DNA from: Marivibrio halodurans
GTDB lineage: Bacteria > Pseudomonadota > Alphaproteobacteria > UBA8366 > Aestuariispiraceae
Direction: 5' to 3'
Length of the DNA stretch: 64,000 nt
NCBI RefSeq assembly: GCF_017963645.1
Contig: NZ_JAGMWN010000001.1
Span: forward strand, 372,001 to 436,000
Below are positions 1 to 64,000 of the stretch, piece by piece. A model generated the notes under the pieces. That model saw only the letters and a program-made list of their open reading frames with translations, made no database searches and was not told the origin of the DNA. The stretch's first letter is position 1. Every line of letters starts with the position of its first letter. Both the position numbers and the translations under genes were made by a program.

Positions 1-282
1 CAGGGTATCGAAAACCTTATCGCTGAAATCCTCGTACCCAAACCGAACAAGTGCCGGGCAGTCGAACTTGATGCCGTTGTGCATCACGATCCGATCCGCC
101 CGGCGCAGCCGATCCACACCTTCCTCGATACTGGGATAGCCTGGATGGTCCGCGTAAAGCGTGGCATCGCCCGTATCCGGGTTCTTCACCGCGAGGCAGT
201 GAAGCTTCGTCATGGTCTTCTTGTTATGAGGTGGAAGCGGTAGGAGACCGTCTGTTTCGATGTCGGCGATCTCTGTCAGCAT
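1..282 (-). CDS. T7 gp5-like DNA polymerase, N-terminal part (cut by window edge)
   Basis: This is the first 94 codons of a phage family A DNA polymerase, which continues beyond the left edge. What is visible is the start of the 3'-5' proofreading exonuclease domain. DIETDGLL (Asp7 and Glu9) is the Exo I metal-binding motif, and HNGIKFDCPAL near residue 68 matches the Exo II region of T7 gp5 (HNGHKYDVPAL). The start is ATG at 282 behind AAGGAGTAACTGG. It follows the HNH gene by 4 bp, and the primase-helicase lies upstream, so the order is that of T7 gene 4 to gene 5. The polymerase would extend primers made by the adjacent primase and replicate the phage genome. The catalytic palm lies outside the window and cannot be checked. 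Confidence 0.9.
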   Translation of the reverse strand, partial: MLTEIADIETDGLLPLPPHNKKTMTKLHCLAVKNPDTGDATLYADHPGYPSIEEGVDRLRRADRIVMHNGIKFDCPALVRFGYEDFSDKVFDTL

Positions 283-286
283 CCAG

Positions 287-658
287 TTACTCCTTGTGAT
301 GAAAGCGCTGTACGTGCCGCGTAAAGAATTCCCCGGCCCGAAGCAGTTGCTCTGCCGACAGGTCCGATTTCAGGCTGTTGGCCTTATGAGAGACGATGAC
401 CACGTTTCCGGGCACGTAGCCGAAATCGTTATCCAGACGCTCGAACGAGAAGACTTCCGGTCTTTTCTTCCCGCGCGTTTGGGGCGGGAGGTAGGAAAGA
501 TGCACGCCCAAAGCGGGACAACGCCGAGGAAACTCGATCTCTTCAAGCGTGAGATCGAAGGCGAGCCCCCGGCGCTTCGCCTCGGCCCTACAATCCCTGA
601 ACCTCTTGCGGACGTACCGCCACTCCTCGCGGCTAAAACGCTTCTTCGTCCGAGACAT
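287..658 (-). CDS. HNH-type endonuclease between primase-helicase and DNA polymerase
   Basis: This 123-aa protein is of a type common in tailed phages. An Arg/Lys-rich N-terminus is followed by the pair CPALGVHL, then SFERLDND, GYVPGNVVIVSH and ANSLKSD. That is the pattern of small HNH/His-Me-finger nucleases. I start it at ATG 658 (MSRTKKRF), which overlaps the end of the primase-helicase gene by 26 bp; a longer reading to 730 would overlap far more. Its Shine-Dalgarno site is weak, so it may depend on coupling to the primase gene. Sitting between two replication genes is typical of free-standing homing endonucleases, but a role in genome processing or host DNA breakdown is equally possible. 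Confidence 0.75.
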   Translation of the reverse strand: MSRTKKRFSREEWRYVRKRFRDCRAEAKRRGLAFDLTLEEIEFPRRCPALGVHLSYLPPQTRGKKRPEVFSFERLDNDFGYVPGNVVIVSHKANSLKSDLSAEQLLRAGEFFTRHVQRFHHKE

Positions 659-2303
659 CGCCGCTGGTGGACCCGGAAGCTGTCTCGTCGTCGAAATCGA
701 CTTCGCCGTCCTCGTCGACCCACCATCCAATGGGGTTGAGCCGCCCGGTCTCGTCGTTGTAGCGAACGACGTCGCCGGGTCCGGTCATGCCGGAGTACCT
801 GTTCTTCAGAACCCATATGACCGTGCTGTTCCGTGTCGCCGGGTCGGCGGCGGAGCTATCCCTCTGAAGTCCGATAACGAGGTCCGATAACTGCACGATG
901 CCGTGCGACCCGCGATAATCCTTGAGGCTCGGCTTGGCGCCATCCTCGTGCCCCTGCCCACCGCCTGGGCGGGACAAGTGAGCCACCAAGTGCAAGCCTA
1001 CCTCCGTGCGTTCGGTGAAGGACCGAAGAGCGGTCATCATCTTGTCGATAGCCTTGCGCTCGTCGGGTTCGTCCATGCCGGAGAGGACGATGTTCAGGTG
1101 GTCGAGGACGATCCAGCGACAATCGACCGCCGCCATGTACGCCATTTTCCCCATGAGAGACCGCTGTTGTATCGAACCGAAATGGTCGTACAGCCAGAAC
1201 CGATCCGTCCCGAGGGTTTCCTTGATGGCGTGGTCGATATCCTCCTCGGCTATATCCTGGCCAGGAAGATGTATCGGCTTGTCCAGGTGGAGTCCCACGA
1301 ACCCCCGAGCGGAGCGGCTTACATTTTCCTCAAGGGCGATGTACCCGATGGGGTCGCCGTGGGTCATGGCGTTATGATAGGCGATCTCGCGGACGAATGC
1401 CGACTTGCCGACGCCGGACCCGGCGCCCCAGGTCACGATTTCGCTGCCGCGCTGTCCATAGGTCAAGCCGTCCAGGCACGGGAAGGGGTAGCCCTTCCCC
1501 ATCTCCAGCGGCTCCTTCACCTTCTCGGCGAGGTCGGATGCGTTGATTACCCCGTCCGGCCGCTTCTCCTGCGCTTGCCAGATGGCATTGCAGATGCCCT
1601 TCACCTCGCGGTTCTGGAGCATCTCGTTGGGGTCCTTGCGGGGAAGACTGGCGACCTTAGCCTTGCCGGGGGTGATGACCTCGGCAACCTCGGCGGCGGC
1701 CTTCTTTCCGGGTTCGTCCTGGTCGAAACAGAGGACGACCTCCTCGAAACTTTCAACGAACTCGATCTGCGCCTGGACCGATGTCACGGCGCCCTGCGCG
1801 CCATTCGGCAGGGATACGACCGGCCACCAATTATTATAGCCGAGGGCTTGGGCCACTGAGAGCGCGTCGATTTCGCCCTCCGTGATGACCAAACGCTTAC
1901 CGCCTTCCTTCCAAAGTTGCTGACCGAAGAGACCGGCCTGTCCGAGATCGCCCGTGACGTAGAAGGATTTGTCGGGCTTGCGGCACTTCTGCGCGACCAT
2001 CGCCCCATTGCTATCGTAATAGGGCGCGATCTGAACCCGATTACCGTGTCGGTCCTCGCCGTATCCGTAGCCGAACTTTCGGCATGTCTCTTCGTCGATA
2101 CAGCGTTTCCGAAGGGGCCTGACCTCCTCGATCTGGAGAAGCCGCTTCGTCTTACTGCTCACCTTCCTCCTTTCCGGCTGTCCGTCGATCTTCCCACGCT
2201 GACCGCATGAGAAGCACTTTCCCCAGCCATCCGTGTTGACTGAAAATGCGTTGGAACTTTCGCACCACGGGCAGGGCTGGTGGGTCTTAACCCAACCGGC
2301 CAT
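633..2303 (-). CDS. T7 gp4-like bifunctional primase-helicase
   Basis: This 556-aa protein matches the T7 gp4 layout (566 aa). A zinc-binding domain has Cys11, Cys14, Cys30 and Cys33 (CPWC...CFSC). A TOPRIM primase core has EGEIDALS with Glu142 and FDQDEPG with Asp194 and Asp196. The C-terminal RecA-like helicase has Walker A GAGSGVGKS at 293-301 and the later motif WIVLDHLNIVLS. It would unwind DNA as a hexameric ring and make short primers for the adjacent DNA polymerase. The acidic C-terminus ending in Phe (SDEEAF) resembles the gp4 tail that docks on the polymerase. Its ATG overlaps the stop of the MazG-like gene (TGATG), so the two are probably coupled. Confidence 0.95.
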   Translation of the reverse strand: MAGWVKTHQPCPWCESSNAFSVNTDGWGKCFSCGQRGKIDGQPERRKVSSKTKRLLQIEEVRPLRKRCIDEETCRKFGYGYGEDRHGNRVQIAPYYDSNGAMVAQKCRKPDKSFYVTGDLGQAGLFGQQLWKEGGKRLVITEGEIDALSVAQALGYNNWWPVVSLPNGAQGAVTSVQAQIEFVESFEEVVLCFDQDEPGKKAAAEVAEVITPGKAKVASLPRKDPNEMLQNREVKGICNAIWQAQEKRPDGVINASDLAEKVKEPLEMGKGYPFPCLDGLTYGQRGSEIVTWGAGSGVGKSAFVREIAYHNAMTHGDPIGYIALEENVSRSARGFVGLHLDKPIHLPGQDIAEEDIDHAIKETLGTDRFWLYDHFGSIQQRSLMGKMAYMAAVDCRWIVLDHLNIVLSGMDEPDERKAIDKMMTALRSFTERTEVGLHLVAHLSRPGGGQGHEDGAKPSLKDYRGSHGIVQLSDLVIGLQRDSSAADPATRNSTVIWVLKNRYSGMTGPGDVVRYNDETGRLNPIGWWVDEDGEVDFDDETASGSTSGDVSDEEAF

Positions 2304-2662
2304 CAGCCCTCCGGGATCACTGACGTCAGACCGTTCTTCTTGCTCGTGGCGTTGAACTTCTCGACCACGGCACGATCCAGGTTGATCCCAGCCCGGAGCG
2401 CCAGGAGGCTTGCGGAGATCACGACATCAGCCAGTTCATCGGCCAGCTTGCGGTGAAGCTCCTGGCTGTCCTCGTTACTGCGTTCAACGTCGTCCCGGAT
2501 GCGGTTCATCTTCTTGACGATGTTACACGCCTCTCCGGTCTCTCCGGCCATTTCCACGGCCCAGTCCGACAGGCTCCAGGACGCAATGCCATTCGGGCCT
2601 TGCCACTCCCGGCAACGGATAGAGTTGTACTCAGCAAGCTCCCTCAGTGCGAGGTGCCGCAT
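2303..2662 (-). CDS. MazG-like nucleotide pyrophosphohydrolase
   Basis: This 119-aa protein is of the all-alpha NTP pyrophosphohydrolase (MazG/dUTPase-2) type. The metal-binding pattern is visible as EMAGETGEACN near residue 37 and ELADELADVVISA near residue 74, which give the helical EExx...ExxD arrangement. Such phage enzymes hydrolyse (d)NTPs to monophosphates. They are thought to alter nucleotide pools or alarmone levels during infection; the real substrate is unknown here. The start is ATG 2662 behind AAAGGAGCAAACCC. It overlaps the upstream membrane-protein gene by 32 bp, and its stop overlaps the primase start. Autographiviruses of marine bacteria often carry a MazG gene in this replication block. 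Confidence 0.8.
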   Translation of the reverse strand: MRHLALRELAEYNSIRCREWQGPNGIASWSLSDWAVEMAGETGEACNIVKKMNRIRDDVERSNEDSQELHRKLADELADVVISASLLALRAGINLDRAVVEKFNATSKKNGLTSVIPEG

Positions 2663-2891
2663 GGGTTTGCTCCTTTCGGGCGATCCATAGGTTTCGAAGG
2701 TGAAGAAAGAGGAAGACCACGTTAGTCAGGGCGGCGGCATGAACCGACGCCAACAGACCCCAGGTGATGAAGAGGATCGCGGTAACGACCCCCAACACCG
2801 CCCCGAAAGTCTTGCTGCGCCCGTATAGGAACACGCATGTCATTGACGCCAGGAATGCTGCCCACTCCAGAAGGGACAGCGGATCGATCAC
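2631..2891 (-). CDS. Small phage membrane protein
   Basis: This 86-aa hypothetical protein appears mostly membrane-embedded. Three hydrophobic stretches are visible, roughly residues 8-22, 29-46 and 50-66, ending in a basic tail (RNLWIARKEQTH). There is no signal peptide and no motif I can assign. The spacing of helices loosely recalls PnuC-like or small-holin proteins, but neither match is secure. Its ATG (2891) lies in an ATGA overlap with the preceding gene and its end overlaps the MazG-like gene, so it is a genuine member of the operon. Its position among replication genes rather than lysis genes argues against a holin. Confidence 0.6.
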   Translation of the reverse strand: MIDPLSLLEWAAFLASMTCVFLYGRSKTFGAVLGVVTAILFITWGLLASVHAAALTNVVFLFLHLRNLWIARKEQTHAAPRTEGAC

Positions 2892-3160
2892 GCCGCCGCG
2901 CCATCCATTACCGTGAGGGTTTTCTTGACGTTCGCGTCCTTCGCCATGCGCTCAAGCGCCATGGATTGTGCGGCATTCAGACACTTCGAAGGTTCGTCAT
3001 ACCCTTGGTGAAGCAGGGTCGTGGCGTATTCGGTCTTCAGGCGTTCGAACTTGCGCTTGACCTCTTCCCATTTGCCGGTCGCCATGGCGAGGCGGTCGTT
3101 CTCGTCCTCCAGAACGGTCACATGTTCCTGACGTTTCTGGTCCCAGAAAGTCTGTGCCAT
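2888..3160 (-). CDS. Hypothetical phage protein, charged and helical
   Basis: This 90-aa protein of unknown function is rich in Glu, Lys and Arg, with a pattern that suggests coiled coil over about residues 15-45 (LEDENDRLAMATGKWEEVKR). There is no catalytic or metal-binding motif. It starts at ATG 3160, which overlaps the stop of the preceding gene (TGATG), and it ends in an ATGA overlap with the membrane-protein gene. I recognise no family. Conservation of the packed gene order is the main evidence that it is real. Confidence 0.6.
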   Translation of the reverse strand: MAQTFWDQKRQEHVTVLEDENDRLAMATGKWEEVKRKFERLKTEYATTLLHQGYDEPSKCLNAAQSMALERMAKDANVKKTLTVMDGAAA

Positions 3161-3378
3161 CAGCGTCCCCCTTTCTTCTGACCTTTAAGCTTTTGCTTCT
3201 TCTTGCCCATGCCACGGAACAGACGCTTCGGAACGCGGGTGGCGACGGTCTTCTTTTGGTTCATGGTGTCCCACGGTCGCATCCGCCACCGCCCCCGTTC
3301 GGGGTTCGTCTGAGGCTTGTCGCTCGGGATGAAGTAAACCCGGCCTTCCGCGATGTCGGCTGTGATCTCGACGCTCAT
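3160..3378 (-). CDS. Hypothetical small basic phage protein
   Basis: This is a 72-aa protein. The first 50 residues have mixed composition (MSVEITADIAEGRVYFIPS) and the C-terminus is very basic (GKKKQKLKGQKKGGR), which suggests nucleic-acid contact. I start it at ATG 3378 because AAAGGAGAGGCC stands directly in front; an in-frame ATG six codons upstream has no ribosome site and lies in the terminator stem region. It is the first gene after the terminator at 3398-3427, so it is either expressed by read-through or has its own promoter nearby. No family is recognised. Confidence 0.6.
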   Translation of the reverse strand: MSVEITADIAEGRVYFIPSDKPQTNPERGRWRMRPWDTMNQKKTVATRVPKRLFRGMGKKKQKLKGQKKGGR

Positions 3379-3397
3379 GGCCTCTCCTTTCGGCATG

Positions 3398-3427
3398 AAA
3401 AAACGGGCGAGCCCGTAGGCCCGCCCG
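3398..3427 (-). terminator. Rho-independent terminator with UACG tetraloop
   Basis: Read on the minus strand, a 10-bp GC-rich stem (one G-U pair) closes on a TACG tetraloop (a stable UNCG loop in RNA) and is followed directly by TTTTTT. It lies between the 95-aa gene at 3458 and the 72-aa gene at 3378. It should therefore split the phage minus-strand operon into an earlier and a later block, as the T7 early and Te terminators do. Whether it stops the phage polymerase or only the host enzyme cannot be told from sequence. Confidence 0.8.
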
Positions 3428-3457
3428 CTGTGTAGGGTCGGTCGATAGCTCCAGGAA

Positions 3458-3745
3458 TTAGACGGGGGCCTCGTAGGTGAAGTCCAACTCCTTCCCCTTC
3501 GGCGGATCGATCAGATCGGACAGGCGGACACGCATCCGCTGGGCACGTGCCGCTTCCCGGTAGTGGGTCGTTCCTTCATGGAATTTCCTATCGGAGACGT
3601 CATACGCCTCCTCGGCCTTGGCGTTGGCGATGTCCCCGACCTCCTTCAGATCGGTGATCATTGCGCTAAAGCTCGCCATCACGTTGTCGACGGTAGCGAC
3701 ATTCGGGTTAACAACCTGCAACAGCTTGCGAATGAAACGGGGCAT
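3458..3745 (-). CDS. Hypothetical phage protein
   Basis: This 95-aa protein of unknown function begins MPRFIRKLLQVVNPN. A helical middle (residues 20-60) is rich in Ala, Asp and Glu, and the C-terminus is MRVRLSDLIDPPKG. It contains no Cys or His clusters and no transmembrane segment. The start is well supported by TAAGGAGGAGGCATC before ATG 3745. It is the last gene before the terminator at 3398-3427. It cannot be assigned to a family by eye. Confidence 0.6.
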   Translation of the reverse strand: MPRFIRKLLQVVNPNVATVDNVMASFSAMITDLKEVGDIANAKAEEAYDVSDRKFHEGTTHYREAARAQRMRVRLSDLIDPPKGKELDFTYEAPV

Positions 3746-3826
3746 GATGCCTCCTCCTTATTGTGGTGGTGCGAGAAGAGACCCGTCCAAGAGCAATCCG
3801 GTCGGGACGGAACGTATGGCGACGGC

Positions 3827-3934
3827 TCAGGCGAAAACGATCAGAACGCTCATGGCGGAGAGCGCCGCCATGATCAAAATCTCCGGCCCCGGTCCTGGGT
3901 CGCCCATGTCGGAAAAAAGTAGCGTACCCAGCAT
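3827..3934 (-). CDS. Short single-span membrane peptide (35 aa)
   Basis: This is a 35-codon reading frame that begins within the stop of the HTH gene (TGATG at 3936-3932) and ends at 3827. The peptide starts MLGTLLFSD, has a Pro/Gly-rich turn (GDPGPGPE), then a hydrophobic run (ILIMAALSAMSVLIVFA) to the C-terminus, so it looks like a single membrane helix. Support comes from the overlapping start and from its filling of an otherwise empty gap between two tightly packed genes. There is no Shine-Dalgarno site apart from coupling, and the function is unknown. Confidence 0.45.
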   Translation of the reverse strand: MLGTLLFSDMGDPGPGPEILIMAALSAMSVLIVFA

Positions 3935-4263
3935 CACGCAGCCGCCCTGGTCAGGAAGCGGGGTAGCGGAACATCCCGCTCAGTGAAGGCCGTCCGCTCG
4001 GCCGACTGCCTAACCAGACGATAGCGGACGTAACGCTTGCCGGTCGGGTCCTTACGATTTGTCCGCTCGATGGTGTAAGGGAGACCCGCACCCATGATCA
4101 CGACCTCCAGGTCCGAGACACGGCGCGGCAGCGCCTCGATCCGGTACAGGCTACGGGCCTCCAGGCCCGAGATGGTTCCGATATTGATCAGATGCTCGGC
4201 CAGGGTCCGTACCTGCGGGCTCATGCCATGGAGCCAATTCGACAGGTCATTGCGATCCTTCAT
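3934..4263 (-). CDS. Winged-helix DNA-binding phage protein (HTH_39-like)
   Basis: This is a 109-aa protein. Residues 25-95 follow the pattern of a small phage winged-helix family. A helix (VRTLAEHLINIGTISGLEA) is followed by a recognition-like helix with ALPRRVSDLE, then a basic wing ending in GKRYVRYRL. It is probably a DNA-binding regulator or replication accessory. The start is ATG 4263 behind GAGGAGGACAC, in an ATGA overlap with the RusA gene. A longer reading to 4350 would lie inside the RusA gene and has no ribosome site. The family match is by pattern only. Confidence 0.65.
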   Translation of the reverse strand: MKDRNDLSNWLHGMSPQVRTLAEHLINIGTISGLEARSLYRIEALPRRVSDLEVVIMGAGLPYTIERTNRKDPTGKRYVRYRLVRQSAERTAFTERDVPLPRFLTRAAA

Positions 4264-4736
4264 GTGTCCTCCTCTTCGGCGAGCGGGAACCAATAGAGAA
4301 AGGTTCCGGGCGCCTCGCCCGTTTCCGTGAAGCGCTTGGTGGATGTGCAAAAGACGACCTGATCGTCGTCCTTCCAGACCTTCTCGCCTTTAGTGAGCAC
4401 GTCGAGCGGTGCCTTGACGTAATTATCGACGTCGCCCTTGGGCCAGAAGCGCTTGGTGGTCTTTGGCTTCTGGACGATTTGCTCGACCATCACGGCGACC
4501 GGCCCCTCCAGCTTCGGCCCCTCAAAGGCTTTGGCGAAGGGGAGCGCGGCCTTCCGCCATTTGGCGTAGGTCTTTGCGTAGTAGGTTCCGAACTTTCCGA
4601 CGCGTGGACGGGATGCCGGGACCGGATCGATGTCGATAGTCAGGCGAAGCAGCGCCGCTCCCGCCCGGTCGACGAACCAATCCCGGAAGGCCGAGACGAA
4701 GTTAGAAGTCCTCGTCGTTGGTCTCTTCGTCGTCAT
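4260..4736 (-). CDS. rusA: RusA-family Holliday junction resolvase
   Basis: This DNA endonuclease resolves branched and Holliday structures and stands where T7 carries endonuclease I (gp3). RusA hallmarks are present: PVPASRPRVGK near the N-terminus, then GDVDNYVKAPLDVL with the paired acidic residues, and WKDDDQVV with two further Asp. The beginning overlaps the acidic tail of the SSB gene in another frame, so the start is ambiguous. I prefer ATG 4736, with GAGGA five bases upstream, giving 158 aa. ATG codons at 4769 and 4778 are alternatives. The first dozen residues (MTTKRPTTRTS) are simply the shifted reading of the SSB repeat and are unlikely to matter. It ends in an ATGA overlap with the HTH gene. 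Confidence 0.85.
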   Translation of the reverse strand: MTTKRPTTRTSNFVSAFRDWFVDRAGAALLRLTIDIDPVPASRPRVGKFGTYYAKTYAKWRKAALPFAKAFEGPKLEGPVAVMVEQIVQKPKTTKRFWPKGDVDNYVKAPLDVLTKGEKVWKDDDQVVFCTSTKRFTETGEAPGTFLYWFPLAEEEDT

Positions 4737-5382
4737 CCTCTTCCTCGTCGTTGGTCTCTTCGTCGTCATCCTCGTCATCGAAGTCGTCAGCCGCGTCCGA
4801 TCCGCCGTTCCTCTTCTCGATCAACTGCACGGCGTCGAGATAGCGAGTGACGCCCCCGCCGAACCCGTCGTAAGGGATCATCGTGATGCGGAACTTGGCC
4901 AAGTCACCGGCCATGATCCGGGTGTCCGTGTCCTCCAGGCTGTTCCGCTTCTTATCGACCATCTTCGGCTGGAAGGCCGACCGGCACTCAAGAAGCCAGT
5001 GCCCATGGAACTCCGACTTCTCGTCGTCGTATTCGTCGCCATCCTTGAAGAGCGGGTTCTTCGACTTCTTGCCCTTGGCATGAAGGTCGTTCAGTCCCTC
5101 CATGTACTCGACGAACGCTTCGGACCCATGCTGGGTATTCTTGTCGGCGTCCTTCCAGACGATACTGTCGTCGTCCTTCGGAACCAGGGCAGTCCCCTTG
5201 TACTGCGGCTCGTCCTCGTCCCAGCGGTCGTCCGGGCTGTAAATGAACGTATAGGCCAGGACACAAGCCGGGCCGACGACCTTGTACGCCTCGCTCTTCT
5301 TGCCCTTGGACTTCTTCTGGGTCTTCTTCGTTCCGCCCTTCTCGCTGCGCTTGGCGGTCGCGCCTTTCGATTTCGCCACCAT
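4702..5382 (-). CDS. T7 gp2.5-like single-stranded DNA-binding protein
   Basis: This 226-aa SSB is nearly the length of T7 gp2.5 (232 aa). The basic N-terminus (TKKTQKKSKGKKSEAYKVVG) leads to an OB-fold-like core with FIYSPDDRWDEDEP and ALVPKDDDS. The last 30 residues are almost wholly acidic and end in DEDF. A terminal Phe on an acidic tail is the feature by which gp2.5 contacts the phage polymerase and helicase. It coats single strands during replication and recombination. The start is ATG 5382 behind TAAGGAGGATCAC. The acidic tail contains an exact 30-bp tandem duplication (4711-4773), and the tail overlaps the resolvase gene out of frame. Confidence 0.9.
   Translation of the reverse strand: MVAKSKGATAKRSEKGGTKKTQKKSKGKKSEAYKVVGPACVLAYTFIYSPDDRWDEDEPQYKGTALVPKDDDSIVWKDADKNTQHGSEAFVEYMEGLNDLHAKGKKSKNPLFKDGDEYDDEKSEFHGHWLLECRSAFQPKMVDKKRNSLEDTDTRIMAGDLAKFRITMIPYDGFGGGVTRYLDAVQLIEKRNGGSDAADDFDDEDDDEETNDEEEDDDEETNDEDF
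4711..4773. repeat. Tandem 30-bp duplication in the SSB acidic tail
   Basis: Two identical 30-bp copies (4711-4740 and 4744-4773) are separated by one codon, giving a 33-bp period. On the minus strand each encodes EDDDEETNDE of the SSB tail. In the overlapping frame each encodes MTTKRPTTR at the start of the resolvase reading frame. The identity of the copies points to a recent duplication or slippage event that lengthened the tail without breaking the frame. Confidence 0.85.
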
Positions 5383-5392
5383 GTGATCCTCC

Positions 5393-5713
5393 TTACGAAT
5401 TACCGTATGCGCTCGACACGGCCGCCACCGTGGCGAGACCCTTCTGATCGTCCACCGGCGTATTCGCTTCGCGGTAGCGGCTGATCAATTCACTGCCTCG
5501 TTCCAAGGCTTCACACGCCTCCCAAAACGGCGACTCGCCGTGTCCCGAAATCGCTTCCAGGAAGGTGGCACCAAGCATTGCGGCAGCCTCCCGCCGCTGA
5601 CCCTGGGTCAAGCCGAGGTTGTCAGCGAGATTGTCCATCTTGTCGGCCCCCGTCAGCACCGCCGAGATGAACTCCTTGTTGGTAAGAACCTTGGCGATGT
5701 TCTGGATATCCAT
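5393..5713 (-). CDS. Hypothetical phage protein downstream of RNA polymerase
   Basis: This is a 106-aa protein of unknown function beginning MDIQNIAKVLTNKEF. The composition is helical and slightly acidic, with GADKMDNLADNLGLTQGQR and a C-terminal Ala/Ser-rich end. There are no motifs I recognise. The start is firm: AAAGGAGGATCGAGCG precedes ATG 5713, whereas the longer reading to 5761 has no ribosome site. It follows the catalytic RNA polymerase gene by 77 bp, the largest gap in this phage block, and is followed 10 bp later by the SSB gene. Confidence 0.6.
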   Translation of the reverse strand: MDIQNIAKVLTNKEFISAVLTGADKMDNLADNLGLTQGQRREAAAMLGATFLEAISGHGESPFWEACEALERGSELISRYREANTPVDDQKGLATVAAVSSAYGNS

Positions 5714-5754
5714 CGCTCGATCCTCCTTTCGTGTGTGAAAGTGTCTGTTCACTA

Positions 5755-5789
5755 GGTACATGATTTATTAGTTACGAAACCGATGTACC
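5755..5789. repeat. Inverted repeat in the gap after the RNA polymerase gene
   Basis: GGTACAT (5755-5761) and ATGTACC (5783-5789) form a perfect 7-bp inverted repeat separated by 21 AT-rich bases. It lies in the only sizeable non-coding gap of the phage operon, just upstream of the gene starting at 5713. It could be part of a promoter for the middle genes, an operator, or chance. I see no T7-type promoter consensus on the coding strand here. Confidence 0.35.
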
Positions 5790-5790
5790 C

Positions 5791-7449
5791 TTAGCTGAAA
5801 AAATAGTCGCTCCGCAGGACTTCGGAGATGTCGAAGTCCCCGGTCGACGGTGGCTGGGGAAGATCGAACGCCCCGTCCTTGGACAGCATCCTGTGAAGGT
5901 CTCCGAGAGGGTCCCCCTTGTAGATGTGGTAGAACTCTTCCCGGAGAATGTCGCCAAGGATTCGGGTGTCCTCCCCCGCGTGAGTGGCGAAGCTGTCGTG
6001 GATCATGGCGAAATCGTCGATGCCGGAGCGTTTGGCCATGTTCACCGTGTTCACCAGATGGGCGGCGTCGTAGCTGTGGATCACGTTCGGCGCGGCCGCC
6101 AATGCTTGACGCCGGTTGTCGATGCCCATGACGGGCTCCTCCTCCCAAAGGACGCACTCGCCATAGAGGGTCGCAACACGCTTTTTGTTACGCTTCCAAT
6201 ACGCCTGACGGACCTGCATCCCCGATGGGGTCGTCCAATCCATCGGCTCGTCCTGCTGAGCCAGCGCCTTGGCGCAGTCCTGAAGCCACTGCATGATCGT
6301 CGAAGCGGATCGAACAACGCCCTCGACCGCCTCCAGGAGCGCGCTGGTCATGTACTCCGCATTACGCGCCTTGTGGCCGTCCAAGGCGTCGCAGTGGCCG
6401 TCCTTTATGAACTGCTGACGGAGTCCAGCACGGGTCACGCCGTAGGGCATAGTCATCACGCCACGCTTAACGGTCTTGCGGGTCACATTCCCGAGCCAAC
6501 GGCTCGCCGCGTCACTGCCATCCTTCGCGTCACGTTCGGCAATCTCGATCACACGGTCGGTCACGATGGTATAGAGATCGCGGCGGGTGTTACCGGCCGC
6601 CACATTCGTCTGCGCCGCGCCATAGCTGTCGCGCCCCATGGCGCTCAGAATTTGCAGCCCGGAACAGGTGGCGTCCTGTGGGATTGGAAGGTGCGATATG
6701 AACGCCTCGCCTTGTTCGACATAACCAAGCCATTCCCGGCAGGTCGCCAGGAACCCCCACGGCTCGTCCGCCTCGGTCCAGAAGCGTCTACCGTCCAGCG
6801 GGTTCCGCGCACTATCGATCACCTCGCGCTCATTTTCCATAAACCACTGTACACGCTCCTCGAATGAAACCTTATCCATCCCGAATGTCGCCGCGCCCCG
6901 GAGACACAGGTGGTAGGCTCCGTTCTTGCCAAGCGGCTTGCCGTTCGCGAACATCAACATGGATTTCCCGAGGTCGTCCTGTTGCGGATTGATGTCCTGG
7001 GGCATGGGGTAGAGCCGCCCCCGCCAGTCGACGGACGACGGGAAATAAAGCGTCTTGTCCCGGAGCCTTTCCGCCAAGGACAACTTGCGGAGGAGTGCCT
7101 CGCGGCGACCCATCAGCTTGGCGTTCAGGTCGTGGATACGCTCGCGTTCTGCTTTCTTCTCCGCCCGTTCCTCGTCCGACAGGGCGTCCCACTCCTCGGC
7201 GCTCAGTCGCTTCGGTAGCGGGTGGTCGTCGGCGGACGGCAGGTCGGCGATGACGTCACCATGGGTATAGGCTTCGCGGATGATATCGACGATCCAGTCG
7301 TTCGTCATGAACGGTGTCTTCTGGACCGCGTTCACGGCGTCAAGGTGGTCCTGGGAAAGCGGGCTATCCAATTCCGCCGTATGAGTGTGGATACCCGTTT
7401 TGATCAGCGGGGTTTCGATCAGGTAGTAGCCACCGCTGTAATCCGTCAT
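5791..7449 (-). CDS. Catalytic subunit of a split T7-type RNA polymerase
   Basis: These 552 aa correspond to T7 RNA polymerase from about residue 282 to its C-terminus. All catalytic residues are visible: Asp259 in PQDATCSGLQ (T7 Asp537), Arg324, Lys328 and Tyr336 in TRKTVKRGVMTMPYG (T7 Arg627, Lys631, Tyr639), and Asp485 in IHDSF (T7 Asp812). The C-terminus SDYFFS parallels T7 SDFAFA. The N-terminal domain is missing and is encoded separately at 8906-9733. The start is ATG 7449 behind GAGGAGGGTGA, in an ATGA overlap with a small zinc-binding ORF. It is intact and selectively maintained by appearance, so it probably works as the large subunit of a two-chain polymerase that transcribes the middle and late phage genes. 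Confidence 0.92.
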   Translation of the reverse strand: MTDYSGGYYLIETPLIKTGIHTHTAELDSPLSQDHLDAVNAVQKTPFMTNDWIVDIIREAYTHGDVIADLPSADDHPLPKRLSAEEWDALSDEERAEKKAERERIHDLNAKLMGRREALLRKLSLAERLRDKTLYFPSSVDWRGRLYPMPQDINPQQDDLGKSMLMFANGKPLGKNGAYHLCLRGAATFGMDKVSFEERVQWFMENEREVIDSARNPLDGRRFWTEADEPWGFLATCREWLGYVEQGEAFISHLPIPQDATCSGLQILSAMGRDSYGAAQTNVAAGNTRRDLYTIVTDRVIEIAERDAKDGSDAASRWLGNVTRKTVKRGVMTMPYGVTRAGLRQQFIKDGHCDALDGHKARNAEYMTSALLEAVEGVVRSASTIMQWLQDCAKALAQQDEPMDWTTPSGMQVRQAYWKRNKKRVATLYGECVLWEEEPVMGIDNRRQALAAAPNVIHSYDAAHLVNTVNMAKRSGIDDFAMIHDSFATHAGEDTRILGDILREEFYHIYKGDPLGDLHRMLSKDGAFDLPQPPSTGDFDISEVLRSDYFFS

Positions 7450-7625
7450 TCACCCTCCTCGTGACAATGTCCAGGACACTCGGGATGCTCGTCGAGTTCC
7501 GCTTCAGCCTTCCCGCACACTTTGCAGAGGGTCAAACCGCCATCGCATATCATGCAAAGCCCGGGGAAATCGGCGATATTCGGGCACTCGTGACCGTCCC
7601 CTGGTTCCATCAGGGTATGCTTCAC
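7446..7625 (-). CDS. Small Cys-rich, probably zinc-binding phage protein
   Basis: This is a 59-codon gene starting at GTG 7625 within the stop of the preceding gene (GTGA) and ending in an ATGA overlap with the catalytic RNA polymerase gene. Its sequence contains HECPNIADFPGLCMICDGG, then CKVCG, then HPECPGHCHEE. The several CxxC-like pairs and His residues suggest one or two small zinc knuckles. It is the gene immediately upstream of the polymerase subunit and is translationally coupled to it on both sides. Function is unknown; a host-targeting early protein or polymerase accessory would fit. Confidence 0.65.
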   Translation of the reverse strand: MKHTLMEPGDGHECPNIADFPGLCMICDGGLTLCKVCGKAEAELDEHPECPGHCHEEGE

Positions 7626-7831
7626 GCGTCCTCCGCTCCGTTCTTCCGGTCGAACAGGATGCCGCCCATCTCCTTCGCCGCCCGGCTAAGTTCCGCTCCG
7701 ATGGCGCCCAACGGGCTCCAGGCTTGGTTCAACAGGAAGGGCGTAACCTTCTTCTTCACCTCGATCTTACCCTTCGATGCGAGCCAGTCAGGATCGCCGG
7801 ACTCGGGTTGGATCGCGATCTTCAGGTTCAT
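7622..7831 (-). CDS. Hypothetical small phage protein (69 aa)
   Basis: This 69-aa protein begins MNLKIAIQPESGDPDWLASK and continues with EVKKKVTPFLLNQAWSPLGA, then a charged helix. There are no Cys pairs and no transmembrane span. It starts in an ATGA overlap with the basic 45-aa gene and ends in a GTGA overlap with the zinc-binding ORF. It is one of six small genes between the two RNA polymerase halves. No family is recognised. Confidence 0.55.
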   Translation of the reverse strand: MNLKIAIQPESGDPDWLASKGKIEVKKKVTPFLLNQAWSPLGAIGAELSRAAKEMGGILFDRKNGAEDA

Positions 7832-7965
7832 TGGACCTTGTTCCTCCTTCTTTCCTTGGATCGGATGTACTTACGCTTGTCGGGAACGACCTGGGGCTTG
7901 AACGCCCGTCCCTGGAAGAGCGAGCGATGCGTCGGTTTCCCGTAGCGTTTGCGTTTCTTCGTCAC
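7828..7965 (-). CDS. Very basic small phage peptide (45 aa)
   Basis: This is a 45-codon gene with a GTG start at 7965 behind GGAGGGTTCC. The peptide begins VTKKRKRYGKPTHRSLFQG and ends KRKYIRSKERRRNKVQ. More than a third of the residues are Lys or Arg, so it probably binds nucleic acid or an acidic host protein. It overlaps the preceding gene by 95 bp in another frame, unusual even for this packed region. A longer reading to 8082 is possible but would overlap still more and lacks a ribosome site. Confidence 0.5.
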   Translation of the reverse strand: MTKKRKRYGKPTHRSLFQGRAFKPQVVPDKRKYIRSKERRRNKVQ

Positions 7966-8251
7966 GGAACCCTCCGAGGTATTCCTGGACCGCCCAGTGA
8001 CGCATGTTGATAGACCGATGTACCCCACGGGCAGTCTGAAAGGTCCGGGCGACGATGTCCTGGGGGTAGCCATTGTAGACAAGCAGCCGCGTCATCCCCT
8101 GCATAGTATGGACCTCCCGGTAGCGACCGGGTTCGGTCACGGCCACGACTTCATCGAACACCCGCTTGTTTACCGGCAGCCATTTGGTCGGCCGATTGAC
8201 GAGCCGGTTCTTCGTCCTCTGCCAACGGCGCCGAGCCTCCCTTAGAGTCAT
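7871..8251 (-). CDS. Hypothetical basic phage protein (126 aa)
   Basis: This 126-aa protein has a basic start (MTLREARRRWQRTKNRLVNR). Its middle has KRVFDEVVAVTEPGRYREV and DIVARTFQTARGVHRSINMR, which could form a helix-turn-helix (a turn between two amphipathic helices around residues 62-85). That reading is tentative. It starts in an ATGA overlap with the gene before it and shares its last 95 bp with the 45-aa gene. DNA-binding is plausible but unproven. Confidence 0.5.
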   Translation of the reverse strand: MTLREARRRWQRTKNRLVNRPTKWLPVNKRVFDEVVAVTEPGRYREVHTMQGMTRLLVYNGYPQDIVARTFQTARGVHRSINMRHWAVQEYLGGFRDEETQTLRETDASLALPGTGVQAPGRSRQA

Positions 8252-8631
8252 GCGCCCTCCGGGTTGAAACGGTCCCGGCCGATCATCCTGATCAGACGAT
8301 GATGCATGTCGATCAGAACGTCGCCGAAGTCCCGATCACAATAGTCGTCATGCGGGACGTAATAACCTAGTTGGTAATCGGAACCGCGAACTTTGGAGTA
8401 GCCAATGGCATCGAACCGCCATGAGTCATTCCAAGTTCTCCAGGCTGTCATCTTGGCGACCTGAAGCATCTTTGTACACTCGGGACTTATAAACGATGCC
8501 GGTTCATCCCGTATCTCGGTCATAACGCCCGCTTGTTCATAACCAATCCGACGTTCCAGCATCTTGATCTTGTCCAGCATGGCGAACTCACGGGGCGTCT
8601 CGGGGTGACCGAAGTCATTGTCATGGATCAT
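8248..8631 (-). CDS. Hypothetical phage protein (127 aa)
   Basis: This 127-aa protein begins MIHDNDFGHPETPREFAM. It contains many aromatic residues in the second half (WRTWNDSWRFDAIGYSKV and YQLGYYVPHDDYCDRDFGD) and a His/Asp-rich stretch (DMHHRLIRM). The HDDYCD and DMHH pieces could bind metal, but no known catalytic pattern is complete. The start at ATG 8631 overlaps the previous stop (TGATG). The longer reading to 8664 is disfavoured because it would overlap by 34 bp without a ribosome site. Confidence 0.5.
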   Translation of the reverse strand: MIHDNDFGHPETPREFAMLDKIKMLERRIGYEQAGVMTEIRDEPASFISPECTKMLQVAKMTAWRTWNDSWRFDAIGYSKVRGSDYQLGYYVPHDDYCDRDFGDVLIDMHHRLIRMIGRDRFNPEGA

Positions 8632-8909
8632 CAGATGTCCTCCGCAGCCATCAGTTCCACGCACTTCCGACGCAGCGAATTCAGGGTGTCCTTGCAGTCT
8701 CTCCCTCCAGCGAGTTCCATCGCCTCGACCGGGGTGCCGTCCTCCTGGCGGATACCGACGTCCGCATAGACGATGAAGCCGAGGGGCGTGTCCTCCATCG
8801 AGACTTCAAAGGCGTTGTCCTGGAAGAACTGTTCGTCGGCCGGATACACATCGAAGACGTCGATGTCCTGGGCGCGTCCGTGGGGTCGGATATAGACTGT
8901 AGCCTTCAT
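8631..8909 (-). CDS. Hypothetical phage protein, first gene between the RNA polymerase halves
   Basis: This 92-aa acidic protein begins MKATVYIRPHGRAQDIDVFD. It appears to be an alpha/beta fold with alternating hydrophobic strands (LGFIVYADVGI) and a C-terminal helix with CKDTLNSLRRKCVELM. Its ATG (8909) lies within the stop of the N-terminal polymerase gene (ATGA), behind AAGGAGATGAC. The ribosome site and start therefore sit exactly where the polymerase reading frame was broken. Function is unknown. Confidence 0.6.
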   Translation of the reverse strand: MKATVYIRPHGRAQDIDVFDVYPADEQFFQDNAFEVSMEDTPLGFIVYADVGIRQEDGTPVEAMELAGGRDCKDTLNSLRRKCVELMAAEDI

Positions 8910-9733
8910 GTCATCTCCTTCTTCCAATCGTTCGGCTTCGCGATCATCGGCAACATGAACGGGCGCTGTAGCTCGGATACAGCGTGATAATGCGTGATGT
9001 ATTCCTTCGCTACGTCGGTAAGCTTGATCTGTCGCTCGGTCACCAACTGCCGCCCGTTGCCCTTGTAGTGCATCTGCATTTCGAACCATCCGCCTCCGTG
9101 TTCGACCAATAGCTGGACGCACTTATGACCGAAATGGACCTTGGTTTCCTTGTCCCAATCGAGGGCCACGCTCTCCTCGGACAGCTTCATCCACTTCTTG
9201 GCGTTCCGGGCATCGACCTTCTTCACCCGCCGCTCCATCAGTTTGTAGAGGTCCACGGCTGCGTCGCCGCTATCCTCTGCGGCTTTCTTCTTCTCGGCCT
9301 CCTTCTGCTTAAAGAGGTCGAATTCCCGCTGGGTCTTGGCATTTCCGGCAATGGCAATGGAGAGCGGGGTTACCGGGCGGTAGTCCTGAATTTCCACGGA
9401 CAGTCCCGCCAAGGTCGACCGGACGATCACGACGGCCAGTTTCTCCGCCTCCAGGCAAAGCATCGGAACGGCCCATTTGGGTATCTTTCCGCGCCCCTGG
9501 ATCGTCTGGAACGCCTCGTCCTGCGCTTCCCGTACAGCGGGGATCAAGGGCTTAAGGATTTCAGTAAGCATGACCTCCCCCGCCTCCATGTCGGCAAGAC
9601 CTCCCCTACCACCGGCCTGAGCGCGGTCATTGGCCTTGGCGACCGCTTCGCGGTACCGCTTCACGCCGTCGTCTACCCCCCTTAGCTCCCACTGGTGCTC
9701 GGCTTCGATGTCACGGATTTCGGCTTCCGCCAT
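8906..9733 (-). CDS. N-terminal-domain subunit of a split T7-type RNA polymerase
   Basis: These 275 aa match the N-terminal domain of T7 RNA polymerase, residues about 30-280. EILKPLIPAVREAQ parallels T7 AKPLITTLLPKM, WDKETKVHFGHKCVQLLVE parallels HKEDSIHVGVRCIEMLIE, and RPFMLPMIAKPNDW parallels SPMFQPCVVPPKPW. It stops at KKEMT, just before the region that opens the separate catalytic gene. The first 30 residues of T7 appear to be missing or unrecognisable. This domain opens promoter DNA and binds the nascent RNA in T7, so it should pair with the 552-aa subunit. The start is ATG 9733 behind AGAGGAGAGCAT. It is the first gene of the prophage operon, 131 bp from the attachment scar. Confidence 0.85.
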   Translation of the reverse strand: MAEAEIRDIEAEHQWELRGVDDGVKRYREAVAKANDRAQAGGRGGLADMEAGEVMLTEILKPLIPAVREAQDEAFQTIQGRGKIPKWAVPMLCLEAEKLAVVIVRSTLAGLSVEIQDYRPVTPLSIAIAGNAKTQREFDLFKQKEAEKKKAAEDSGDAAVDLYKLMERRVKKVDARNAKKWMKLSEESVALDWDKETKVHFGHKCVQLLVEHGGGWFEMQMHYKGNGRQLVTERQIKLTDVAKEYITHYHAVSELQRPFMLPMIAKPNDWKKEMT

Positions 9734-9842
9734 ATGCTCTCCTCTGTGCCCTCTGTGCCCAGATTTGTACCCACGCCATGCCCTTGGAATGTCACCAATA
9801 ATGCCGTGTACACCGGTATCTATTTGATTTTTCTATGTATAT
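9734..9842. promoter_or_regulatory. Leader of the prophage early operon
   Basis: This 109-bp non-coding stretch lies between the first phage gene and the attachment site. It holds a tandem CTCTGTGCC pair (plus strand, 9751-9768) over the ribosome site region, an 8-bp palindrome GTGTACAC (9806-9813) and an AT-rich run near 9820-9842. The early promoter and any operator for lysogeny should be here or across the attachment site. I cannot fix -35/-10 boxes with confidence. Confidence 0.45.
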
Positions 9843-9863
9843 AAACCACTTGTGGAGTGGTTT
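9843..9863. repeat. Inverted repeat abutting the attachment core
   Basis: AAACCACT (9843-9850), a 5-base spacer and AGTGGTTT (9856-9863) form a perfect 8-bp inverted repeat. It ends a few bases before the tRNA-Cys 3' half. Its position fits a phage-side binding site for the tyrosine recombinase or excisionase at attR; a small transcript hairpin is the alternative. Confidence 0.5.
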
Positions 9864-9867
9864 CATA

Positions 9868-9912
9868 ACTGCAAAGCCGTCTACGCCGGTTCGATTCCGG
9901 CCCGCGCCTCCA
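9868..9912 (+). pseudogene. tRNA-Cys 3' half: prophage attachment scar (att)
   Basis: The sequence from the anticodon loop onward is that of a tRNA-Cys. The loop CTGCAAA carries anticodon GCA at 9871-9873. After it come the 3' anticodon stem, a T arm GCCGG-TTCGATT-CCGGC, the acceptor strand CCGCGCC, the discriminator T and an encoded CCA ending at 9912. The matching 5' half (D arm, acceptor GGCGCGG) is absent; phage sequence stands in its place. This is the scar expected when a phage integrates into the 3' part of a tRNA gene and carries its own copy of that part. The intact tRNA-Cys should therefore sit at the other prophage end, left of the window. Confidence 0.85.
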
Positions 9913-10156
9913 ATACCCACTTCCGACACCCGACCACCCTATCGGCTCTCCCGCCGCGCGGCCTTCACGCGGCGTGTCGGAAGGCTCGTCGAATCGCCTT
10001 TTCAACCAACAACTTGGCCCATGCCGAGACGTCGTCGAAGAAGATGACTGGGCGATGACGAATTTCACCGTTCGGCTCTTGGCAAGCACCAGCCGGATTG
10101 CTATACACGCGCCCGGTCGGGCGGGCACCCCGGTGACACCCCGACCGACATACCGA
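9913..10156. other. Chromosomal stretch between att scar and tRNA-Asn
   Basis: This 244-bp stretch has no convincing gene. It contains a perfect 10-bp inverted repeat, CTTCCGACAC (9920-9929) and GTGTCGGAAG (9974-9983), whose loop holds a further GC-rich hairpin. This may be the native terminator of the tRNA-Cys operon. A short minus-strand frame ending at 9965 (about 45 codons from a GTG) reads VIFFDDVSAWAKLLVEK but has no ribosome site or family, so I do not call it a gene. Confidence 0.4.
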
Positions 10157-10232
10157 TCCGGTGTAGCTCAGTTGGTAGAGCAAGCGGCTGTTAACCGCTG
10201 GGTCGCAGGTTCGAGTCCTGCCGCCGGAGCCA
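10157..10232 (+). tRNA. tRNA-Asn (GTT)
   Basis: This is a complete 76-nt cloverleaf. The acceptor pair is TCCGGTG/CGCCGGA, the D arm contains AGCTCAGTTGGTAGAGC, the anticodon loop is CTGTTAA with anticodon GTT, the T loop is TTCGAGT, the discriminator is G and the CCA is encoded. A strong terminator follows immediately. Confidence 0.97.
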
Positions 10233-10238
10233 TTAAAA

Positions 10239-10265
10239 AGGCCGCCCCACGGGGCGGCCTTTCTC
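10239..10265 (+). terminator. Terminator of tRNA-Asn
   Basis: AGGCCGCCCC and GGGGCGGCCT form a 10-bp GC stem with a tiny loop, flanked by A-rich and T-rich tracts (AAAA before, TTTCTCGTTT after). It is placed a few bases after the tRNA CCA end. The flanking A and T runs allow it to act on both strands. Confidence 0.85.
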
Positions 10266-10332
10266 GTTTGCGTCCCTAATCGCCGCGGCGGACCTATGGG
10301 GATAGCCCGCCCCCAGGCTTTCCCTTGCGGCT

Positions 10333-11127
10333 TCACCCCGCCGGCTTCAGCCCATGCAAATGGTGCGGGCAGTGCTCGCCGGTTTCCAGCACGCTCAGCA
10401 TCGCCGTCCAGGTGCCGATATTGTGATCCACCGTCGCGGGGCTGGAGGCGGCGGCGGCCTTCTCATAGAGCGGTCCCTTCAGTTGCGCCAGTTCCTCGCG
10501 CGCGATTCCGACATACCAGGCATTTCTGTTCACAAGATGAACATTATGAAATCCGGCGGATTTCATCGCCCGGCGATAGCGGTCTGGCGACGCCATACCG
10601 AAACTCAATCCCTCCATTTCCAGATAATGCTTCATCGCCGGCGATGGCGCGTCGTCATGCGCGATCATCCAATCGCTGGCCGCGATTCGGCCCCCCGGCT
10701 TCAGCACACGAAAGATATCGGCGAAGAGATCCTCCTTGTCCGGAATATGGATCATCGAATCCTTGCTGAACACGATATCGAAGCTTTCCGCCTCGAAGGG
10801 TAAGGGGCCCGGCGCGACCTGTTGAAAGTCGACGCGCGCCGCGAGGCCGAGTTCCGCCGCGCGGGCCTTCGCCTTGCGCACCACCGGCCCTTCGACATCG
10901 ATGCCAACGACCGCGCCCGCGCCGTGATCGCGCGCGAGGCTGAGGGCGATACCACCGGATCCGCAGCCGATATCCAGCACACGCTTGCCGGATAGATCGA
11001 TACCCTCCAGGACGCGCGCCACCTCTTCCGGCCCGCCGGGCGAGAGGAAGCCCCAGCCCCAGAGGGATTCGAGAAACTCGATCAGCTCGTCCGTGTATTC
11101 GTCCTCATGCGCGGGACTTTCGGTCAT
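10333..11127 (-). CDS. SAM-dependent methyltransferase, phosphoethanolamine N-methyltransferase-like
   Basis: This is a 264-aa class I methyltransferase. The SAM-binding motif is VLDIGCGSGGIA (residues 50-61) and the acidic ribose-binding residue is in VVGIDVE. A conserved stretch, FSKDSMIHIPDKEDLFADIF, is typical of phosphoethanolamine/sarcosine-dimethylglycine N-methyltransferases, as is WGWGFLSPGG near the N-terminus. The likely reaction is N-methylation of an amine or phospho-amine; the substrate is inferred only from family resemblance. It is the last gene of a minus-strand operon after the aminotransferase and the TMADH-like gene. The start is ATG 11127 behind AAGGAGAAAGCG. A methyltransferase inside an otherwise demethylating cluster is notable. 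Confidence 0.75.
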   Translation of the reverse strand: MTESPAHEDEYTDELIEFLESLWGWGFLSPGGPEEVARVLEGIDLSGKRVLDIGCGSGGIALSLARDHGAGAVVGIDVEGPVVRKAKARAAELGLAARVDFQQVAPGPLPFEAESFDIVFSKDSMIHIPDKEDLFADIFRVLKPGGRIAASDWMIAHDDAPSPAMKHYLEMEGLSFGMASPDRYRRAMKSAGFHNVHLVNRNAWYVGIAREELAQLKGPLYEKAAAASSPATVDHNIGTWTAMLSVLETGEHCPHHLHGLKPAG

Positions 11128-11182
11128 CGCTTTCTCCTTCTCGTTCCAGGCAAGGCGATCGGAGACCGATCGCCACCATCGG

Positions 11183-13234
11183 TCAGTCAGGCGCCTCCAT
11201 CAGGATGGGCACGACCGCGTCGTCGATCTCGCGGGCGAAACGGTGTCCGCCATGCACCGCATGCGCGATCAGCCCGGGCGCCAGCGCATCGCCGATCCGC
11301 GCCACCTGCCCGATTCCGGCCTCGGCGAGCGCATCGGGCGCCGCCGTCAGTTCATGATAAAGCCCGTCTTCCGGCGCGCGGGACGTGACAAGGACAAGGT
11401 TGGGCGCGGCCATCGACGCCGCGCGGTCGGTGAAGATGCAGCGCGTTTCCACCACCCCGCCCGCGAAGGCGGATACCGCGCGGTTCGGCACGATCTCCAC
11501 GCCCAGTTCGATCAGGCGGGCATTGGTGCGGAAGTCCTCCTCCGTATGCGCGCCCCAGGCGCAGGCGCGCCCGGCCGTCGTGATCAGCGTAACCGCCCGG
11601 CCCGTCTTCCGAATCATCTCCGCCAGGACGGAGGCCATGTAATGCTGGTCGTCGTCGAAGATCGCGACCGGCCCACCGGAAAGGATATCCGCCCCGCCCT
11701 CGCCCATCAGGTCGTCGGGCGTGTAGAGACCCTCGTCCCCCTCCAGCGCAGGGACCGGCGCATGGAACCACCGCCCCATGCCGTCGCGCCGCCAACGCGC
11801 CCCGGTCGCAAGTGCCACGACCGGATGCCCCAGGTCCCGAATCGCCGCCGCGTCGAGTGGACTTTCCAGATAGGTTTCCACATTGGAAAGGCGCGTCAAT
11901 TGCTCCAGCCGATAGTCGCGCACCCGCGCCCAGGTGGAGAGGCCGGGAAGCCGTGCCTCCCGACCCGCGCGCCCGCCGAGCGTGTTCGATGCCTCCGCCA
12001 GCACCACGTCATAGCCCCGGCGACCGAGCGTGCAGGCGGCCTCCAGCCCCGCCGGACCGCCCCCCACGATCAGGATAGAGCGGTCGGAGCCCCGGGCCGG
12101 CACCCGTTCCGGATGCCAGCCGCGCCGACCCTCCTCGCCCATTGTAGGGTTCTGCGTGCAGCGGATCGGCGCGCCGCGCGTATCGAAGGCGTAGCAGATA
12201 TTGCAGCCGATGCATTCGCGGATGCGTTCGGGCTCGCCCGCCTCGATCTTGTTCGGCAGGAAGGGATCGGCGATCGAGGGTCGCGCGGCCCCGATGAAAT
12301 CGACCGCCCCGCGCCGTATCAGCGTCGCCATCGCATCGGGCGTCGTGTAGCGGCCGACGCTGACGACCGGTTTGCCCACCAGTCCGCGCGCCTCGGCCAG
12401 CCAATCGGCATGCACGCCCTCGTCCACGAAACGGGAATGCCCCATTTCCATACCGTAGTCGTCGCATACGAGGTCCCAGAGATCGGCCAAGGGGCCGAGA
12501 TGGGCCAGCATATCGCGGATCTCGTCCGGCTCCGGCCCGAAACCGCCGGGGGAATGGGACCCGGTGAAGCGCACGGCGACCGCGCATTCGCCCTTGGTCG
12601 CCTCGCGCGTCTCCTCGACCAGTTCGGCGACGATCCGGGCCCGGTTCTCGAGGCAACCGCCATATTCGTCCCGCCGGTCGTTCATCGGCCCCAGCAGGAA
12701 ATTATGCAGGAGATAGCCGTGCGTGGCATAGACATAGACGACGTCGAAGCCCGCGCGATAGGCGCGCTCCGCAGCCTGCCGGTGCCAACGGCGAAGATCC
12801 CGGATGTCCTGCGCGTCGAGCTTGCGCGACTGAATCGGATCGCCGCGCGCCGGCAGGCTTTGCAGGTCGAAGGGCGGCTCGCGGCTGGCCAAGTTGGCGA
12901 TGGAACTGCCGCCATGCCAGAGCTCGACACCGGCGAGGCTGCCATGCTCCCGCACCGCCTCCACCATCAGGGCGTTGGCGCGCAGATCCTCCTCGTCCCA
13001 CAGCCGGGCATAGGGATAGGGCGTGTCGTCCGATGTCCGGTCGATCGAGCAATATTCGGTATTCACGACCGCCCAGCCGCCTTCCGCCTTCACGCCGCGC
13101 ATCGCCGCCAGGGTACGCGGCCACCCGCGTCCCATTCCGGTGCAATGCGGTACTTGATAGAAACGGTTGCGTGCCGTCTTCGGCCCGATGGTCACGGGCT
13201 CGAACAGAATATCGAAACGCGGATCGCGCGCCAT
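11183..13234 (-). CDS. Trimethylamine-dehydrogenase-like FMN/4Fe-4S oxidoreductase
   Basis: These 683 aa align along their full length with bacterial TMADH/DMADH. The N-terminal Old-Yellow-Enzyme barrel holds VPHCTGMG; Cys31 corresponds to the 6-S-cysteinyl-FMN cysteine. A YxxH pair lies near 169-172. A 4Fe-4S motif CIGCNIC...C (Cys341, 344, 347, 359) follows. The C-terminal half has an ADP/FAD-like fold (IVGGGPAGLEAA). It probably oxidatively N-demethylates an amine, giving formaldehyde and passing electrons to ETF. Tyr61 of the substrate pocket is kept. The two Trp residues that complete the TMA-binding bowl in the Methylophilus enzyme fall on Met and Asp in my alignment, so trimethylamine is an unlikely substrate. 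It is the middle gene of a three-gene operon. The start is ATG 13234. Confidence 0.88.
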   Translation of the reverse strand: MARDPRFDILFEPVTIGPKTARNRFYQVPHCTGMGRGWPRTLAAMRGVKAEGGWAVVNTEYCSIDRTSDDTPYPYARLWDEEDLRANALMVEAVREHGSLAGVELWHGGSSIANLASREPPFDLQSLPARGDPIQSRKLDAQDIRDLRRWHRQAAERAYRAGFDVVYVYATHGYLLHNFLLGPMNDRRDEYGGCLENRARIVAELVEETREATKGECAVAVRFTGSHSPGGFGPEPDEIRDMLAHLGPLADLWDLVCDDYGMEMGHSRFVDEGVHADWLAEARGLVGKPVVSVGRYTTPDAMATLIRRGAVDFIGAARPSIADPFLPNKIEAGEPERIRECIGCNICYAFDTRGAPIRCTQNPTMGEEGRRGWHPERVPARGSDRSILIVGGGPAGLEAACTLGRRGYDVVLAEASNTLGGRAGREARLPGLSTWARVRDYRLEQLTRLSNVETYLESPLDAAAIRDLGHPVVALATGARWRRDGMGRWFHAPVPALEGDEGLYTPDDLMGEGGADILSGGPVAIFDDDQHYMASVLAEMIRKTGRAVTLITTAGRACAWGAHTEEDFRTNARLIELGVEIVPNRAVSAFAGGVVETRCIFTDRAASMAAPNLVLVTSRAPEDGLYHELTAAPDALAEAGIGQVARIGDALAPGLIAHAVHGGHRFAREIDDAVVPILMEAPD

Positions 13235-13285
13235 GGGCCCTTCCCCCTGCAGTGAACGTGGCGATAGCCGGTCGTCCGGGAGAGC

Positions 13286-14713
13286 TCAGGCGGCGTTGGA
13301 GGCGGACCAGATACCTTCCGCTTCCAAATCCTTCTGCGTGCGCAGGATGCCCTCCCGCAGGATCTCGACCATGGTGTCGATCTGCGAGCGCTCGATGACG
13401 AGCGGCGGGGACATGACGCACATATTGTACATCGGCCGGACGATCAGCCCCATCGCCTCGGTATGGCGGTCGATCCGCTCCCCGACCTTCTTGTCGAGAC
13501 TGAGGGGGTTGCGGCTGCGCTTGTCGGCCACCGCGTCGACGCAGGCCATCAGCCCCTGCCCGCGCACCTCGCCGACCAGCGGCAGTTCCTCCAGCTCCTT
13601 CAGCCGCCCGAGGAAATAGGGCGAGATATCGAGCACGTGCTGAAGCAGCCCCTCCTTCTCCATGATCTCGATATTGGCGAGCGCCGCGGCGCAGGCGATC
13701 GGATGACCGGAATAGGTATAGCCGTTGGCGAACATAACGCCCTCCTCGGACCGCTCGATCTCGTCGAACAGCCGTTCGGATATGGCAACCCCGCCAAGCG
13801 GGACATAGCCCGAGGTCACCCCCTTGGCGAAGGTGATGATATCCGGCGTCACGCCGAACACATCCTCCGAGGCGAACCAATGGCCGAGACGCCCGAAGGC
13901 CGTCACCACCTCGTCATGGATCAGCAGGATATCGTTCTTGCGGCAAACCTCCGCCACACGCTTGTGATAGCCGGGCGGCGGAATGATGACGCCGCCGGAA
14001 GCCAGGATCGGCTCGCCGATGAAGCATGCGATCTTGTCGGCACCGACCTCGGCAATCTTGGCCTCGAGTTCCGCGATCAAGTGATCGCCGAATTGCTCGA
14101 CCGTCATGTCATCCGGCCGGCGATAGGGATTGGGCGAGGACAGTCGGACGACCAAATCCTCCGCCACGTCCAGATAGTCGCGATCGCGCAACTTGCCGCA
14201 GCAGGATGCGGAGAGATAAGTGGAGCCGTGATATGCATCGCCACGCGAAAGAATCATTTTCTTCTCGGGCTTTCCGCGCACATTGCTGAGAAATTGCGTG
14301 AAGCGCAGCGCGGTGTCGACCGCCGTCGAGCCGCCCGTCGTGAAGAAAATCTTATTGAGATCGCCCGGCGTCATCGCGGCGATGCGCTCCGCGAGTTCCG
14401 CCGCCGGCGCGCTGGTCGAGAACCAGGGCGAGTTATAGCCGAGATGCATCGCCTGCCCGTAGAGCGCCTCGGCGATCTCCGGCCGGCGATAACCGACCTG
14501 CACGCACCACATGCCCCCCGGCCCGTCGATCAGCCGGTTGCCGGCGCCATCATAGACATAGACACCGTCGGCCCGGTCCATCACCGGACGCGCCTCGTCT
14601 CCCAATTGATCGACCATGTCCCAGGGTTGGATAAGGTGGCGCTTGGCCGATGCCTCGACGGAGGCGACATCGACGCTGCTCTCATGGCTGTTCGGGCGGG
14701 TCATGCTCTTCAT
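13286..14713 (-). CDS. Class III PLP aminotransferase
   Basis: This 475-aa omega-aminotransferase has the fold-type I signature: [14 protein letters not shown] (residues 125-138) for the phosphate site, [15 protein letters not shown] with Asp267 facing the pyridine nitrogen, and Lys297 in [10 protein letters not shown] as the Schiff-base lysine. It would move an amino group between an amine or omega-amino acid and a keto acid such as pyruvate. I start it at ATG 14713; the longer reading to 14905 runs into the operator region. It heads the minus-strand operon with the TMADH-like and methyltransferase genes and is divergent from a TetR gene. Its partner substrate is unknown; the cluster suggests a product of N-methyl-amine breakdown. 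Confidence 0.85.
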
Positions 14714-14900
14714 GGGACGGCTCTTTCGCTTCTTGTGTTCCGAATTCCGGGGGGATTGTTCCGGGTTGGCCTCTCCGGACCGTATCCGGCGAAGACGGTT
14801 CTGCCCGCACCCGGTCATGGCGCGGCCTGTGGCACGCGCCGTGAACCGATAGCCGGAAACCACCTGTCGCGGTCTTCTGCCGGATCGTGTCTCAGGAGAT

Positions 14901-14924
14901 AACACTGAACAGACGTTCAGTCAA
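14901..14924. promoter_or_regulatory. BetI-type operator between aminotransferase and TetR genes
   Basis: CTGAAC (14905-14910), four bases and GTTCAG (14915-14920) form a perfect inverted repeat. It extends on the right to TTCAGTCAA and on the left to ACTGAA, fitting the pattern TTGACTGAA-N6-TTCAGTCAA seen at other promoters of this island. It lies between the two divergent genes and is probably bound by the TetR encoded next door. Confidence 0.65.
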
Positions 14925-15081
14925 ATTACGTCGTTCAACTTTCGATTTCATATCGCTTCTCGATGTCGCATCATGGCGCGTCCCCAAGGCTTTGGAGATA
15001 CCGCGAGGCACGCGGCGAAGCTCATGCGGACGATCATCCCTTAGCCCGAACAACGGACAACAGTGACAGGATAGCGCCCCC

Positions 15082-15765
15082 ATGGCCAAGGCACGCAAGG
15101 CCGACGCGCCGACCACCCGGATCGAGAAGAAGGAAGCCACGCGCCAGCAGTTGATCGCGGCGACGGTGGAGGTTATCGCGGCGGACGGCTTCGCGGACAT
15201 GACGCTCGCGAAGGTTTCGCAACGCGCGAACGTGTCGCGGGGGCTGGTGAATTTCCACTTCACCAGCAAGGAGCGCCTGCTGGTCGAGACCCTGCGGCAT
15301 CTAACGGAGGAATACCGGGCGAGTTGGTCCAGGGCGATCGCCGGACCGCGCACGGCGCGCGACAAGTTGCTGGCGCTGATCCGCGCGGACTTCAGCCCGC
15401 GCGTCTGCAATCGCAAGAAAATCGCGGTCTGGTATGCCTTTTGGGGCGAGGCGAAGTCGCGACCGACCTATCTGGAAGTCTGCGCCAAGGCTGACGGCGC
15501 CTTCGCCCAGACCGTGGAGGAGCTTTGCGTCGAAATCGCGCGCGAAGGCGGCTATGCCGTCGATGCCGCGCTCGCGGCCCGCGGCCTGCGCTGCATTACC
15601 GATGGACTCTGGCTTGAACTCCTGATGGCACCGCAGCAGTTCCGCCGCGATATCGCGATCCGGACATGCCTGCAGTATCTCGCGGCCCTGTTTCCAAACG
15701 ATTTCCTGGGCTCCGAATACGATCATCTGACGCAGGCCGTCCTGGAGCGCGAAACCCCCGCCTAA
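15082..15765 (+). CDS. BetI-like TetR-family regulator (paralogue 1)
   Basis: This 227-aa repressor has an N-terminal HTH over residues 19-65, with TLAKVSQRANVSRGLVNFHF as the TetR recognition region. The ligand domain contains KKIAVWYAFWGEAKSRPTY, a signature of BetI-type proteins that sense choline and related quaternary amines. It is divergent from the aminotransferase operon and stands upstream of the ABC importer, with operator-like palindromes on both sides (14901-14924 and 15834-15914). It probably represses both directions until a quaternary or methylated amine binds. The start is ATG 15082, close to AGGATAGCGC. Two further paralogues lie at 27740 and 28550. Confidence 0.85.
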   Translation: MAKARKADAPTTRIEKKEATRQQLIAATVEVIAADGFADMTLAKVSQRANVSRGLVNFHFTSKERLLVETLRHLTEEYRASWSRAIAGPRTARDKLLALIRADFSPRVCNRKKIAVWYAFWGEAKSRPTYLEVCAKADGAFAQTVEELCVEIAREGGYAVDAALAARGLRCITDGLWLELLMAPQQFRRDIAIRTCLQYLAALFPNDFLGSEYDHLTQAVLERETPA

Positions 15766-16113
15766 CCCCCGGCTTGCCCGCCAACTTAGGCGAACCGAAG
15801 CCATCTCCATGAGTCGCGCGCCCCTCACTGAACGACTGTATAGTCAAAAATTACGCGCTATATACTTGACGCGACGCGCGTCAGGGCCATACGATTGAAT
15901 GAACGTTTAGTGAAACGTCGAGGATTTGCCGACGGGCGGCGCAGAATCCGACCATCGGATCCGGCATGTGCCGGCGCGAAAGTGACAACGACATCCGGCC
16001 AACGGGTGGCCTATGGATTGGGGCTGGCGCGCGCCATGCGCGGGCACCTCCGATATCGCATATCGTCGATACGCCGACGTCGAACACAATCGAACTCTAC
16101 TGGGAGACAGAGG
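15766..16113. promoter_or_regulatory. Promoter/operator region of the ABC importer operon
   Basis: This 348-bp non-coding region has several symmetrical sites. GACT-GTAT-AGTC lies at 15834-15845. TGACGCG and CGCGTCA form a perfect 7-bp inverted repeat with a 3-base spacer at 15867-15883. A partial BetI-type site follows, with right half TTTAGTGAA at 15906-15914 and GATTGAA before it. The importer promoter is presumably here; TTGACG at 15866 could be a -35 box but I cannot fix a -10. GGGAGACAGAGG precedes the binding-protein start. Confidence 0.5.
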
Positions 16114-17235
16114 ATGCAGATCAAGGACAAGGTTAAGGCTTTTCATGACGGCGCCCTTAGCCGCCGCGACATGCTGAACGGCCTGGCCGCGATCGGTGTC
16201 GGGGTCGCGATGGCGCCGATCCTGCCGCGCACCGCGCGGGCCGCCGGCTCGGACGCCATTTATTTCACCTGGGGCGGTTACGACATCCCCGACCTCTTCA
16301 AGCCCTATATAGAAAAACATGGCGAGGCGCCGAGCTTCGCCACCTTCGGCGGGTCGGAGGAAGGGCTGACCAAGATGCGCGCCGGCTATGTCGTCGATGT
16401 CTCGCATCCCTGCAACCAGGCGGTTCCGCGCTGGGTGGCGACCGGCCTGTTCCAAACCGCCGACCCGTCGCGGCTTTCCAATTGGTCGGACGTCATCCCC
16501 TCGCTCTACGAGCTGGAAGGCAACATGGCGGACGGCCGCCCCTACATGGTTCCGATGGAATGGGGCCAAACCTCGGTCACCTATCGTACCGACCTCGTCG
16601 ACCTGCAGGGCGAGCCGGAATCCTGGGGTATCCTCTGGGACGAGCGCTATAAGGGCCGGTTGGGCTCGCTCGCCTCGGCGGCCGACGCCTGGTGGGTCGG
16701 CGCGATCTATGCCGGCGTCGATTTCGAGAACATGGCGTCCGACGAGGCATTCGAGAAGATCGCCGCCGTGATGCGCGAGCAGCGTCCCCTGATCCGCACC
16801 TATACGGATGAGACCACGTCGCTGGAGCAGGCGCTGGCCTCGGGCGAGATGGTCGCGGCCATGACCTGGAACGAATCCGCCGCCGCGCTCAAGAACCAGG
16901 GTCTGCCGGTCAAGTTCGCCGCTCCTAAGGAAGGCGCGCTGACCTGGGTCTGCGGCGCGATGATCCACAAGGAAGCGCCGAACATCGACCTCGCCCACGA
17001 CATCATCGATTCCCTGATCAGCACGGATACCGGCAAGTTCCTGATCGGTGAGTACGGCTATGGGCACTCCAACGCCAAATCCTTCGAGGCTTTCTCCGAG
17101 GAAGATCTTGCGGCGAAGGGCCTCAGTTCCAATCCGAACGACATCCTTGCGGCCGGAAAGTTCCAGATTCCGCAGAGCCAGGAGTTCGAGACGCGGATGA
17201 ATCAGGAATTCGAGAACATTAAGGCCGGCTTCTAA
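16114..17235 (+). CDS. Spermidine/putrescine-type ABC substrate-binding protein
   Basis: This is a 373-aa periplasmic binding protein of the PotD/PotF family. A twin-arginine-type leader is visible: LSRRDMLNGLAAIGVGVAM, followed by a likely cut at ARA-AG near residue 43. The mature part begins with a strand typical of the family (IYFTWGGYDIPDLFKPYIE) and has WGQTSVTYRTDL and MTWNESAAAL in the binding lobes. It delivers a cationic amine to the permeases encoded downstream. Substrate preference cannot be read, but the surrounding genes favour a quaternary or methylated amine over polyamines. The start is ATG 16114; the open frame extends upstream to 15895 through the operator region and is not translated there. 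Confidence 0.9.
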   Translation: MQIKDKVKAFHDGALSRRDMLNGLAAIGVGVAMAPILPRTARAAGSDAIYFTWGGYDIPDLFKPYIEKHGEAPSFATFGGSEEGLTKMRAGYVVDVSHPCNQAVPRWVATGLFQTADPSRLSNWSDVIPSLYELEGNMADGRPYMVPMEWGQTSVTYRTDLVDLQGEPESWGILWDERYKGRLGSLASAADAWWVGAIYAGVDFENMASDEAFEKIAAVMREQRPLIRTYTDETTSLEQALASGEMVAAMTWNESAAALKNQGLPVKFAAPKEGALTWVCGAMIHKEAPNIDLAHDIIDSLISTDTGKFLIGEYGYGHSNAKSFEAFSEEDLAAKGLSSNPNDILAAGKFQIPQSQEFETRMNQEFENIKAGF

Positions 17236-17468
17236 GTTTCGCCGGCGCCACAAGAATTCCTGGTTGGTCACCGATGTCGCCGCCCGCGCCGCAGCATGCC
17301 GGTGTGGGCGGCGGCAGCGGTGCTACCGGATTTGGATTTTCGGTGTAAGATTTTCGGCGGTTGTTCCGCTCCTACCCGTCGATCGTTCCGGACTTGAGGC
17401 AGCGTTACGCCCAACGTCGCGCATGCCGTCGGGACCGGCCGATCGGATGATCGCGAGAGGTCGAACAC
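17236..17468. other. Binding-protein to permease spacer
   Basis: This 233-bp stretch has no gene. Its first half is GC-rich with GCCGCC...GGGCGGCGGC pairing potential around 17278-17315. Such spacers often allow more binding protein than permease to be made. It lacks a clear T-run, so partial termination or RNA stabilisation is a guess. Confidence 0.35.
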
Positions 17469-18401
17469 GTGGTTGATGCAACCTCGCTGAGCGAACCCGA
17501 ATTAACGGAGTCGCGACCACGCGGCGGTCGCTTGGCGACCCTTTTCCGACGAAGCGAGAGCCTGCGCGGCTATGCCCTGCTCTCCCCGACACTGGCGGTC
17601 ATGGCGCTGGCCATGTGCGCGCCGACGGCCATGATGGTGGCGTTGAGCTTCTGGGTTCAGTCCGGCTTCGACATCACCATGACCTTCACGCTCGATAATT
17701 ACGCGAAGGTCTTCACCAATCCGATCTTCGAGGCACTGTTCCTGCGCACCCTGATGATCTCGGGAACCTGCGCGCTGGCGACCGTTCTGATCTCCTATCC
17801 GATGGCCTATTACGTGGCCTTCCACGTCCACCGGCGGAAACTCGCCTGGGTCATCATGATGACGCTGCCCTTCTGGACCAGCTATCTGCTGCGCGTTTTC
17901 TCCTGGAAGGTGGTGCTCGGCTATAACGGCGCGATCAATTCGGGGCTGATGTCGCTCGGCCTGATTTCCGAGCCGCTGGAGTTCCTGCTCTACAGCCCGG
18001 AAGCCGTCATCATCACGCTGGCCCATGCCTGGGCCGCCTTCGCGATCCTACCGATCTATGTCTCGCTTGAGAAAATCGACCGCTCCCTGCTGGAGGCGGC
18101 CGCCGACCTCGGCGACGGCGCGGTCGCCCGGTTCCTGCGGATCACGCTGCCGCTCTCCATGCCGGGCGTGATCGCGGCGCTGCTGCTGATCTTCATCCCG
18201 ACCTTCGGCGATTTCGTGACGCCCGCGCTGGTCGGTGGGCCGGATGGCATGATGCTGGCCAATATCGTCCAGAAGATGTTCGGCAAATTGAACGATTGGC
18301 CGCTCGGCTCGGCGCTGGCCATCTCCATGATGATCATCGTGTCGATCATGTGCGGCGGCCTTATCTGGGTCACGCGTCAGATCAAGGAGCGCGCGATATG
18401 A
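17469..18401 (+). CDS. ABC transporter permease (PotB/PotH type)
   Basis: This 310-aa inner-membrane protein has about six spans. A cytoplasmic N-terminus of about 30 residues precedes the first helix (LLSPTLAVMALAMCAP). The EAA loop that contacts the ATPase is seen as EAAADLGDGAVARFLRITLPL (around residue 210). It starts at GTG 17469 with GAGAGG upstream. Its stop overlaps the start of the second permease (ATGA). The two permeases would form the channel for the amine captured by the preceding binding protein. Confidence 0.9.
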   Translation: MVDATSLSEPELTESRPRGGRLATLFRRSESLRGYALLSPTLAVMALAMCAPTAMMVALSFWVQSGFDITMTFTLDNYAKVFTNPIFEALFLRTLMISGTCALATVLISYPMAYYVAFHVHRRKLAWVIMMTLPFWTSYLLRVFSWKVVLGYNGAINSGLMSLGLISEPLEFLLYSPEAVIITLAHAWAAFAILPIYVSLEKIDRSLLEAAADLGDGAVARFLRITLPLSMPGVIAALLLIFIPTFGDFVTPALVGGPDGMMLANIVQKMFGKLNDWPLGSALAISMMIIVSIMCGGLIWVTRQIKERAI

Positions 18402-19216
18402 GCGCCGGCGGATACATGCACCGCCCGAACCGGCCGTTGATGGTCTATGCGATCGGGTATCTCGCCTTTCTCTACATGCCGATCCTGCTGCTGCCGTTGT
18501 TCTCCTTTAACGACGCGATCTATATCGCCTTTCCGTTGAAGGCGTTCACGACGCAATGGTACCAGCAGATGTTCGCCAACGACGCGATGCACGCCGCGCT
18601 CATGAACAGCGTTCAGGTCGGCGTCAGCGCCTCGGTCCTGGCGACCATACTCGGGATCTTCGGGGCGAAGGCGGTCACGCGTTTCCGCATCAAGGGCGTG
18701 AAGCCGGTCCTGGGCGTGGTCATGCTGCCACTGGTGATCCCGCCGATCATCATGGGCGTGGCGCTGCTGATCCTGCTGAGCCAAATGGGGATTCCGCTCT
18801 CGCTCATCACCGTGACGGTCGGGCATGTGCTGATCTGCGTGCCCTTTTCCATCGTGACGCTGATGGCGAGCTTCGAGGGCTTCGACAAGTCGATGGAGGA
18901 GGCCGCCGCCGATCTCGGCGACAATGCCTGGTGGATCTTCTGGCGGGTCACCTTCCCGATGGTCTTCCCGGGCATCCTGGCGAGCCTGCTGCTGTGCTTC
19001 ACCATCTCGTTCGACGAGTTCATCATGGCCTTCTTCCTGGCGGGAACCGACCCGACCCTGCCGATCTTCATCTATGGCCAACTCCGTTTCCCGCAGAAGC
19101 TTCCGGGCGTATTGGCGCTCGGCACCTGCATCGTCGCGGTCACCTTCACGGTGGTCTTCCTGGCGCAATGGTTGCGCGGACGCGGGCCCACCGCCCCCAA
19201 GACAGAAGGGAACTAG
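18398..19216 (+). CDS. ABC transporter permease (PotC/PotI type)
   Basis: This 272-aa membrane protein starts MSAGGYMHRPNRPLMVY with the first span at about residues 16-38. The EAA motif is visible as EEAAADLGDNAWWIFWRVTFP. It is the partner of the PotB-type permease and is coupled to it by an ATGA overlap. It is followed 4 bp later by the ATPase gene behind AAGGGAACTAGGCGG. The reading frame extends upstream to 18296, inside the previous gene, and is not used. Confidence 0.9.
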   Translation: MSAGGYMHRPNRPLMVYAIGYLAFLYMPILLLPLFSFNDAIYIAFPLKAFTTQWYQQMFANDAMHAALMNSVQVGVSASVLATILGIFGAKAVTRFRIKGVKPVLGVVMLPLVIPPIIMGVALLILLSQMGIPLSLITVTVGHVLICVPFSIVTLMASFEGFDKSMEEAAADLGDNAWWIFWRVTFPMVFPGILASLLLCFTISFDEFIMAFFLAGTDPTLPIFIYGQLRFPQKLPGVLALGTCIVAVTFTVVFLAQWLRGRGPTAPKTEGN

Positions 19217-19220
19217 GCGG

Positions 19221-20330
19221 ATGTCTTCCGACGACTCCTTCCTGAATATCGAACAGGTCACCAAGCGCTTCGGCGCGGTTGTGGCCGTGGATCGAGTGAA
19301 TATCGCGATCCGCACCGGCGAGTTCTTCTCGCTGCTCGGACCCTCGGGCTGCGGCAAGACGACATTGCTGCGCATGCTGGCGGGCTTCGAAACCCCGGAC
19401 GAGGGCGAGGTCTATATCGACGGCGTGCCGATGTCGGGTGTCTCCCCCCATGTCCGGCCGACCAATATGGTCTTCCAGAGCTACGCGATCTTTCCGCACC
19501 TCAATGTCGAACGGAATGTCGCCTATGGCCTGCGCAAGGAGAAGCTCTCCAAGCAGGAAGAGGCCAAACGCGTCGACGAGGCGCTGGAGATGGTGAAGCT
19601 CGGCGGCTACGGCAAGCGTAAGTCGAACGAACTCTCCGGCGGGCAGCGCCAGCGCATCGCGCTGGCCCGCGCGCTCATCCGCCGGCCGAAGGTGCTGTTG
19701 CTGGACGAACCGCTGGGCGCGCTGGACAAGAAGCTGCGCACCGACATGCAGATCGAGTTGCGACAGCTCCAGCAATCGCTCGGCATTACCTTCGTCTTCG
19801 TCACCCACGATCAGGAGGAAGCCATGACGCTTTCCGACCGGATCGCGGTGATGGCGCAGGGCAAGGCGCTGCAGGTCGCCTCGCCCAAGGATATCTACAA
19901 CCGCCCGACCAGCATGACCGTCGCCGATTTCATCGGCCAGATGAACTTCATCGAGGCGTCCGTCGGCCAGGTCGCGGATGGCGTCGCGGCGCTGGAGGCC
20001 AAGGGGCTCGGCCGTATGAAGGCGCATATCAACGGCACGGCGGTGACGACGGGCGCGCATATGATCGCCGCGCTCAGGCCGGAGAAACTCTCCCTCACCG
20101 ACAGCGAGCCGAACGGCGGAGGGAATGTCGTGAAGGGACGGATCGAAGCCGCCGCCTATCTCGGCGACCGCAGCCATTTCCACGTGCGCGTGGACGGGCT
20201 CGACCAACCGCTCGCCGTGGCCGCGCCCGACCTTCCCTTCGTCGGCGACGGTGCGAAGCAGGAAGGACGGCCGGTCTGGCTCACCTGGGCCGACGATTCC
20301 GTGATCCTGCTCGACAAGGATACGCGTTAG
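19221..20330 (+). CDS. ABC transporter ATPase (PotA type)
   Basis: This 369-aa nucleotide-binding subunit has Walker A GPSGCGKTT (residues 40-48), a Q-loop in MVFQSYAIFPH, the signature LSGGQRQR (138-145), Walker B VLLLDEPLGALD and the switch His in FVTHDQEEAM. The last 110 residues form the TOBE-like regulatory domain typical of PotA/MalK proteins. It energises uptake through the two permeases before it. It ends the importer operon; the next plus-strand gene lies 548 bp away beyond an operator. Confidence 0.93.
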   Translation: MSSDDSFLNIEQVTKRFGAVVAVDRVNIAIRTGEFFSLLGPSGCGKTTLLRMLAGFETPDEGEVYIDGVPMSGVSPHVRPTNMVFQSYAIFPHLNVERNVAYGLRKEKLSKQEEAKRVDEALEMVKLGGYGKRKSNELSGGQRQRIALARALIRRPKVLLLDEPLGALDKKLRTDMQIELRQLQQSLGITFVFVTHDQEEAMTLSDRIAVMAQGKALQVASPKDIYNRPTSMTVADFIGQMNFIEASVGQVADGVAALEAKGLGRMKAHINGTAVTTGAHMIAALRPEKLSLTDSEPNGGGNVVKGRIEAAAYLGDRSHFHVRVDGLDQPLAVAAPDLPFVGDGAKQEGRPVWLTWADDSVILLDKDTR

Positions 20331-20353
20331 ATCCGGAAGGCGCGTGGGGACCG

Positions 20354-20692
20354 TCAATCCGACGGACGCGCGCCCTCCCCCTGCTCGCCCGTTCGGGACG
20401 ATGACGCGTTATCGTCGTCCGCCGCCTTCGTCTCCTTCGGGCGGATGGGATTGTCGAGGCGCCTGAACCGGCGCTTGCAGCCACAATCCTCGACCGGCTC
20501 ATCGGTCCGGGGCTCCGCAACCGGCGGCTCCTCCTCGCCGGCCCATGCGGCCGTGTCGCGGCCACCCACGGCAGGCGCGGCCGTCATTAAAAGCCCCAGC
20601 AAACCGATCCCCAGCAGCGCCGTTGCCGATTTACGCCCACCGACCGGGCGCCGCCGCCCGCGCTTGGATAATCCCGTTCCATGCATGCGCAT
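20354..20692 (-). CDS. Possible small secreted or anchored protein
   Basis: This 112-aa minus-strand frame lies between plus-strand operons. It has a basic start (MRMHGTGLSKRGRRRPVGGR), a hydrophobic segment ATALLGIGLLGLLMTAAPAV, then an acidic, disordered tail containing one CGC pair. This could be a signal-anchored periplasmic peptide. There is no family match, no clear ribosome site, and the ending abuts the ATPase gene. It may be non-coding; the hydrophobic run is the main argument for it. Confidence 0.35.
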   Translation of the reverse strand: MRMHGTGLSKRGRRRPVGGRKSATALLGIGLLGLLMTAAPAVGGRDTAAWAGEEEPPVAEPRTDEPVEDCGCKRRFRRLDNPIRPKETKAADDDNASSSRTGEQGEGARPSD

Positions 20693-20772
20693 TTCCAGCG
20701 TCTCTATTCAGAATCCCATGCCATCACAATGGCACGTAAACACATGAATTAGAATGTATAAGATTCCATAGT

Positions 20773-20796
20773 TTGACTGAAAAGTCATTCAGTGAA
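20773..20796. promoter_or_regulatory. BetI-type operator upstream of the FAD-oxidoreductase operon
   Basis: TTGACTGAA (20773-20781), six bases and TTCAGTGAA (20788-20796) form an inverted repeat with eight of nine positions matching. It has the same 9-6-9 design as the site at 28447-28470. It lies about 85 bp before the first oxidoreductase start and is probably the binding site of one of the three BetI-type regulators. Confidence 0.65.
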
Positions 20797-20878
20797 CTGG
20801 ACAGCGTCACCCCGCGCGCCTAGACTGGCCGCGGATTTCATGGGGCCACCGCCCCTTCGCGAAACAGGAGGTTCAGGC

Positions 20879-22471
20879 GTGAAACGCTATGACGCCATCG
20901 TCATCGGCGCCGGACATAACGGCCTGGCGGCCGCGGCCTATCTGGCGCGCGGCGGGCTGGAGGTTCTGGTGCTGGAACGGCGCGACGCGATCGGCGGCGC
21001 GGCGATCTCGGAGGAACGGCATCCCGGGTTCACCTATTCCTCCTGTTCCTATGTCTGCAGCCTGCTTCGGGCGGAGATCATGCGCGATCTCGACCTGCCG
21101 AAGCATGGGCTGAAAATCATCCCCTACGGCACCACGGCGTGCCTGATGCGGGGCGGCGATCGTTTCGCGATGTATCCGGACGCCGACCAGACCCGGCGGG
21201 AAATCGCGCGCCATTCCGCCCGCGACGCCGATGCGTTCGACGAGTTCATGCGCGACCTCTATCGCCAATGCCGGGCGATCCGCCCGCTTCTCCTGAAGAC
21301 GCCACCGGACCCGACCAGCTTCAAGCCGCGCGACATCAAGGGCCTGCTGGAGATCGGCCGCGCCTTCGGTCAGTTGGACGAGGACGCGCTCTATCAGGCG
21401 ATGCAGTTCTGGACGATGAGCTGCGGCGATTTCCTCGACCGCTATTTCGAATCCGACGTGGTGAAGGGGGCGCTGGCCGGGGGATCGATCATCGGCACCG
21501 CGCTCGGCCCTTATTCGCCGGGCAGCGCCTATGTGCTGCTGCATCATGTGATGGGCGATCTGGACGGCCATGTCGGCGCCTGGGGTTTCGCCGTGGGCGG
21601 CATGGGCGCGATCAGCAAGGCGCTGGCCGGCGCCGCGCGCGAGCATGGCGCGGAAATCCGCACCGGTGCGGAGGTGTCGGAGATCTTGATGCAGGGCGAC
21701 CGCGCGGCGGGCGTCGTGCTGGCCGATGGCGAGGAGGTGCGCGCGCGCACCGTGGTCTCCAATCTCGACGTGAAGCGCACCTTCCTCAAACTCGCCCCGC
21801 GCAAGCATCTGCCGGGCGCGTTCGTGGACCAGGTGGAACGGTTCAAGATCCGGGGATCGTCGGGCAAGCTCAATATCGCGCTCGACGCGCTGCCGGACGT
21901 ACCGGCGCTGCGTCACGATCCGAAGCTGATGCGCGGCGGGCTCAATGTGGGCGACTCGCTCGAATACCTGGAGCGCGCCTATGACGACTGGAAGAACGGT
22001 ACCTGGTCGAAGAAGCCCTATCTCGACATCTTCATCCCCTCGACGCTGGATTCCTCGATGGCGCCACCGGGCAAGCATTATATGTCCGTCTTCGTGCAAT
22101 ATGCGCCCCCGACACTCGCCGACGGCCCTTGGACGGCGGAGAGCCGGCAAGCCTTCGGCGATACCGTTCTGGACACGATCGAATCCTACATGCCGGGTTT
22201 CCGGAAGCTCGTGCTCGACGCCTGGGTCCGCACCCCCGCCGATATCGAGGCGGAAGTCGGCCTGACCGAAGGAAACATCTTCCAGGGCGAATTGACGCTC
22301 GACCAGCTTCTCTTCAACCGGCCCGTGCCGGGCTATGCCCAGTACCGCTCCCCCATCCGGGGGTTCTACATGTGCGGCTCCAGCACCCATCCGGGCGGCG
22401 GCGCCATGGGCGCGCCGGGCGCCAACGCGGCGCGCGAGATGCTGCACGACCTGAAGCGGAGGGCCGCATGA
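20879..22471 (+). CDS. FAD-dependent oxidoreductase, phytoene-desaturase/PYROXD2 type (first of pair)
   Basis: This 530-aa flavoprotein opens with a Rossmann dinucleotide motif VIGAGHNGLAAAAYLARGG (residues 8-26) and closes with the second FAD motif MCGSSTHPGGGAMGAPGANAA. That pair is typical of the phytoene-desaturase-like amine oxidoreductase group. It would remove hydride from a C-N or C-C bond of a small substrate; the exact reaction is unknown. It starts at GTG 20879 behind CAGGAGGTTCAGGC. It is coupled to a second, divergent copy by an ATGA overlap, then to the GcvT-like gene, which suggests the pair feeds one-carbon units to folate. Confidence 0.8.
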   Translation: MKRYDAIVIGAGHNGLAAAAYLARGGLEVLVLERRDAIGGAAISEERHPGFTYSSCSYVCSLLRAEIMRDLDLPKHGLKIIPYGTTACLMRGGDRFAMYPDADQTRREIARHSARDADAFDEFMRDLYRQCRAIRPLLLKTPPDPTSFKPRDIKGLLEIGRAFGQLDEDALYQAMQFWTMSCGDFLDRYFESDVVKGALAGGSIIGTALGPYSPGSAYVLLHHVMGDLDGHVGAWGFAVGGMGAISKALAGAAREHGAEIRTGAEVSEILMQGDRAAGVVLADGEEVRARTVVSNLDVKRTFLKLAPRKHLPGAFVDQVERFKIRGSSGKLNIALDALPDVPALRHDPKLMRGGLNVGDSLEYLERAYDDWKNGTWSKKPYLDIFIPSTLDSSMAPPGKHYMSVFVQYAPPTLADGPWTAESRQAFGDTVLDTIESYMPGFRKLVLDAWVRTPADIEAEVGLTEGNIFQGELTLDQLLFNRPVPGYAQYRSPIRGFYMCGSSTHPGGGAMGAPGANAAREMLHDLKRRAA

Positions 22472-24033
22472 CCACCGGCAACGCGAAACATTATGATGCC
22501 ATCGTCATTGGCGGCGGGCACAACGGCCTCGTCGCCGCCGCGCTGATGGGGCAGATAGGCAAGCGCACGCTGCTCATCGAGGCATCCGCCGAGCTGGGCG
22601 GCATGGCGGTCCACGCGCCGGCCATCGGGCGCCTGTCGGAGACGGTGGTCCGCGCCCTCGCCCTGGACCGGCACGGCCTACGCTTCCGCACACGTTCCCT
22701 GGCGACGGAGATCCTGCGGGAGGGGACCTCCCCCCTCCCCCTCCAGCCCGACGACCCGGCGGCGACACGGCAAGCGATCCACGCGCTTTCCCCGGCCGAC
22801 GCGGAGGCTTGGCCGCATTTCCAGCAACGCATGGCGCGGCTGGCCGCCGGCCTCGCCCCCTTCCTGGAGCGCACGCCGCCGCGCCTAAGGCTCGACGATT
22901 GGGGGGAGCGCTGGGAGCTCGCCCGGCTCGGCTTCGCGGTGCGGCGCATGGGGCGGGCCGACATGCGCGATCTGTTGCGCATCCTGCCCCTCAATGTCGC
23001 CGATCTGGCGGAGGAGGTGTTCGAGAGCGATGTGCTGCGCGGGCTCCTTTCCTTCGACGCGGTGCTCGGCAACCGGATGGGCGCGCGCTCCCCCAACACG
23101 GTCTTTCCGCTGCTGATGCGCCATGCCGGCGGCGCGGGCTGCCGGCCCGGCACGCAGGCCGTTGCGGAAGGCGGCACCGCCGCCCTGATCGACGCGTTGA
23201 GGAAGGCGGCGGCCTCCCATGGCGTCGAGATCAGGACCGATGCCCCCGTCGCCCGCATTCTGGTGGAGGACGGCCGCGCGACGGGCGTCGAACTGACGGA
23301 CGGCGGGACGATCCGGGCTGGAACGATCCTGTCATCCGCCCATGCGGGAACGACGCTTATCGACCTGGTCGGGCCGCGTCATCTGGATACGGACTTCACG
23401 CGCGCGGTGCGCCATGCGCGCGGCGCCGGCGTGACGGCGCATCTGATCCTCAACCTCTCCGCGCCGCCGGCGGGGGGCGATCCCGACACCCTCGCCACCA
23501 CGCGCCGTGTCCACGCGCCAAGCATCCAGGCGGTGGAGCGCGCCTTCGACCGCGCGAAATACGGTGAGTTGCCGGAGGACCCGCCCTTCGAAGTGACCGT
23601 CGTGAACGAGGGCGAGGGGCACGCCCGCGCCCATGCGCTGATCCAATACGTACCCGGCGACTTGAAGGACGGTGACTGGAAGACGGAACGGGACGCCTTC
23701 ACCAAGCGCCTCGTCGCGCGGATCGAGGATCTGTGCCCCGATCTGGCCGGACGGGTCGAGGGCGCGCACCTCGCCACGCCCGCCGACATCGCCGCGCGCC
23801 ACCGCGCGCCGGGCGGCCATTGGCATCATCTGGAAACGGGATTGGATCAGGCCTTCATGCTGCGCCCGGTCCCCGGCTGGGCCCAATATCGAACGCCGAT
23901 AGAGGGCCTCTTCCTCTGCGGGGCGAGCACCCATCCGGGCGGCTGGATCAGCGGACAACCCGGCCTCAACGGCGCGCGCGCGGCGCTCGCCGCCGAGAAG
24001 GCGTCCGGCAAGGTGAAGGGAGAAGCCGCATGA
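22468..24033 (+). CDS. FAD-dependent oxidoreductase, phytoene-desaturase type (second of pair)
   Basis: This 521-aa paralogue of the preceding protein has the FAD motif VIGGGHNGLVAAALMGQIGK (residues 12-31) and the C-terminal LCGASTHPGGWISGQPGLNGA. The middle regions of the two proteins differ considerably, so the copies have probably specialised, possibly as subunits of a heteromer. It overlaps the genes on both sides (ATGA at each junction), so the three are translated together. The adjoining GcvT-like gene suggests a sarcosine- or dimethylglycine-oxidase-like outcome in which the methyl carbon goes to tetrahydrofolate. Confidence 0.8.
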   Translation: MTTGNAKHYDAIVIGGGHNGLVAAALMGQIGKRTLLIEASAELGGMAVHAPAIGRLSETVVRALALDRHGLRFRTRSLATEILREGTSPLPLQPDDPAATRQAIHALSPADAEAWPHFQQRMARLAAGLAPFLERTPPRLRLDDWGERWELARLGFAVRRMGRADMRDLLRILPLNVADLAEEVFESDVLRGLLSFDAVLGNRMGARSPNTVFPLLMRHAGGAGCRPGTQAVAEGGTAALIDALRKAAASHGVEIRTDAPVARILVEDGRATGVELTDGGTIRAGTILSSAHAGTTLIDLVGPRHLDTDFTRAVRHARGAGVTAHLILNLSAPPAGGDPDTLATTRRVHAPSIQAVERAFDRAKYGELPEDPPFEVTVVNEGEGHARAHALIQYVPGDLKDGDWKTERDAFTKRLVARIEDLCPDLAGRVEGAHLATPADIAARHRAPGGHWHHLETGLDQAFMLRPVPGWAQYRTPIEGLFLCGASTHPGGWISGQPGLNGARAALAAEKASGKVKGEAA

Positions 24034-25247
24034 CGACCGCCACCGCCACCACCATGAGCCCGGCGCAGACCCAGACACCGATGCTGCCGCGCGGCCCGAT
24101 GCTGAAGCGCAGCCCGTTCCATGAGCGGCTCGCCGCCCTCAACCTCGCCAACGCGTGGGAAGCATGGCAGGGTTATACGACCGCCAGCCTGTTCTACGAT
24201 GCGGAGGACGAATATTTCGCGATCCGCACCGGCGCCTCGCTCTACGACGTCTCGCCGATGCTGAAATACCGCATCGCCGGACCGGAGGCGGAGGCCGTCG
24301 TCGATCGCCTCGTGAGCAAGCGGATCGACAAGCTGAAGCCCGGCCGCGTCACCTACGCCCCCTGGTGCGACGCGCGCGGGCGGGTGATCGAGGAAGGCAC
24401 GATCTTCCGCCTGTCCCCGACGGAATTCCGCATCAACTGCGCGGAACACCAACTCGCCTGGTTCTCGGAGACCGCGCACGGTTTCGACGCCCAGGTCGAG
24501 GAGGTGACGGAGGAAATCGCGGGCCTTGCCCTGCAGGGACCGACATCGAAGCAGGTTCTGGCCGATATCGGTCTGGCGGAGGCGGCCGCCCTACCCTTCT
24601 TCGGCATCGGTACCTTCAAGGGTGCGGGAGGCTATCCGGTAACGGTGAGCCGCACCGGGTTCACCGGCGATCTGGGCTATGAACTCTGGGTGGCGCCGGA
24701 GCATGCCCTGCCCCTGTGGGACGCGCTGATGGCGAGAAGCGATCTTCACTATCTGCGGCCGATCGGCTCGCGCGCGCTCGACGTCGCGCGGATCGAGGCC
24801 GGGCATATCCTGATCAATGTGGAGTTCGTCGGCGCCCGGCATGCCATCCGCCCCTCGCAGACGCGCACACCGTCGGGGCTGGGGCTCGACTGGGCGGTCG
24901 ATCTGGCGAAGCCGCATTTCAACGGCCGCCGCGCCCTGATCGCCGAGCGCGAGGCGGGCGGGCCGAAGCGCCGCCTGGTCGGCCTCGACGTCACGGGACG
25001 CAAGCCGGCGACGGGCGCCTATCTCTATCATCGCGGGCGGGAAGTCGGCCAAGTCACCTCCGCCACATGGTCGCCGATCACCAAGCGCAATATCGCGCTG
25101 GCTACCGTCGAGGCGCGATACGCAACCGAGGGCACGGTGCTGGACGCCGAAATCTACTATATGAAGGAAGTAACCCAGGGGAAGGTCGACGCCGCCGCGA
25201 CGATCGTCCCCCCGCGCTTCTATCAACCCGGCCACCGGCGCGGTTGA
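24030..25247 (+). CDS. GcvT-like aminomethyltransferase (folate-binding)
   Basis: This 405-aa protein is of the glycine-cleavage T family, which also forms the folate domain of dimethylglycine and sarcosine dehydrogenases. An N-terminal tail of 45 residues is followed by the GcvT core: GASLYDVSPMLKYRIAGPEA, then AGLALQGPTSKQVL, SRTGFTGDLGYELWV and ARIEAGHILINVEF. The C-terminal barrel has SATWSPITKRNIALA. It probably transfers a one-carbon unit from the flavoprotein imine to tetrahydrofolate. The start is ATG 24030 in an ATGA overlap with the second oxidoreductase. This lies in a catabolic cluster, separate from any gcvHP genes. Confidence 0.85.
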   Translation: MTTATATTMSPAQTQTPMLPRGPMLKRSPFHERLAALNLANAWEAWQGYTTASLFYDAEDEYFAIRTGASLYDVSPMLKYRIAGPEAEAVVDRLVSKRIDKLKPGRVTYAPWCDARGRVIEEGTIFRLSPTEFRINCAEHQLAWFSETAHGFDAQVEEVTEEIAGLALQGPTSKQVLADIGLAEAAALPFFGIGTFKGAGGYPVTVSRTGFTGDLGYELWVAPEHALPLWDALMARSDLHYLRPIGSRALDVARIEAGHILINVEFVGARHAIRPSQTRTPSGLGLDWAVDLAKPHFNGRRALIAEREAGGPKRRLVGLDVTGRKPATGAYLYHRGREVGQVTSATWSPITKRNIALATVEARYATEGTVLDAEIYYMKEVTQGKVDAAATIVPPRFYQPGHRRG

Positions 25248-25263
25248 GGGGAAAGAACCCACG

Positions 25264-26502
25264 ATGCAGCAGGACCGCCCGCCGGGGTTCGAGCCCTTTC
25301 CGCATCCGCCCGTCGCCGCCGAGGCGGAAACGGGCTTGAGCGCGCGCCAACGCCGGCGCGGCCTGATCGCGGTGTTGGCGAGCCTGCTGGCCGCGGGCCT
25401 GACCTTCGGCACCTCGATCCCGCTGCTCGCCCTGCTGATGGAGCGGGATGGGGTCTCCACCACGATGATCGGCCTCAACTCCTCCATGCCGTTGCTGGCG
25501 ACGATCCTGATGTCGACGGCGACGCCGTGGATCGTGCGGCGGCTGGGTGTCATCCCGACGCTGATGGCGGGAATCGTGCTGATCGTGGTGGGTTTCCTGG
25601 GCATGGCGGCCTTCCGCTCGCTGGAGGCTTGGTTCGTTCTGCGTTTCCTGGTCGGTGTCGGCATGTCGGTCCATTGGGTGATCAGCGAAACTTGGCTGAA
25701 CAGCGCGGCGAAGCCCGGCAATCGTGGCCTTATGGCCGGGCTCTACGCCGCCCTGATGGGGATCGGTTTCGCCGGCGGCCCCGCGATGCTGACCATCCTG
25801 CCGATCGACGGCTGGACGCCCTTCCTGGTGATCATCGGCTTCGTGGCCCTGGCGGCCGTGCCGATCCTGTGGGCGGCGGGCGCGGCCCCGCGCCTCGACC
25901 TGACGAGCGAGAGCGGACGCTGGTCCGCCCTGCGCCTCGCGCCGACGATCTTCCTAGCGATCTTCGTTTCCGGGCTGGTCGATACCGCGATGCTCTCGCT
26001 CCTGCCGATCTATGGTCTGCGTCATGGCTTGGCGCAGGAGGAGGCGGTGCTGCTTCTTTCCGTCGCGGTGGCGGGGACGGTTGTGCTGCAGGCCCCGCTG
26101 GGGCTTCTCGCCGATCGCGTGAACCGGCGCGCGCTGCTGCTCATCGTCGGGACGGTGGGGCTGGCTGGCGCCCTTCTGCTTCCCCTCGTCCTGGCGGAGA
26201 CATGGCTGCGCTGGCCGCTGCTCTTCATCTGGGGCGGGACGGTGGCCGGGCTCTACACTGTGGCGCTCGCCGATCTCGGCGCGCGGTTCGAGGGGGGTGC
26301 GCTGGCGGCCGCGAACGCCCTCTTCGTCATGAACTACTGTATCGGAAGTCTGCTCGGCCCGTCGGTCGCGGGCAGCGCCATGGACGCGGTCGGGCCGGAC
26401 GGATTCGTCCTGACGGTTTCCACGGCGCTCGGCCTGTTCCTGGCGATCGGGGTCGCGCGGACGCTCTGGATGCGCGGCCGGCGGCCACGGGCCCCGACTT
26501 GA
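25264..26502 (+). CDS. MFS transporter
   Basis: This 412-aa major-facilitator protein has about 12 hydrophobic spans. The loop 2-3 motif is seen near TPWIVRRLGVIPTLMAG and again in the second half as GLLADRVNRRALLLIVG. The first helix, LIAVLASLLAAGLTFGT, follows a 30-residue cytoplasmic start. It ends the plus-strand catabolic operon, 16 bp after the GcvT-like gene. It resembles the YcaD-type subgroup and may import or export a cluster substrate or product. It converges on the Rieske gene with a 44-bp gap in which I see no clear terminator. Confidence 0.85.
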   Translation: MQQDRPPGFEPFPHPPVAAEAETGLSARQRRRGLIAVLASLLAAGLTFGTSIPLLALLMERDGVSTTMIGLNSSMPLLATILMSTATPWIVRRLGVIPTLMAGIVLIVVGFLGMAAFRSLEAWFVLRFLVGVGMSVHWVISETWLNSAAKPGNRGLMAGLYAALMGIGFAGGPAMLTILPIDGWTPFLVIIGFVALAAVPILWAAGAAPRLDLTSESGRWSALRLAPTIFLAIFVSGLVDTAMLSLLPIYGLRHGLAQEEAVLLLSVAVAGTVVLQAPLGLLADRVNRRALLLIVGTVGLAGALLLPLVLAETWLRWPLLFIWGGTVAGLYTVALADLGARFEGGALAAANALFVMNYCIGSLLGPSVAGSAMDAVGPDGFVLTVSTALGLFLAIGVARTLWMRGRRPRAPT

Positions 26503-26546
26503 TCCGACTCAATCCGGGAGCCCGCGGGCCGTCTACCGCCGACGCA

Positions 26547-27743
26547 TCACCCCGCCGCCGCCAGCTCCGCATCCCGCGCGGCGACCGTGCCGGGCGCCGG
26601 CGCCACGGTCAGCGTCGTGACCGGACAGGCCGCGCGCACGCGGTCGTGCAGTTCCTTCACCCCGTCCTCGTAGATCGAGAGGGGGCCTGGATTATAGCCA
26701 TGGCTGCGCAGGCCCTTCTGGACCCGTTCGCTGAGCCACCGGTCCTCCGCCAGCACCATGCGGTTGATGCGGTCGTTGAGATAGCGCAGCACCCGCATCT
26801 CCCGCCGATCGTCCGCCTGCCCGTAGAGGCCGAGGCGAACCTGACAACGCCCCTGCCCCAGCGGCAGGATCTGGAAGAAATCCATGCTGTCGGGATAAAC
26901 GTCGATGCCGTGGTTCGGCAGCATGCTGAAGAATTGCCAGGTGCTCCGCTTCTCCTCCGGCAGGTGGGTCAGCACCTTCGGCGCCAGATCCTGATACATC
27001 CGCTCCACCCAATTGGGGGACGGACGATCCTTATGCCGGCTGACGCTGCCGCCGATGCCGAAGCTGTTGCCGAAGCCACCCATGCCGCTATCCAGCATCC
27101 GGTGATAGCCCGGATGGCCCATCGGGATGTGATAGTTCTCCTGGTTATTATCTACGGCCGTCTTCCAGTCGCAATTCCAGACCTGATCGATCATGGGCCG
27201 CACGCCGACCATGGTCTCCGGCCGGTAGGGCTCGATCAGCTTGGCGTAATCGCCCCACATCTCCGCGAGGCTCGGCCCCTCGCCCGCGACGCGCACGAAG
27301 ACGAACCCGAGGAAAACCTCGTGCTCCACCGTGTTGAGGCCGAAGCAGTTCTTGTCCAGGCCGGGAAAAGTGCTCTCCGCCGGGACACCCGCGAGACGAC
27401 CGTCCAGCGCATAGGCCCAGCCGTGATAGGGACACAGCAGACGCCGACGCAGAGTGCCCCGCCCGTCCAGCAGCTTCGCCCCGCGATGGCGGCAGACATT
27501 ATGGAAGGCCCGGATCGTGCCGTCGGCGTCGCGAACGATGGCGATGGAATCGCGCATCAGGTCGAACACCATGTAATCGCCCGGGTTCGGCACGTCGTTC
27601 TGATGACAGGCGACCTGCCATGTTCCGAGGATCAGCCGTTCATATTCCAGCGACAGCAGTTCCGAGTTGTCGTAGGTCCAGGCCGGCAGACCGTGGACCG
27701 CCTCGCGCCGGACATCGGCGTTCTCGGGATCGCGAATGCTCAT
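26547..27743 (-). CDS. Rieske non-heme iron oxygenase, CntA/GbcA-like
   Basis: This 398-aa ring-hydroxylating-type oxygenase alpha subunit has the Rieske 2Fe-2S cluster at Cys84, His86 (CRH) and Cys104, His107 (CPYHGW). The mononuclear iron site is in DNNQENYHIPMGHPG with His203 and His208. The bridging residue is Glu200 rather than the Asp of naphthalene dioxygenase, a feature reported for carnitine and glycine-betaine monooxygenases. It probably hydroxylates an N-methyl or C-N carbon of a quaternary amine, releasing formaldehyde or an aldehyde. No reductase gene is nearby, so electrons must come from a general ferredoxin reductase. Its start overlaps the TetR gene upstream (ATGA). Confidence 0.87.
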   Translation of the reverse strand: MSIRDPENADVRREAVHGLPAWTYDNSELLSLEYERLILGTWQVACHQNDVPNPGDYMVFDLMRDSIAIVRDADGTIRAFHNVCRHRGAKLLDGRGTLRRRLLCPYHGWAYALDGRLAGVPAESTFPGLDKNCFGLNTVEHEVFLGFVFVRVAGEGPSLAEMWGDYAKLIEPYRPETMVGVRPMIDQVWNCDWKTAVDNNQENYHIPMGHPGYHRMLDSGMGGFGNSFGIGGSVSRHKDRPSPNWVERMYQDLAPKVLTHLPEEKRSTWQFFSMLPNHGIDVYPDSMDFFQILPLGQGRCQVRLGLYGQADDRREMRVLRYLNDRINRMVLAEDRWLSERVQKGLRSHGYNPGPLSIYEDGVKELHDRVRAACPVTTLTVAPAPGTVAARDAELAAAG

Positions 27744-28426
27744 GATGCCGCTCCTTCTCGTGATTGCTCCTCGTCATGGCCCGGGGCCACATGCCATCTC
27801 GGCTCGTTCGGAAAGACCGTCGCCAGATAGCTGATCGCCAAGTCCCGCGCGGCCGCCCGATCGAACGACCGGCCCGCGACCAACGCATCCTGCCAAAGCC
27901 CGTCGATCAGCCCGCCCAGGCCGCGCGCCAGCGCCTCCGCCGCGCGCCCTTCATTCCGCGCGCCGGTTCCGGCGAGCATCCGCCGGCACAGAGTCAGAAG
28001 GTCGGCCTGAAACACCGCATCCGCCTCCCCCACCCGTTCGAGATAGAGGCGCCGTGCCTTTGCCTCCCCCCAAAAGGCGGTCCAAACGGCGATAGCGTCC
28101 GGCGCGCTTATTCTGGGGTCGAGCGATATGTCGATCAGCCGTTCCAACGCCCGGGCCGGATCGTCACCGGCCTCCATGAGGACCCGGCGGCGCGCGCCCT
28201 CGAACATCGCCACCACATGATCCAGCGCCGCCAGCAGCAGCGCGTCCTTGCGCGCGAAGTGAAAGGTGACGGAGCCAGGCGAGATACCGGCCCGGCCGGC
28301 CACCCGTTCCATGGTCGTGCCGGACAGCCCCTGGCGCGCGATCACCCAGAGGGTGGCACCCAAGATCCGTTCACGGTTCACGCGCGACCGGGTTTCCCGA
28401 CCGGCCCCTGGGGTGACATTCGCCAC
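27740..28426 (-). CDS. BetI-like TetR-family regulator (paralogue 2)
   Basis: This is a 228-aa repressor. The HTH is visible as TMERVAGRAGISPGSVTFHF around residues 37-56. The ligand domain has AIAVWTAFWGEAKARRLYLE, the BetI-type stretch shared with the other two paralogues. It starts at GTG 28426 with GGAG eight bases upstream, and its stop overlaps the Rieske gene start, so regulator and oxygenase form one transcript. The operator-like site at 28447-28470 lies immediately before it, suggesting autoregulation and control of the Rieske gene. Confidence 0.85.
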   Translation of the reverse strand: MANVTPGAGRETRSRVNRERILGATLWVIARQGLSGTTMERVAGRAGISPGSVTFHFARKDALLLAALDHVVAMFEGARRRVLMEAGDDPARALERLIDISLDPRISAPDAIAVWTAFWGEAKARRLYLERVGEADAVFQADLLTLCRRMLAGTGARNEGRAAEALARGLGGLIDGLWQDALVAGRSFDRAAARDLAISYLATVFPNEPRWHVAPGHDEEQSREGAAS

Positions 28427-28446
28427 GATATGCTCCGGGCTTGAAA

Positions 28447-28470
28447 TTGACTGAATATACGTTTAGCGAA
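28447..28470. promoter_or_regulatory. BetI-type operator before the TetR-Rieske operon
   Basis: TTGACTGAA (28447-28455), six bases (TATACG) and TTTAGCGAA (28462-28470) form a partial inverted repeat with the 9-6-9 spacing seen at 20773. The site is 21 bp upstream of the TetR start, so a bound repressor would block transcription. Confidence 0.55.
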
Positions 28471-28549
28471 ATCATCTAAAAAAGTCAACCACGGGGGCGG
28501 CGCAACAAACCAACCCACTGTTTCTTCTAGGTTTAAAGGAACGTGGTCG

Positions 28550-29185
28550 TCAGACTTCGAAATGCCTGGGGAACAGCGATGCGAGAAACGCCTTCGCATT
28601 GGCGAGGGCCTCTTCCCGTTTCATCTCCTTGGGATAAAGCAGAACCTGGAGCCAGAGCCCGTCGATCACGGCTTCCAAATTGCGTGCGGCGACCTTGGGG
28701 ACGATTTCGTCATAGCCGCCCGCCGCCGCCAAGTCGGCGCACAGATTTTCCAAGCGTTCGCGCCGGTGATCGTCATGGGCGCTCTGGATCGCCAGATAGG
28801 TCGGCCGGTGCCTTGCCTGCCCCCAGAAGGCGAACCAAACCGCCACCTTCCGGCGCGAACAGACGGCCGGCGCGAAATCCGCGGCAACGACGGCCGACAA
28901 TCGTTCGGCCGGGTCCGGTCCGGCCTGGTCGAGCGCACCCTGCCAATGCACTTGATGCTCATCGGCCAAGGCGCGCAGCGTCTCCGCATAAAGCGCTTCC
29001 TTGCTGACGAAATGGAAATTGACCGTGCCGTGCGAGAGACCCGCTTCCTCCGTCACGCTGTTAAGGGTGGTACCGGACAACCCCCGTTTCGCGATCGAGG
29101 ATATGGTCGCTTCGATCAACTCCCGCCGACGTGCCTCGCGGACACCGCCGCGTCCCGCTCCAACCGTATCACCGCGTCGCGCCAT
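28550..29185 (-). CDS. BetI-like TetR-family regulator (paralogue 3)
   Basis: This is a 211-aa repressor close to BetI. The HTH is TLNSVTEEAGLSHGTVNFHF and the ligand domain has RKVAVWFAFWGQARHRPTYL. I start it at ATG 29185; an in-frame GTG at 29203 would add six residues. A perfect 14-bp palindrome (29212-29225) stands just upstream. Unlike the other two it is not co-transcribed with an obvious enzyme gene here, so it may be the true choline/betaine regulator or a master regulator of the island. Confidence 0.85.
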   Translation of the reverse strand: MARRGDTVGAGRGGVREARRRELIEATISSIAKRGLSGTTLNSVTEEAGLSHGTVNFHFVSKEALYAETLRALADEHQVHWQGALDQAGPDPAERLSAVVAADFAPAVCSRRKVAVWFAFWGQARHRPTYLAIQSAHDDHRRERLENLCADLAAAGGYDEIVPKVAARNLEAVIDGLWLQVLLYPKEMKREEALANAKAFLASLFPRHFEV

Positions 29186-29211
29186 CAGGCCGGCCTTCAC
29201 CACACATTAAC

Positions 29212-29225
29212 TGACTGATCAGTCA
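29212..29225. promoter_or_regulatory. Perfect palindrome upstream of TetR paralogue 3
   Basis: TGACTGATCAGTCA is a perfect 14-bp palindrome. It uses the same half-site letters (TGACTGA / TCAGTCA) as the 9-6-9 sites but without the six-base spacer, so it may be read by paralogue 3 only. It is placed about 27 bp before the ATG, as expected for an autoregulatory operator. Confidence 0.65.
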
Positions 29226-29279
29226 AATTTTAGGGGCCGGCATATTCCAACGTCAAGCATGCACCGGACGGCGACCGGA

Positions 29280-29630
29280 TCAAAGCTCGTCGAGTTGCCG
29301 TTCAAGTTCGTTGACCAGATCGTTCGCTTCCTGAAGCTTCAAGCGCGCGGTCCCTAGCTTCGAGCGCATCGCCTCCACCGGATCGACATTGCCTGCGGTT
29401 TCGAAGGCTTCCACATCGCCCTCCAGCAACCAATTCGGCGTGACATTCAAAATCCCCGCGAGGGTGAACAACCGGTTGGCGCGGGGGTCGCGTTCCCCTT
29501 CCTCCCAGGCGGAAATGGTTTCCAGCGTGACCCCCATGCGCCGGGCCAGTTCCTCCCGCGACCACCCCTGATGCTCACGCGCGCGGACGATGCGCGCGCC
29601 AACCGGAATGGCTGTGTCGGACGATGTCAT
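29280..29630 (-). CDS. XRE-family transcriptional regulator
   Basis: This 116-aa protein has a lambda-Cro/XRE helix-turn-helix at residues 12-70 (VRAREHQGWSREELARRMGV, then TISAWEEGERDP and LFTLAGILNVTPNWLL). A predicted coiled-coil tail (LGTARLKLQEANDLVNELER) probably dimerises it. It is a single gene with no obvious target nearby, 158 bp from the HPt gene. Its composition matches the chromosome rather than the prophage, so it is unlikely to be a phage repressor. Confidence 0.82.
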   Translation of the reverse strand: MTSSDTAIPVGARIVRAREHQGWSREELARRMGVTLETISAWEEGERDPRANRLFTLAGILNVTPNWLLEGDVEAFETAGNVDPVEAMRSKLGTARLKLQEANDLVNELERQLDEL

Positions 29631-29788
29631 GGAAAACTCCTTCGCGCCGTTGATCGGCGCCTATGAAATTCACGGGTCTCGTAAAGCGTCGAGCCGTCTC
29701 CCTCCCGTCGATCAGTCTCCCGATCCGGGGTCGGCGATGCTAGAGGGCACGCCCGGCAAGGTAAAGATATCCGCCGGGAGCCGAATGG

Positions 29789-30307
29789 CTAGCGCCCCAA
29801 CTCCTTGGAAACGGCGTCGGAGAGGGCCTCGACGACGGCCCGCGCGACCGCGTCCCCATCGCCTTTCATTCCCCGTTTGTAGACGACCTTCATCGCGTCC
29901 ACATGCTGATCGATCAATTCCGGCGTGACGCTGCGCTCGTTCGGCAATTCCCGGACATAGCGGCAAAAGGAGCGTCCGATTTCCGTGATGAGGGGATAGC
30001 CGAAGGTCGTACCCTGACCACGCATGTTATGGATCAGCCGGAAAAGGGAATCGACCGCCGACGGGTCGCGCGATTGCCGATAGCGGACACCATAGGTTTC
30101 CAGCCGGTCGATATCCTGACCAAGCTTGTCGATATATTCCGCCTCGAGCCGCTTGACGATCTCGTCGGCTTCCCGGATCGCGCGCTCCGGATCGCGCCCC
30201 CCGGTCTTGGGAACCTTCTTGGCGAGATCGTTCGGCCGTTCGATCACTTGATGCCAACTGCGATCGGGATTGTCCGGAACCGCCGGCACATCTTCCTTGG
30301 TTACCAT
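29789..30307 (-). CDS. HPt-domain phosphotransfer protein
   Basis: This 172-aa all-helical protein contains LFRLIHNMRGQGTTFGYPLI, in which His93 in the H-x-x-x-G setting fits a histidine phosphotransfer (HPt) active site. The first 40 residues are Pro-rich and probably disordered. There is no kinase or receiver domain. It would pass phosphate between a sensor kinase and a receiver. The adjacent CheY-like protein (30388-30903), 80 bp upstream on the same strand, is the obvious candidate partner. The start is ATG 30307. Confidence 0.72.
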   Translation of the reverse strand: MVTKEDVPAVPDNPDRSWHQVIERPNDLAKKVPKTGGRDPERAIREADEIVKRLEAEYIDKLGQDIDRLETYGVRYRQSRDPSAVDSLFRLIHNMRGQGTTFGYPLITEIGRSFCRYVRELPNERSVTPELIDQHVDAMKVVYKRGMKGDGDAVARAVVEALSDAVSKELGR

Positions 30308-30387
30308 TCGTGCCCTCCCCCGACACGAACCGATCCAACGCGGGCGCTCCCCCTTGCCCCCCGGGATGGAACGGCCGGCTGCCGGTT

Positions 30388-30903
30388 CTAGATATCGATT
30401 TCCTCGTGCGCGCCGCGACGATCATCGCCGTCGAAAATCGGCAGGTTGAGACGCCGCCGACACGGACCGAAAAAGGAGGCGGTCCGAACGAAGGGGCGTG
30501 GATTATCCACGATCTGGACAAGCCTGGCATGAAGCGATCTGGCGGCGACCGGCTTCGCCAGGAATTCAGTGATTCCGAAATCCCGTGCCTTCATCACCTT
30601 CATTTTCTCGGTATAGCCGGTCAGCATGATAATCGGAACATATCGACAGGGGCTGTCCTGATCGAGGCGTACGCGCCGAACGAAGCTCGGCCCGTCTTCC
30701 GGCTGCATTTCCCAATCACAGAGAATGACGTCCGGCTCGCTGTCGAGAAGCTGTTCCCATGCCTCGAACCCATCGGAGGCGAAGCGGATCTTGGTCACGC
30801 CAAGCGCCTGCAGCATCCGCTCCAGCACCATCCGCATGAAACGACAATCATCCACGATCAGGATGCTGAGTTGGCTGAAATCGTGTCGATGACGGTTCGA
30901 CAT
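30388..30903 (-). CDS. Single-domain CheY-like response regulator
   Basis: This is a 171-aa receiver protein. The acidic pocket is Asp18 and Asp19 (LIVDDCRF), the phospho-acceptor is Asp63 (VILCDWEM), Thr95 lies in IIMLTGYTEK and Lys117 in FLAKPVA. After the receiver (about residue 140) there is a basic, Phe-rich tail of 35 residues with no output domain. It probably acts by protein contact, for example in chemotaxis or a phosphorelay with the HPt protein downstream. The ATG is at 30903; a ribosome site is not evident. Confidence 0.85.
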   Translation of the reverse strand: MSNRHRHDFSQLSILIVDDCRFMRMVLERMLQALGVTKIRFASDGFEAWEQLLDSEPDVILCDWEMQPEDGPSFVRRVRLDQDSPCRYVPIIMLTGYTEKMKVMKARDFGITEFLAKPVAARSLHARLVQIVDNPRPFVRTASFFGPCRRRLNLPIFDGDDRRGAHEEIDI

Positions 30904-31116
30904 GAATTATTGCTCCACCGGGATCCTAATCCGCGCCCCTCCCGGTATCGGCGCGATAGGGAGCACCGCCCGATGCCAAATTCTATAGCAGAGACACCTT
31001 GGCACGGGAAACATTTTGCATGCCCGCGTGTCTACGGGTCCAGCCGTACTAGGCGCCCATCATCGGCGCATGCTATCGTCCGAAGTGGGTTTATAGCGGT
31101 GGGGCGAGGCGGCAGG

Positions 31117-31545
31117 ATGGCCCAGGACAATCAGGTTCGCGTACTTAACCGACGCTCCTATTATGATGGGGACGTCATCTTTCACGAAGGGGACACAGGC
31201 AGTCAGGCCTTCGTCGTCCAGCAAGGGCGGGTGCGCATCGTTCGTACCGTGGAAGGCGGCGAGAAGGCGACGCTCGGCATCATCGAGGCCGGCGGGATTT
31301 TCGGCGAAATGGCCCTGATCGACAAATCAACGCGGATGGCAAGCGCCATCGCGGACGGCACCTGCGTGTGCATCTCGATCCCCGAGGAAACGGTCCGCAA
31401 GAAGCTCAAGGCATGCGACCCGGTCGTGCGCACGGTCATCCTGATGATGATCCGCATGATCCGCACCGTCGCGGACGAGACGCGGTTGCCGCCGGACACC
31501 GTCGACGCCTTAACGCGCGAGGTGACGGAGGAAACGGTACCATGA
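31117..31545 (+). CDS. Stand-alone cyclic-nucleotide-binding domain protein (first)
   Basis: This 142-aa protein consists of one cNMP-binding beta-barrel: GDVIFHEGDTGSQAFVVQQG, then the phosphate-binding cassette GGIFGEMALIDKSTRMASA and a C-terminal helix. The Arg of the cassette is in place. No DNA-binding or channel domain follows. It may sense cAMP/cGMP or serve as a scaffold. It starts at ATG 31117 (the open frame extends to 30310 without support) behind GGCGGCAGG and overlaps the next gene by ATGA. Confidence 0.8.
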   Translation: MAQDNQVRVLNRRSYYDGDVIFHEGDTGSQAFVVQQGRVRIVRTVEGGEKATLGIIEAGGIFGEMALIDKSTRMASAIADGTCVCISIPEETVRKKLKACDPVVRTVILMMIRMIRTVADETRLPPDTVDALTREVTEETVP

Positions 31546-32000
31546 GCGACACGGCCAGCGCGCTCGGCAAACGTCGCTTCGAAGCGGGCGATATCATCTT
31601 CATGGAGGGCGATCCGGGAACCGAAACCTTCCTGATCCAAACCGGCCGGGTTGGATTGATGAAGCGCGGCGCGGACGGTCTGTTCGAGCCGCTGGCGACG
31701 CTAGGACCGGGACAGGTTTTCGGCGAGATGGCGCTCGCCACCAAACGTCCGCGCGCGGCAGGCGCGCGCGCCCTGGAGGATTGTCAGGTCATCGCGGTAT
31801 CGCGGGCGCATATCGACGAGAAATTGAAGGACGCGGACCCGTTCATCGCCGCCCTGTTCCGCATCCTGGCAGGCAATCTCGAATCAACCCTCGACCGCAA
31901 GCGGGAGGTCGAACGCGCGGGCCGTCCGCGAACCGACGCCGTGCTCAAGGGGCGGCAAGAGGCCCTCGACCGGGCGATGGACGATCTGACCGGCGCGTGA
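31542..32000 (+). CDS. Stand-alone cyclic-nucleotide-binding domain protein (second)
   Basis: This 152-aa protein is built like its neighbour: GDIIFMEGDPGTETFLIQTG, the cassette GQVFGEMALATKRPRAAGA, and a charged helical tail (STLDRKREVERAGR). It is coupled to the first gene by ATGA. The two proteins are only moderately alike, so the duplication is old. They are adjacent to, but divergent from, the CheY/HPt pair, which hints at one signalling unit; what they control is unknown. Confidence 0.8.
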   Translation: MSDTASALGKRRFEAGDIIFMEGDPGTETFLIQTGRVGLMKRGADGLFEPLATLGPGQVFGEMALATKRPRAAGARALEDCQVIAVSRAHIDEKLKDADPFIAALFRILAGNLESTLDRKREVERAGRPRTDAVLKGRQEALDRAMDDLTGA

Positions 32001-32033
32001 TGAATCGCGTCGGCGGAGCCGCCGGACGTGGAT

Positions 32034-32783
32034 TCATCGCCGGGTGAAATCGATCGGCACCTCGGCCTGACGCTCGTCCTTCATGAAAAGCCGGCCGAAA
32101 TTGCCGAGCGAGACGAGATGCGCCACCGCCAGGGCGAACCACCCGCTACGCCACCAGGTTTCCAGTTGATCCGACGGCAGGGCACGCAGCCGCTCCTCGT
32201 CGATCACCCGGAATCCCTTGATCGCCATATGCCGCTTATCGGCCAATTCGACATCGACGGCGCGGTCGATCAGCAGATCCTGCTCCCGGCAGGCATCGAC
32301 GAACTTGCGCGTCCGGCTCTGTTCGCGCGCGAAGGCACCGGCGAAACGCCCCATGCGCTTCATCAAGTCGCTGGGCTTCCGTCCCTCGAACAAGGGATGT
32401 CCGCCATCGCGCGTCACCATCGGCGCGTCGGTATCGACGCCGAGACGGACTTCCGGCGTCTCGCCACGTTTCAGGCCCCGGCTGTCACGTAGGAGGATGA
32501 AGGGGTAGCGGCGCACGAAGGCCGGAATGTAACAACCTTCCGTCCAGTGTCCCTCCGCCTCGACGAACAGATTCTGGGCGTGGCGCACACCGACCAGAAC
32601 GACCGGCATGTTGGTCTGGTCGCCGTTGAATAGAATTGGATAGTGACGCGCGGCGGCCATGAACTCGATCGCGTTGAGCGGGATCATGTGCGAATCGCGC
32701 GCGAAGCCATAGTCCCCATCGACGAGAAGCCCCAGATCGCCGTGCTTGTCGGCTTCGAGGACCTCCAACCGACGAAAGAACAT
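32034..32783 (-). CDS. SapC-family protein
   Basis: This 249-aa protein resembles the SapC family, named from genes near surface-layer export, whose biochemical role is unclear. Typical features are GDYGFARDSHMIPLNAIEF, the strand RHYPILFNG, the segment YIPAFVRRYPFIL and a C-terminal block WWRSGWFALAVAHLVSLGN. There is no signal peptide. The start is uncertain: ATG 32783 (MFFRRLEVLEA) matches where family members begin. ATG 32849 would add 22 residues of low-complexity sequence but has GGAGG upstream. It converges on the cyclic-nucleotide protein genes. Confidence 0.75.
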   Translation of the reverse strand: MFFRRLEVLEADKHGDLGLLVDGDYGFARDSHMIPLNAIEFMAAARHYPILFNGDQTNMPVVLVGVRHAQNLFVEAEGHWTEGCYIPAFVRRYPFILLRDSRGLKRGETPEVRLGVDTDAPMVTRDGGHPLFEGRKPSDLMKRMGRFAGAFAREQSRTRKFVDACREQDLLIDRAVDVELADKRHMAIKGFRVIDEERLRALPSDQLETWWRSGWFALAVAHLVSLGNFGRLFMKDERQAEVPIDFTRR

Positions 32784-33015
32784 CGGCAGTGATTGGCTTT
32801 GCCGCGCGCTCTGCCCGTGCGCGCGGCCCTCGCTCGCTCTCTCGTTCATCGTGGCGCGCCGCCGCCTCCCGCTCTTTCCTACGATGTCCCGTCCGATGGC
32901 ATCGGGTTCTTGCTACCATCATCCGGTCGAAATGGCGATGGGGCCGACGCGATCAAGCGCCGCCCCAATCGCATGCGGATCGCGGTGGAACAAGGCTGAA
33001 ACGGCGCGGCCGTCC

Positions 33016-35184
33016 CTACTCCGCCGGTTCAGGCGTCTTCTCGCCGCCGGCCTGACCGCCCGGGTTCTTCATCACGATAACGGGGTCGACCTTCCGCAAT
33101 TCGTCCAGTTCGATATGGCAGGTGATGACATGGCCGTTCCCTGCATCGCGGAATGGCGGTCGCTCGTCATCGCAGATCGACCCGATCTTGCGTGGACAAC
33201 GCGTGCTGAAAGGGCAGCCTTTCGGCGGATTCAGCACGGAGGGCAAATTACCTTCCAGCACGATCTCGCGCTTCTCGATCGACGTGTCGGCGATCGGCAC
33301 GGCGGAGAGCAGAGCCTCCGTATAGGGATGGTAGGGCGGCGCATAGACCTCCTCCACATCGCCCTGCTCCATGATCATGCCGAGATACATCACCACGACC
33401 CGATCGGACAGATAGCGCACGACCGATAGATCATGGCTGATGAACAGCAGCGTCGTGTCATACTGCCGCTGGATATCCATCAGCAGCCCCGTGACGGCCG
33501 CCTGGACCGAAACGTCGAGGGCAGAGACAGGCTCGTCCGCGATCACCATCGGCGGATAGCCGGCGAAGGCCCGCGCGATGCCGATGCGTTGCTTCTGGCC
33601 GCCGGAAAGCTGCCGTGGCTTGCGGTATTTGAACGCGCGCGGCAGCTTGACGAGGTCGAGCAGTTCATCGACCCGGGCATGGACTTCCTGGTCGGACTTC
33701 GCCACCCCGAACTTCTTGATGACGCGCACGATCTGGCCACCGACCGTATGGCTGGGGTTGAGCGTCTCGTTCGGATTCTGGAACACCATCTGCAGGGTGG
33801 ATATCTGCTTCGGTGTGCGGCTTGTGACGGGCAGGCGCGAAATCTCCTCGCCGTTATAGACGATCTCCCCGTCCGTGGAGGTCTCCAGCCCCATCAGCAC
33901 CTTGGCGAAGGTCGACTTGCCGCAGCCGGATTCCCCAACGATCGCCACCGTCTCGCGCTTGCGGGCAGAGAAGGTGATCGACTCGTTCGCCTTGACCCAG
34001 CGAGAAGCCTTACCGGTCAGCAGCGCCTTGATAGAACTGTCGCGGACCTCGAAATATTTCCGCATGTTCTCGACATGCAGGACCTCGTCCCCGGGTTCGT
34101 TGGCCGGATGTTGCTCGATATCGGGCGTGAAATTCTCCCAATCGATCTCCTTCCAGCGCAAGCAACGCACGGCGTGACCGCTATCCCCGTCGATCGTCTC
34201 CCAGGGAATCCCTTTCGGATCGTCGCACCGTCCCTCCTGGAAGAAGTCGCAGCGCGGCCCGAAATAGCAGCCCGACGGCCGGTCGTAGGGCAAGGGAAGC
34301 TGCCCCCGGATGGGGACCAGCGGGTTGGCGTTCTTGTCCGCCGTCGGCAAGGGAATCGAGCCGAACAATCCCCGCGTATAGGGGTGGCGCATCATGTCGA
34401 AGACTTCCTTGACCGTGCCGGTCTCCACCGCCACGCCGGAATACATCACGCAAACCCGATCGCAGGTTTCCAGGATCAACCCCATATTGTGGGAGATATA
34501 GATCATGGAGGTCCCGAATTCGGCGCTGATCTCCTTGATGAGCTTGACGATACCGGCCTCGACCGTGACGTCCAGCGCGGTCGTCGGCTCGTCGAGGAGC
34601 AACAGCGTCGGATTCGACAAAAGCGCCATCGCGATGACCACGCGCTGCTGCTGGCCGCCGGAAATCTGGTGGGGAAAGGCCCCCATGACCCGCGCCGGGT
34701 CCGGCAGCTTGACCTTGGCCAGCATCTCCTCCGCCCGGCGCCAAGCATCCTCCTCGGAAATGCCGGGCTCATGGAACAGCGGCACCTCGGAAAGCTGGCG
34801 GCCGATCTTCATCGACGGGTTCAGGGCCGACATCGGCTCCTGATAGATCATGGCGATGTCGGAGCCGCGAAGCTGGCGCAACTCCTCCTTCCCCATTCGC
34901 GACATGTCGCGGCCCATGAACTTGATCGATCCGCCGACGATCCCGCCATTGCCCCCCATATATTGCATGATCGCCATGGCGACCGTGGACTTGCCGCAGC
35001 CGGATTCGCCGACGATTCCGACCGCCTCCCCCGGATAGAGGGTCAGATTGAAGTCCTTCACCGCCGGCACCTCGCCCGCGCGGATGAAGTAGGAGATCGA
35101 TAGATTCTCGATCGCCAGGACCGGCTCCCCCTTAGGCGGGGTCTTCACCGGATTGGCCTGTTGGGCTTGGTTCATGTCGCTCAT
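33016..35184 (-). CDS. Fused dipeptide/oligopeptide ABC ATPase (DppD-DppF type)
   Basis: These 722 aa carry two complete nucleotide-binding domains. The first has Walker [11 protein letters not shown] near residue 57, signature ISGGQQQRV and [12 protein letters not shown]. Its C-terminal extension has the Cys-rich oligopeptide ABC motif ([15 protein letters not shown]). The second has [10 protein letters not shown] near 440, [10 protein letters not shown] and [13 protein letters not shown], again ending in a Cys-rich tail ([15 protein letters not shown]) that may hold an iron-sulfur cluster. It drives the permeases encoded upstream. DppD and DppF are separate genes in most bacteria, but fusions are known. 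It is the last gene of the operon. Confidence 0.92.
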
Positions 35185-35203
35185 CCTCGTCCCCCCGATC
35201 CGG

Positions 35204-36109
35204 TCAGTCGCGCAGCGACACTTCGCGCAGGCCGTCGGCCAGCAGGTTGAATCCGAGCACCAGCAGCGAGACCGCCAACGCCGGGAAGAACGGCATCCAC
35301 CAGAACCCTCCCATGGCGAGCGAGCGCGTCTCGTTGATCATGCCCCCCCAATCCGGGAAGGGCGGCGGCAGGCCGAGCCCGAGAAAACCGAGCGCGCCGA
35401 TGGTGATCGTCGTGTAGCCCATGCGCAGACAGGCATCGACGATCAACGGCCCGCGCGCGTTGGGCAGCAGTTCCGTCAGCATGATGTACCACGGCCCCTC
35501 GCCCCGGGTTTGGGCGGCCGCGATATAATCCCGCGTCGCGATGTCGAGCGTCAGTCCGCGCACGATACGCATGATCCCCGGTGCCGAAGCGAAGACCACC
35601 GCGAAGACGATGGTCAGGCCCGAGGCACCGGCCGTCGTGATGATCAACACGAACAGCACCATCACCGGGAAGGACAGGATGACATTCGCCAGGAAGGATA
35701 GAACCTCGTCCACCCATCCCCGGAAATAGCCCGCGGCGAGCCCCATCAGAATGCCGACGACATAGGCGCTGAAGGTCGCGAGCGAGGCGTAGAACACCAC
35801 CCGCTGCGTGCCGTAGATCAGACGGGAGAAGACATCCCGTCCCTTGTTGTCCGCCCCCAGGAAAAGGAAATGCCCGTCCGCCGTCGTCGTCAGGGGCGCC
35901 GCGAAGGGTTCGATGAATTCGTCGTAGCGATAAGGCGCCAGAAGCGGCGCGAAAATCGCGACCAGCGCGAAGAATACGACGAGCGCGAGGCCGACGACAC
36001 CGACCGGGCTCTCCCGCAGCAGGGCGATCGATCCGACGATCCTCTCGACACTGCCCTTGGGCCTGTCGGAGGAGGAAACGCTGCCGTCCGTTTCGCTGGC
36101 TTGGCTCAT
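35204..36109 (-). CDS. Dipeptide-type ABC permease (DppC-like)
   Basis: This 301-aa inner-membrane protein has a first span at about residues 33-58 (GVVGLALVVFFALVAIFAPLL), a long periplasmic loop, then five more spans. The cytoplasmic EAA-like loop is seen as YIAAAQTRGEGPWYIMLTELLPN. It starts at ATG 36109, 16 bp after the DppB-type gene, and is followed 19 bp later by the ATPase gene. It forms the translocation channel with the DppB-type subunit. Confidence 0.9.
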   Translation of the reverse strand: MSQASETDGSVSSSDRPKGSVERIVGSIALLRESPVGVVGLALVVFFALVAIFAPLLAPYRYDEFIEPFAAPLTTTADGHFLFLGADNKGRDVFSRLIYGTQRVVFYASLATFSAYVVGILMGLAAGYFRGWVDEVLSFLANVILSFPVMVLFVLIITTAGASGLTIVFAVVFASAPGIMRIVRGLTLDIATRDYIAAAQTRGEGPWYIMLTELLPNARGPLIVDACLRMGYTTITIGALGFLGLGLPPPFPDWGGMINETRSLAMGGFWWMPFFPALAVSLLVLGFNLLADGLREVSLRD

Positions 36110-36125
36110 GATTTATGCCCTCCCC

Positions 36126-37058
36126 TCAACTGAACCGGATACGGGGGTTCAGAAAGGTGTAGCCGATATCGCCCAGCGTCTGACTCAACACGGCGACGAA
36201 AACGGCGGCGAGACCGCAGGCCTCGATGACGAAGATGTCGCGCCGCAGCGCGGCCTCCAGCAGCAGGGTTCCGAACCCCTTGTAGGCGAAGGCGTATTCC
36301 GTCACGACGACGCCTGAGAGCAGCCAGTTGAGCTGCAGCATGATCACGGTGAAGGGGGCGATCAGCGCGTTGCGCAAGGCATGCCGGAGAATCACCCGCC
36401 GGTAGGGCAGGCCCTTCAGGACCGCCGTGCGGATATAGTGAGTCGTCATCACCTCGGCCATCGAGGCGCGCGTCATGCGCGCGATATAGCCGAAACCGTA
36501 GAGCACCAGCACGCTGACCGGCAGGATCATCTGCGCCCAGTCCCATCCGGCCGCCATGGAACTCGTACCCGGCAACCATTCGAGTTGAATGACGAAGACC
36601 GTGGTCAGGATGACCGCGCTGGCGAATTCCGGGATCGATGTGGTGACGATCGAGACGACGGAGATCGTACGATCCTGGGCCGATCCCTCCTTCACGCCGG
36701 CGAGCACGCCGAGGAACAGCGCGAGCGGCACCATGATGAGGAAGGTGAGCCCCGCCAATATCCCGGTATTCGCCAACCGATCCCAGAAGAATTCATTGAC
36801 CGGACGCTTATATTGCACCGATTCCCCGAGATCGCCTTGGGCGACGTCCCCGACCCAGTCGAGGAAGCGGATCGGGATCGGCCGGTTATAGCCGTTCTCC
36901 TCGATCCATATATCGAGTTGCTGATCTTGCGCATAGGGGCCGAGCACCCCTCGCGCGACCGAGCGCGGATTGCCCTCGTTGACGACGAACAGGATGAAGC
37001 CGACGACCAGCATGATGAGCAACATCAAGCCGATCCGCCGAACGATCAGTCGGGTCAT
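36126..37058 (-). CDS. Dipeptide-type ABC permease (DppB-like)
   Basis: This 310-aa permease begins MTRLIVRRIGLMLLIMLVV with the first span at once, as in DppB/OppB. Later spans surround YIARMTRASMAEVMTTHYIR and KGLPYRRVILRHALRNAL, the EAA-type coupling loop. I start it at ATG 37058; the frame extends to 37142 without a ribosome site. It is 362 bp from the binding-protein gene, with hairpins between that may uncouple expression levels. Confidence 0.9.
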   Translation of the reverse strand: MTRLIVRRIGLMLLIMLVVGFILFVVNEGNPRSVARGVLGPYAQDQQLDIWIEENGYNRPIPIRFLDWVGDVAQGDLGESVQYKRPVNEFFWDRLANTGILAGLTFLIMVPLALFLGVLAGVKEGSAQDRTISVVSIVTTSIPEFASAVILTTVFVIQLEWLPGTSSMAAGWDWAQMILPVSVLVLYGFGYIARMTRASMAEVMTTHYIRTAVLKGLPYRRVILRHALRNALIAPFTVIMLQLNWLLSGVVVTEYAFAYKGFGTLLLEAALRRDIFVIEACGLAAVFVAVLSQTLGDIGYTFLNPRIRFS

Positions 37059-37294
37059 GGTCGCCGAACCCCCTTTTTGCCCCCGGCCGGGTCGGCATGC
37101 GTGCGCCGCCCCTTCGCCTTGCGCCGCCGGAACCGACACCACCCGATACCATCGAACCCATGGCGAAGCCCCCTAGGGTCCTATGGCATGCCTTGCCCGC
37201 TTAAAGTCCCCCGTCGCCGGCAAGGCGGGGTGGCATCCGCCCGATTGGCGACGCCCGATAAATACGCATTCACGAATGAACCAAATTAATATCC

Positions 37295-37316
37295 GGCCCC
37301 ATGCCCCGCTGGGGCC
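37295..37316. other. Hairpin in the binding-protein to permease spacer
   Basis: GGCCCCA (37295-37301) and TGGGGCC (37310-37316) can pair around an 8-base loop. There is no following T-run, so it is more likely an RNA-stability element or part of an attenuator than a terminator. The rest of the 37059-37420 gap shows no gene. Confidence 0.4.
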
Positions 37317-37364
37317 CTGAAACAAAGGGGCACAGAAACAAGCGCATGAAACGGCGCGCCCCCG

Positions 37365-37406
37365 AAAAAACGGGACACCCCCGCCGTCGCGTGGACGGCG
37401 GGGGTG
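37365..37406 (-). terminator. Strong terminator after the peptide-binding protein gene
   Basis: CACCCCCGCCGTC (37376-37388) and GACGGCGGGGGTG (37394-37406) form a perfect 13-bp stem with a 5-base loop. On the minus strand it is followed within a few bases by TTTTTT (37365-37370). It lies 15 bp after the binding-protein stop and upstream of the permease genes. Most transcripts should end here, leaving the permeases at a lower level or under their own promoter. Confidence 0.85.
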
Positions 37407-37420
37407 CTGCGGATCGCCTC

Positions 37421-39139
37421 TTAGGAGTCGATCCAAACGTTATGGAACTGATGATAGAAGGTCGGGTGCGTGATGTGCCCCTTGACCCGCTTGTTCGCCG
37501 CCTTGAAGACCGACCGCCAGAACGGTTGGATAATGACGCCGGAGTCGCGAAGCAACTGCTGCGGCTTCTCCATCAGCTTGCGGCGCTCCTCGACATCCAG
37601 GGTCGCCTCGGCTTCGTCCAGGGCCGCGTCGAACTCCGGATTGTTGTAGGCCGCCTCGTTCCACGGCACGCCGGTCCGGTAGGCGAGGCTGAGCACCATG
37701 GTGCCAAGCGGGCGGTGCGTCCAACTGGTCAGGCCGAACGGCGCCTTGTCCCACACCTCCCAATACTGGTTGGCCGGCATCTTGTTGATGCGAATATTGA
37801 TTCCGGCCGGGCGGCACTGCGCGGCGAGCGCCTCGCACTCCGCCGTCTCCCACGGACCCTGGGTGTCGCCGACGACGATCTCCAGATCGATGCCGTCGGG
37901 ATAGCCGGCCTTCGCGAGCAGGGCCTTCGCCTGTTCGATATCGCGCGTCGGCCCGGGCAGGTCGAAATATTCCGGATGAATCTGGCAGACGTGATAGTCG
38001 GCCGCGACCTGACCCGCATTGCGGTGCGAAATCTCCAGCATCTGCGCCCGATCCGCGCAGAGCTGCACGGCGCGCCGCAAATCGACATTGTCGAACGGCT
38101 TCTCCGTGGTGCGCATGCGCATGACGCCGGTCTGGGCCGTCACCGCCTCGTGCAGTTCCACGTTGGGCAGCTTGCGCACGACGTCGAGCTGGTCGACAGG
38201 CGTGTTGTAGGTCATGTCGACCTGGTCGGACGCGATGGCCCCGATCTGGGCGTTCGAATCATTGCCCAAATCGATATACTGGATCTCGTCCAGATAGAAC
38301 GGCCCGGCCCACCAATCGCGCGCCTTACGGAGCACGGCCTTCTGGCCGACCGCGAACTCCGCCAGTTCGAACGCGCCGGTGCCGATCGGATTCTTCGACA
38401 GATCGGCCTCGTAGTCCTTGCCGAAGCCACGGTGCGTGATCGCGGTCGGATAGTTGTAGAAGTTCTCCGGCATGGCGAGCGCGGGCGAGCGCAGATTGAA
38501 TTGGACCGTGTAGTCGTCGACCACCTCGACCGCGCCGGGAATGCCGCGCTTATTGCCGTCGACTTCCTCCACCATCGGCGCGAACAGGCCGAGGTTCGAG
38601 GAGCCGGTCGCCGGGTCGAGCCAACGGTTGACCGTATGCGCGATATCGGCCGATCCGAATTCGTCGCCGTTCGACCAGGTGATGCCCTTGCGCGCGGTGA
38701 AGCGCCAGGTCTTCAGATCTTCCGACGCCTCCCAGCCCTCGGCCAGATAGGGGCGCGTGATATTGTCGGATCCGGTGCGCGTCAGATATTCGACGATGAA
38801 ACGCGCGACATTGGATTTCTCCACCCAATCGAAGGTGGCGGGATCCGTCATTTCCTGCATCGCCATGGCGACACGAAGCGTACCGCCCGGCTTGGCGGAC
38901 TGCGCCATCGCCGGCCGCACGCCGAGACCCTGGCCGGTGATCGACCCGGCCATCGCATAGGCCGCCGTCGCCGACATGCCGAGCAATGTCGCGGTGCGCA
39001 GGAAATCGCGGCGGTTGACCTTGCCCGAGGCCAGCCCATCGGCGAGTTCCGGCATGTAGGGGTGAATTTCGTAGCCGAGCTTCCGCGCCTCCTTGCCGAT
39101 ATAGCGCTTCTTGCCCAGTAGTGAGTTTCGTTTGAACAT
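37421..39139 (-). CDS. ABC transporter substrate-binding protein, dipeptide/oligopeptide family (SBP_bac_5)
   Basis: This 572-aa periplasmic binding protein has a twin-arginine-like leader VNRRDFLRTATLLGMSATAA at about residues 42-61, preceded by an unusually long 40-residue cytoplasmic start, and a likely cut near AMAQS. The mature part has the family patterns EGWEASEDLKTWRFTARKG and WSNGDEFGSADIAHTVNRW. It binds a peptide, opine or similar solute for the Dpp-type transporter. I start it at ATG 39139 (MFKRNSLLGKK) behind AAGGGAGACGG; the frame extends to 39214. Confidence 0.9.
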   Translation of the reverse strand: MFKRNSLLGKKRYIGKEARKLGYEIHPYMPELADGLASGKVNRRDFLRTATLLGMSATAAYAMAGSITGQGLGVRPAMAQSAKPGGTLRVAMAMQEMTDPATFDWVEKSNVARFIVEYLTRTGSDNITRPYLAEGWEASEDLKTWRFTARKGITWSNGDEFGSADIAHTVNRWLDPATGSSNLGLFAPMVEEVDGNKRGIPGAVEVVDDYTVQFNLRSPALAMPENFYNYPTAITHRGFGKDYEADLSKNPIGTGAFELAEFAVGQKAVLRKARDWWAGPFYLDEIQYIDLGNDSNAQIGAIASDQVDMTYNTPVDQLDVVRKLPNVELHEAVTAQTGVMRMRTTEKPFDNVDLRRAVQLCADRAQMLEISHRNAGQVAADYHVCQIHPEYFDLPGPTRDIEQAKALLAKAGYPDGIDLEIVVGDTQGPWETAECEALAAQCRPAGINIRINKMPANQYWEVWDKAPFGLTSWTHRPLGTMVLSLAYRTGVPWNEAAYNNPEFDAALDEAEATLDVEERRKLMEKPQQLLRDSGVIIQPFWRSVFKAANKRVKGHITHPTFYHQFHNVWIDS

Positions 39140-39560
39140 CTTAAGCCGTCTCCCTTTGGCTGCCCAGAACGGCCCGATCATCCGACCCTCGTCATGCGAA
39201 GGAGCCGGCCCCACGACCGTCAGTTCTCAGAGATCGCGCGATCCGCGATAACTGCGCTTAGCGACAAATGCCTACCCTGTTTTCATGATCGGTCATGACG
39301 ATGCGATGCGCGCGCCGTGGATGCCCCCGATCATCTGGTCACTTACCGCCGCCACCGGCGGAAGGTCGCGGACTATCGCACCCCTTCCATCCGACCGCTC
39401 GGTGCTCCGCCGCTCGTTTTTTTTCGAGCGTGCCCAGTTCGCCAAACGCCCCATACCCCCGGGACCTTCGCGCCACTCTGTTCAAAAAGTATGGCCGGGG
39501 GCCGATTCAGAAGTCAACGGCTAAACGCCCTTGAATATCCGAGGCTTTTTCCGGCGCACG
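39140..39560. other. Intergenic region upstream of the peptide transporter operon
   Basis: This 421-bp stretch has no supported gene; several overlapping frames on the plus strand lack ribosome sites and family features. It should contain the promoter of the binding-protein gene. A CGCTCG-T8-CGAGCG inverted repeat stands at 39411-39430; its T-run is inside the loop, so it does not look like a normal terminator for either side. Nothing else is recognised. Confidence 0.4.
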
Positions 39561-40445
39561 TCATAAATTGGCCAGAGATTGTCGCGAATCGGACAGCCCA
39601 TTGGGCAGGCGTTCATCCGCCGTTCCGCTGTAACTCGCAATCCGACGATAGTCGTCCTGATCGACGACACTGGCTCCCGAGAGAAGCAATGCCTCGCGCG
39701 CGGCGGCGAGGTCCGGATCGGCGAGCGCGGCCTCGACCGCCGCGCGAAGCCCGGCGATCCGGCCGCCCTCCATATTCCCCGACGTCACGAGGGGCAGTCC
39801 CGGCACCGCCCGCGTCCAACCGACGGTCGCGAGTCCCGACACCTCCGCCGGGGCGTGCCGCGCGATCAGGGCAAAAGTCACGGCATCGACGGCGCAAAGA
39901 TCTGCCCCGCCGTCGCGCACGGCAGCAAGCGAGCGGCGATGGGCGCCCGTCTCGACCTCCTCCGCGAAGAAAGGCGCCGCGCCGGGCGCATGATCGGCGA
40001 CCGCCCAACGCACGCACTGATAGCCGGAGAGCGAGCGCTCCTCGTTGAACGCCAGGCGTGCTCCACGGAAATTCAGGATGGCCCGGCTCTGTTGCCCGTC
40101 ACCTTGCGTCGCGCGTCGATCCCCCGCCCGCGCCAGAAGCCGGCTTCTATAAAGCGGCCCCTCGCACCCTTCGGCCGCGTAGCGCGGCGTCACGACATAG
40201 GCGACCCGGTCGCGGAGCAGCGTCGCGAAGGGATAGCCGCAGGTCTGGGCCAGCAGGAGATTGGGGTCGCGCCAATGCGCCCAAGGGTCCTCGGGCCAGG
40301 AAAGCTTGTCCGGTACGCCGGTCAGCCCCGCCATTTCGAGGTGACGGGCCAGCCCCGCCCACCAACGGGTCAACGCCACCTCCATCTCCGGCATGGCGTA
40401 CATGAAAAGGGATGCCGGTGAATCCATCATGGCGCCCATCGTCAT
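39561..40445 (-). CDS. PhnD-like phosphate/phosphonate-binding domain protein
   Basis: This 294-aa protein belongs to the PhnD-like periplasmic-binding group: MYAMPEMEVALTRWWAGLA at the start, LLLAQTCGYPFATLL, NEERSLSGYQCVRWAVAD, and GGADLCAVDAVTFALIARH. There is no signal peptide, so it may be cytoplasmic and act as a ligand sensor rather than a transporter part. No permease or ATPase is near. It begins in an ATGA overlap with the XRE regulator upstream, so both are translated together and the protein may modulate that regulator. Confidence 0.78.
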   Translation of the reverse strand: MTMGAMMDSPASLFMYAMPEMEVALTRWWAGLARHLEMAGLTGVPDKLSWPEDPWAHWRDPNLLLAQTCGYPFATLLRDRVAYVVTPRYAAEGCEGPLYRSRLLARAGDRRATQGDGQQSRAILNFRGARLAFNEERSLSGYQCVRWAVADHAPGAAPFFAEEVETGAHRRSLAAVRDGGADLCAVDAVTFALIARHAPAEVSGLATVGWTRAVPGLPLVTSGNMEGGRIAGLRAAVEAALADPDLAAAREALLLSGASVVDQDDYRRIASYSGTADERLPNGLSDSRQSLANL

Positions 40446-41317
40446 GCCAGACGCCCCCGCCCCGTCACACGGTCGGCCAGACCGCGCAGGAAGACGGGCG
40501 CCTCATGTGCCTGCACCACGGCCGCGCGGATCAGCCGGTCGAAATGTTCCGTCAGTTGGCGGATATGGCCGGTCGTGTTGAACACGAAGTACATCTCCCC
40601 CAGGAACAGCGCCGCCCGTTTCGGCCCGAAGACGGTATAGGGTACCGCGAAATGGGTCCGCCCGTCATAGAGGAACAGGCGCAGACGCGGATAAAGCTCG
40701 TCCGTCAGCGTCGCGGCGTGCAGCAATTGTTCCCGCCGGTCCGCGGCGCTCAATTCGCGCCACACGCCCGCCCCCTCCGCGAAGGTCTCGAACGCCTGGC
40801 GCGAGCAGCATATTTCGAAATCCGCATCCGGCGTCCGGGTATAGGCAAGCTTGCTGCTGGCATCCGCGATCGCTTCCGACGGGCGCTTCGCGGCATAGCC
40901 GGCATATTCGAACCGCAACACCGCTTCCGTCTTCATCAAATCCGGCAACGAAGCGGGCACATAGCGAATCTTGTAGCCCGCCGCCTCCGCGTGCCACCGG
41001 CGCAGATTCTCGTCCGACGGCGCGCTCGGCCCGCTCAAGGCGACCTGTACCGATTCCCGCAGAATTTCGGCCCCCAGCTTCTGCTGTTGGGTGAGCCCCA
41101 TCAACCAATCGAGACTGACCTGCAACACCGAGGCGACGGCGGCCACGGTATCCGCGCGCGGCAGCCGGTCGGTTTCCGCCGATAGAAGTTGCGACAGGGT
41201 CGATCGGTCGATCCCCGCTTCCGCCGCCAGACGGGACCGGTTGGTACCAGCCGCCTTCATCGCCTCCTGAAGGCGGTCACGGAAAATCCGGACGGTTTCG
41301 CGCCGATCACGGGACAT
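40442..41317 (-). CDS. XRE-family regulator with large C-terminal sensor domain
   Basis: This is a 291-aa protein. Residues 10-75 are a helix-turn-helix (RDRLQEAMKAAGTNRSRLAA, then STLSQLLSAETDRLPRADTV). After a linker, residues 110-290 form a separate domain with DADFEICCSRQAFETFAEG and FGPKRAALFLGEMYFVFNT, of a kind I cannot name. It is divergent from the desaturase gene with a 146-bp shared promoter region and is coupled to the PhnD-like gene. It probably regulates the desaturase and itself. Confidence 0.8.
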   Translation of the reverse strand: MSRDRRETVRIFRDRLQEAMKAAGTNRSRLAAEAGIDRSTLSQLLSAETDRLPRADTVAAVASVLQVSLDWLMGLTQQQKLGAEILRESVQVALSGPSAPSDENLRRWHAEAAGYKIRYVPASLPDLMKTEAVLRFEYAGYAAKRPSEAIADASSKLAYTRTPDADFEICCSRQAFETFAEGAGVWRELSAADRREQLLHAATLTDELYPRLRLFLYDGRTHFAVPYTVFGPKRAALFLGEMYFVFNTTGHIRQLTEHFDRLIRAAVVQAHEAPVFLRGLADRVTGRGRLA

Positions 41318-41463
41318 CGCGGTGCCTATCGTTCATATCCTTGGTGATAAATGTCATCAAACAGGATATTTCACAACGCCTATAACTAAAATGCTACATT
41401 GAGTGACAGAACATGACAAAACCCACATTGTGGAAAAGTCCACCCCCAGCGTAACAATTCGGC
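41318..41463. promoter_or_regulatory. Divergent promoter region, XRE regulator / desaturase
   Basis: This 146-bp AT-richer stretch lies between divergent starts. It includes ATGAACGATAGGC near 41320 and the AT-rich run ATTTCACAACGCCTATAACTA around 41370, which could supply promoter elements. I see no clear palindrome to name as operator. Confidence 0.45.
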
Positions 41464-42483
41464 ATGAGCGTCACACCCATGCCACCGGCGAAGGCCGATC
41501 CCGGTTCCGCCCCCGGATCAGAACACGACAAATCACCCTCTCACCCCATCATATGGCGGGGATCGGGACGCACGCCTCTGGCCCGTCTTCTTGCCCGTCT
41601 CGACGCGCTGGAAGCCCCCACTTGGGCAATCGTGCTACTGACATATGGCGGGTTCCTGGTCCTGACCTATTGGTGGCGGATCGTGCCGTTACCGCTTTTG
41701 GTGGCGTTGGGCGCCTATCTGGTCTGTCTGCACGGCCATATGGCGCATGAGCTTCTGCACGGCCACCCGACGCGCAAGCGCTGGCTGAACGATGCCCTGG
41801 CGATGGTGCCGTTGTCGCTTTGGCTGCCCTATCCGATCTATCGGGACAGTCATCTGGCGCATCACGGCATCACGCACTTAACCTCCCCGATCGAGGACCC
41901 GGAAAGCTTCTACCTGACGCCCAAGCGCTGGAGTCGCAAGCCGGTCGCCCTGCGCGCCCTGCTCTATTGGAACCAATCCTTTCTGGGACGCATGGCGGTC
42001 GGGCCGCTTCTCATGGTCGGTCGCTTCCTTGCGGGCGAGATTCGACGCTTCGGGCGGGGCGAGTGGGCCTATGCCGGGGCCTGGGCCGTGCATCTGATGC
42101 TGGCCGCGCTGGTCGTCTTCTGGGTTGTGGCAATCTGCGGCATGCCATTCTGGCTTTATCTCGTCGGCATCGTTTATCCGGGTCTTTCGCTTGGACTCAT
42201 GCGCTCCTATGTCGAGCACCGGCCGGGCCCCGATCAGGATAGCCGCTGCGCCATCGTGGAGGGCGGGCCGCTGACGCGACTGCTCTTCCTCAACAACAAT
42301 TTCCACCTCGTCCATCATGTTCGTCCCGGCCTGCCCTGGTACCGGATTCCGGCGGTCTATCGCGCCGACAAGGCTGGCTGGCTCGCGCGCAATGGCGGCT
42401 ATCGCTATCGCGGCTATTGGGACGTAATCGGCCGGCACCTGCTCTGGGCCAAGGATTCCCCGCTGCACCCGACCATCCGGTGA
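41464..42483 (+). CDS. Membrane fatty-acid desaturase / hydroxylase
   Basis: This 339-aa membrane di-iron enzyme has three histidine boxes: HGHMAHELLHGH (residues 90-101), HLAHHG (130-135) and HLVHHVRPGLPW in the C-terminal third. About four to five membrane spans surround them. Such enzymes insert double bonds or hydroxyls into acyl chains or terpenoid-like lipids; bacterial relatives are annotated as fatty-acid or beta-carotene-type desaturases. It is divergent from the XRE/PhnD-like pair and is followed 45 bp later by the lyase-like gene. The start is ATG 41464; the ribosome site is weak. Confidence 0.87.
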   Translation: MSVTPMPPAKADPGSAPGSEHDKSPSHPIIWRGSGRTPLARLLARLDALEAPTWAIVLLTYGGFLVLTYWWRIVPLPLLVALGAYLVCLHGHMAHELLHGHPTRKRWLNDALAMVPLSLWLPYPIYRDSHLAHHGITHLTSPIEDPESFYLTPKRWSRKPVALRALLYWNQSFLGRMAVGPLLMVGRFLAGEIRRFGRGEWAYAGAWAVHLMLAALVVFWVVAICGMPFWLYLVGIVYPGLSLGLMRSYVEHRPGPDQDSRCAIVEGGPLTRLLFLNNNFHLVHHVRPGLPWYRIPAVYRADKAGWLARNGGYRYRGYWDVIGRHLLWAKDSPLHPTIR

Positions 42484-42528
42484 TCCTGCCCCTTCCCGGA
42501 ACGCCCGCCGCGTGCTACCGCGACGGCC

Positions 42529-44019
42529 ATGCAGGATAATATCTCTCTCGACGGCACGGAATTGACGCCGGGGCGCCTCGCGCGGATCGCGATGGAAGAT
42601 GTCCCGATCGCGATCGATCCGGAGGGCCGTGCCCGCCTCGCCCGCGCCCGATCGGTGGTTGATCGCGCGATCGACGAAGGACGTCCCGTCTATGGGTTGA
42701 CGCGCGGTTTGGGCGATCAGATCGACCGGACGATCGACCGGGAAAGCCTCGGCGATTTTTCCCGCCGCACGATCAGGGGGCGCGCCCATGGGCTGGGGTC
42801 GCCCCTGCCGCGTGCCGTCGTGCGCGCGGCGATGGTCGCGCGCCTCAACGCCGCGCTCGTCGGCGGAGCCGGGATGTCGGAGGCGGCGGTCGATGCGCTC
42901 GCCGCCCTGATCAACGCGGGCGTGACGCCGGTCGTGCCGCGCATCGGGTCGATCGGTGAATCCGATCTCTGCCTGATGGCGACCCTGGCGCTGGTGCTGA
43001 TCGGCGACCCAGAGGGGCGCGCCGAGGTCGCGGGCGTGGAGATGACCGCGCCCGAGGCGCTCACCAAGGCCGGGCTGTCGCCGCTTACGCCGCTGCCGAA
43101 GGATGGGCTGGCACTGATTTCCGCCAATGCGATCGCGGTCGGAGAAGCCGCGCTTGCCGCCGCCGGAATCGACCGCGCGCTGGAAGCGGCCTTCGCCGGC
43201 TGCGCCCTGATGCTGGAAGCCTTCCGCGCCAATCCCAGCCCCCTCGACCCGGCCTGCGCGGCGATGCGCCCGCAGCCCGGCCAGGCGGAAGCGGCGATGC
43301 GCCTGCGCGGGTTCCTGGAAGGCAGCCGGCTGCTCTCCGACCCCGAGGCGCCGCGCCGGCTTCAGGACCCGCTCAGCTTCCGATGCGCGGCGCCGACGCT
43401 GGGCGCGGTGCTGAATGCGCGGGAGGGGTTGGCCGCCGCGCTGGACGCGGAACTCAACGGCGCGGGCGACAATCCGCTCGTTCTAGCCGATCGCGACACC
43501 GTGATCTCCACCCCGAATTTTCACGCGCCGGGTCTGGCGCTCGCCTGCGATCACATGGCAGCGGCCGTGGCGACGGCGGGCGCATCCATGCTGGCGCGCT
43601 GTCAGGTGATGAAGGAACCGTCCCTGACGGGCCTGCCGCGCATGCTCTCCCCCGGCGATATCGGCAGCGCGGGCATCGCGCCCTTGATGAAGCTCGCCCA
43701 GGCGTTGATGCATCGGCTGCACGGGGCGGCGCAACCGGCGGCGACCATGCCATCGCTGGCCGGCGGAACGATCGAGGATATCATGAGCTTCGCGCCGCAA
43801 TCGGCGGAGAAGCTGCGCGATTGCGCGGAAAGCTTCCGTCTGCTCGTCGCGCTCGAACTCCGCATCGCGATGCAGGCGCTCCATCTGCGCCCGGAGGCGC
43901 GTCCGGGACGCGCCTTGTCACTCTGGATCGAAAGGCTGCGCCCGCTTTGCCCCCCCTTGGAGGCGGAGGACCGACCGCTGAGCAACGAGATCGACGCGAT
44001 CGCGTCGGCCATCCGATAA
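42529..44019 (+). CDS. Aromatic amino acid lyase homologue lacking the MIO tripeptide
   Basis: This 496-aa protein is of the histidine/phenylalanine ammonia-lyase superfamily. It keeps the N-terminal Tyr loop (VYGLTRGLG, residues 54-62), a GAGDNPLV segment and the C-terminal helical bundle with LAGGTIEDIMSFAPQSAE. The central motif normally reads GSVGASGDLAPL. Here residues 140-147 are GSIGESDL, so the Ala-Ser-Gly that cyclises into the MIO electrophile is absent. Ammonia-lyase chemistry in the known way is therefore unlikely. It may be a non-MIO enzyme or a binding protein. It lies 45 bp after the desaturase on the same strand and converges on scpB. Confidence 0.85.
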   Translation: MQDNISLDGTELTPGRLARIAMEDVPIAIDPEGRARLARARSVVDRAIDEGRPVYGLTRGLGDQIDRTIDRESLGDFSRRTIRGRAHGLGSPLPRAVVRAAMVARLNAALVGGAGMSEAAVDALAALINAGVTPVVPRIGSIGESDLCLMATLALVLIGDPEGRAEVAGVEMTAPEALTKAGLSPLTPLPKDGLALISANAIAVGEAALAAAGIDRALEAAFAGCALMLEAFRANPSPLDPACAAMRPQPGQAEAAMRLRGFLEGSRLLSDPEAPRRLQDPLSFRCAAPTLGAVLNAREGLAAALDAELNGAGDNPLVLADRDTVISTPNFHAPGLALACDHMAAAVATAGASMLARCQVMKEPSLTGLPRMLSPGDIGSAGIAPLMKLAQALMHRLHGAAQPAATMPSLAGGTIEDIMSFAPQSAEKLRDCAESFRLLVALELRIAMQALHLRPEARPGRALSLWIERLRPLCPPLEAEDRPLSNEIDAIASAIR

Positions 44020-44048
44020 GACCCATTCGGCGGCGCCCGGCCGCCCGG

Positions 44049-44732
44049 TCAATCGTCCAGGGGTATCTGGTCGTCCGTCTCCACCGCGTCGAATATCTCG
44101 TCGTTCTCCAAATAGGCCTCCCGTTCGGCCGCGTCCTCGGCGTCCTCGCCCTCGTCGCCCTCGGCGAGCGCATCCTCCTGACGCATGGCGATGGCCCCTG
44201 CGCCGGGGCGGAGGTCCAGCAGTCCGGCGGCCTTCAATTCCTCCACCCCCGGCAGGGCCGACAAATCCTCCAGCCCGAAATGGTCGAGGAAGGCCGGCGT
44301 CGTGCCCCAGGTGACCGGCTTGCCCGGCGCGCGGCGGCGCCCCTTCGGTCGTATCCAGCCTGCCTCCAACAACGTGTCGATCGTCCCGCGCGACAGGGCG
44401 ACGCCCCGGATTTCCTCGATCTCCGCGCGCGTCACGGGCTGATGATAGGCGACAATGGCAAGCGTCTCTATGGCCGCCCGGCTGAGCCGCCGGGGCACCT
44501 CGCGCTCCAATGTCATGTGTGGGGCGAGATCGTCGGCGGTACGAAAGGCCCAGCCCTCCCCCACCCGGGTCAGAATCACGCCCCGATTGGCGTAAAGCCC
44601 CTGCAACTCCTCCAGCAAGGTCGGCACATCCGCGCCGTCCGGCAGACGTTCCCCCAGGACATCGGGGCCGAGTGGCTTGTCGCTCGCGAACAAAATCGCC
44701 TCCAGCAGGCGGATTTGCTGAAAATGATCCAT
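44049..44732 (-). CDS. scpB: Segregation and condensation protein B
   Basis: This 227-aa subunit belongs to the SMC-ScpA-ScpB condensin, which compacts and helps segregate chromosomes. It has two winged-helix domains: the first around residues 1-80 (LLEAILFASDKPLGPDVLGE) and the second with LSRAAIETLAIVAYHQPVTR and GTIDTLLEAGWIR. The C-terminal 60 residues are acidic (DEGEDAEDAAEREAYLENDE). I start it at ATG 44732, overlapping the ScpA stop (TGATG); a TTG one codon upstream is possible. It ends the scpA-scpB pair. Confidence 0.93.
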   Translation of the reverse strand: MDHFQQIRLLEAILFASDKPLGPDVLGERLPDGADVPTLLEELQGLYANRGVILTRVGEGWAFRTADDLAPHMTLEREVPRRLSRAAIETLAIVAYHQPVTRAEIEEIRGVALSRGTIDTLLEAGWIRPKGRRRAPGKPVTWGTTPAFLDHFGLEDLSALPGVEELKAAGLLDLRPGAGAIAMRQEDALAEGDEGEDAEDAAEREAYLENDEIFDAVETDDQIPLDD

Positions 44733-45766
44733 CAATGCTCCTCCGGGGCGTCATCGGACGCCTGGTCGTTCGGGCCGCCGGTCTCGTCCTCCCCGCCCCA
44801 ATCCTCCTCGTCGAGCAACGCGCCGATCGCCGCGTCGTCGAGCCCTTCCAGCGAATCCGCGTCCGAGCGCGGGCGCGCCGAATCCTCCTCCGGGATCTCC
44901 TCGCCCTTCAGCGTCTCGTTCCGCTTGCGCGCCACGCCGCGCACATAGATCGGCTGGAACGTGCCGGACTGCCGGACCTCGGCCAGCCCTTCGCGCGTCA
45001 ATTCCAGCATGGCCGCGAAGGTCCCCGCGATGGTCGACCGGGTTAGCAGCAGATCGTCGCCCTTCGCCTCCGGCGGCAGGAAGACCTCCAGCATCTGCCA
45101 ATCCGTCCGGTCCCCGATGATATGGCGCAGGCGGGAGAGGGCCTGTTCCATCGAATAGAGCCGGGTGGGCAGGATACGAAGCTGACCGCTGCGGACCTGA
45201 CGGGCGCGAATCTCGCCATAGGCCTTCAGCATGTCGTAGAGATCGTCCTCGAAGCGCGGCGTGCGCTCCACCTTCAGCGTCTCCGGCATGCCGCGCGCGA
45301 AGAAGTCCTGCCCCAGTTGCGTGCGCCGCATCAACTCCTTGGAGATATTCTGCATCGCCTCCAGCCGCTGAAGCTGGAAGGCGAGGCGGGCGGCCATTTC
45401 CGCCGGATCCTCGCTCTCCTCCGTCACCTCCGGCTTGGGCAGCAGGATGCGCGACTTCAAATAAGCGAGCCACGCGGCCATGACGAGATAATCGGCCGCG
45501 ATCTCCAATTGCAGCGTCCGCGCGCGTTCGATATAGCCGAGATACTGGTCCGCCAGTTGCAGGATGGAAATTCTGGCGAGATCCACCTTCTGCTCGCGCG
45601 CCAAATTCAGCAAAAGATCGATCGGTCCCTCGAACCCGTCGATATCGACGACCAGTTCCTCCTCCGGCCGCGCGACGCGCTCGCCACCGGTGTCGAACGG
45701 CTCCGCCGCCGCGCCGGGCGTCGGCGCGTCCCTTCCGTCATTCGATGTTGGCAGGTCGTCGCTCAC
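44732..45766 (-). CDS. scpA: Segregation and condensation protein A
   Basis: This 344-aa kleisin bridges the SMC heads. An acidic N-terminal tail precedes the conserved start DGFEGPIDLLLNLAREQKVD. Then come YLGYIERARTLQLEIAADYL and LVMAAWLAYLKSRILLP. A C-terminal winged helix with SRSTIAGTFAAMLELTREGL-like residues lies near 250-275. The last 60 residues are acidic. It starts at GTG 45766. Together with ScpB it forms the usual operon downstream of nagZ in alphaproteobacteria; here the tat genes that often follow are absent. Confidence 0.93.
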   Translation of the reverse strand: MSDDLPTSNDGRDAPTPGAAAEPFDTGGERVARPEEELVVDIDGFEGPIDLLLNLAREQKVDLARISILQLADQYLGYIERARTLQLEIAADYLVMAAWLAYLKSRILLPKPEVTEESEDPAEMAARLAFQLQRLEAMQNISKELMRRTQLGQDFFARGMPETLKVERTPRFEDDLYDMLKAYGEIRARQVRSGQLRILPTRLYSMEQALSRLRHIIGDRTDWQMLEVFLPPEAKGDDLLLTRSTIAGTFAAMLELTREGLAEVRQSGTFQPIYVRGVARKRNETLKGEEIPEEDSARPRSDADSLEGLDDAAIGALLDEEDWGGEDETGGPNDQASDDAPEEH

Positions 45767-45897
45767 GGTCGAGGCGGGCCCCCTGGATAATGCCGCCGGT
45801 TTCGATGCGCGGGCCGTGCGACGGCGTTGGCCGTCCGATAGCAGGCACTGCCCAGGCCTCCGTCCAGCCCCCTTTCCCCTCCTCCGGCATAGCCCGA

Positions 45898-46944
45898 TCA
45901 GGGCGAACCGGCAAGCAAGGCGTCCAGCCGCGCGGCCGCCGCGCGCGCGTCGAAGCCGGCGGGCGGATCATCGCGGCGTGCCAGCGCGGCGCACCAGCGT
46001 CGCGCGCCCTCCCCGTCCATCATGCCGGCCCCGTCCAGCGCGGCCGCCATCTCCGACCGATCGCCGTTGCAATGCAGGATGACGTCGCACCCGGCCTCCC
46101 GGGCCTGCACCGCACGTGTCTCGAACGAACCGGAGAGCGCCTTCATCGACAGATCGTCCGTCATCAGCACCCCGTCGAAGCCGATCTGGCCGCGTACCAC
46201 GCCACCGATCACCGCCGCCGACGACGTGGCGGGACGCGCCGGATCGATGGCGTCGTAGACGATATGCGCCGTCATGCCGAGCGGACAGTCGCCGAGCGCC
46301 GCGAAGGGCGGAAAGTCCCGCTCCTCCAACGCGGCGAGCGACGCCGTCACGCGCGGCAATTCCAGATGGCTGTCCGCCACCGCCCGGCCATGGCCCGGGA
46401 TATGCTTCGCAACCGGCAGAACGCCGTGGGTCAGGAAGGCCTCCATCGCCACGCGGCCGAGCACGCCGACGACCGACGGGTCCTCCGCGAAGGCGCGGTC
46501 GCCGATGATCTCGTGCCCGTCGGGTGCCGGTACGTCCAGGACCGGCGCGCAATCCACATCGATACCGAGCGCCGTCAATTCAGAGGCGATCAACGCGATA
46601 TCCAGCCGCAGCGCCTCCACCGCCGCGATCGGATCGCGACCATGCAGGAGGCCGAACGGCGCCATCGGCGGCGCGGCCCGCCAAACGGGCGGCCGAAGGC
46701 GCTGCACGCGCCCACCTTCCTGGTCGATCAGAACCGGTGCGGCGGGATCGTCCACGCAGGCACGCAAATCGGCGACGAGCGCACGCACCTGGTCCGGTGT
46801 CTCGATATTGCGGGCGAACAGAATGAAGCCGAGAGGCCGGTGTCGCGCGAAAAAGTCCCGTTCCCCGCCGCTTAGCACCGGCCCCGCGCAGCCCAGGATA
46901 GCGGCCGCTCTCCGGCCTTCGAACGCCTCTGTCCCATCGGTCAT
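45898..46944 (-). CDS. nagZ: Beta-N-acetylhexosaminidase
   Basis: This 348-aa glycoside hydrolase family 3 enzyme removes GlcNAc from muropeptides during cell-wall recycling. Hallmarks are VLIDQEGGRVQRL, CAPVLDV, the catalytic loop KHIPGHG with its His, and VLMTDDLSMKALSG containing the nucleophile Asp. There is no signal peptide, consistent with a cytoplasmic enzyme. It follows the SPOR-domain gene by 16 bp and precedes scpA by 131 bp on the same strand, the order usual in the class. Confidence 0.95.
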   Translation of the reverse strand: MTDGTEAFEGRRAAAILGCAGPVLSGGERDFFARHRPLGFILFARNIETPDQVRALVADLRACVDDPAAPVLIDQEGGRVQRLRPPVWRAAPPMAPFGLLHGRDPIAAVEALRLDIALIASELTALGIDVDCAPVLDVPAPDGHEIIGDRAFAEDPSVVGVLGRVAMEAFLTHGVLPVAKHIPGHGRAVADSHLELPRVTASLAALEERDFPPFAALGDCPLGMTAHIVYDAIDPARPATSSAAVIGGVVRGQIGFDGVLMTDDLSMKALSGSFETRAVQAREAGCDVILHCNGDRSEMAAALDGAGMMDGEGARRWCAALARRDDPPAGFDARAAAARLDALLAGSP

Positions 46945-46960
46945 GATCGCTTACCCGCGC

Positions 46961-47953
46961 CTACCCGCCGGGCCGCACGACGAGACAAGCCTGTTCCTTG
47001 GCCTTGAGCGCGGTGCAGACGGCGTTCGCCGCATCCCGGCTGGCCAGCGGACCGCCCCGCACACGGTAATAGGTCTTGCCGTTGACCTCCGCGCGCTGCA
47101 CCGCGAGCGTGAGGTCGCCCAGCTCCGCGTCATGCGCCTGCTGGACACGCGACCAGGCAGCCCGCGCATCGGCCTCGGAGCTGAGCGCGGCGATCTGCAC
47201 CTGCCAGCCGCTGGTGGGATCGGCCGACGCGGTCTGTGCAGATTGTTGGGCGGGTTGTTGGGCCGGTTGTTGAGACGCGGCAGCGGGTTCACTCCGGGAC
47301 TCCGGCGTGGCTTGTTGCTCGGGCGCCGCGTTCGTCTGGCCGCCGGCTTCGGTGCCGGACTCATCGGGAGCCGGCGCGGCCGTCGGCGGCTCGGCCGAGG
47401 GTTCCGCCAGCTTGGAATCCGGCAATGGCGGTACCGGTTCGATCCCCTCCCCGGTTCCCGGCGCGGTGCCCTGTCCGGCGGAATTATCCGTGATGGAGGG
47501 CATGGTCGGCGTTTCGACCGCCGGCGCGCCACCTGATTGGCCCGCTGCCTGCTGCCGTTCCGGCGCGGGGGGCTGCATCGGATCTTCCGGCGGGGGCAGG
47601 ATACGCTCGACTCGCTCCTCGCCCTCCTCGCCGGAGATGCGATTGAATACCTGCTTGTCGGTGTGGGGAATCTCCATGCCGCCCGGATCGGTCGGCTGCA
47701 CCTTCGCCTCGCCCTCGGGCGCCAGCAGGGGGGCGGCATCCTCGCTGCCGGACCGCACCCCTTGGTTATAGGCGTACCAGACGATGCCGCCAAAGACGAG
47801 AACCGCGATCACCGCGACCGCGATCGGCAGGGTCCGCAAGCCACGACGGCGCCCCCCTCCACCATGACCGCCACCGCCATGACCACCGTCATAGTCGGCC
47901 TGGCCCTCGAGGTCGGCGAATTCGCGTTCGAGATCGTCCAATTCCCGCGACAT
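46961..47953 (-). CDS. SPOR-domain cell-division-associated protein
   Basis: This is a 330-aa bitopic membrane protein. The cytoplasmic start has a Gly/His-rich patch (GGHGGGGHGGGG), followed by one span at about residues 43-63 (LPIAVAVIAVLVFGGIVWY) and a long Pro/Gln/Glu-rich periplasmic linker. A C-terminal SPOR domain from about residue 245 (WQVQIAALSSEADARAAWSR...YYRVRGGPL) would bind denuded peptidoglycan at the septum. I start it at ATG 47953; a GTG four codons upstream is the alternative. It lies between argS and nagZ. Confidence 0.9.
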   Translation of the reverse strand: MSRELDDLEREFADLEGQADYDGGHGGGGHGGGGRRRGLRTLPIAVAVIAVLVFGGIVWYAYNQGVRSGSEDAAPLLAPEGEAKVQPTDPGGMEIPHTDKQVFNRISGEEGEERVERILPPPEDPMQPPAPERQQAAGQSGGAPAVETPTMPSITDNSAGQGTAPGTGEGIEPVPPLPDSKLAEPSAEPPTAAPAPDESGTEAGGQTNAAPEQQATPESRSEPAAASQQPAQQPAQQSAQTASADPTSGWQVQIAALSSEADARAAWSRVQQAHDAELGDLTLAVQRAEVNGKTYYRVRGGPLASRDAANAVCTALKAKEQACLVVRPGG

Positions 47954-48056
47954 GGCGCTCGTCACCTACTTGTCCGGCGGATGCGGCCCGCCTGTCCCGC
48001 CCCTCGACCAACGACCCCCGACCGCCGCGCATCCCATCCGCGTGGGATACACGCCC

Positions 48057-49805
48057 TCAACTCAACTCATCGACCGGCGTCACGCCGAAAACATCCAACC
48101 CCGAGGCGATCACCGTGCGCAAGGCTTCGACGAGCGCCAACCGCGCGATCGTCACCGCCGGGTCGTCCGGCTGTATGAAGCGCAGCGTGGTCTCTTCCTT
48201 GCCACGTGTCCACAGGGCGTGGAAGGCGGATGCCGTATCATAGAGATAATAAGCGATTCGGTGCGGTTCTTCCGCCTCCGCCGCCGCTTCGACGGCACGC
48301 GGCCATTCGGCCAGCCGCTTCATCAAGTCGAATTCCGGTTCCGCGTCGAGGCGCGAGAGGTCGGCCGCCGCCAAGGCCTCGGCCGACGTATCGATTCCCG
48401 CCTCCTCCGCCTGCCGGAAGACGGAGCGGCAGCGGGCATGGGCGTAATGGACGTAGAAGACCATGTTATCGCGGCTCTGCTCCTTCACCGCGCTCAGGTC
48501 GAAATCCATCGGGGCGTCGTTCTTGCGCGTCAGCAGGAAGAAGCGGACGACGTCGCGGCCGACCGAGTCGATCAGATCCTGAAGCGTCACGAAGGAACCG
48601 GCGCGCTTCGACATCTTCACCGGCTCCCCCTTGTCGAGGAGCTTCACCATCTGGCAGAGCTTGACCGTCAGAGAGGCTTCGCCGCCGCTGACCGCCTTCA
48701 CGACCGCCTGCATGCGCTTCACATAGCCGCCGTGATCCGCGCCAAGGACAAGCACCATGTGCTTGAAACCGCGATTGTACTTATCCCTGTGATAGGCGAT
48801 GTCGGAGGCGAAATAGGTCCAGCTACCATCCGATTTCTTAAGCGGCCGGTCGGTATCGTCGCCGAACCGGCTCGCCCGGAAGAGGGTCTGCGGACGCTCT
48901 TCCCAATCATCCGGCTTCTTGCCCTTGGGCGGATCGAGAACGCCGATATAGATCAGGCCCTTCTCCTCCAGATAGGCGAGCGCATCGTCGACCTTCCCGC
49001 TTTCGATCACGCCGCGCTCGGAGGTGAAGACGTCCTGCTCCACCCCAAGATCGGCGAGCGTGGCGCGGATCAAATCCATCATCATGGCGACGGCCTTGTC
49101 GCGGACGATCGGCATCCAGCCGTCCTCGTCCATTTCCAGCAGGGCCGCGCCATGCTCGCGCTTCAGGACCTCGCCCACCGGCACCAGATAATCGCCGGGA
49201 TAGAGCCCTTCCGGCATCGGGCCGATATCCTGGCCCAGCGCCTCGCGATAGCGCAGGAAGGCCGACCGGGCGAGAATATCGATCTGCACGCCCGCGTCGT
49301 TGATCCAATATTCCTTGGTGACGGCATAGCCCGCCTTGTCGAGAAGCCGCGCCAGCACGTCGCCGAAGACGGCGCCGCGCGCGTGACCGATATGCAAGGG
49401 GCCCGTCGGGTTGGCGGAAACATATTCCACGATCACCGGCTCCCCGCCCCCGGCATCGCCGTCGCCATAGGCCGGTCCTTGCGTCAGGACGGCCCGCGCC
49501 ACACGGTGCCAGATATCGGCCTTGAGCCGCAGGTTGATGAAGCCGGGACCGGCGATCTCCGCGCTTTCGATCCAATCGCCGCCGGACAGGCCGGCCGCGA
49601 TCTTCTCCGCCAGATCGCGCGGCTTCAGACCGGCGGGCTTGGCCAGAACCATGGCCGCGTTGGTCGCCATGTCGCCGTGGCTTGGGTCGCGCGGCGGCTC
49701 CACGGCGACGCGGGAAAAATCGGTTCCCTCCGGCAGGTCACCTTGATCCTTCAAGGCCTGAAGAACCGATTCGACCTCGCGTTTCATTTCCTTGAAAACG
49801 TTCAT
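48057..49805 (-). CDS. argS: Arginyl-tRNA synthetase
   Basis: This 582-aa class I synthetase charges tRNA-Arg. The N-terminal additional domain has [21 protein letters not shown]-like residues, then the HIGH motif in [13 protein letters not shown] (about residue 137), the Tyr/Asn motif [17 protein letters not shown] for the second signature, and the DALR anticodon-binding domain at the C-terminus ([15 protein letters not shown]). Length and order are normal for bacterial ArgS. It is 29 bp after dgt and about 100 bp before the SPOR gene. Confidence 0.97.
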
Positions 49806-49834
49806 TTTATCACTTTTCTCATCGGTCGTTCATG

Positions 49835-51007
49835 TCAGCTCAGCCGCAGCCGCGTCGTGCCGGCGAAGAGGTGCTTATACTGGCGATGCGCGAAACGATC
49901 CGTCATGCCGGCGATATAGTCCGCGACCGTGCGGGCGGTCGTCGCGTCGAACGGCCCGGCGCAAGCATCCCGCCAGATCTCCGGCAGCCGGTGCGGCTTG
50001 TTGAGATAGTAGCGGAAGAGTTCGCCGATGATCCGCATGCCGTCGGCCCGTTCCTCGTTGACGGCGGGCGCGCGGTACATATTCGCGAACAGGAAGGCCT
50101 TCAACGATTTTTCCCGCCCCGCCATCCCCGCCGAGAAGGCGACCATCTGCCGTCCCGCCGCGCGCAAGGCGGCCGCGTTCTCCGGTTTCGCCTCGGCAAG
50201 GCGCCGTCGGGCCTCCGCCAGCACGTCCGCCACCATCTCCCCGATCAGGCGCCGGACGGCCTCCGCGATGCGCACGGGACGCGGCAGGTCCACATAATCC
50301 CGGTCGACCGAGGCAAAGGCCGCGTCCACATGCGGCACGGCCTCACGCACCTGACCGATGGTGAAAAGCCGCGCACGCAGCCCATCATCCATATCGTGAT
50401 GGTTATAGGCGATATCGTCGGAAATCGCGGCGATCTGCGCCTCCAGCCCGGCATGGGTCCCGACCTCCAGGTCGAAACCGGCATTGACCTCCGAAAGCGT
50501 CAGCGGCAGCGGATCGTCGCGCACCGGCCCGTTATGCTTCACGACGCCTTCCAGCGCTTCCCAGGTCAGGTTCAGGCCGGGATGGGTCGGATAGCGCATT
50601 TCCAACCGCGTCAGGATACGCAGCGCCTGATCGTTATGATCGAAGCCGCCGAAAGGCTGCATGATCTCATCGAGCGCATCCTCCCCCACATGACCGAAAG
50701 GCGTGTGGCCAAGATCGTGGGCGAGCGCGATCGCCTCCGTCAGGTCTTCGTCCGCGCCCAGCGCGCGCGCGATCGACCGCGCGATCTGCGCCACCTCCAG
50801 CGAATGGGTCAGCCGCGTGCGGATATGATCGCCTTCCGGCGAGATGAAGACCTGGGTCTTGTGTCCCAGCCGCCTGAACGCGGAACAATGAACGATCCGG
50901 TCGCGATCGCGCTGGAAGGGCGTACGGGTTTCCGACGGCGCCTCGTCATGGAAGCGCCCCCGGCTCTCCTCCCACATTGTCGCGTAGGCCGCTCTCTCCG
51001 GCGTCAT
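49835..51007 (-). CDS. dgt: Deoxyguanosinetriphosphate triphosphohydrolase-like protein
   Basis: This 390-aa HD-domain enzyme hydrolyses dNTPs to nucleosides and triphosphate. Visible motifs are FRRLGHKTQVF, the first metal His in RTRLTHSLEVAQIAR, HDLGHTPFGH for the HD pair, and the final Asp in ISDDIAYNHHDMDD. I chose ATG 51007 (MTPERAAYATMWEE) as the family's usual start. ATG 51043 and the frame to 51112 are alternatives without a better ribosome site. It heads the dgt-argS-SPOR-nagZ-scpA-scpB block and is divergent from erpA, the arrangement common in alphaproteobacteria. Confidence 0.93.
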   Translation of the reverse strand: MTPERAAYATMWEESRGRFHDEAPSETRTPFQRDRDRIVHCSAFRRLGHKTQVFISPEGDHIRTRLTHSLEVAQIARSIARALGADEDLTEAIALAHDLGHTPFGHVGEDALDEIMQPFGGFDHNDQALRILTRLEMRYPTHPGLNLTWEALEGVVKHNGPVRDDPLPLTLSEVNAGFDLEVGTHAGLEAQIAAISDDIAYNHHDMDDGLRARLFTIGQVREAVPHVDAAFASVDRDYVDLPRPVRIAEAVRRLIGEMVADVLAEARRRLAEAKPENAAALRAAGRQMVAFSAGMAGREKSLKAFLFANMYRAPAVNEERADGMRIIGELFRYYLNKPHRLPEIWRDACAGPFDATTARTVADYIAGMTDRFAHRQYKHLFAGTTRLRLS

Positions 51008-51240
51008 GGCATCGGTCCCAAGAGGACAAGGGGATACGGACATGAAAGCAAAAGACGGGCGCCGACCGGGCACCGCCCCGCCCCCTCTACAGCCGACGGC
51101 GGGGAAAGGCAATGAAGGCGGCGTTCATCGCTTGAAACCGTTATCCGAACCGGCGCGGAAATTGACATTCGACCGTCATTTCCTACCTTATGGGGGTGCG
51201 CCCGGGACGGCGCGCACCATGCCAAGGATAGGTAAGCGAT

Positions 51241-51648
51241 ATGTCCGACGCCCCCGCCACGCAAACCGGTCTTTCCGCCAATCTTGACGATCCCTTCGCG
51301 ATCGCGATGAATGACGGGCCGCGCGAGTTGTCGATATCCGACGCGGCCGCCCGCCGCCTCGCCTTCCTGTTAGGCCAGGAGGACGACCCGGATCAGATGC
51401 TGCGGGTCACCGTCTCCGGCGGCGGCTGTTCCGGCTATCAGTATCATTTCGATTTCGACCGGGAAGCCCGCGCGGACGATCTGGTGTTCGAGCGCGATGG
51501 CGTGAAGGTCGTCACCGACAACGCCTCCATGGACCTGCTGGCCGGCAGTCAGCTCGACTATGTCGACGATCTGATCGGCGCCTTCTTCACGGTCAACAAC
51601 CCGAATGCCAGCTCCTCCTGCGGCTGTGGGGTCAGCTTCTCCGCTTGA
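51241..51648 (+). CDS. erpA: Iron-sulfur cluster insertion protein ErpA
   Basis: This is a 135-aa A-type carrier. The three cluster cysteines are in VSGGGCSGYQYHFDF and SSSCGCGVSFSA. The first 25 residues are an extension beyond the usual core of about 110 residues. It delivers Fe-S clusters to apo-proteins. It is divergent from dgt with about 230 bp between starts, and followed by xthA 51 bp later. The start is ATG 51241 behind AAGGATAGGTAAGCGAT. Confidence 0.93.
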   Translation: MSDAPATQTGLSANLDDPFAIAMNDGPRELSISDAAARRLAFLLGQEDDPDQMLRVTVSGGGCSGYQYHFDFDREARADDLVFERDGVKVVTDNASMDLLAGSQLDYVDDLIGAFFTVNNPNASSSCGCGVSFSA

Positions 51649-51699
51649 GGGCGATTCGCGCTGGCACGGGCGGTCGGGAGCGCTTAGGCTCCGCCCGTC

Positions 51700-52506
51700 A
51701 TGAGCCAGAATACGATCCGCATCGCCACCTTCAACGTGAACTCGATCAAGGCACGCCTGCCGCGCGTGACGGAATGGCTGGAAGAGGCCAAGCCGGATGT
51801 CGCGCTGTTGCAGGAATTGAAGTGCGCCGACGAGTCCTTCCCCCATTTCGAGATTGAGAGCGCGGGCTACAAGGCCGAAATCCACGGGCAGAAGAGCTAT
51901 AACGGCGTCGCCATCCTCTCCCGCCATCCGATCGAGGATGTGCGCCGCGGCCTGCCCGGCGCCGACGAGATGGGCGATGATGCCGATCAGGCCCGCTATA
52001 TCGAAGCGACGGTGAAGGGCATTCGCCTCGCCTCCATCTATCTGCCGAACGGCAACCCGGCGCCGGGGCCGAAATTCGACTATAAGCTACGCTGGATGGA
52101 GCGGCTGCGGGCCCATGTGGCGGAAACGCTGCTGCCTTCGGAACGGCCGCTGGCGCTCGGCGGGGATTATAACGTCTGCCCGACCGACCGGGACGTCCAC
52201 GATCCGACGGGCTTCGCGGAGGACGCGCTCTGCCGGCCGGAGAGCCGGGCCGCCTTCCGCGCGCTCCTCAATCTCGGCCTGACGGAGGCATGGCGCGCCC
52301 TGCACCCGAACGCGGAGGGGAAATACAGCTATTGGGACTATGGCGCCGGTGCGTGGCAGAAGGATAACGGCCTGCGCATCGACCATTTCCTGCTCTCCCC
52401 CCAGGCCGCCGACCGGCTGGTCGAATGCGAGATCGACCGCCGCCCGCGCGGGCGTGAGAAACCATCCGACCATACGCCGGTGGTGGTGGAACTGACGGTC
52501 GATTGA
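51700..52506 (+). CDS. xthA: Exodeoxyribonuclease III
   Basis: This 268-aa AP endonuclease / 3'-exonuclease acts in base-excision repair. It has the exonuclease-endonuclease-phosphatase fold motifs: ATFNVNSIKAR, LLQELKCADESFP with the metal-binding Glu, GDYNVCPTDRDVHDP and the final DHTPVVVEL with the catalytic His. Length is standard. It lies downstream of erpA, as in many alphaproteobacteria, and converges on rlmE. Confidence 0.95.
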   Translation: MSQNTIRIATFNVNSIKARLPRVTEWLEEAKPDVALLQELKCADESFPHFEIESAGYKAEIHGQKSYNGVAILSRHPIEDVRRGLPGADEMGDDADQARYIEATVKGIRLASIYLPNGNPAPGPKFDYKLRWMERLRAHVAETLLPSERPLALGGDYNVCPTDRDVHDPTGFAEDALCRPESRAAFRALLNLGLTEAWRALHPNAEGKYSYWDYGAGAWQKDNGLRIDHFLLSPQAADRLVECEIDRRPRGREKPSDHTPVVVELTVD

Positions 52507-52533
52507 GGGGCCGGCACGCCGGACCGGTTGGGA

Positions 52534-53316
52534 TCAGCCCTCCCCGCCCCCACGAAAACCGATGGCGACGACATACATTTCCGGGCTTTCCTTGCGGCTG
52601 GCGGGCGGCTTGAAGTGGGCCACCTTCTCGAAATCCCGCTTGAGTTGGTCGAGCAGCCCCTTCTCCGTCCCGCCCGCGAAGACCTTGGAGACGAAATTGC
52701 CGCCGGGCTTCAGCACCTCCTCCGCGAAGGCATAGGCGAGTTCGGCCAGCGCCTGGGTGCGAAGATGGTCGGTCGGCGCGTGGCCCGTCGTATTGGCCGC
52801 CATATCGGAAAGCACGACATCGACCGGCCCGTCCAGTTCCGCGCGCAGCCATGCCGGCGCGTCGTCGTCGGTGAAATCCCCCTCGATCAAAACCGCCCCC
52901 GGAACCGGGTCGCAGGCCAGCAGGTCGATGCCGACGACACGGCCACGTTCCCGCCCGTCCGGTTCCTTGCCAAGGCGTTCGCGCGCGATCTGCACCCACC
53001 CCCCCGGCGCGCAGCCCAGATCGACCACCGTGCCGGCGCGCGGCAGGACATCGTATTTCTCGTCGATCTCCTTCAGCTTGAAGGCGGCGCGGCCGCGATA
53101 GCCAAGGCGCTTCGCCTCCAGCACATAGGGATCGTTCAACTGACGCTGGAGCCAGCGGGTGGAACTCGACTTGCGCCCGCGCGCGGTCTTTACCCGCACG
53201 GCCTTGTGGCGGGCGTCGCTGACCTTGCCGCCGCCCTTACCGCCCCCGTTGCCGCCAGCTTGCCCGCCGCCGGAGCCTTTGTTGCCGGGTTTCCGTGCCA
53301 CCGACTTTCCTTCCAC
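52534..53316 (-). CDS. rlmE: 23S rRNA (uridine-2'-O)-methyltransferase RlmE
   Basis: This 260-aa FtsJ-family enzyme methylates U2552 of 23S rRNA. A Lys/Gly-rich tail (first 45 residues, GNKGSGGGQAGGNGGGKGG) precedes the core. Motifs are AAFKLKEIDEKYDVL with the catalytic Lys, VVDLGCAPGGWVQIA for SAM, DVVLSDMAANTTGHAPTDH with the catalytic Asp, and GGNFVSKVFAGG with the second Lys. It starts at GTG 53316, 9 bp after the Ppx/GppA gene, so both are co-transcribed. Confidence 0.93.
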   Translation of the reverse strand: MEGKSVARKPGNKGSGGGQAGGNGGGKGGGKVSDARHKAVRVKTARGRKSSSTRWLQRQLNDPYVLEAKRLGYRGRAAFKLKEIDEKYDVLPRAGTVVDLGCAPGGWVQIARERLGKEPDGRERGRVVGIDLLACDPVPGAVLIEGDFTDDDAPAWLRAELDGPVDVVLSDMAANTTGHAPTDHLRTQALAELAYAFAEEVLKPGGNFVSKVFAGGTEKGLLDQLKRDFEKVAHFKPPASRKESPEMYVVAIGFRGGGEG

Positions 53317-53325
53317 AAAACCGCT

Positions 53326-54390
53326 TTATAGAGCGGATGCGCGGGCCATGAGGTCGAGCAAAATCCCCTCCCGCAAGCCCCGATCCGCCACCCTCAGCCG
53401 CCCGATCGGCCATTGCCGACAAATGGCCCGCAGGATCAGGCAACCGGCCAGGACAAGGTCCGACCGATCGCGTCCCACGCAGGGATGCGCCGCCCGTGCC
53501 GCCGGGTCAAGCGCGGCCAACTCGCCGGATATTCTCTCGATCGCCGCGAAATCAAGCCAGGCCCCATCGACCCGCGCGCGATCGTATCGCTCCAGCCCCT
53601 GGGCGATACCGCCCAAGGTCGTCACCGTGCCGGATGCACCGATCATCTGGACCCGGCCCGCATCGACCTCTTCCCGGATATTCTGGATCGCGCAAAACCG
53701 GCCGAGACTGACGGCCAGCACATCCTCGATCTCCGCGCGCAGGCGGGCGGGCTCCGTCGAGGAATCCAGCAATTCCGAGACACCGACCACGCCGAGCGGC
53801 ACCGAATGCGCGCCCAGCACCTTGGGCGGCCCCTGGCGGTCGGCGTCGAGGGCGATCCAGGCGATCTGGGTGCTGCCGCCACCGATATCGAAGATCAAGG
53901 CGCGATCCGCCCGCCGGTCGATCAGGGGCAGGCAGCCGGCGATGGCAAGCCGTGCCTCCTCCGCCGGGCCGATGATCTCGAGCTCGAGGCCGGTTTCCCG
54001 CTTCACCCGGGCAACGAACTGGTCGGCGTTGTTCGCGCGCCGGCAGGCCTCCGTCGCGACGGCACGCACCCGCTTCACCCGGCGGCGGCGCAGTTTCGCC
54101 GCGCAGGCGCCGAGCGCGTCCAGCGTCCGACGCATGGCCGGTTCCGACAGGGTTCGGGTGCCCGCCAGCCCCTCGCCCAATTGCACGACCTTGCTGAACG
54201 CATCGACGACCCGGAATCCCGACGGCGTCGACCGCGCGACCAACAAGCGGCAATTATTCGTGCCGAGGTCGATCGCCCCGAAGGCATCGCCACCGGCCCC
54301 ACCCCGGCCGCGCGTCCCACGCCGGCCCCGCCGCTTGCGACGGCGCGCCGGTCCGGCCCCCGCTTCCCCGTTGGTCGTGCCCTTCTCCAA
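53326..54390 (-). CDS. Ppx/GppA family phosphatase
   Basis: This 354-aa exopolyphosphatase/pppGpp phosphohydrolase-type protein has an Arg/Gly-rich basic start (RRRKRRGRRGTRGRGG), then GAIDLGTNNCRLLVA for the first ATP-type loop and IFDIGGGSTQIAWIAL for the second. It is shorter than E. coli Ppx and lacks its C-terminal HD-like domains, as in the actinobacterial/alphaproteobacterial short form. It may degrade polyphosphate or (p)ppGpp. The start is TTG 54390; no nearby ATG fits. It shares a transcript with rlmE. Confidence 0.88.
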   Translation of the reverse strand: MEKGTTNGEAGAGPARRRKRRGRRGTRGRGGAGGDAFGAIDLGTNNCRLLVARSTPSGFRVVDAFSKVVQLGEGLAGTRTLSEPAMRRTLDALGACAAKLRRRRVKRVRAVATEACRRANNADQFVARVKRETGLELEIIGPAEEARLAIAGCLPLIDRRADRALIFDIGGGSTQIAWIALDADRQGPPKVLGAHSVPLGVVGVSELLDSSTEPARLRAEIEDVLAVSLGRFCAIQNIREEVDAGRVQMIGASGTVTTLGGIAQGLERYDRARVDGAWLDFAAIERISGELAALDPAARAAHPCVGRDRSDLVLAGCLILRAICRQWPIGRLRVADRGLREGILLDLMARASAL

Positions 54391-54624
54391 ACCGTCCTAT
54401 CCCTGGGCGGAGCCATCTGCCCTTACGATGCCCCGCTTATCCGCTTACATCCCACAGGAGGATATCGGGCAGCCGGGCATCACGCAAAAGGACCATCGCG
54501 CGCTACGCCGGTCGACGCGCCACCGCAGGTCCCTTGACTTCCTCAGGGGCGATTGCTACAAGCCCGCTCACACAAGGCCAAGCCCCGGCGAAATCGAATT
54601 AACATACTGATTTCGCTATATGAA
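54391..54624. other. Intergenic, includes tRNA-Gln promoter region
   Basis: This 234-bp stretch has no gene. TTGACTTCC at 54534 followed about 17 bp later by GCTACAAGC could be a promoter for the tRNA-Gln gene (TTGACT ... TACAAG). Nothing else is recognised. Confidence 0.4.
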
Positions 54625-54698
54625 TGGGGGATCGTCTAACGGTAGGACAGCGGACTCTGACTCCGTCAATCTAGGTTCGAATCCTAGTCCCCCAGCCA
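54625..54698 (+). tRNA. tRNA-Gln (CTG)
   Basis: This 74-nt cloverleaf has acceptor strands TGGGGGA/TCCCCCA, D arm TCGTCTAACGGTAGGA, anticodon loop CTCTGAC with anticodon CTG, T loop TTCGAAT, discriminator G and encoded CCA. The opening U and the anticodon agree with glutamine. A terminator follows. Confidence 0.96.
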
Positions 54699-54702
54699 TT
54701 GA

Positions 54703-54738
54703 GAAGCCCCGCATTACATTGCGGGGCTTCTTTCTTTT
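54703..54738 (+). terminator. Terminator of tRNA-Gln
   Basis: GAAGCCCCGCA (54703-54713) and TGCGGGGCTTC (54720-54730) make an 11-bp perfect stem with a six-base loop, followed by TTTCTTTT. This is a standard Rho-independent terminator. Confidence 0.88.
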
Positions 54739-54892
54739 CAGCTACTTGTCCCGACATGCCGCGCCGGATCGCGTATGCGCCCGCCAAATTATCGGCCCCT
54801 TCATCAAACGGAAGCACGCAATCCGATCGCGGATAGGATAGATTGACGCCGAGGGTGGAAGTAACCCAACCGCGAAGGGAATTATCATCACC

Positions 54893-55516
54893 ATGACGAT
54901 TCGCGCGCGACCGACGCTCACGGCTTTCCTCCTGGCGGGGATACTTATCGGATGGCCGGCGGCCTCCCCGAACGCGGAAGGGGGTACTCCGGTGGTATCC
55001 GGAACGGAAAGCTCCAGCCGTAGCACAGCATCCCAAACCGCCCATGCCTTTCAATTCGATGGTCTGGACGGCGCGCCGATCACGCTTCGCGATCATGCGG
55101 GCGGGCCGATCCTGGTGGTGAATACCGCCAGCCTTTGCGGCTATACCGGCCAATATGAGGGGCTGCAGGCGCTTCATGAGCGCTATGCGGACCGCGGCCT
55201 TACCGTCGTCGGCGTGCCCTCAGACGATTTCGGGGGGCAGGAATATGAGACCGCCGCCGAAATCAAGGCGTTCTGCACCGGGGCCTATGGCGTGACTTTT
55301 CCGCTCGCGGCGCGGGCACCGGTACGCGGCGCGGAGGCGCATCCCTTCTATCGCTGGGCGCGCGAAACGCTTGGCGCCGACAAGGCGCCGCGCTGGAACT
55401 TTCACAAGTATTTGATCGCGCCGGACGGCCGGCTTGTCGCGGCCTTCGACACGCGCATCGAGCCACGGGCACCGGAAGTCCTGCAGGCAATCGAGGCACT
55501 GTTGCCCGCGATGTGA
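54893..55516 (+). CDS. Exported glutathione peroxidase-like protein
   Basis: This 207-aa protein has an N-terminal signal-like stretch (TAFLLAGILIGWPAA) and then a thioredoxin-fold peroxidase: VNTASLCGYTGQYEGLQALH with the active Cys, VVGVPSDDFGGQE and WNFHKYLIAPDG carrying the conserved Trp-Asn. It would reduce peroxides in the periplasm with thioredoxin or glutathione. The mature core of about 160 residues is the usual length. The start is ATG 54893. It stands alone downstream of tRNA-Gln. Confidence 0.88.
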   Translation: MTIRARPTLTAFLLAGILIGWPAASPNAEGGTPVVSGTESSSRSTASQTAHAFQFDGLDGAPITLRDHAGGPILVVNTASLCGYTGQYEGLQALHERYADRGLTVVGVPSDDFGGQEYETAAEIKAFCTGAYGVTFPLAARAPVRGAEAHPFYRWARETLGADKAPRWNFHKYLIAPDGRLVAAFDTRIEPRAPEVLQAIEALLPAM

Positions 55517-55607
55517 GGTCGGTGGGTCGGCAGGTGGGCTTTTCATTACGGAACGTACGTTCCACTATCCAGGCCGATCAATGGTAATCGGCCCGGAGGG
55601 AACGACG

Positions 55608-56306
55608 ATGACGATCACGCTTTATGAATTGACCGGCGCGGACGACGATTTGCGTTTCAGCCCCTATGTCTGGCGCATCCGCCTCGCGCTCGCGCATAAG
55701 GGGCTCGACCACGAAGGCGTTGCCTGGCGCTTCACCGAGAAGGACGCGATCGCCTTCTCCGGACAGGGTAAGGTTCCGGTTCTCGTCGACGGCGACAAGA
55801 CGGTAATCGACAGTTGGGATATCGCCTGCCATCTGGAGGATGCCTATCCCGACCACCCCAGTCTCTTCGGTGGCGAGGCCGGTCGCGCCGGCGCCTATTT
55901 CGTGAAGCACTGGTTCGAGACCGGGGTCAACCGTTTCATCGCCAAGATGGTGGTGGCCGACGTCTGGGCCGTTCTTCATGAAAAGGACAAGAGCTATTTC
56001 CGTGAGACCCGGGAAAAGGCGCTCGGCAAGAAGCTGGAGGAGGTTTGCACCGACGAGGACGCGGCGCGCGCCGATCTGGCGCAGGCGTTGACCCCGATGC
56101 GCGCGGTTCTTCAGACCCAGCCCTATCTCGGCGGCGCGGCGCCCAACTTCATGGACTACATCCCCTTCGCCGCCTTCATGTGGGCGCGATGCAGTTCACC
56201 GAGAGCGCTTCTGGAAAGCGACGATCCGGTCCATGGCTGGCGCGAACGCATGCTCGATTCCCTGGGCGGCATGCCGCGCGCGGCGAAATGCGTCGAGACC
56301 GGATGA
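55608..56306 (+). CDS. Glutathione S-transferase family protein
   Basis: This 232-aa protein has an N-terminal thioredoxin-like domain with RFSPYVWRIRLALAHKGLDH and the glutathione-binding QGKVPVLVDGDKTVIDSW (cis-Pro after Val, and the Asp-Ser of the gamma-Glu site). A helical C-terminal half includes YLGGAAPNFMDYIPFAAFM. It is related to the beta-etherase/LigE-like and plant-type groups. The natural substrate is unknown. The start is ATG 55608 behind GGAGGGAACGACG; the frame runs further upstream without support. A terminator follows. Confidence 0.87.
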   Translation: MTITLYELTGADDDLRFSPYVWRIRLALAHKGLDHEGVAWRFTEKDAIAFSGQGKVPVLVDGDKTVIDSWDIACHLEDAYPDHPSLFGGEAGRAGAYFVKHWFETGVNRFIAKMVVADVWAVLHEKDKSYFRETREKALGKKLEEVCTDEDAARADLAQALTPMRAVLQTQPYLGGAAPNFMDYIPFAAFMWARCSSPRALLESDDPVHGWRERMLDSLGGMPRAAKCVETG

Positions 56307-56366
56307 ACCACCCGCGGCCGTCTCGCATCGTCATCGACGCGATTTATTAGCCTTTCCTTCACCAAG

Positions 56367-56410
56367 CGCCGCCGAAGGGGCCGATTTCGGTCTCTCGGCG
56401 GCGTTTTCTT
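56367..56410 (+). terminator. Terminator after the GST gene
   Basis: CGCCGCCGA (56367-56375) and TCGGCGGCG (56395-56403) form a perfect 9-bp stem around a 19-base loop that can pair partly (GGCCGA...TCGGTC). It is followed by TTTTCTT. It is placed about 60 bp after the GST stop. Confidence 0.75.
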
Positions 56411-56560
56411 GTCCAGGGGAGACATGCGCTTTTGGCATCCCCCCTCTCTGAAAACTGCGCATTTCTTTGGGTGAATTCCCGACTATTTCCCGCTCACCCG
56501 ATGACGCGGACGGCGCGCCGATCGGCTGGTTCAACCCTTCTTCGAACGGGAGTAAAAGAG

Positions 56561-56803
56561 ATGGCTGTCACGATGTTCGATGCCGGCCGCGAGGAAGTCA
56601 CGATCAAGGACATGATCGCTCGCGCCGTCTATGTTTTGAGCGCCAAGACCTACCGGGCCGCCGACGCGATGGCGCGTCGCAGCGCCCGCCGCAAGACCGA
56701 GCGTGAGCTGGCCCGCCTGACGGACGGCATGCTGCGCGATATCGGCCTGGAACGCGCCGACATTCCGAAGGCGGTTTCCATGCTTCAGGTCTCCGGCCGC
56801 TAA
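56561..56803 (+). CDS. DUF1127 small basic protein
   Basis: This is an 80-aa protein. The C-terminal 40 residues, RRKTERELARLTDGMLRDIG and LERADIPKA, are the DUF1127 (YjiS-like) helix-turn pattern. That Arg-rich domain binds RNA or partner proteins in several alphaproteobacteria and has been linked to phosphate, carbon or sRNA turnover control. The first 40 residues are ordinary. I start it at ATG 56561 behind AAAGAG; the frame extends to 56432 without support. It is a single gene between a terminator and the cold-shock gene. Confidence 0.85.
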   Translation: MAVTMFDAGREEVTIKDMIARAVYVLSAKTYRAADAMARRSARRKTERELARLTDGMLRDIGLERADIPKAVSMLQVSGR

Positions 56804-56820
56804 GCCGACAATCCCCATGC

Positions 56821-56889
56821 GATGCGTGCGCGTCACGCATCGCCGGGTATCGTTCGACGCCCCGCCCGCGCCCGTCGCGGCGGGGCGTC
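56821..56889. other. Pair of GC-rich hairpins before the cold-shock gene
   Basis: GATGCGTG (56821-56828) pairs with CACGCATC (56834-56841). GACGCCCCGCC (56856-56866) pairs with GGCGGGGCGTC (56879-56889). Both are perfect. Neither is followed by a T-run on either strand. They may end the DUF1127 transcript or belong to the structured leader of the cold-shock mRNA. Confidence 0.5.
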
Positions 56890-57013
56890 ATGCGTTTCGA
56901 AGGCATGCGTGCTCCGCGGGCAGTCGGGAGGTCCCGGACGACTCCAGCGAATCGGCGGAGTCGCGCGCTATTCCCATAGACGTACCCCCCACTTTCCCGA
57001 TAGACTTCGTGGC

Positions 57014-57649
57014 ATGGGAGACTATAGCGAGGGTCTCCCGCCGATCAGTCAGGGAGCTTCGTTCGTACCCATGAACCGTAATTTGCCGCCCGCCGTGGTC
57101 CATGAGCGCGTGTCCGCCCGGGTGAAATGGTACAACCCGACCAAGGGATTCGGTTTCGTCAAGACCGAGACGGGAGACCCGGATGCCTTCATGCATGCCT
57201 CCGTCCTCCCCCAGGAAGTGACCCAGGATCTACCCACGGGGGCAACCGTGACGTGCGATCTGGCGCAGGGTCAGAAGGGGTTGATGGTCTCGACCGTCTA
57301 TGATGTCGATCTTTCGACTGCGGACCCCAGCTTCGGCGGTGGTGGTGGCGGTGCCGGCGGCGGCCGCCCCCCCGGAGGCGGCGGCTTCGGCGGCGGTGGG
57401 TTCGGCGGCGGACCGCGTCGCCCCCCACCCGGTCCGGTCAGCGACCCGTTCGAGGGGACGGTCAAATTCTTCAACACGGCCAAGGGCTTCGGGTTCATCG
57501 TCCCGGACAACGGCGGACCCGATGTCTTCGTGTCGATCCGTACGCTGGAGCGCTGTGGCGTTCCCACGATCGATAGCGATCAGCGCGTGCGTATCACGAC
57601 CCGGCCCGGTGACAAGGGACCGATGGCGGAGTCCGTCGAGGTTCTCTGA
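57014..57649 (+). CDS. Two-domain cold-shock protein
   Basis: This 211-aa RNA-binding protein has two CspA-like domains. The first has VKWYNPTKGFGFVKTE (RNP1, about residues 37-52) and DAFMHASVLP (RNP2). The second, from about residue 142, has VKFFNTAKGFGFIVPD and DVFVSIRTLERCG. A Gly/Pro-rich linker of about 45 residues, nearly all Gly, Pro and Arg, joins them. Double cold-shock proteins of this kind are typical of alphaproteobacteria and act as RNA chaperones. The start is probably ATG 57014, with ATG 57071 (MNRNLPP) an alternative. Confidence 0.88.
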   Translation: MGDYSEGLPPISQGASFVPMNRNLPPAVVHERVSARVKWYNPTKGFGFVKTETGDPDAFMHASVLPQEVTQDLPTGATVTCDLAQGQKGLMVSTVYDVDLSTADPSFGGGGGGAGGGRPPGGGGFGGGGFGGGPRRPPPGPVSDPFEGTVKFFNTAKGFGFIVPDNGGPDVFVSIRTLERCGVPTIDSDQRVRITTRPGDKGPMAESVEVL

Positions 57650-57710
57650 ACCAACGCCGGGCCGCCCGCCCCCACGAATCGAAATGTCGTGCCGGACGTT
57701 TTTGGCGCGC

Positions 57711-57746
57711 GGCCTCTGGTATGCATCCAATATACCAGAGGCCTTT
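57711..57746 (+). terminator. Terminator after the cold-shock gene
   Basis: GGCCTCTGGTAT (57711-57722) and ATACCAGAGGCC (57732-57743) form a perfect 12-bp stem with a 9-base loop, followed by a short TTT. It is placed 60 bp after the stop. Confidence 0.75.
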
Positions 57747-58029
57747 CGCGCTTCCAGCACCTGCCGGTCATAAGCCAGGGTATCGGCTAGAATTCCGGAT
57801 ACAAATACAGAGACATCGCCCCCCACTCCCGGCGAGACCCGCGAACCGGCCACAGGGGACAGAGGGGCGCCGCCCGGCCGAGCCTCCACGCACGGTCCCC
57901 ACAAGGACCGACCGCCTCCACTATCGGCGTCCCCCGAAACGGGTTACACGGCGTATTTGAGGTTTCGGCGTCGGAAACTGGCCGTCCAAGCGGGTGACGG
58001 GATAGTGCCCCTCCCGAAATCAGCCGGAA
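57747..58029. other. Intergenic region between cold-shock and MarR genes
   Basis: This 283-bp stretch holds no gene I can support. It is the convergent junction between the plus-strand cold-shock gene and the minus-strand MarR gene. Short frames across it lack ribosome sites and family features. Confidence 0.4.
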
Positions 58030-58488
58030 TCAGCGCACGGGCCCGTACCCATAGGCATGGGGAAGGAAGCGTTCCAACCTATTCAGGACCTGGCCCGTGA
58101 AGCGAAGCTGTTCCTCGTTGATCCCGGTTTCGCCGAGCTTGCCCGCCTGCTCATCCAGAATCTCCTCGACCTTGTCGCGGACCTTGAGGCCCCGATCCGA
58201 CAGCCGGACCCGGAAAGAGCGACGATCGTGCGTCGAGCGCTCCTGAATCAGATAGCCGTTCTCGACCATCTTGCGGACATTGTAGGACACGTTGGACCCC
58301 AGATAATAACCGCGGTGCGTCAACTCCCCCACGGTCAACTCGTCGGTCCCGATATTATATAGGATCAACGCCTGGATATTGTTGATGTCCCGGATCCCCA
58401 GCCGATCGATTTCGCCCTTGATCACCTCGAGGAATTGCCGGTGCAGACGCTCGATCAGCTTGATTATGGTGAGATAGTCGTCTTTCAC
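58030..58488 (-). CDS. ldtR: MarR-family regulator, LdtR type
   Basis: This is a 152-aa winged-helix regulator. DINNIQALILYNIGTDELTV leads into the recognition region GELTHRGYYLGSNVSYNVRK and the wing HDRRSFRVRLSDRG. The stretch around RGYYLGSNVSYN is characteristic of LdtR, which in Rhizobiales and relatives controls an L,D-transpeptidase and osmotic tolerance. The symbol rests on this resemblance. It starts at GTG 58488. No transpeptidase gene is adjacent, so its targets lie elsewhere. Confidence 0.82.
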   Translation of the reverse strand: MKDDYLTIIKLIERLHRQFLEVIKGEIDRLGIRDINNIQALILYNIGTDELTVGELTHRGYYLGSNVSYNVRKMVENGYLIQERSTHDRRSFRVRLSDRGLKVRDKVEEILDEQAGKLGETGINEEQLRFTGQVLNRLERFLPHAYGYGPVR

Positions 58489-58679
58489 GGAACAATTCTC
58501 TTATTCAGTGCACGCGTGCCGTTCGGTTGATCGCCCCATGCCACGCGGCGCGGACGGACCAGTCCGCGCCGTTACATCGAGGCGCGCCGATGAACGGTTT
58601 CCCCCCGTGCGCGGCCCCCACCCAAATTCAGAGACTATCCTTTCGCGCGGCACGGTGTCCAGTTGGGAATACAGCGATT

Positions 58680-59567
58680 CTACTCGGTCGATTCGCGGAT
58701 CATCTTGATTATTCCCGAGAAATCCACGGCATCGTTTCCACCCTCGCTAAATCGCTGATAGAGGGCCATCGCCTCGCGGCCGAGTACCGTTTCCGCCTCG
58801 AACCCCTCGGCGGCATCCTGCGACAATTTCAAGTCCTTCAGCATCATCGCCGTGGTGAAGCCAGGCTGATAGTCACGATTGGCGGGCGAGGTCGGGACCG
58901 GCCCCGGCACCGGGCAATAGGTCGTCAGCGACCAACACTGACCCGAAGCCTTCGAAGAGACATCGAACAGCTTCTGATGGTCCAGTCCCAACTTCTCCGC
59001 CAGGACGAAGGCCTCCGCCACGGAGATCATCTGGATGCCCAGCATCATGTTGTTGCACATCTTCGCGGCCTGACCGTTGCCGGCGCCGCCGGTATGCACG
59101 ATCGTCTTGCCCATCTGCTCCAGATAGGGGCGCGCGGCCTCGAAGGCTTCCTCGGGTCCGCCGACCATGAAGGTAAGCGTTCCGGCCTCGGCCCCACCGA
59201 CACCGCCGGAAACCGGCGCGTCGACCATGGCGAACCCCTTGTCCCCGGCCGCGGCCGCGACGGCGCGCGCGGTCTCCACATCGATGGTGGAGCAATCGAC
59301 CAGCAGAGTGCCCGGCGCCGCCTGACTCAGCACCTCGCCTTCATAGACCTTACGGACCTGCGGGCCCGCCGGCAGCATGGTAACCAACACGTCGACGTCG
59401 CGGGCGGCTTCGGCCGCGCTTCCGGCGATTTCCGCGCCGGCATCCTTCATCGTGCCCAGCAGTTTCTCCGAGAGATCGAAAGCCTTCAGCGCATGGCCCG
59501 CCTTCAGCAGATTACGGGCCATCGGTCCACCCATATTGCCGACCCCTATGAAGCCGATCCTGGCCAT
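58680..59567 (-). CDS. mmsB: 3-Hydroxyisobutyrate dehydrogenase
   Basis: This 295-aa NAD-dependent dehydrogenase acts in valine breakdown, oxidising 3-hydroxyisobutyrate to methylmalonate semialdehyde. The N-terminal Rossmann motif is IGFIGVGNMGGPMARNLLKAG. The substrate segment is DAPVSGGVGGAEAGTLTFMV, and the catalytic Lys lies in NGQAAKMCNNMMLG. I start it at ATG 59567 (MARIGF); the frame extends to 59639. It is the last gene of a three-gene operon with the hydrolase and the acyl-CoA dehydrogenase, which catalyse the preceding steps. Confidence 0.93.
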   Translation of the reverse strand: MARIGFIGVGNMGGPMARNLLKAGHALKAFDLSEKLLGTMKDAGAEIAGSAAEAARDVDVLVTMLPAGPQVRKVYEGEVLSQAAPGTLLVDCSTIDVETARAVAAAAGDKGFAMVDAPVSGGVGGAEAGTLTFMVGGPEEAFEAARPYLEQMGKTIVHTGGAGNGQAAKMCNNMMLGIQMISVAEAFVLAEKLGLDHQKLFDVSSKASGQCWSLTTYCPVPGPVPTSPANRDYQPGFTTAMMLKDLKLSQDAAEGFEAETVLGREAMALYQRFSEGGNDAVDFSGIIKMIRESTE

Positions 59568-59635
59568 CGTCCTTCTCCCTATTTCCATCGCGCGGCCTTG
59601 CCGGCCGCCTCGTCCTCCGCTCGCGCTGTCTTGGT

Positions 59636-60697
59636 TCACGCGAAGCGCAAATCCGGTGCCACGGGCGCGAAATAGCCCTGCACCGTTTCATCGTCGACCT
59701 CCTCCGGTCCGCTGGCGGACCAGTTGGGGGCGTGATCCTTATCCACCAGCACCGCGCGGATTCCTTCGTAGAAATCGCTGCCGGGGCGCATGCAGGCCTG
59801 GCTGAGGCGGTACTCCATCGTCATGCAGGCATCGAATCCCAATTCCCGCCCCCGGCGAAGCTGCGCCAACGTCACCTTCATCGAGGTCGGCGATTTCTTC
59901 TCCAGCACGGCCAGCGTCTCGGCCGCGAAGGCCGACCCGTCGGCGGCCAACGCGTCGAAGATATCCTCCAGCCGATCATGGGCGAAACAGCGATCTATAA
60001 TCGCGCGATTGGGCGCCAGGACAGGCTCGCCCGCGTGGCGGTTGAAGTCGGCCAGCACCGCCCCGATCGCCGCCGCCGCGTCGCCCTTCAGGGAGGCCCC
60101 GGCGAGCGCCGCCTCCAGGGCCGGCAGGTCGTCGCTGCCCACGACATGGGTCGCAAGGCCAAGCGCCGCCGCATCCGCCGCGCCGATCCGCGCGCCGGTA
60201 AGCGCCAGATAGAGCCCCGTTTCGCCCGGACATTTGTTCAGGAACCAACTGCCCCCGACATCGGGAAAAAGGCCGATCCCGGTCTCCGGCATGGCGAACA
60301 TCAGCCGTTCCGTCGCGACCCGATGGCTGCCATGGATCGAGAGACCGACCCCGCCGCCCATCGTCACCCCGTCGAGCAAGGCGATATAGGGTTTGGGGAA
60401 CATATGGATCTTCCTGTTGAGGCTGTATTCCTCCCAGAAGAAGCGGCTGGTCAGATCACCGCCAGTCCGACCCGCCTCCCATACGGCGCGCACATCGCCG
60501 CCGGCGCAGAAGGCCTTGCCCCCCTCCCCCTTGATCAGGACGGCGGCGACGCTATCGTCCTCGCGCCAGTCCGCCAGGACCGGGTTCATCTTCTCGATCA
60601 TCGAGAGATTGAGGGCATTCAACGCCTTGGGACGGTTCAGCGTGACCACGCCCAAATCACCCGCGCGGTCGAACAGGATCTCGTCCTCGTCGCTCAT
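59636..60697 (-). CDS. 3-Hydroxyisobutyryl-CoA hydrolase (enoyl-CoA hydratase/isomerase family)
   Basis: This 353-aa crotonase-fold enzyme cleaves 3-hydroxyisobutyryl-CoA to the free acid. An oxyanion-hole region KAFCAGGDVRAVWEAGR is followed by ALLDGVTMGGGVGLSIHGSH and the key MPETGIGLFPDVGGSWFL, in which the Glu and Asp are the hydrolase catalytic residues. Length above 340 aa separates it from simple hydratases. It starts at ATG 60697, 6 bp after the acyl-CoA dehydrogenase gene, and the dehydrogenase mmsB follows. Confidence 0.9.
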   Translation of the reverse strand: MSDEDEILFDRAGDLGVVTLNRPKALNALNLSMIEKMNPVLADWREDDSVAAVLIKGEGGKAFCAGGDVRAVWEAGRTGGDLTSRFFWEEYSLNRKIHMFPKPYIALLDGVTMGGGVGLSIHGSHRVATERLMFAMPETGIGLFPDVGGSWFLNKCPGETGLYLALTGARIGAADAAALGLATHVVGSDDLPALEAALAGASLKGDAAAAIGAVLADFNRHAGEPVLAPNRAIIDRCFAHDRLEDIFDALAADGSAFAAETLAVLEKKSPTSMKVTLAQLRRGRELGFDACMTMEYRLSQACMRPGSDFYEGIRAVLVDKDHAPNWSASGPEEVDDETVQGYFAPVAPDLRFA

Positions 60698-60703
60698 TCG
60701 ACA

Positions 60704-61843
60704 TCAATCCTTCAACAGGTTCCGGCTGACGATCAGCCGCATGATCTCGTTCGTCCCTTCCAGGATCTGGTGGACGCGAAGGTCGCGCAACAGACGCTCG
60801 ACCGGGAAATCGCGCAGATAGCCATAGCCGCCGTGAAGCTGCAGCGCCTCGTTGACGATGGTGAAGCAGGCGTCCGTCGCGAAACGCTTGGCCATGGCGC
60901 AGGCCTGGGTCGCGCCCGGGTCCTTGGCGTCGAGACGCGCGGCCGCCTTGTGCACCATCAGGCGCGCGGCCTCCAGTTCCGTCGCCATGTCGGCCAGCTT
61001 GAATTGCAACGCCTGGAAATCAGCGAGCGCGCGGCCGAACTGCTTGCGCTCCTTCATATAGGCGGTGGCCTGCTCCATCGCCGCGCGCGCGCCGCCGAGC
61101 GAACAGGACGCGATATTGATCCGCCCGCCGTCGAGGCCCTTCATCGCGATCCGGAATCCCTCGCCCTCGGCGCCGATGCGGTTCCCGACCGGAACCCGGC
61201 AATCCTCGAACACGACCGCGCTCGTCGGCTGGCTGTGCCAACCGAGCTTGCGTTCCTGCCCCCCGAAGGAAAGGCCGTCCGTCCCCGCCTCGACGGCGAG
61301 GCAGGTTATGCCGCCCGGCCCCTCGTCGCCCGTGCGGACCATGGTGACATAGACGTCCGACCGGCCGCCGCCGGAGATGAAGGCCTTGGAGCCGTTCAGC
61401 ACGTAATGATCGCCGTCGCGCACCGCGCGGGTCTTCAGACTGGCCGCGTCAGAGCCCGCCCCGGGTTCCGTCAGGCAGTAACTGGCGAAATGATCCATCG
61501 TCATCAGCTTCGGCAGGAACTTCGCGCGCACCGCGTCGTCCCCGAAACTGTCGATCATCCAGGCCGCCATGTTGTGGATCGAGATATAGGCCGCGGTCGA
61601 CGGGCAGGCCCAGGCCAGTTCCTCGAAGATAATCGCGGCATCCAGTCGGGACAGTTCGGAGCCCCCATGTTCCGCCCCGCAATAGATGCCCCCGAAGCCG
61701 AGCGCCGCGCCCTCGCGCAGCACATCCTCGGGGAACCGGCTTTCCTCGTCCCAGGCCGCCGCGTGCGGCGCCATTGCCTCCGCCGCGAAACGCCGGGCCA
61801 TGTCCTGGAACGCGCCCTGATCCTCGCTGAGATCGAAATCCAT
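60704..61843 (-). CDS. Acyl-CoA dehydrogenase, probably isobutyryl-CoA dehydrogenase
   Basis: This 379-aa FAD enzyme begins [20 protein letters not shown]. It has the FAD/substrate motif [40 protein letters not shown], and [20 protein letters not shown], with the usual C-terminal ending for the family. As first gene in an operon with the hydrolase and hydroxyisobutyrate dehydrogenase it most probably oxidises isobutyryl-CoA from valine. The catalytic Glu is expected in the C-terminal third, but I did not fix it. The start is ATG 61843 behind GGAGGAGACC; the frame extends to 61954. Confidence 0.92.
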
Positions 61844-61984
61844 GGGTATTAAGGTCTCCTCCCGGCCACGATGTCTCTCGGGCTTGGTCCCCGCCGGGCG
61901 GGCCGGCGCAGCGGACGAAGGCGAGCATAGTGCGCTCGCGGGAAGCGTCAACAAGCCCGGACGGCCGGCGGCGCGAACAGGTCG

Positions 61985-62749
61985 TCAAACCATGTGCAAC
62001 CGATGCATGGCCAGGCGTTCATAGGCCGGGCGGCATTGTTCGGCGATCGCTTCCAGCGCGTCCGGCAGGCGCCGCGGCGCGGGGTTCGCGGTGCCGAAAC
62101 CGGTCGATGCCTCCACCGCCTTGTACCAAACCGGCGCCCAAACGCCGTCGCTTTCCCTCGGCCCGGACGGCCAGGAAAGCATCGCGGGATCGAACGGAAT
62201 TCCAAGCGCGGCGCACAGGGCACGCAACGCCCCCGGCGGGTCCGCCAGGACATCCGCCGCGTCGATCACCGGCGGAACCCCTCCGGTCGCGGTACGCGCC
62301 CGATCGAAGATTTCCACCTGCCTTTGAAACCCGAGTTCGAACGCCGCCGGCATGCCCCTCTCCTTCACGAACGAAGCGACCACCGCGCGCGGATCGCGGA
62401 TAAGGAAGGCGTTCCGCACCCCCGCGATCCAGTCCAGCGGATCGCCGTCAAGGATATGCTGGCACATGTGCTTCTGGTACCAGATCGCGGCGCCACCCGG
62501 CGGGGTGCCGGTCAGGGTCTCGACGACACGCGCGTAATCGGACGGCTGGCTTTCGATCACCGCCTCGCGCATCGGATGGTCGATACCGGTGCGGATCAGA
62601 TAGGCGCTATAGAAGGGCTCGTCCGAGACGGCGCAGTCCGCGCGGTTCTCGAAGCCGCGCATCATCGCGGTGGAGATGTTGCGCGGCCCCGACCACATGG
62701 CGATGCGCACCGGCCTTTCGCCCGTCGAAGCCATCTTGGTCGCGCTCAT
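61985..62749 (-). CDS. Sulfotransferase-like P-loop protein
   Basis: This 254-aa protein begins with a phosphate-binding loop MWSGPRNISTAMMRGFENR, like the PAPS loop of sulfotransferases. It has AIWYQKHMCQHIL and FLIRDPRAVVASF, where the latter resembles the PAPS 3'-phosphate segment. A distinctive WPSGPRESDGVWAPVWYKAV near the C-terminus marks a bacterial subgroup found beside branched-chain aminotransferases. Function is unknown. I start it at ATG 62749, overlapping the aminotransferase stop (ATGA); the frame extends to 62773. Confidence 0.78.
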   Translation of the reverse strand: MSATKMASTGERPVRIAMWSGPRNISTAMMRGFENRADCAVSDEPFYSAYLIRTGIDHPMREAVIESQPSDYARVVETLTGTPPGGAAIWYQKHMCQHILDGDPLDWIAGVRNAFLIRDPRAVVASFVKERGMPAAFELGFQRQVEIFDRARTATGGVPPVIDAADVLADPPGALRALCAALGIPFDPAMLSWPSGPRESDGVWAPVWYKAVEASTGFGTANPAPRRLPDALEAIAEQCRPAYERLAMHRLHMV

Positions 62750-63675
62750 GCCGACAGGGTCCGGGGCGGACATTCCCGTTCCACCAGGGCCTTGTAGGCG
62801 CCTTGCAGGCGTTCCACCACGGGCCCGCGCCGCCCCGCGCCGATCACCCGGCCGTCGATTTCACGCACGGGAATGACGCCGGCGAAGGTGCCGGTGACGA
62901 AGGCCTCGTCGGCGGAATAGACCTGGGTCAGCGGAAAACTCTTCTCCGCGACCTCCATCCCAAGCTCCCGGCCGAGGGCCAGCACGTTCGCGCGCGTGAT
63001 CCCGGCGAGGCAATAAAGCCCGCTCGACGTCCAGAGCGCGCCGTCGCGCACGATGAAGAAATGGGTAGAATTGCAGGTCGCGACGAAGCCGTGCGGGTCG
63101 AGCATCAGGGCCTCGTCCGCGCCCGCCTTCTCGGCCTGGATGCAGGCGGCGATGCAGTTGAGCTTGGAGAGGGAATTCCAGCTCGGGTCCTGCACATCCG
63201 GCGCGCCCCGATGAATATGGACCGTATGCAGCCGCAAGCCCGTCTCCAACACGGCCGGGTTCGCCTCCTTCCATTCGGGGATGATGACGATCGTCGGCCC
63301 GCCGACATTGGCGCGGGGGCTCTGGAACGGTGTCGATTTCATACCCCGGCTGACGACGAGGCGGATATGCACCCCGCTTTCCATCCCATTGGCGCGGCAG
63401 GTCTCCAGGATCGCCTCGCGCAGCGCCTCCCGGCTCATCCCGATGTCCAGGTCGATCGCCTTCGCCCCTTCCCACAGGCGGGCGAGATGCCGGTCGATGA
63501 AGGCCAATCGGCCGTTATGCAGACGAATCCCCTCCCACACTCCGTCGCCCAGAAGGAAGCCGGAATCGAACACGCTGACCACGGCCTTGTCGCGCGGCAG
63601 GATCGTGCCGTTTATCCAAATGCGGACATCGGCGTTACGCGGGTCGGCATCGTGGGCGTGGCTGCCTGTTTCCAT
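62746..63675 (-). CDS. Branched-chain / D-amino-acid aminotransferase family enzyme (fold type IV)
   Basis: This is a 309-aa PLP enzyme. VFDSGFLLGDGVWEGIRLHN marks the start of the fold. RLVVSRGMKSTPFQSP follows, the Schiff-base Lys lies in WNSLSKLNCIAAC, the Glu in EALMLDPHGFVATCNSTHFF and the phosphate loop in LAGITRANVLAL. It could act on branched-chain or D-amino acids; fold alone does not decide. Being next to the sulfotransferase-like gene (ATGA overlap) and near valine genes favours a branched-chain role, while the divergent DadA-like gene points to D-amino acids. The start is ATG 63675 with GGATCAATCCAAATGG around it. Confidence 0.85.
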   Translation of the reverse strand: METGSHAHDADPRNADVRIWINGTILPRDKAVVSVFDSGFLLGDGVWEGIRLHNGRLAFIDRHLARLWEGAKAIDLDIGMSREALREAILETCRANGMESGVHIRLVVSRGMKSTPFQSPRANVGGPTIVIIPEWKEANPAVLETGLRLHTVHIHRGAPDVQDPSWNSLSKLNCIAACIQAEKAGADEALMLDPHGFVATCNSTHFFIVRDGALWTSSGLYCLAGITRANVLALGRELGMEVAEKSFPLTQVYSADEAFVTGTFAGVIPVREIDGRVIGAGRRGPVVERLQGAYKALVERECPPRTLSA

Positions 63676-63811
63676 TTGGATTGATCCTTCATCGCGATTG
63701 GGCGTATCGAAGGTAGCGGCCGCCGACGTACCGCGAAAGACTTGCCAGGCCGGGCGGGTGGTGGAAGCCTGCCCCAATAATAATCCCTACTGGTCGAGTG
63801 TCCCTGTCCCC

Positions 63812-64000
63812 ATGTCCTCAAGCCCGTCCCTCCCGAAGACAGCCATCGTGATCGGTGCCGGCGCCGTGGGCGTTTCCTGCGCGCTGCAACTGGCCAAGCG
63901 TGGCGTTCGGGTGACGGTGATCGACCGCGGCCCCGTTGGCGGCGGCACCAGCCACGGCAATGCCGGCGCCATCCTCCGCGCCGCGAGTCCGGTGGCGGGA
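63812..64000 (+). CDS. FAD-dependent oxidoreductase, DadA-like, N-terminal part (cut by window edge)
   Basis: These are the first 63 codons of a flavoprotein that continues past the right edge. A dinucleotide-binding motif TAIVIGAGAVGVSCALQLAK is followed by VTVIDRGPVGGGTSHGNAGA. The GTSHGNAGAI stretch is typical of D-amino-acid dehydrogenase small subunit (DadA) relatives. It is divergent from the aminotransferase gene with 136 bp between starts. The start is ATG 63812. Catalytic and membrane-contact regions lie outside the window. Confidence 0.82.
   Translation, partial: MSSSPSLPKTAIVIGAGAVGVSCALQLAKRGVRVTVIDRGPVGGGTSHGNAGAILRAASPVAG

Follow-up and report, generated by a model that had tools for sequence, protein, structure and literature searches.

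Related palindromes and three TetR-type regulators suggest a local catabolic regulon in Marivibrio halodurans

A stretch of 64,000 nucleotides from Marivibrio halodurans (hereafter the window) carries an island of transport and oxidation genes with three TetR-type regulators, raising the question of whether the palindromes that precede these genes form a regulon and, if so, which regulator reads which site. A sequence-only reading had proposed that three BetI-type proteins, arisen by duplication, read variants of one operator. It fairly called the presence of three such proteins unusual: counting only homologues inside each fetched locus, 23 of 80 homologous loci have none, 52 one, four two, and one, that of the sister species, three. 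TetR homologues number three in the M. halodurans island and four in the sister species. We favor, at a probability of roughly 60%, a TetR regulon in which TetR1 would act on one class of operators (class A) and TetR3 on another (class B) to govern uptake and oxidative breakdown. The features involved are collected in Table 1.

Table 1. Genes and candidate operators of the island, in window coordinates; operator scores are from a matrix built on sites of other organisms
Feature	Position	Strand	Context	Evidence
SAM-dependent methyltransferase	10333..11127	-		family matches, all under cut-offs
FMN oxidoreductase, FadH/OYE type	11183..13234	-		PF00724
Class III aminotransferase	13286..14713	-		NF005447, 709.6 bits (cut-off 618)
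S1, putative class-A operator	14901..14924		between aminotransferase operon (-) and tetR1 (+)	17.3 bits
TetR1	15082..15765	+		PF00440, PF13977; helix SRGLVNFHF
S6, putative class-A operator	15824..15847		5′ of importer operon	only 8.3 bits
S2, putative class-A operator	15891..15914		5′ of importer operon	19.1 bits
Polyamine-type ABC importer: solute-binding protein, two permeases, ATPase	16114..20330	+		ATPase alone scores over a cut-off (potA, 377.7; cut-off 355.6)
Small open frame, CGCK motif	20354..20692	-	divergent from FAD1	
S3, putative class-A operator	20773..20796		5′ of FAD1-FAD2-GcvT operon	20.5 bits
FAD1, CrtO-like flavin oxidoreductase	20879..22471	+		profile matches
FAD2, CrtO-like flavin oxidoreductase	22468..24033	+		profile matches
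GcvT-like protein	24030..25247	+		PF01571, PF08669
MFS transporter	25264..26502	+		PF07690
Rieske oxygenase	26547..27743	-		best named model GbcA, 152.2 bits, far under cut-off 670
TetR2	27740..28426	-	overlaps Rieske gene; probably co-transcribed with it	TetR and BetI-type C-terminal domains
S4, putative class-A operator	28447..28470		~20 bp 5′ of tetR2-Rieske	19.4 bits
TetR3	28550..29203	-		TetR and BetI-type C-terminal domains
S5, putative class-B operator, spacer-less TGACTGATCAGTCA	29212..29225		5′ of tetR3	

All five sites quoted in the sequence-only reading match the window sequence at the positions given there. With at most three mismatches, TTGACTGAA-N6-TTCAGTCAA is found three times in the window (at 14901, 20773 and 28447) and not once in 100 dinucleotide shuffles. 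A scan of the whole genome, which that reading had called for, shows that the motif does not occur at random density. At the same tolerance TTNACTGAA-N6-TTCAGTNAA is found in five places, four in the island and one on contig C18, against one for the backwards control. A relaxed class-A pattern with at most one mismatch is found in six places in 4.18 Mb, namely five island sites and the same C18 site, against zero for the control. The distant site (C18:92845-92868) is a perfect copy that lies ~20 bp 5′ of a gene for a PhyH dioxygenase, and all six places are 5′ of island genes or phyH. A shared palindrome at the promoters of pathway operons and regulators, above genomic background, is the pattern of a local TetR catabolic regulon, and the proposed regulon of related palindromes at island promoters, in the company of TetR proteins of BetI type, is borne out to this extent. 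The site at 15891, formerly described as partial, is a full class-A member by both its score and the relaxed pattern, and S6 is an addition to the earlier list.

The class-A sites are graded variants of one palindrome, whose core is TTGAAYNNNNRTTCAA and whose extended form in M. halodurans is TNACTGAA-N6-TTCAGTNA. The other-organism matrix ranks S3, S4, S2 and S1 as the top four in the window (17.3-20.5 bits), a scoring that is not fully independent because window and sister-species sites supplied the matrix with which its own sites were initially selected. Of 30 null maxima (mean 9.6 bits), the largest, 17.7, exceeds the score of S1. Over 24 bases, S2 and S4 share 18 identities, S3 and S4 18, S3 and S6 19, and S3 and the phyH site 19. 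These values bear on a division of labor in which TetR2 would read a sub-class formed by S2 and S4 (importer and Rieske gene), leaving S1, S3, S6 and the phyH site to TetR1. Besides sharing 18 bases, S2 and S4 each carry the asymmetric half CTAAACGT-N2-ATTCA on one strand, of which CTAAACGT is retained in the sister-species S4. However, GTTCA follows there instead of ATTCA, and the identities between S3 and other sites equal or exceed that between S2 and S4, such that we consider this division distinctly improbable.

Most of the sites stand out from their surroundings when compared with the sister species (G001), with gap columns counted as differences. Site identity is 88% for S3 (41% for the rest of the upstream sequence), 92% for S4 (32%), 100% for S5 (17%) and 67% for the phyH site (28%). 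The aminotransferase/tetR1 region gives 42% and 34% on sequences of 220 bases, with the G001 site falling outside. When this region is aligned whole, S1 and the G001 site (L037:11067) align with each other. S3 and S4 of the sister species score 14.5 and 14.8 bits, just under the threshold of 15. S2 has no counterpart at the sister-species importer, where a candidate seen by eye was dropped at 0.9 bits.

The site before tetR3 behaves differently. With at most three mismatches, TGACTGATCAGTCA occurs in the window no more often than expected (2 found, 1.49 expected; not significant). With at most one mismatch, it occurs once in the M. halodurans genome and once in that of the sister species, both times 5′ of tetR3, and has no match in two other genomes (G002 and G004). 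Because each of the two genomes of the genus has it once, and solely ahead of tetR3, S5 is ruled out as a class-A site, and the spacer-less palindrome is best described as a predicted second operator class, separate from class A.

The class-A core recurs at homologous loci elsewhere. Across 80 such loci, the core matrix yields 87 matches (three overlapping pairs and the training sites included) versus none in the reversed control, and the core lies 5′ of FAD1 in 35 of 78 loci, comprising many rhizobial clusters and some others; S3 has a similar position in the rhizobial loci. Promoter counts come from a subset of 26 loci, one of them a Comamonas MAG (L149), chosen after the 80-locus matrix scan. 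The 54 loci left out are all those numbered below L147 plus 17 later ones, including Hyphomicrobiales L131, L137, L171 and L179, in which no core match lies within 300 bp of FAD1. Once aminotransferase matches below 45% identity, Rieske matches below 33% and any gene closer than 300 bases to the edge of its locus had been dropped, the core is 5′ of the aminotransferase gene in 22/23 cases, of the Rieske gene in 10/10 and of the first permease gene in 20/22, with 0/633 in the gene-body control. It is absent 5′ of all 34 genes for solute-binding proteins tested.

These counts also decide against the palindromes being chance sequences without a regulatory role, an idea that is hardly credible. 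Across 15 relatives the full 24-mer indeed shows no enrichment (9 places versus 10 for the control), and the 14-mer count in the window is equally unexceptional. Nevertheless, the class-A pattern is specific genome-wide, sites are better conserved than the sequence around them, rhizobial loci carry the core at the corresponding promoters, and the reversed and gene-body controls are empty; we therefore reject the idea.

Are the three regulators BetI proteins? BetI is a choline-responsive repressor. The island proteins share its TetR fold and C-terminal domain (TetR_N and TetR_C_6, PF13977, are over Pfam cut-offs in all three) and, like it, would be local regulators adjoining a probable methylated-amine pathway. 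In this sense the description as BetI-type stands. BetI identity does not, because the three score 113.8, 91.0 and 131.7 bits against the BetI equivalog TIGR03384 (cut-off 201.3), and a true BetI is encoded elsewhere (C18:193878; 230.6 bits) with ATTGGACGGTCAAT upstream rather than the island motif. TetR3 alone passes the older PRK00767 model (124.9 versus 118). Among the NCBIfam matches listed for 10 + 3 island proteins, in some cases the best 25, neither BetA nor BetB appears, the MFS transporter and second permease having been scanned with Pfam only. The recognition helices of the island proteins (SRG, SPG or SHG, then FHF) differ from SSGIIHHYF of BetI. Among them, the helix of TetR1 resembles the rhizobial SRGIVNFHF, TetR2 has SPG and TetR3 SHG. 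A palindrome scan 5′ of tetR genes was too noisy to stand alone; what is taken from it is the helix strings and a handful of specific palindromes.

Descent by duplication, argued earlier from a common AVWxAFWGxA segment, fares poorly. The segment is present in all three proteins and is not special to them, being found in 18 of the 99 rows collected, among which are the island proteins themselves and three from the sister species; the three BetI rows have AWLSFWAQ or AWLAFWAQ at this position. A single clade of the three TetRs with their sister-species counterparts is rejected by an AU test (p 0.000145) on a quick tree of 47 of the 99 rows, from which mis-framed paralogues, misaligned fusions and redundant rows had been removed. 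This result rules out a recent triplication of one TetR in the island. A larger tree, which still included misaligned fusions and had one branch of 9.3, places TetR1 with family f126, TetR3 with a Rhodospirillaceae MAG and G275, and TetR2 with L148 and L119. No class-A-type site lies within 1.5 kb in the nearest TetR1 homologues outside the genus (L054-L057), nor is one found in L112, which also has an SRG helix. Because the matching rhizobial clusters mostly show a single regulator, the three proteins look like additions of separate ancestry, not copies of one another.

The preferred model, a TetR regulon with two operator classes, would operate as follows. We infer repression, and the pairing of each protein with its sites, from these patterns. 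A TetR1 dimer would most likely occupy the class-A palindrome at the aminotransferase/tetR1, importer, FAD1-FAD2-GcvT, tetR2-Rieske and distant phyH promoters, and would leave these sites upon binding its inducer. TetR3 would most likely repress its own gene through the spacer-less class-B palindrome, and TetR2 may be a second class-A reader or a modulator. Judged from the enzyme families, among which the GcvT-like protein is possibly a folate-dependent demethylase, the inducer would be a methylated amine or polyamine-like compound whose uptake and oxidative breakdown are under control. Literature searches on homarine, trigonelline and stachydrine yielded no link between the cluster and a substrate, and among the matches listed, no title or abstract opening was recognized as concerning this cluster.

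The sequence-only reading had gone further, with all three TetRs binding variants of one operator and responding to successive intermediates in a nested cascade. Three BetI-type regulators in one island, graded class-A variants and a palindrome 5′ of each of tetR1, tetR2 and tetR3 are in keeping with such a cascade. Yet the tetR3 site is of another class and occurs once per genome, the recognition helices differ, and most rhizobial loci have one TetR homologue. The three proteins are also not one clade, though shared specificity would not require that. On balance, a nested cascade is unlikely.

Two-class control by TetR1 and TetR3 can be set beside two other arrangements. In cholesterol catabolism, the TetR repressors KstR and KstR2 act on one pathway, KstR2 having its own palindromic motif (PMC3068626). 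More than one TetR repressor thus serves one catabolic pathway there, as would be the case in the island. Family, substrate and organisms differ, and the KstR/KstR2 regulons and binding were shown experimentally (PMC3068626), whereas the two operator classes of the island are predicted from sequence. Closer are rhizobial FAD1-FAD2-GcvT clusters such as those of Shinella granuli and Rhizobium sp. SL42 (the plasmid of the latter compared by annotation only), with homologous operons, the same operator core and a homologous TetR. Unlike the island, 23 loci of the 26-locus subset have a single TetR homologue, and the rhizobial clusters lack both a site 5′ of the solute-binding protein gene and a PhyH homologue; no such homologue is found at 1e-10 in any of the 80 FAD1 loci. 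At 1e-60, three of the 386 class genomes sampled, the sister species not being among them, contain a PhyH homologue, and M. halodurans is one of the three.

Because most rhizobial loci show one TetR homologue and the sister species four, operators appear to have been paired with their operons before the current complement of regulators arose. A broader and decidedly tentative extension is that, throughout Alphaproteobacteria, class-A operators kept to the same operons while the proteins reading them came and went, recruited from distinct BetI-like lineages. Several regulators with different inducers would then compete for a single fixed operator set, together forming a logic gate for a methylated-amine pathway. 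A natural comparison for the separate evolution of repressors and operators is offered by matching operators that go with one, three or four regulators. The candidate regulon also links a distant phyH gene to the island and supplies a widespread catabolic cluster with a defined, testable operator.

The placement of two sites relative to promoter-like elements differs. S2 overlaps the end of such an element (15866-15895). S3 abuts a promoter-like -35, and because it precedes the element rather than sitting inside it, activation is possible at this site.

The predicted TetR regulon of this island is real and conserved, and its regulators would, judging from sequence, bind and repress at the operators. 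All five operators quoted in a sequence-only reading are present in the window, and we find an additional class-A site, S6 (class A denotes a palindrome with an N6 spacer). The genome-wide scan which that reading proposed also bears it out. Across the 22 contigs (4.18 Mb) of the assembly, 5 places carry the extended palindrome with three or fewer mismatches (backwards control, 1) and 6 carry a relaxed class-A pattern with at most one mismatch (control, 0); five of these six are promoters in the island. The remaining place, a perfect TTGACTGAACAATTGTTCAGTCAA on contig C18 and far from the island, precedes by approximately 20 bp the start of phyH, a gene of the PhyH family (PF05721); an OYE-type oxidoreductase gene is convergent with this phyH.

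Operators and genes of the predicted regulon, with the BetI of the genome and TetR4 of G001 for comparison (window positions unless a contig or locus is named; bits, score with the other-organism matrix; identity to the sister species G001, site vs remainder of the upstream sequence, gapped columns scored as mismatches)
Feature	Position	Strand	Context	Bits	Identity
S1	14901-14924		class A, aminotransferase/tetR1	17.3	
S6	15824-15847		class A, importer	8.3	
S2	15891-15914		class A, importer	19.1	
S3	20773-20796		class A, FAD1	20.5	88% vs 41%
S4	28447-28470		class A, tetR2-Rieske	19.4	92% vs 32%
S5	29212-29225		class B (spacer-less), tetR3	11.1	100% vs 17%
phyH site	C18:92845-92868		class A, perfect		67% vs 28%
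TetR1	15082-15765	+			
Small open frame	20354-20692		divergent from FAD1, CGCK motif		
FAD1-FAD2-GcvT	20879-25247	+	oxidoreductase operon		
TetR2	27740-28426	-			
TetR3	28550-29203	-			
phyH with palindrome	C18:92017-92868 (L015:5018-5869)				
BetI	C18:193878 (L014:6490)				
TetR4 of G001	L037:5052-5690		divergent from FAD1		

The G001 island is syntenic with that of the window. Its aminotransferase/tetR1 site aligns with S1, its counterparts of S3 and S4 score 14.5 and 14.8, and no importer site was found there. In G001, TTCATTGAACGTACGTTCAATGAA is close to a gene highly similar to phyH, and is upstream of it only with an internal ATG start about 22 bases beyond the site; the longest open frame spans the site.

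A matrix from 13 operators of other organisms ranks S3, S4, S2 and S1 as the four top places in the 64 kb window, a test that is not fully independent because these operators were themselves chosen via a matrix of window and G001 sites. Among 30 Markov-1 sequences the mean maximum is 9.6 bits and the highest 17.7, such that S1 by itself falls inside the null range.

Named genomes were scanned with FAD1 and the best 80 loci kept, many of which carry FAD1-FAD2-GcvT with genes for a solute-binding protein, ABC components, an aminotransferase, a methyltransferase and a Rieske protein. The class-A core has 87 matches in these loci (three overlapping pairs and training sites counted) vs 0 in the reversed control. 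It lies within 300 bp upstream of FAD1 in 35/78, the aminotransferase in 23/33, the Rieske gene in 11/34, the first permease in 20/49 and the solute-binding protein in 0/34. For 26 loci selected after the scan that gave the 87 core matches (25 rhizobial by title and one Comamonas MAG), the corresponding values are 26/26 (partly circular), 22/23, 10/10, 20/22 and 0/23; the gene-body control gives 0/633. Four Hyphomicrobiales loci outside this subset (L131, L137, L171 and L179) have no core match near FAD1, and in L171 and L179 a match is nearer the tetR of each locus. Across 15 relatives the complete 24-mer shows no enrichment over its control (9 places vs 10), and therefore the widely conserved part is the core rather than its extension.

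TetR1, TetR2 and TetR3 each carry TetR_N and TetR_C_6. The label BetI given to them earlier does not hold, as all three score under the BetI model cut-off; the genome has a BetI over this cut-off elsewhere, with another palindrome, ATTGGACGGTCAAT, upstream. Nor does the proposed origin by duplication survive: an AU test on a quick tree of 47 rows rejects (p 0.000145) a single clade uniting the three with their counterparts in G001. In another tree, TetR1 clusters with two proteins of family f126 (99/94), TetR2 with L148 and L119 (98/95), and TetR3 with L111 and L063 (100/94). Among regulators inside the best 80 loci, TetR homologues number none in 23, one in 52, two in 4 and three in 1. G001 has a fourth BetI-type regulator, TetR4, with the S3 counterpart between its gene and FAD1; a tetR4 counterpart is absent at that place in the window. 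The small open frame found there has a VEDCGCKRR stretch that matches, by eye, a similar frame after G001 tetR4.

The helix start reads SRG in TetR1 and rhizobial TetRs, SHG in TetR3 and SPG in TetR2. Because TetR1 has SRG in common with the rhizobial proteins, this motif points to TetR1 as the putative class-A reader; the lack of a class-A site near the SRG proteins of L054-L057 and L112 counts against this assignment. With at most one mismatch, the class-B sequence TGACTGATCAGTCA occurs once in the genome and once in G001, both times before tetR3, and is absent from G002 and G004.

Promoter occlusion would be the likeliest mode of repression, S3 being the least certain case. By consensus scan, where 0.3-0.4 promoter-like elements per stretch are expected by chance, S2 lies at the end of such an element, S3 one base ahead of a -35-like hexamer and S5 immediately after a -10-like hexamer; none was found in the aminotransferase or tetR2 direction. 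Family names in the gene set, most under cut-offs, suggest a methylated amine or polyamine-like substrate. The three TetRs might give a nested response to successive intermediates, as the sequence-only reading suggested.

TGAYTGA-N4-TCARTCA, with spacing intermediate between the window's two classes, lies near the SHG-helix TetRs of L058, L170 and L171; L183 (at 7875), also SHG, is a misfit to this pattern. Palindromes of GAATGA/TCATTC repeats lie near the VNLHF-type-helix TetRs of L130, L140, L177 and L184.
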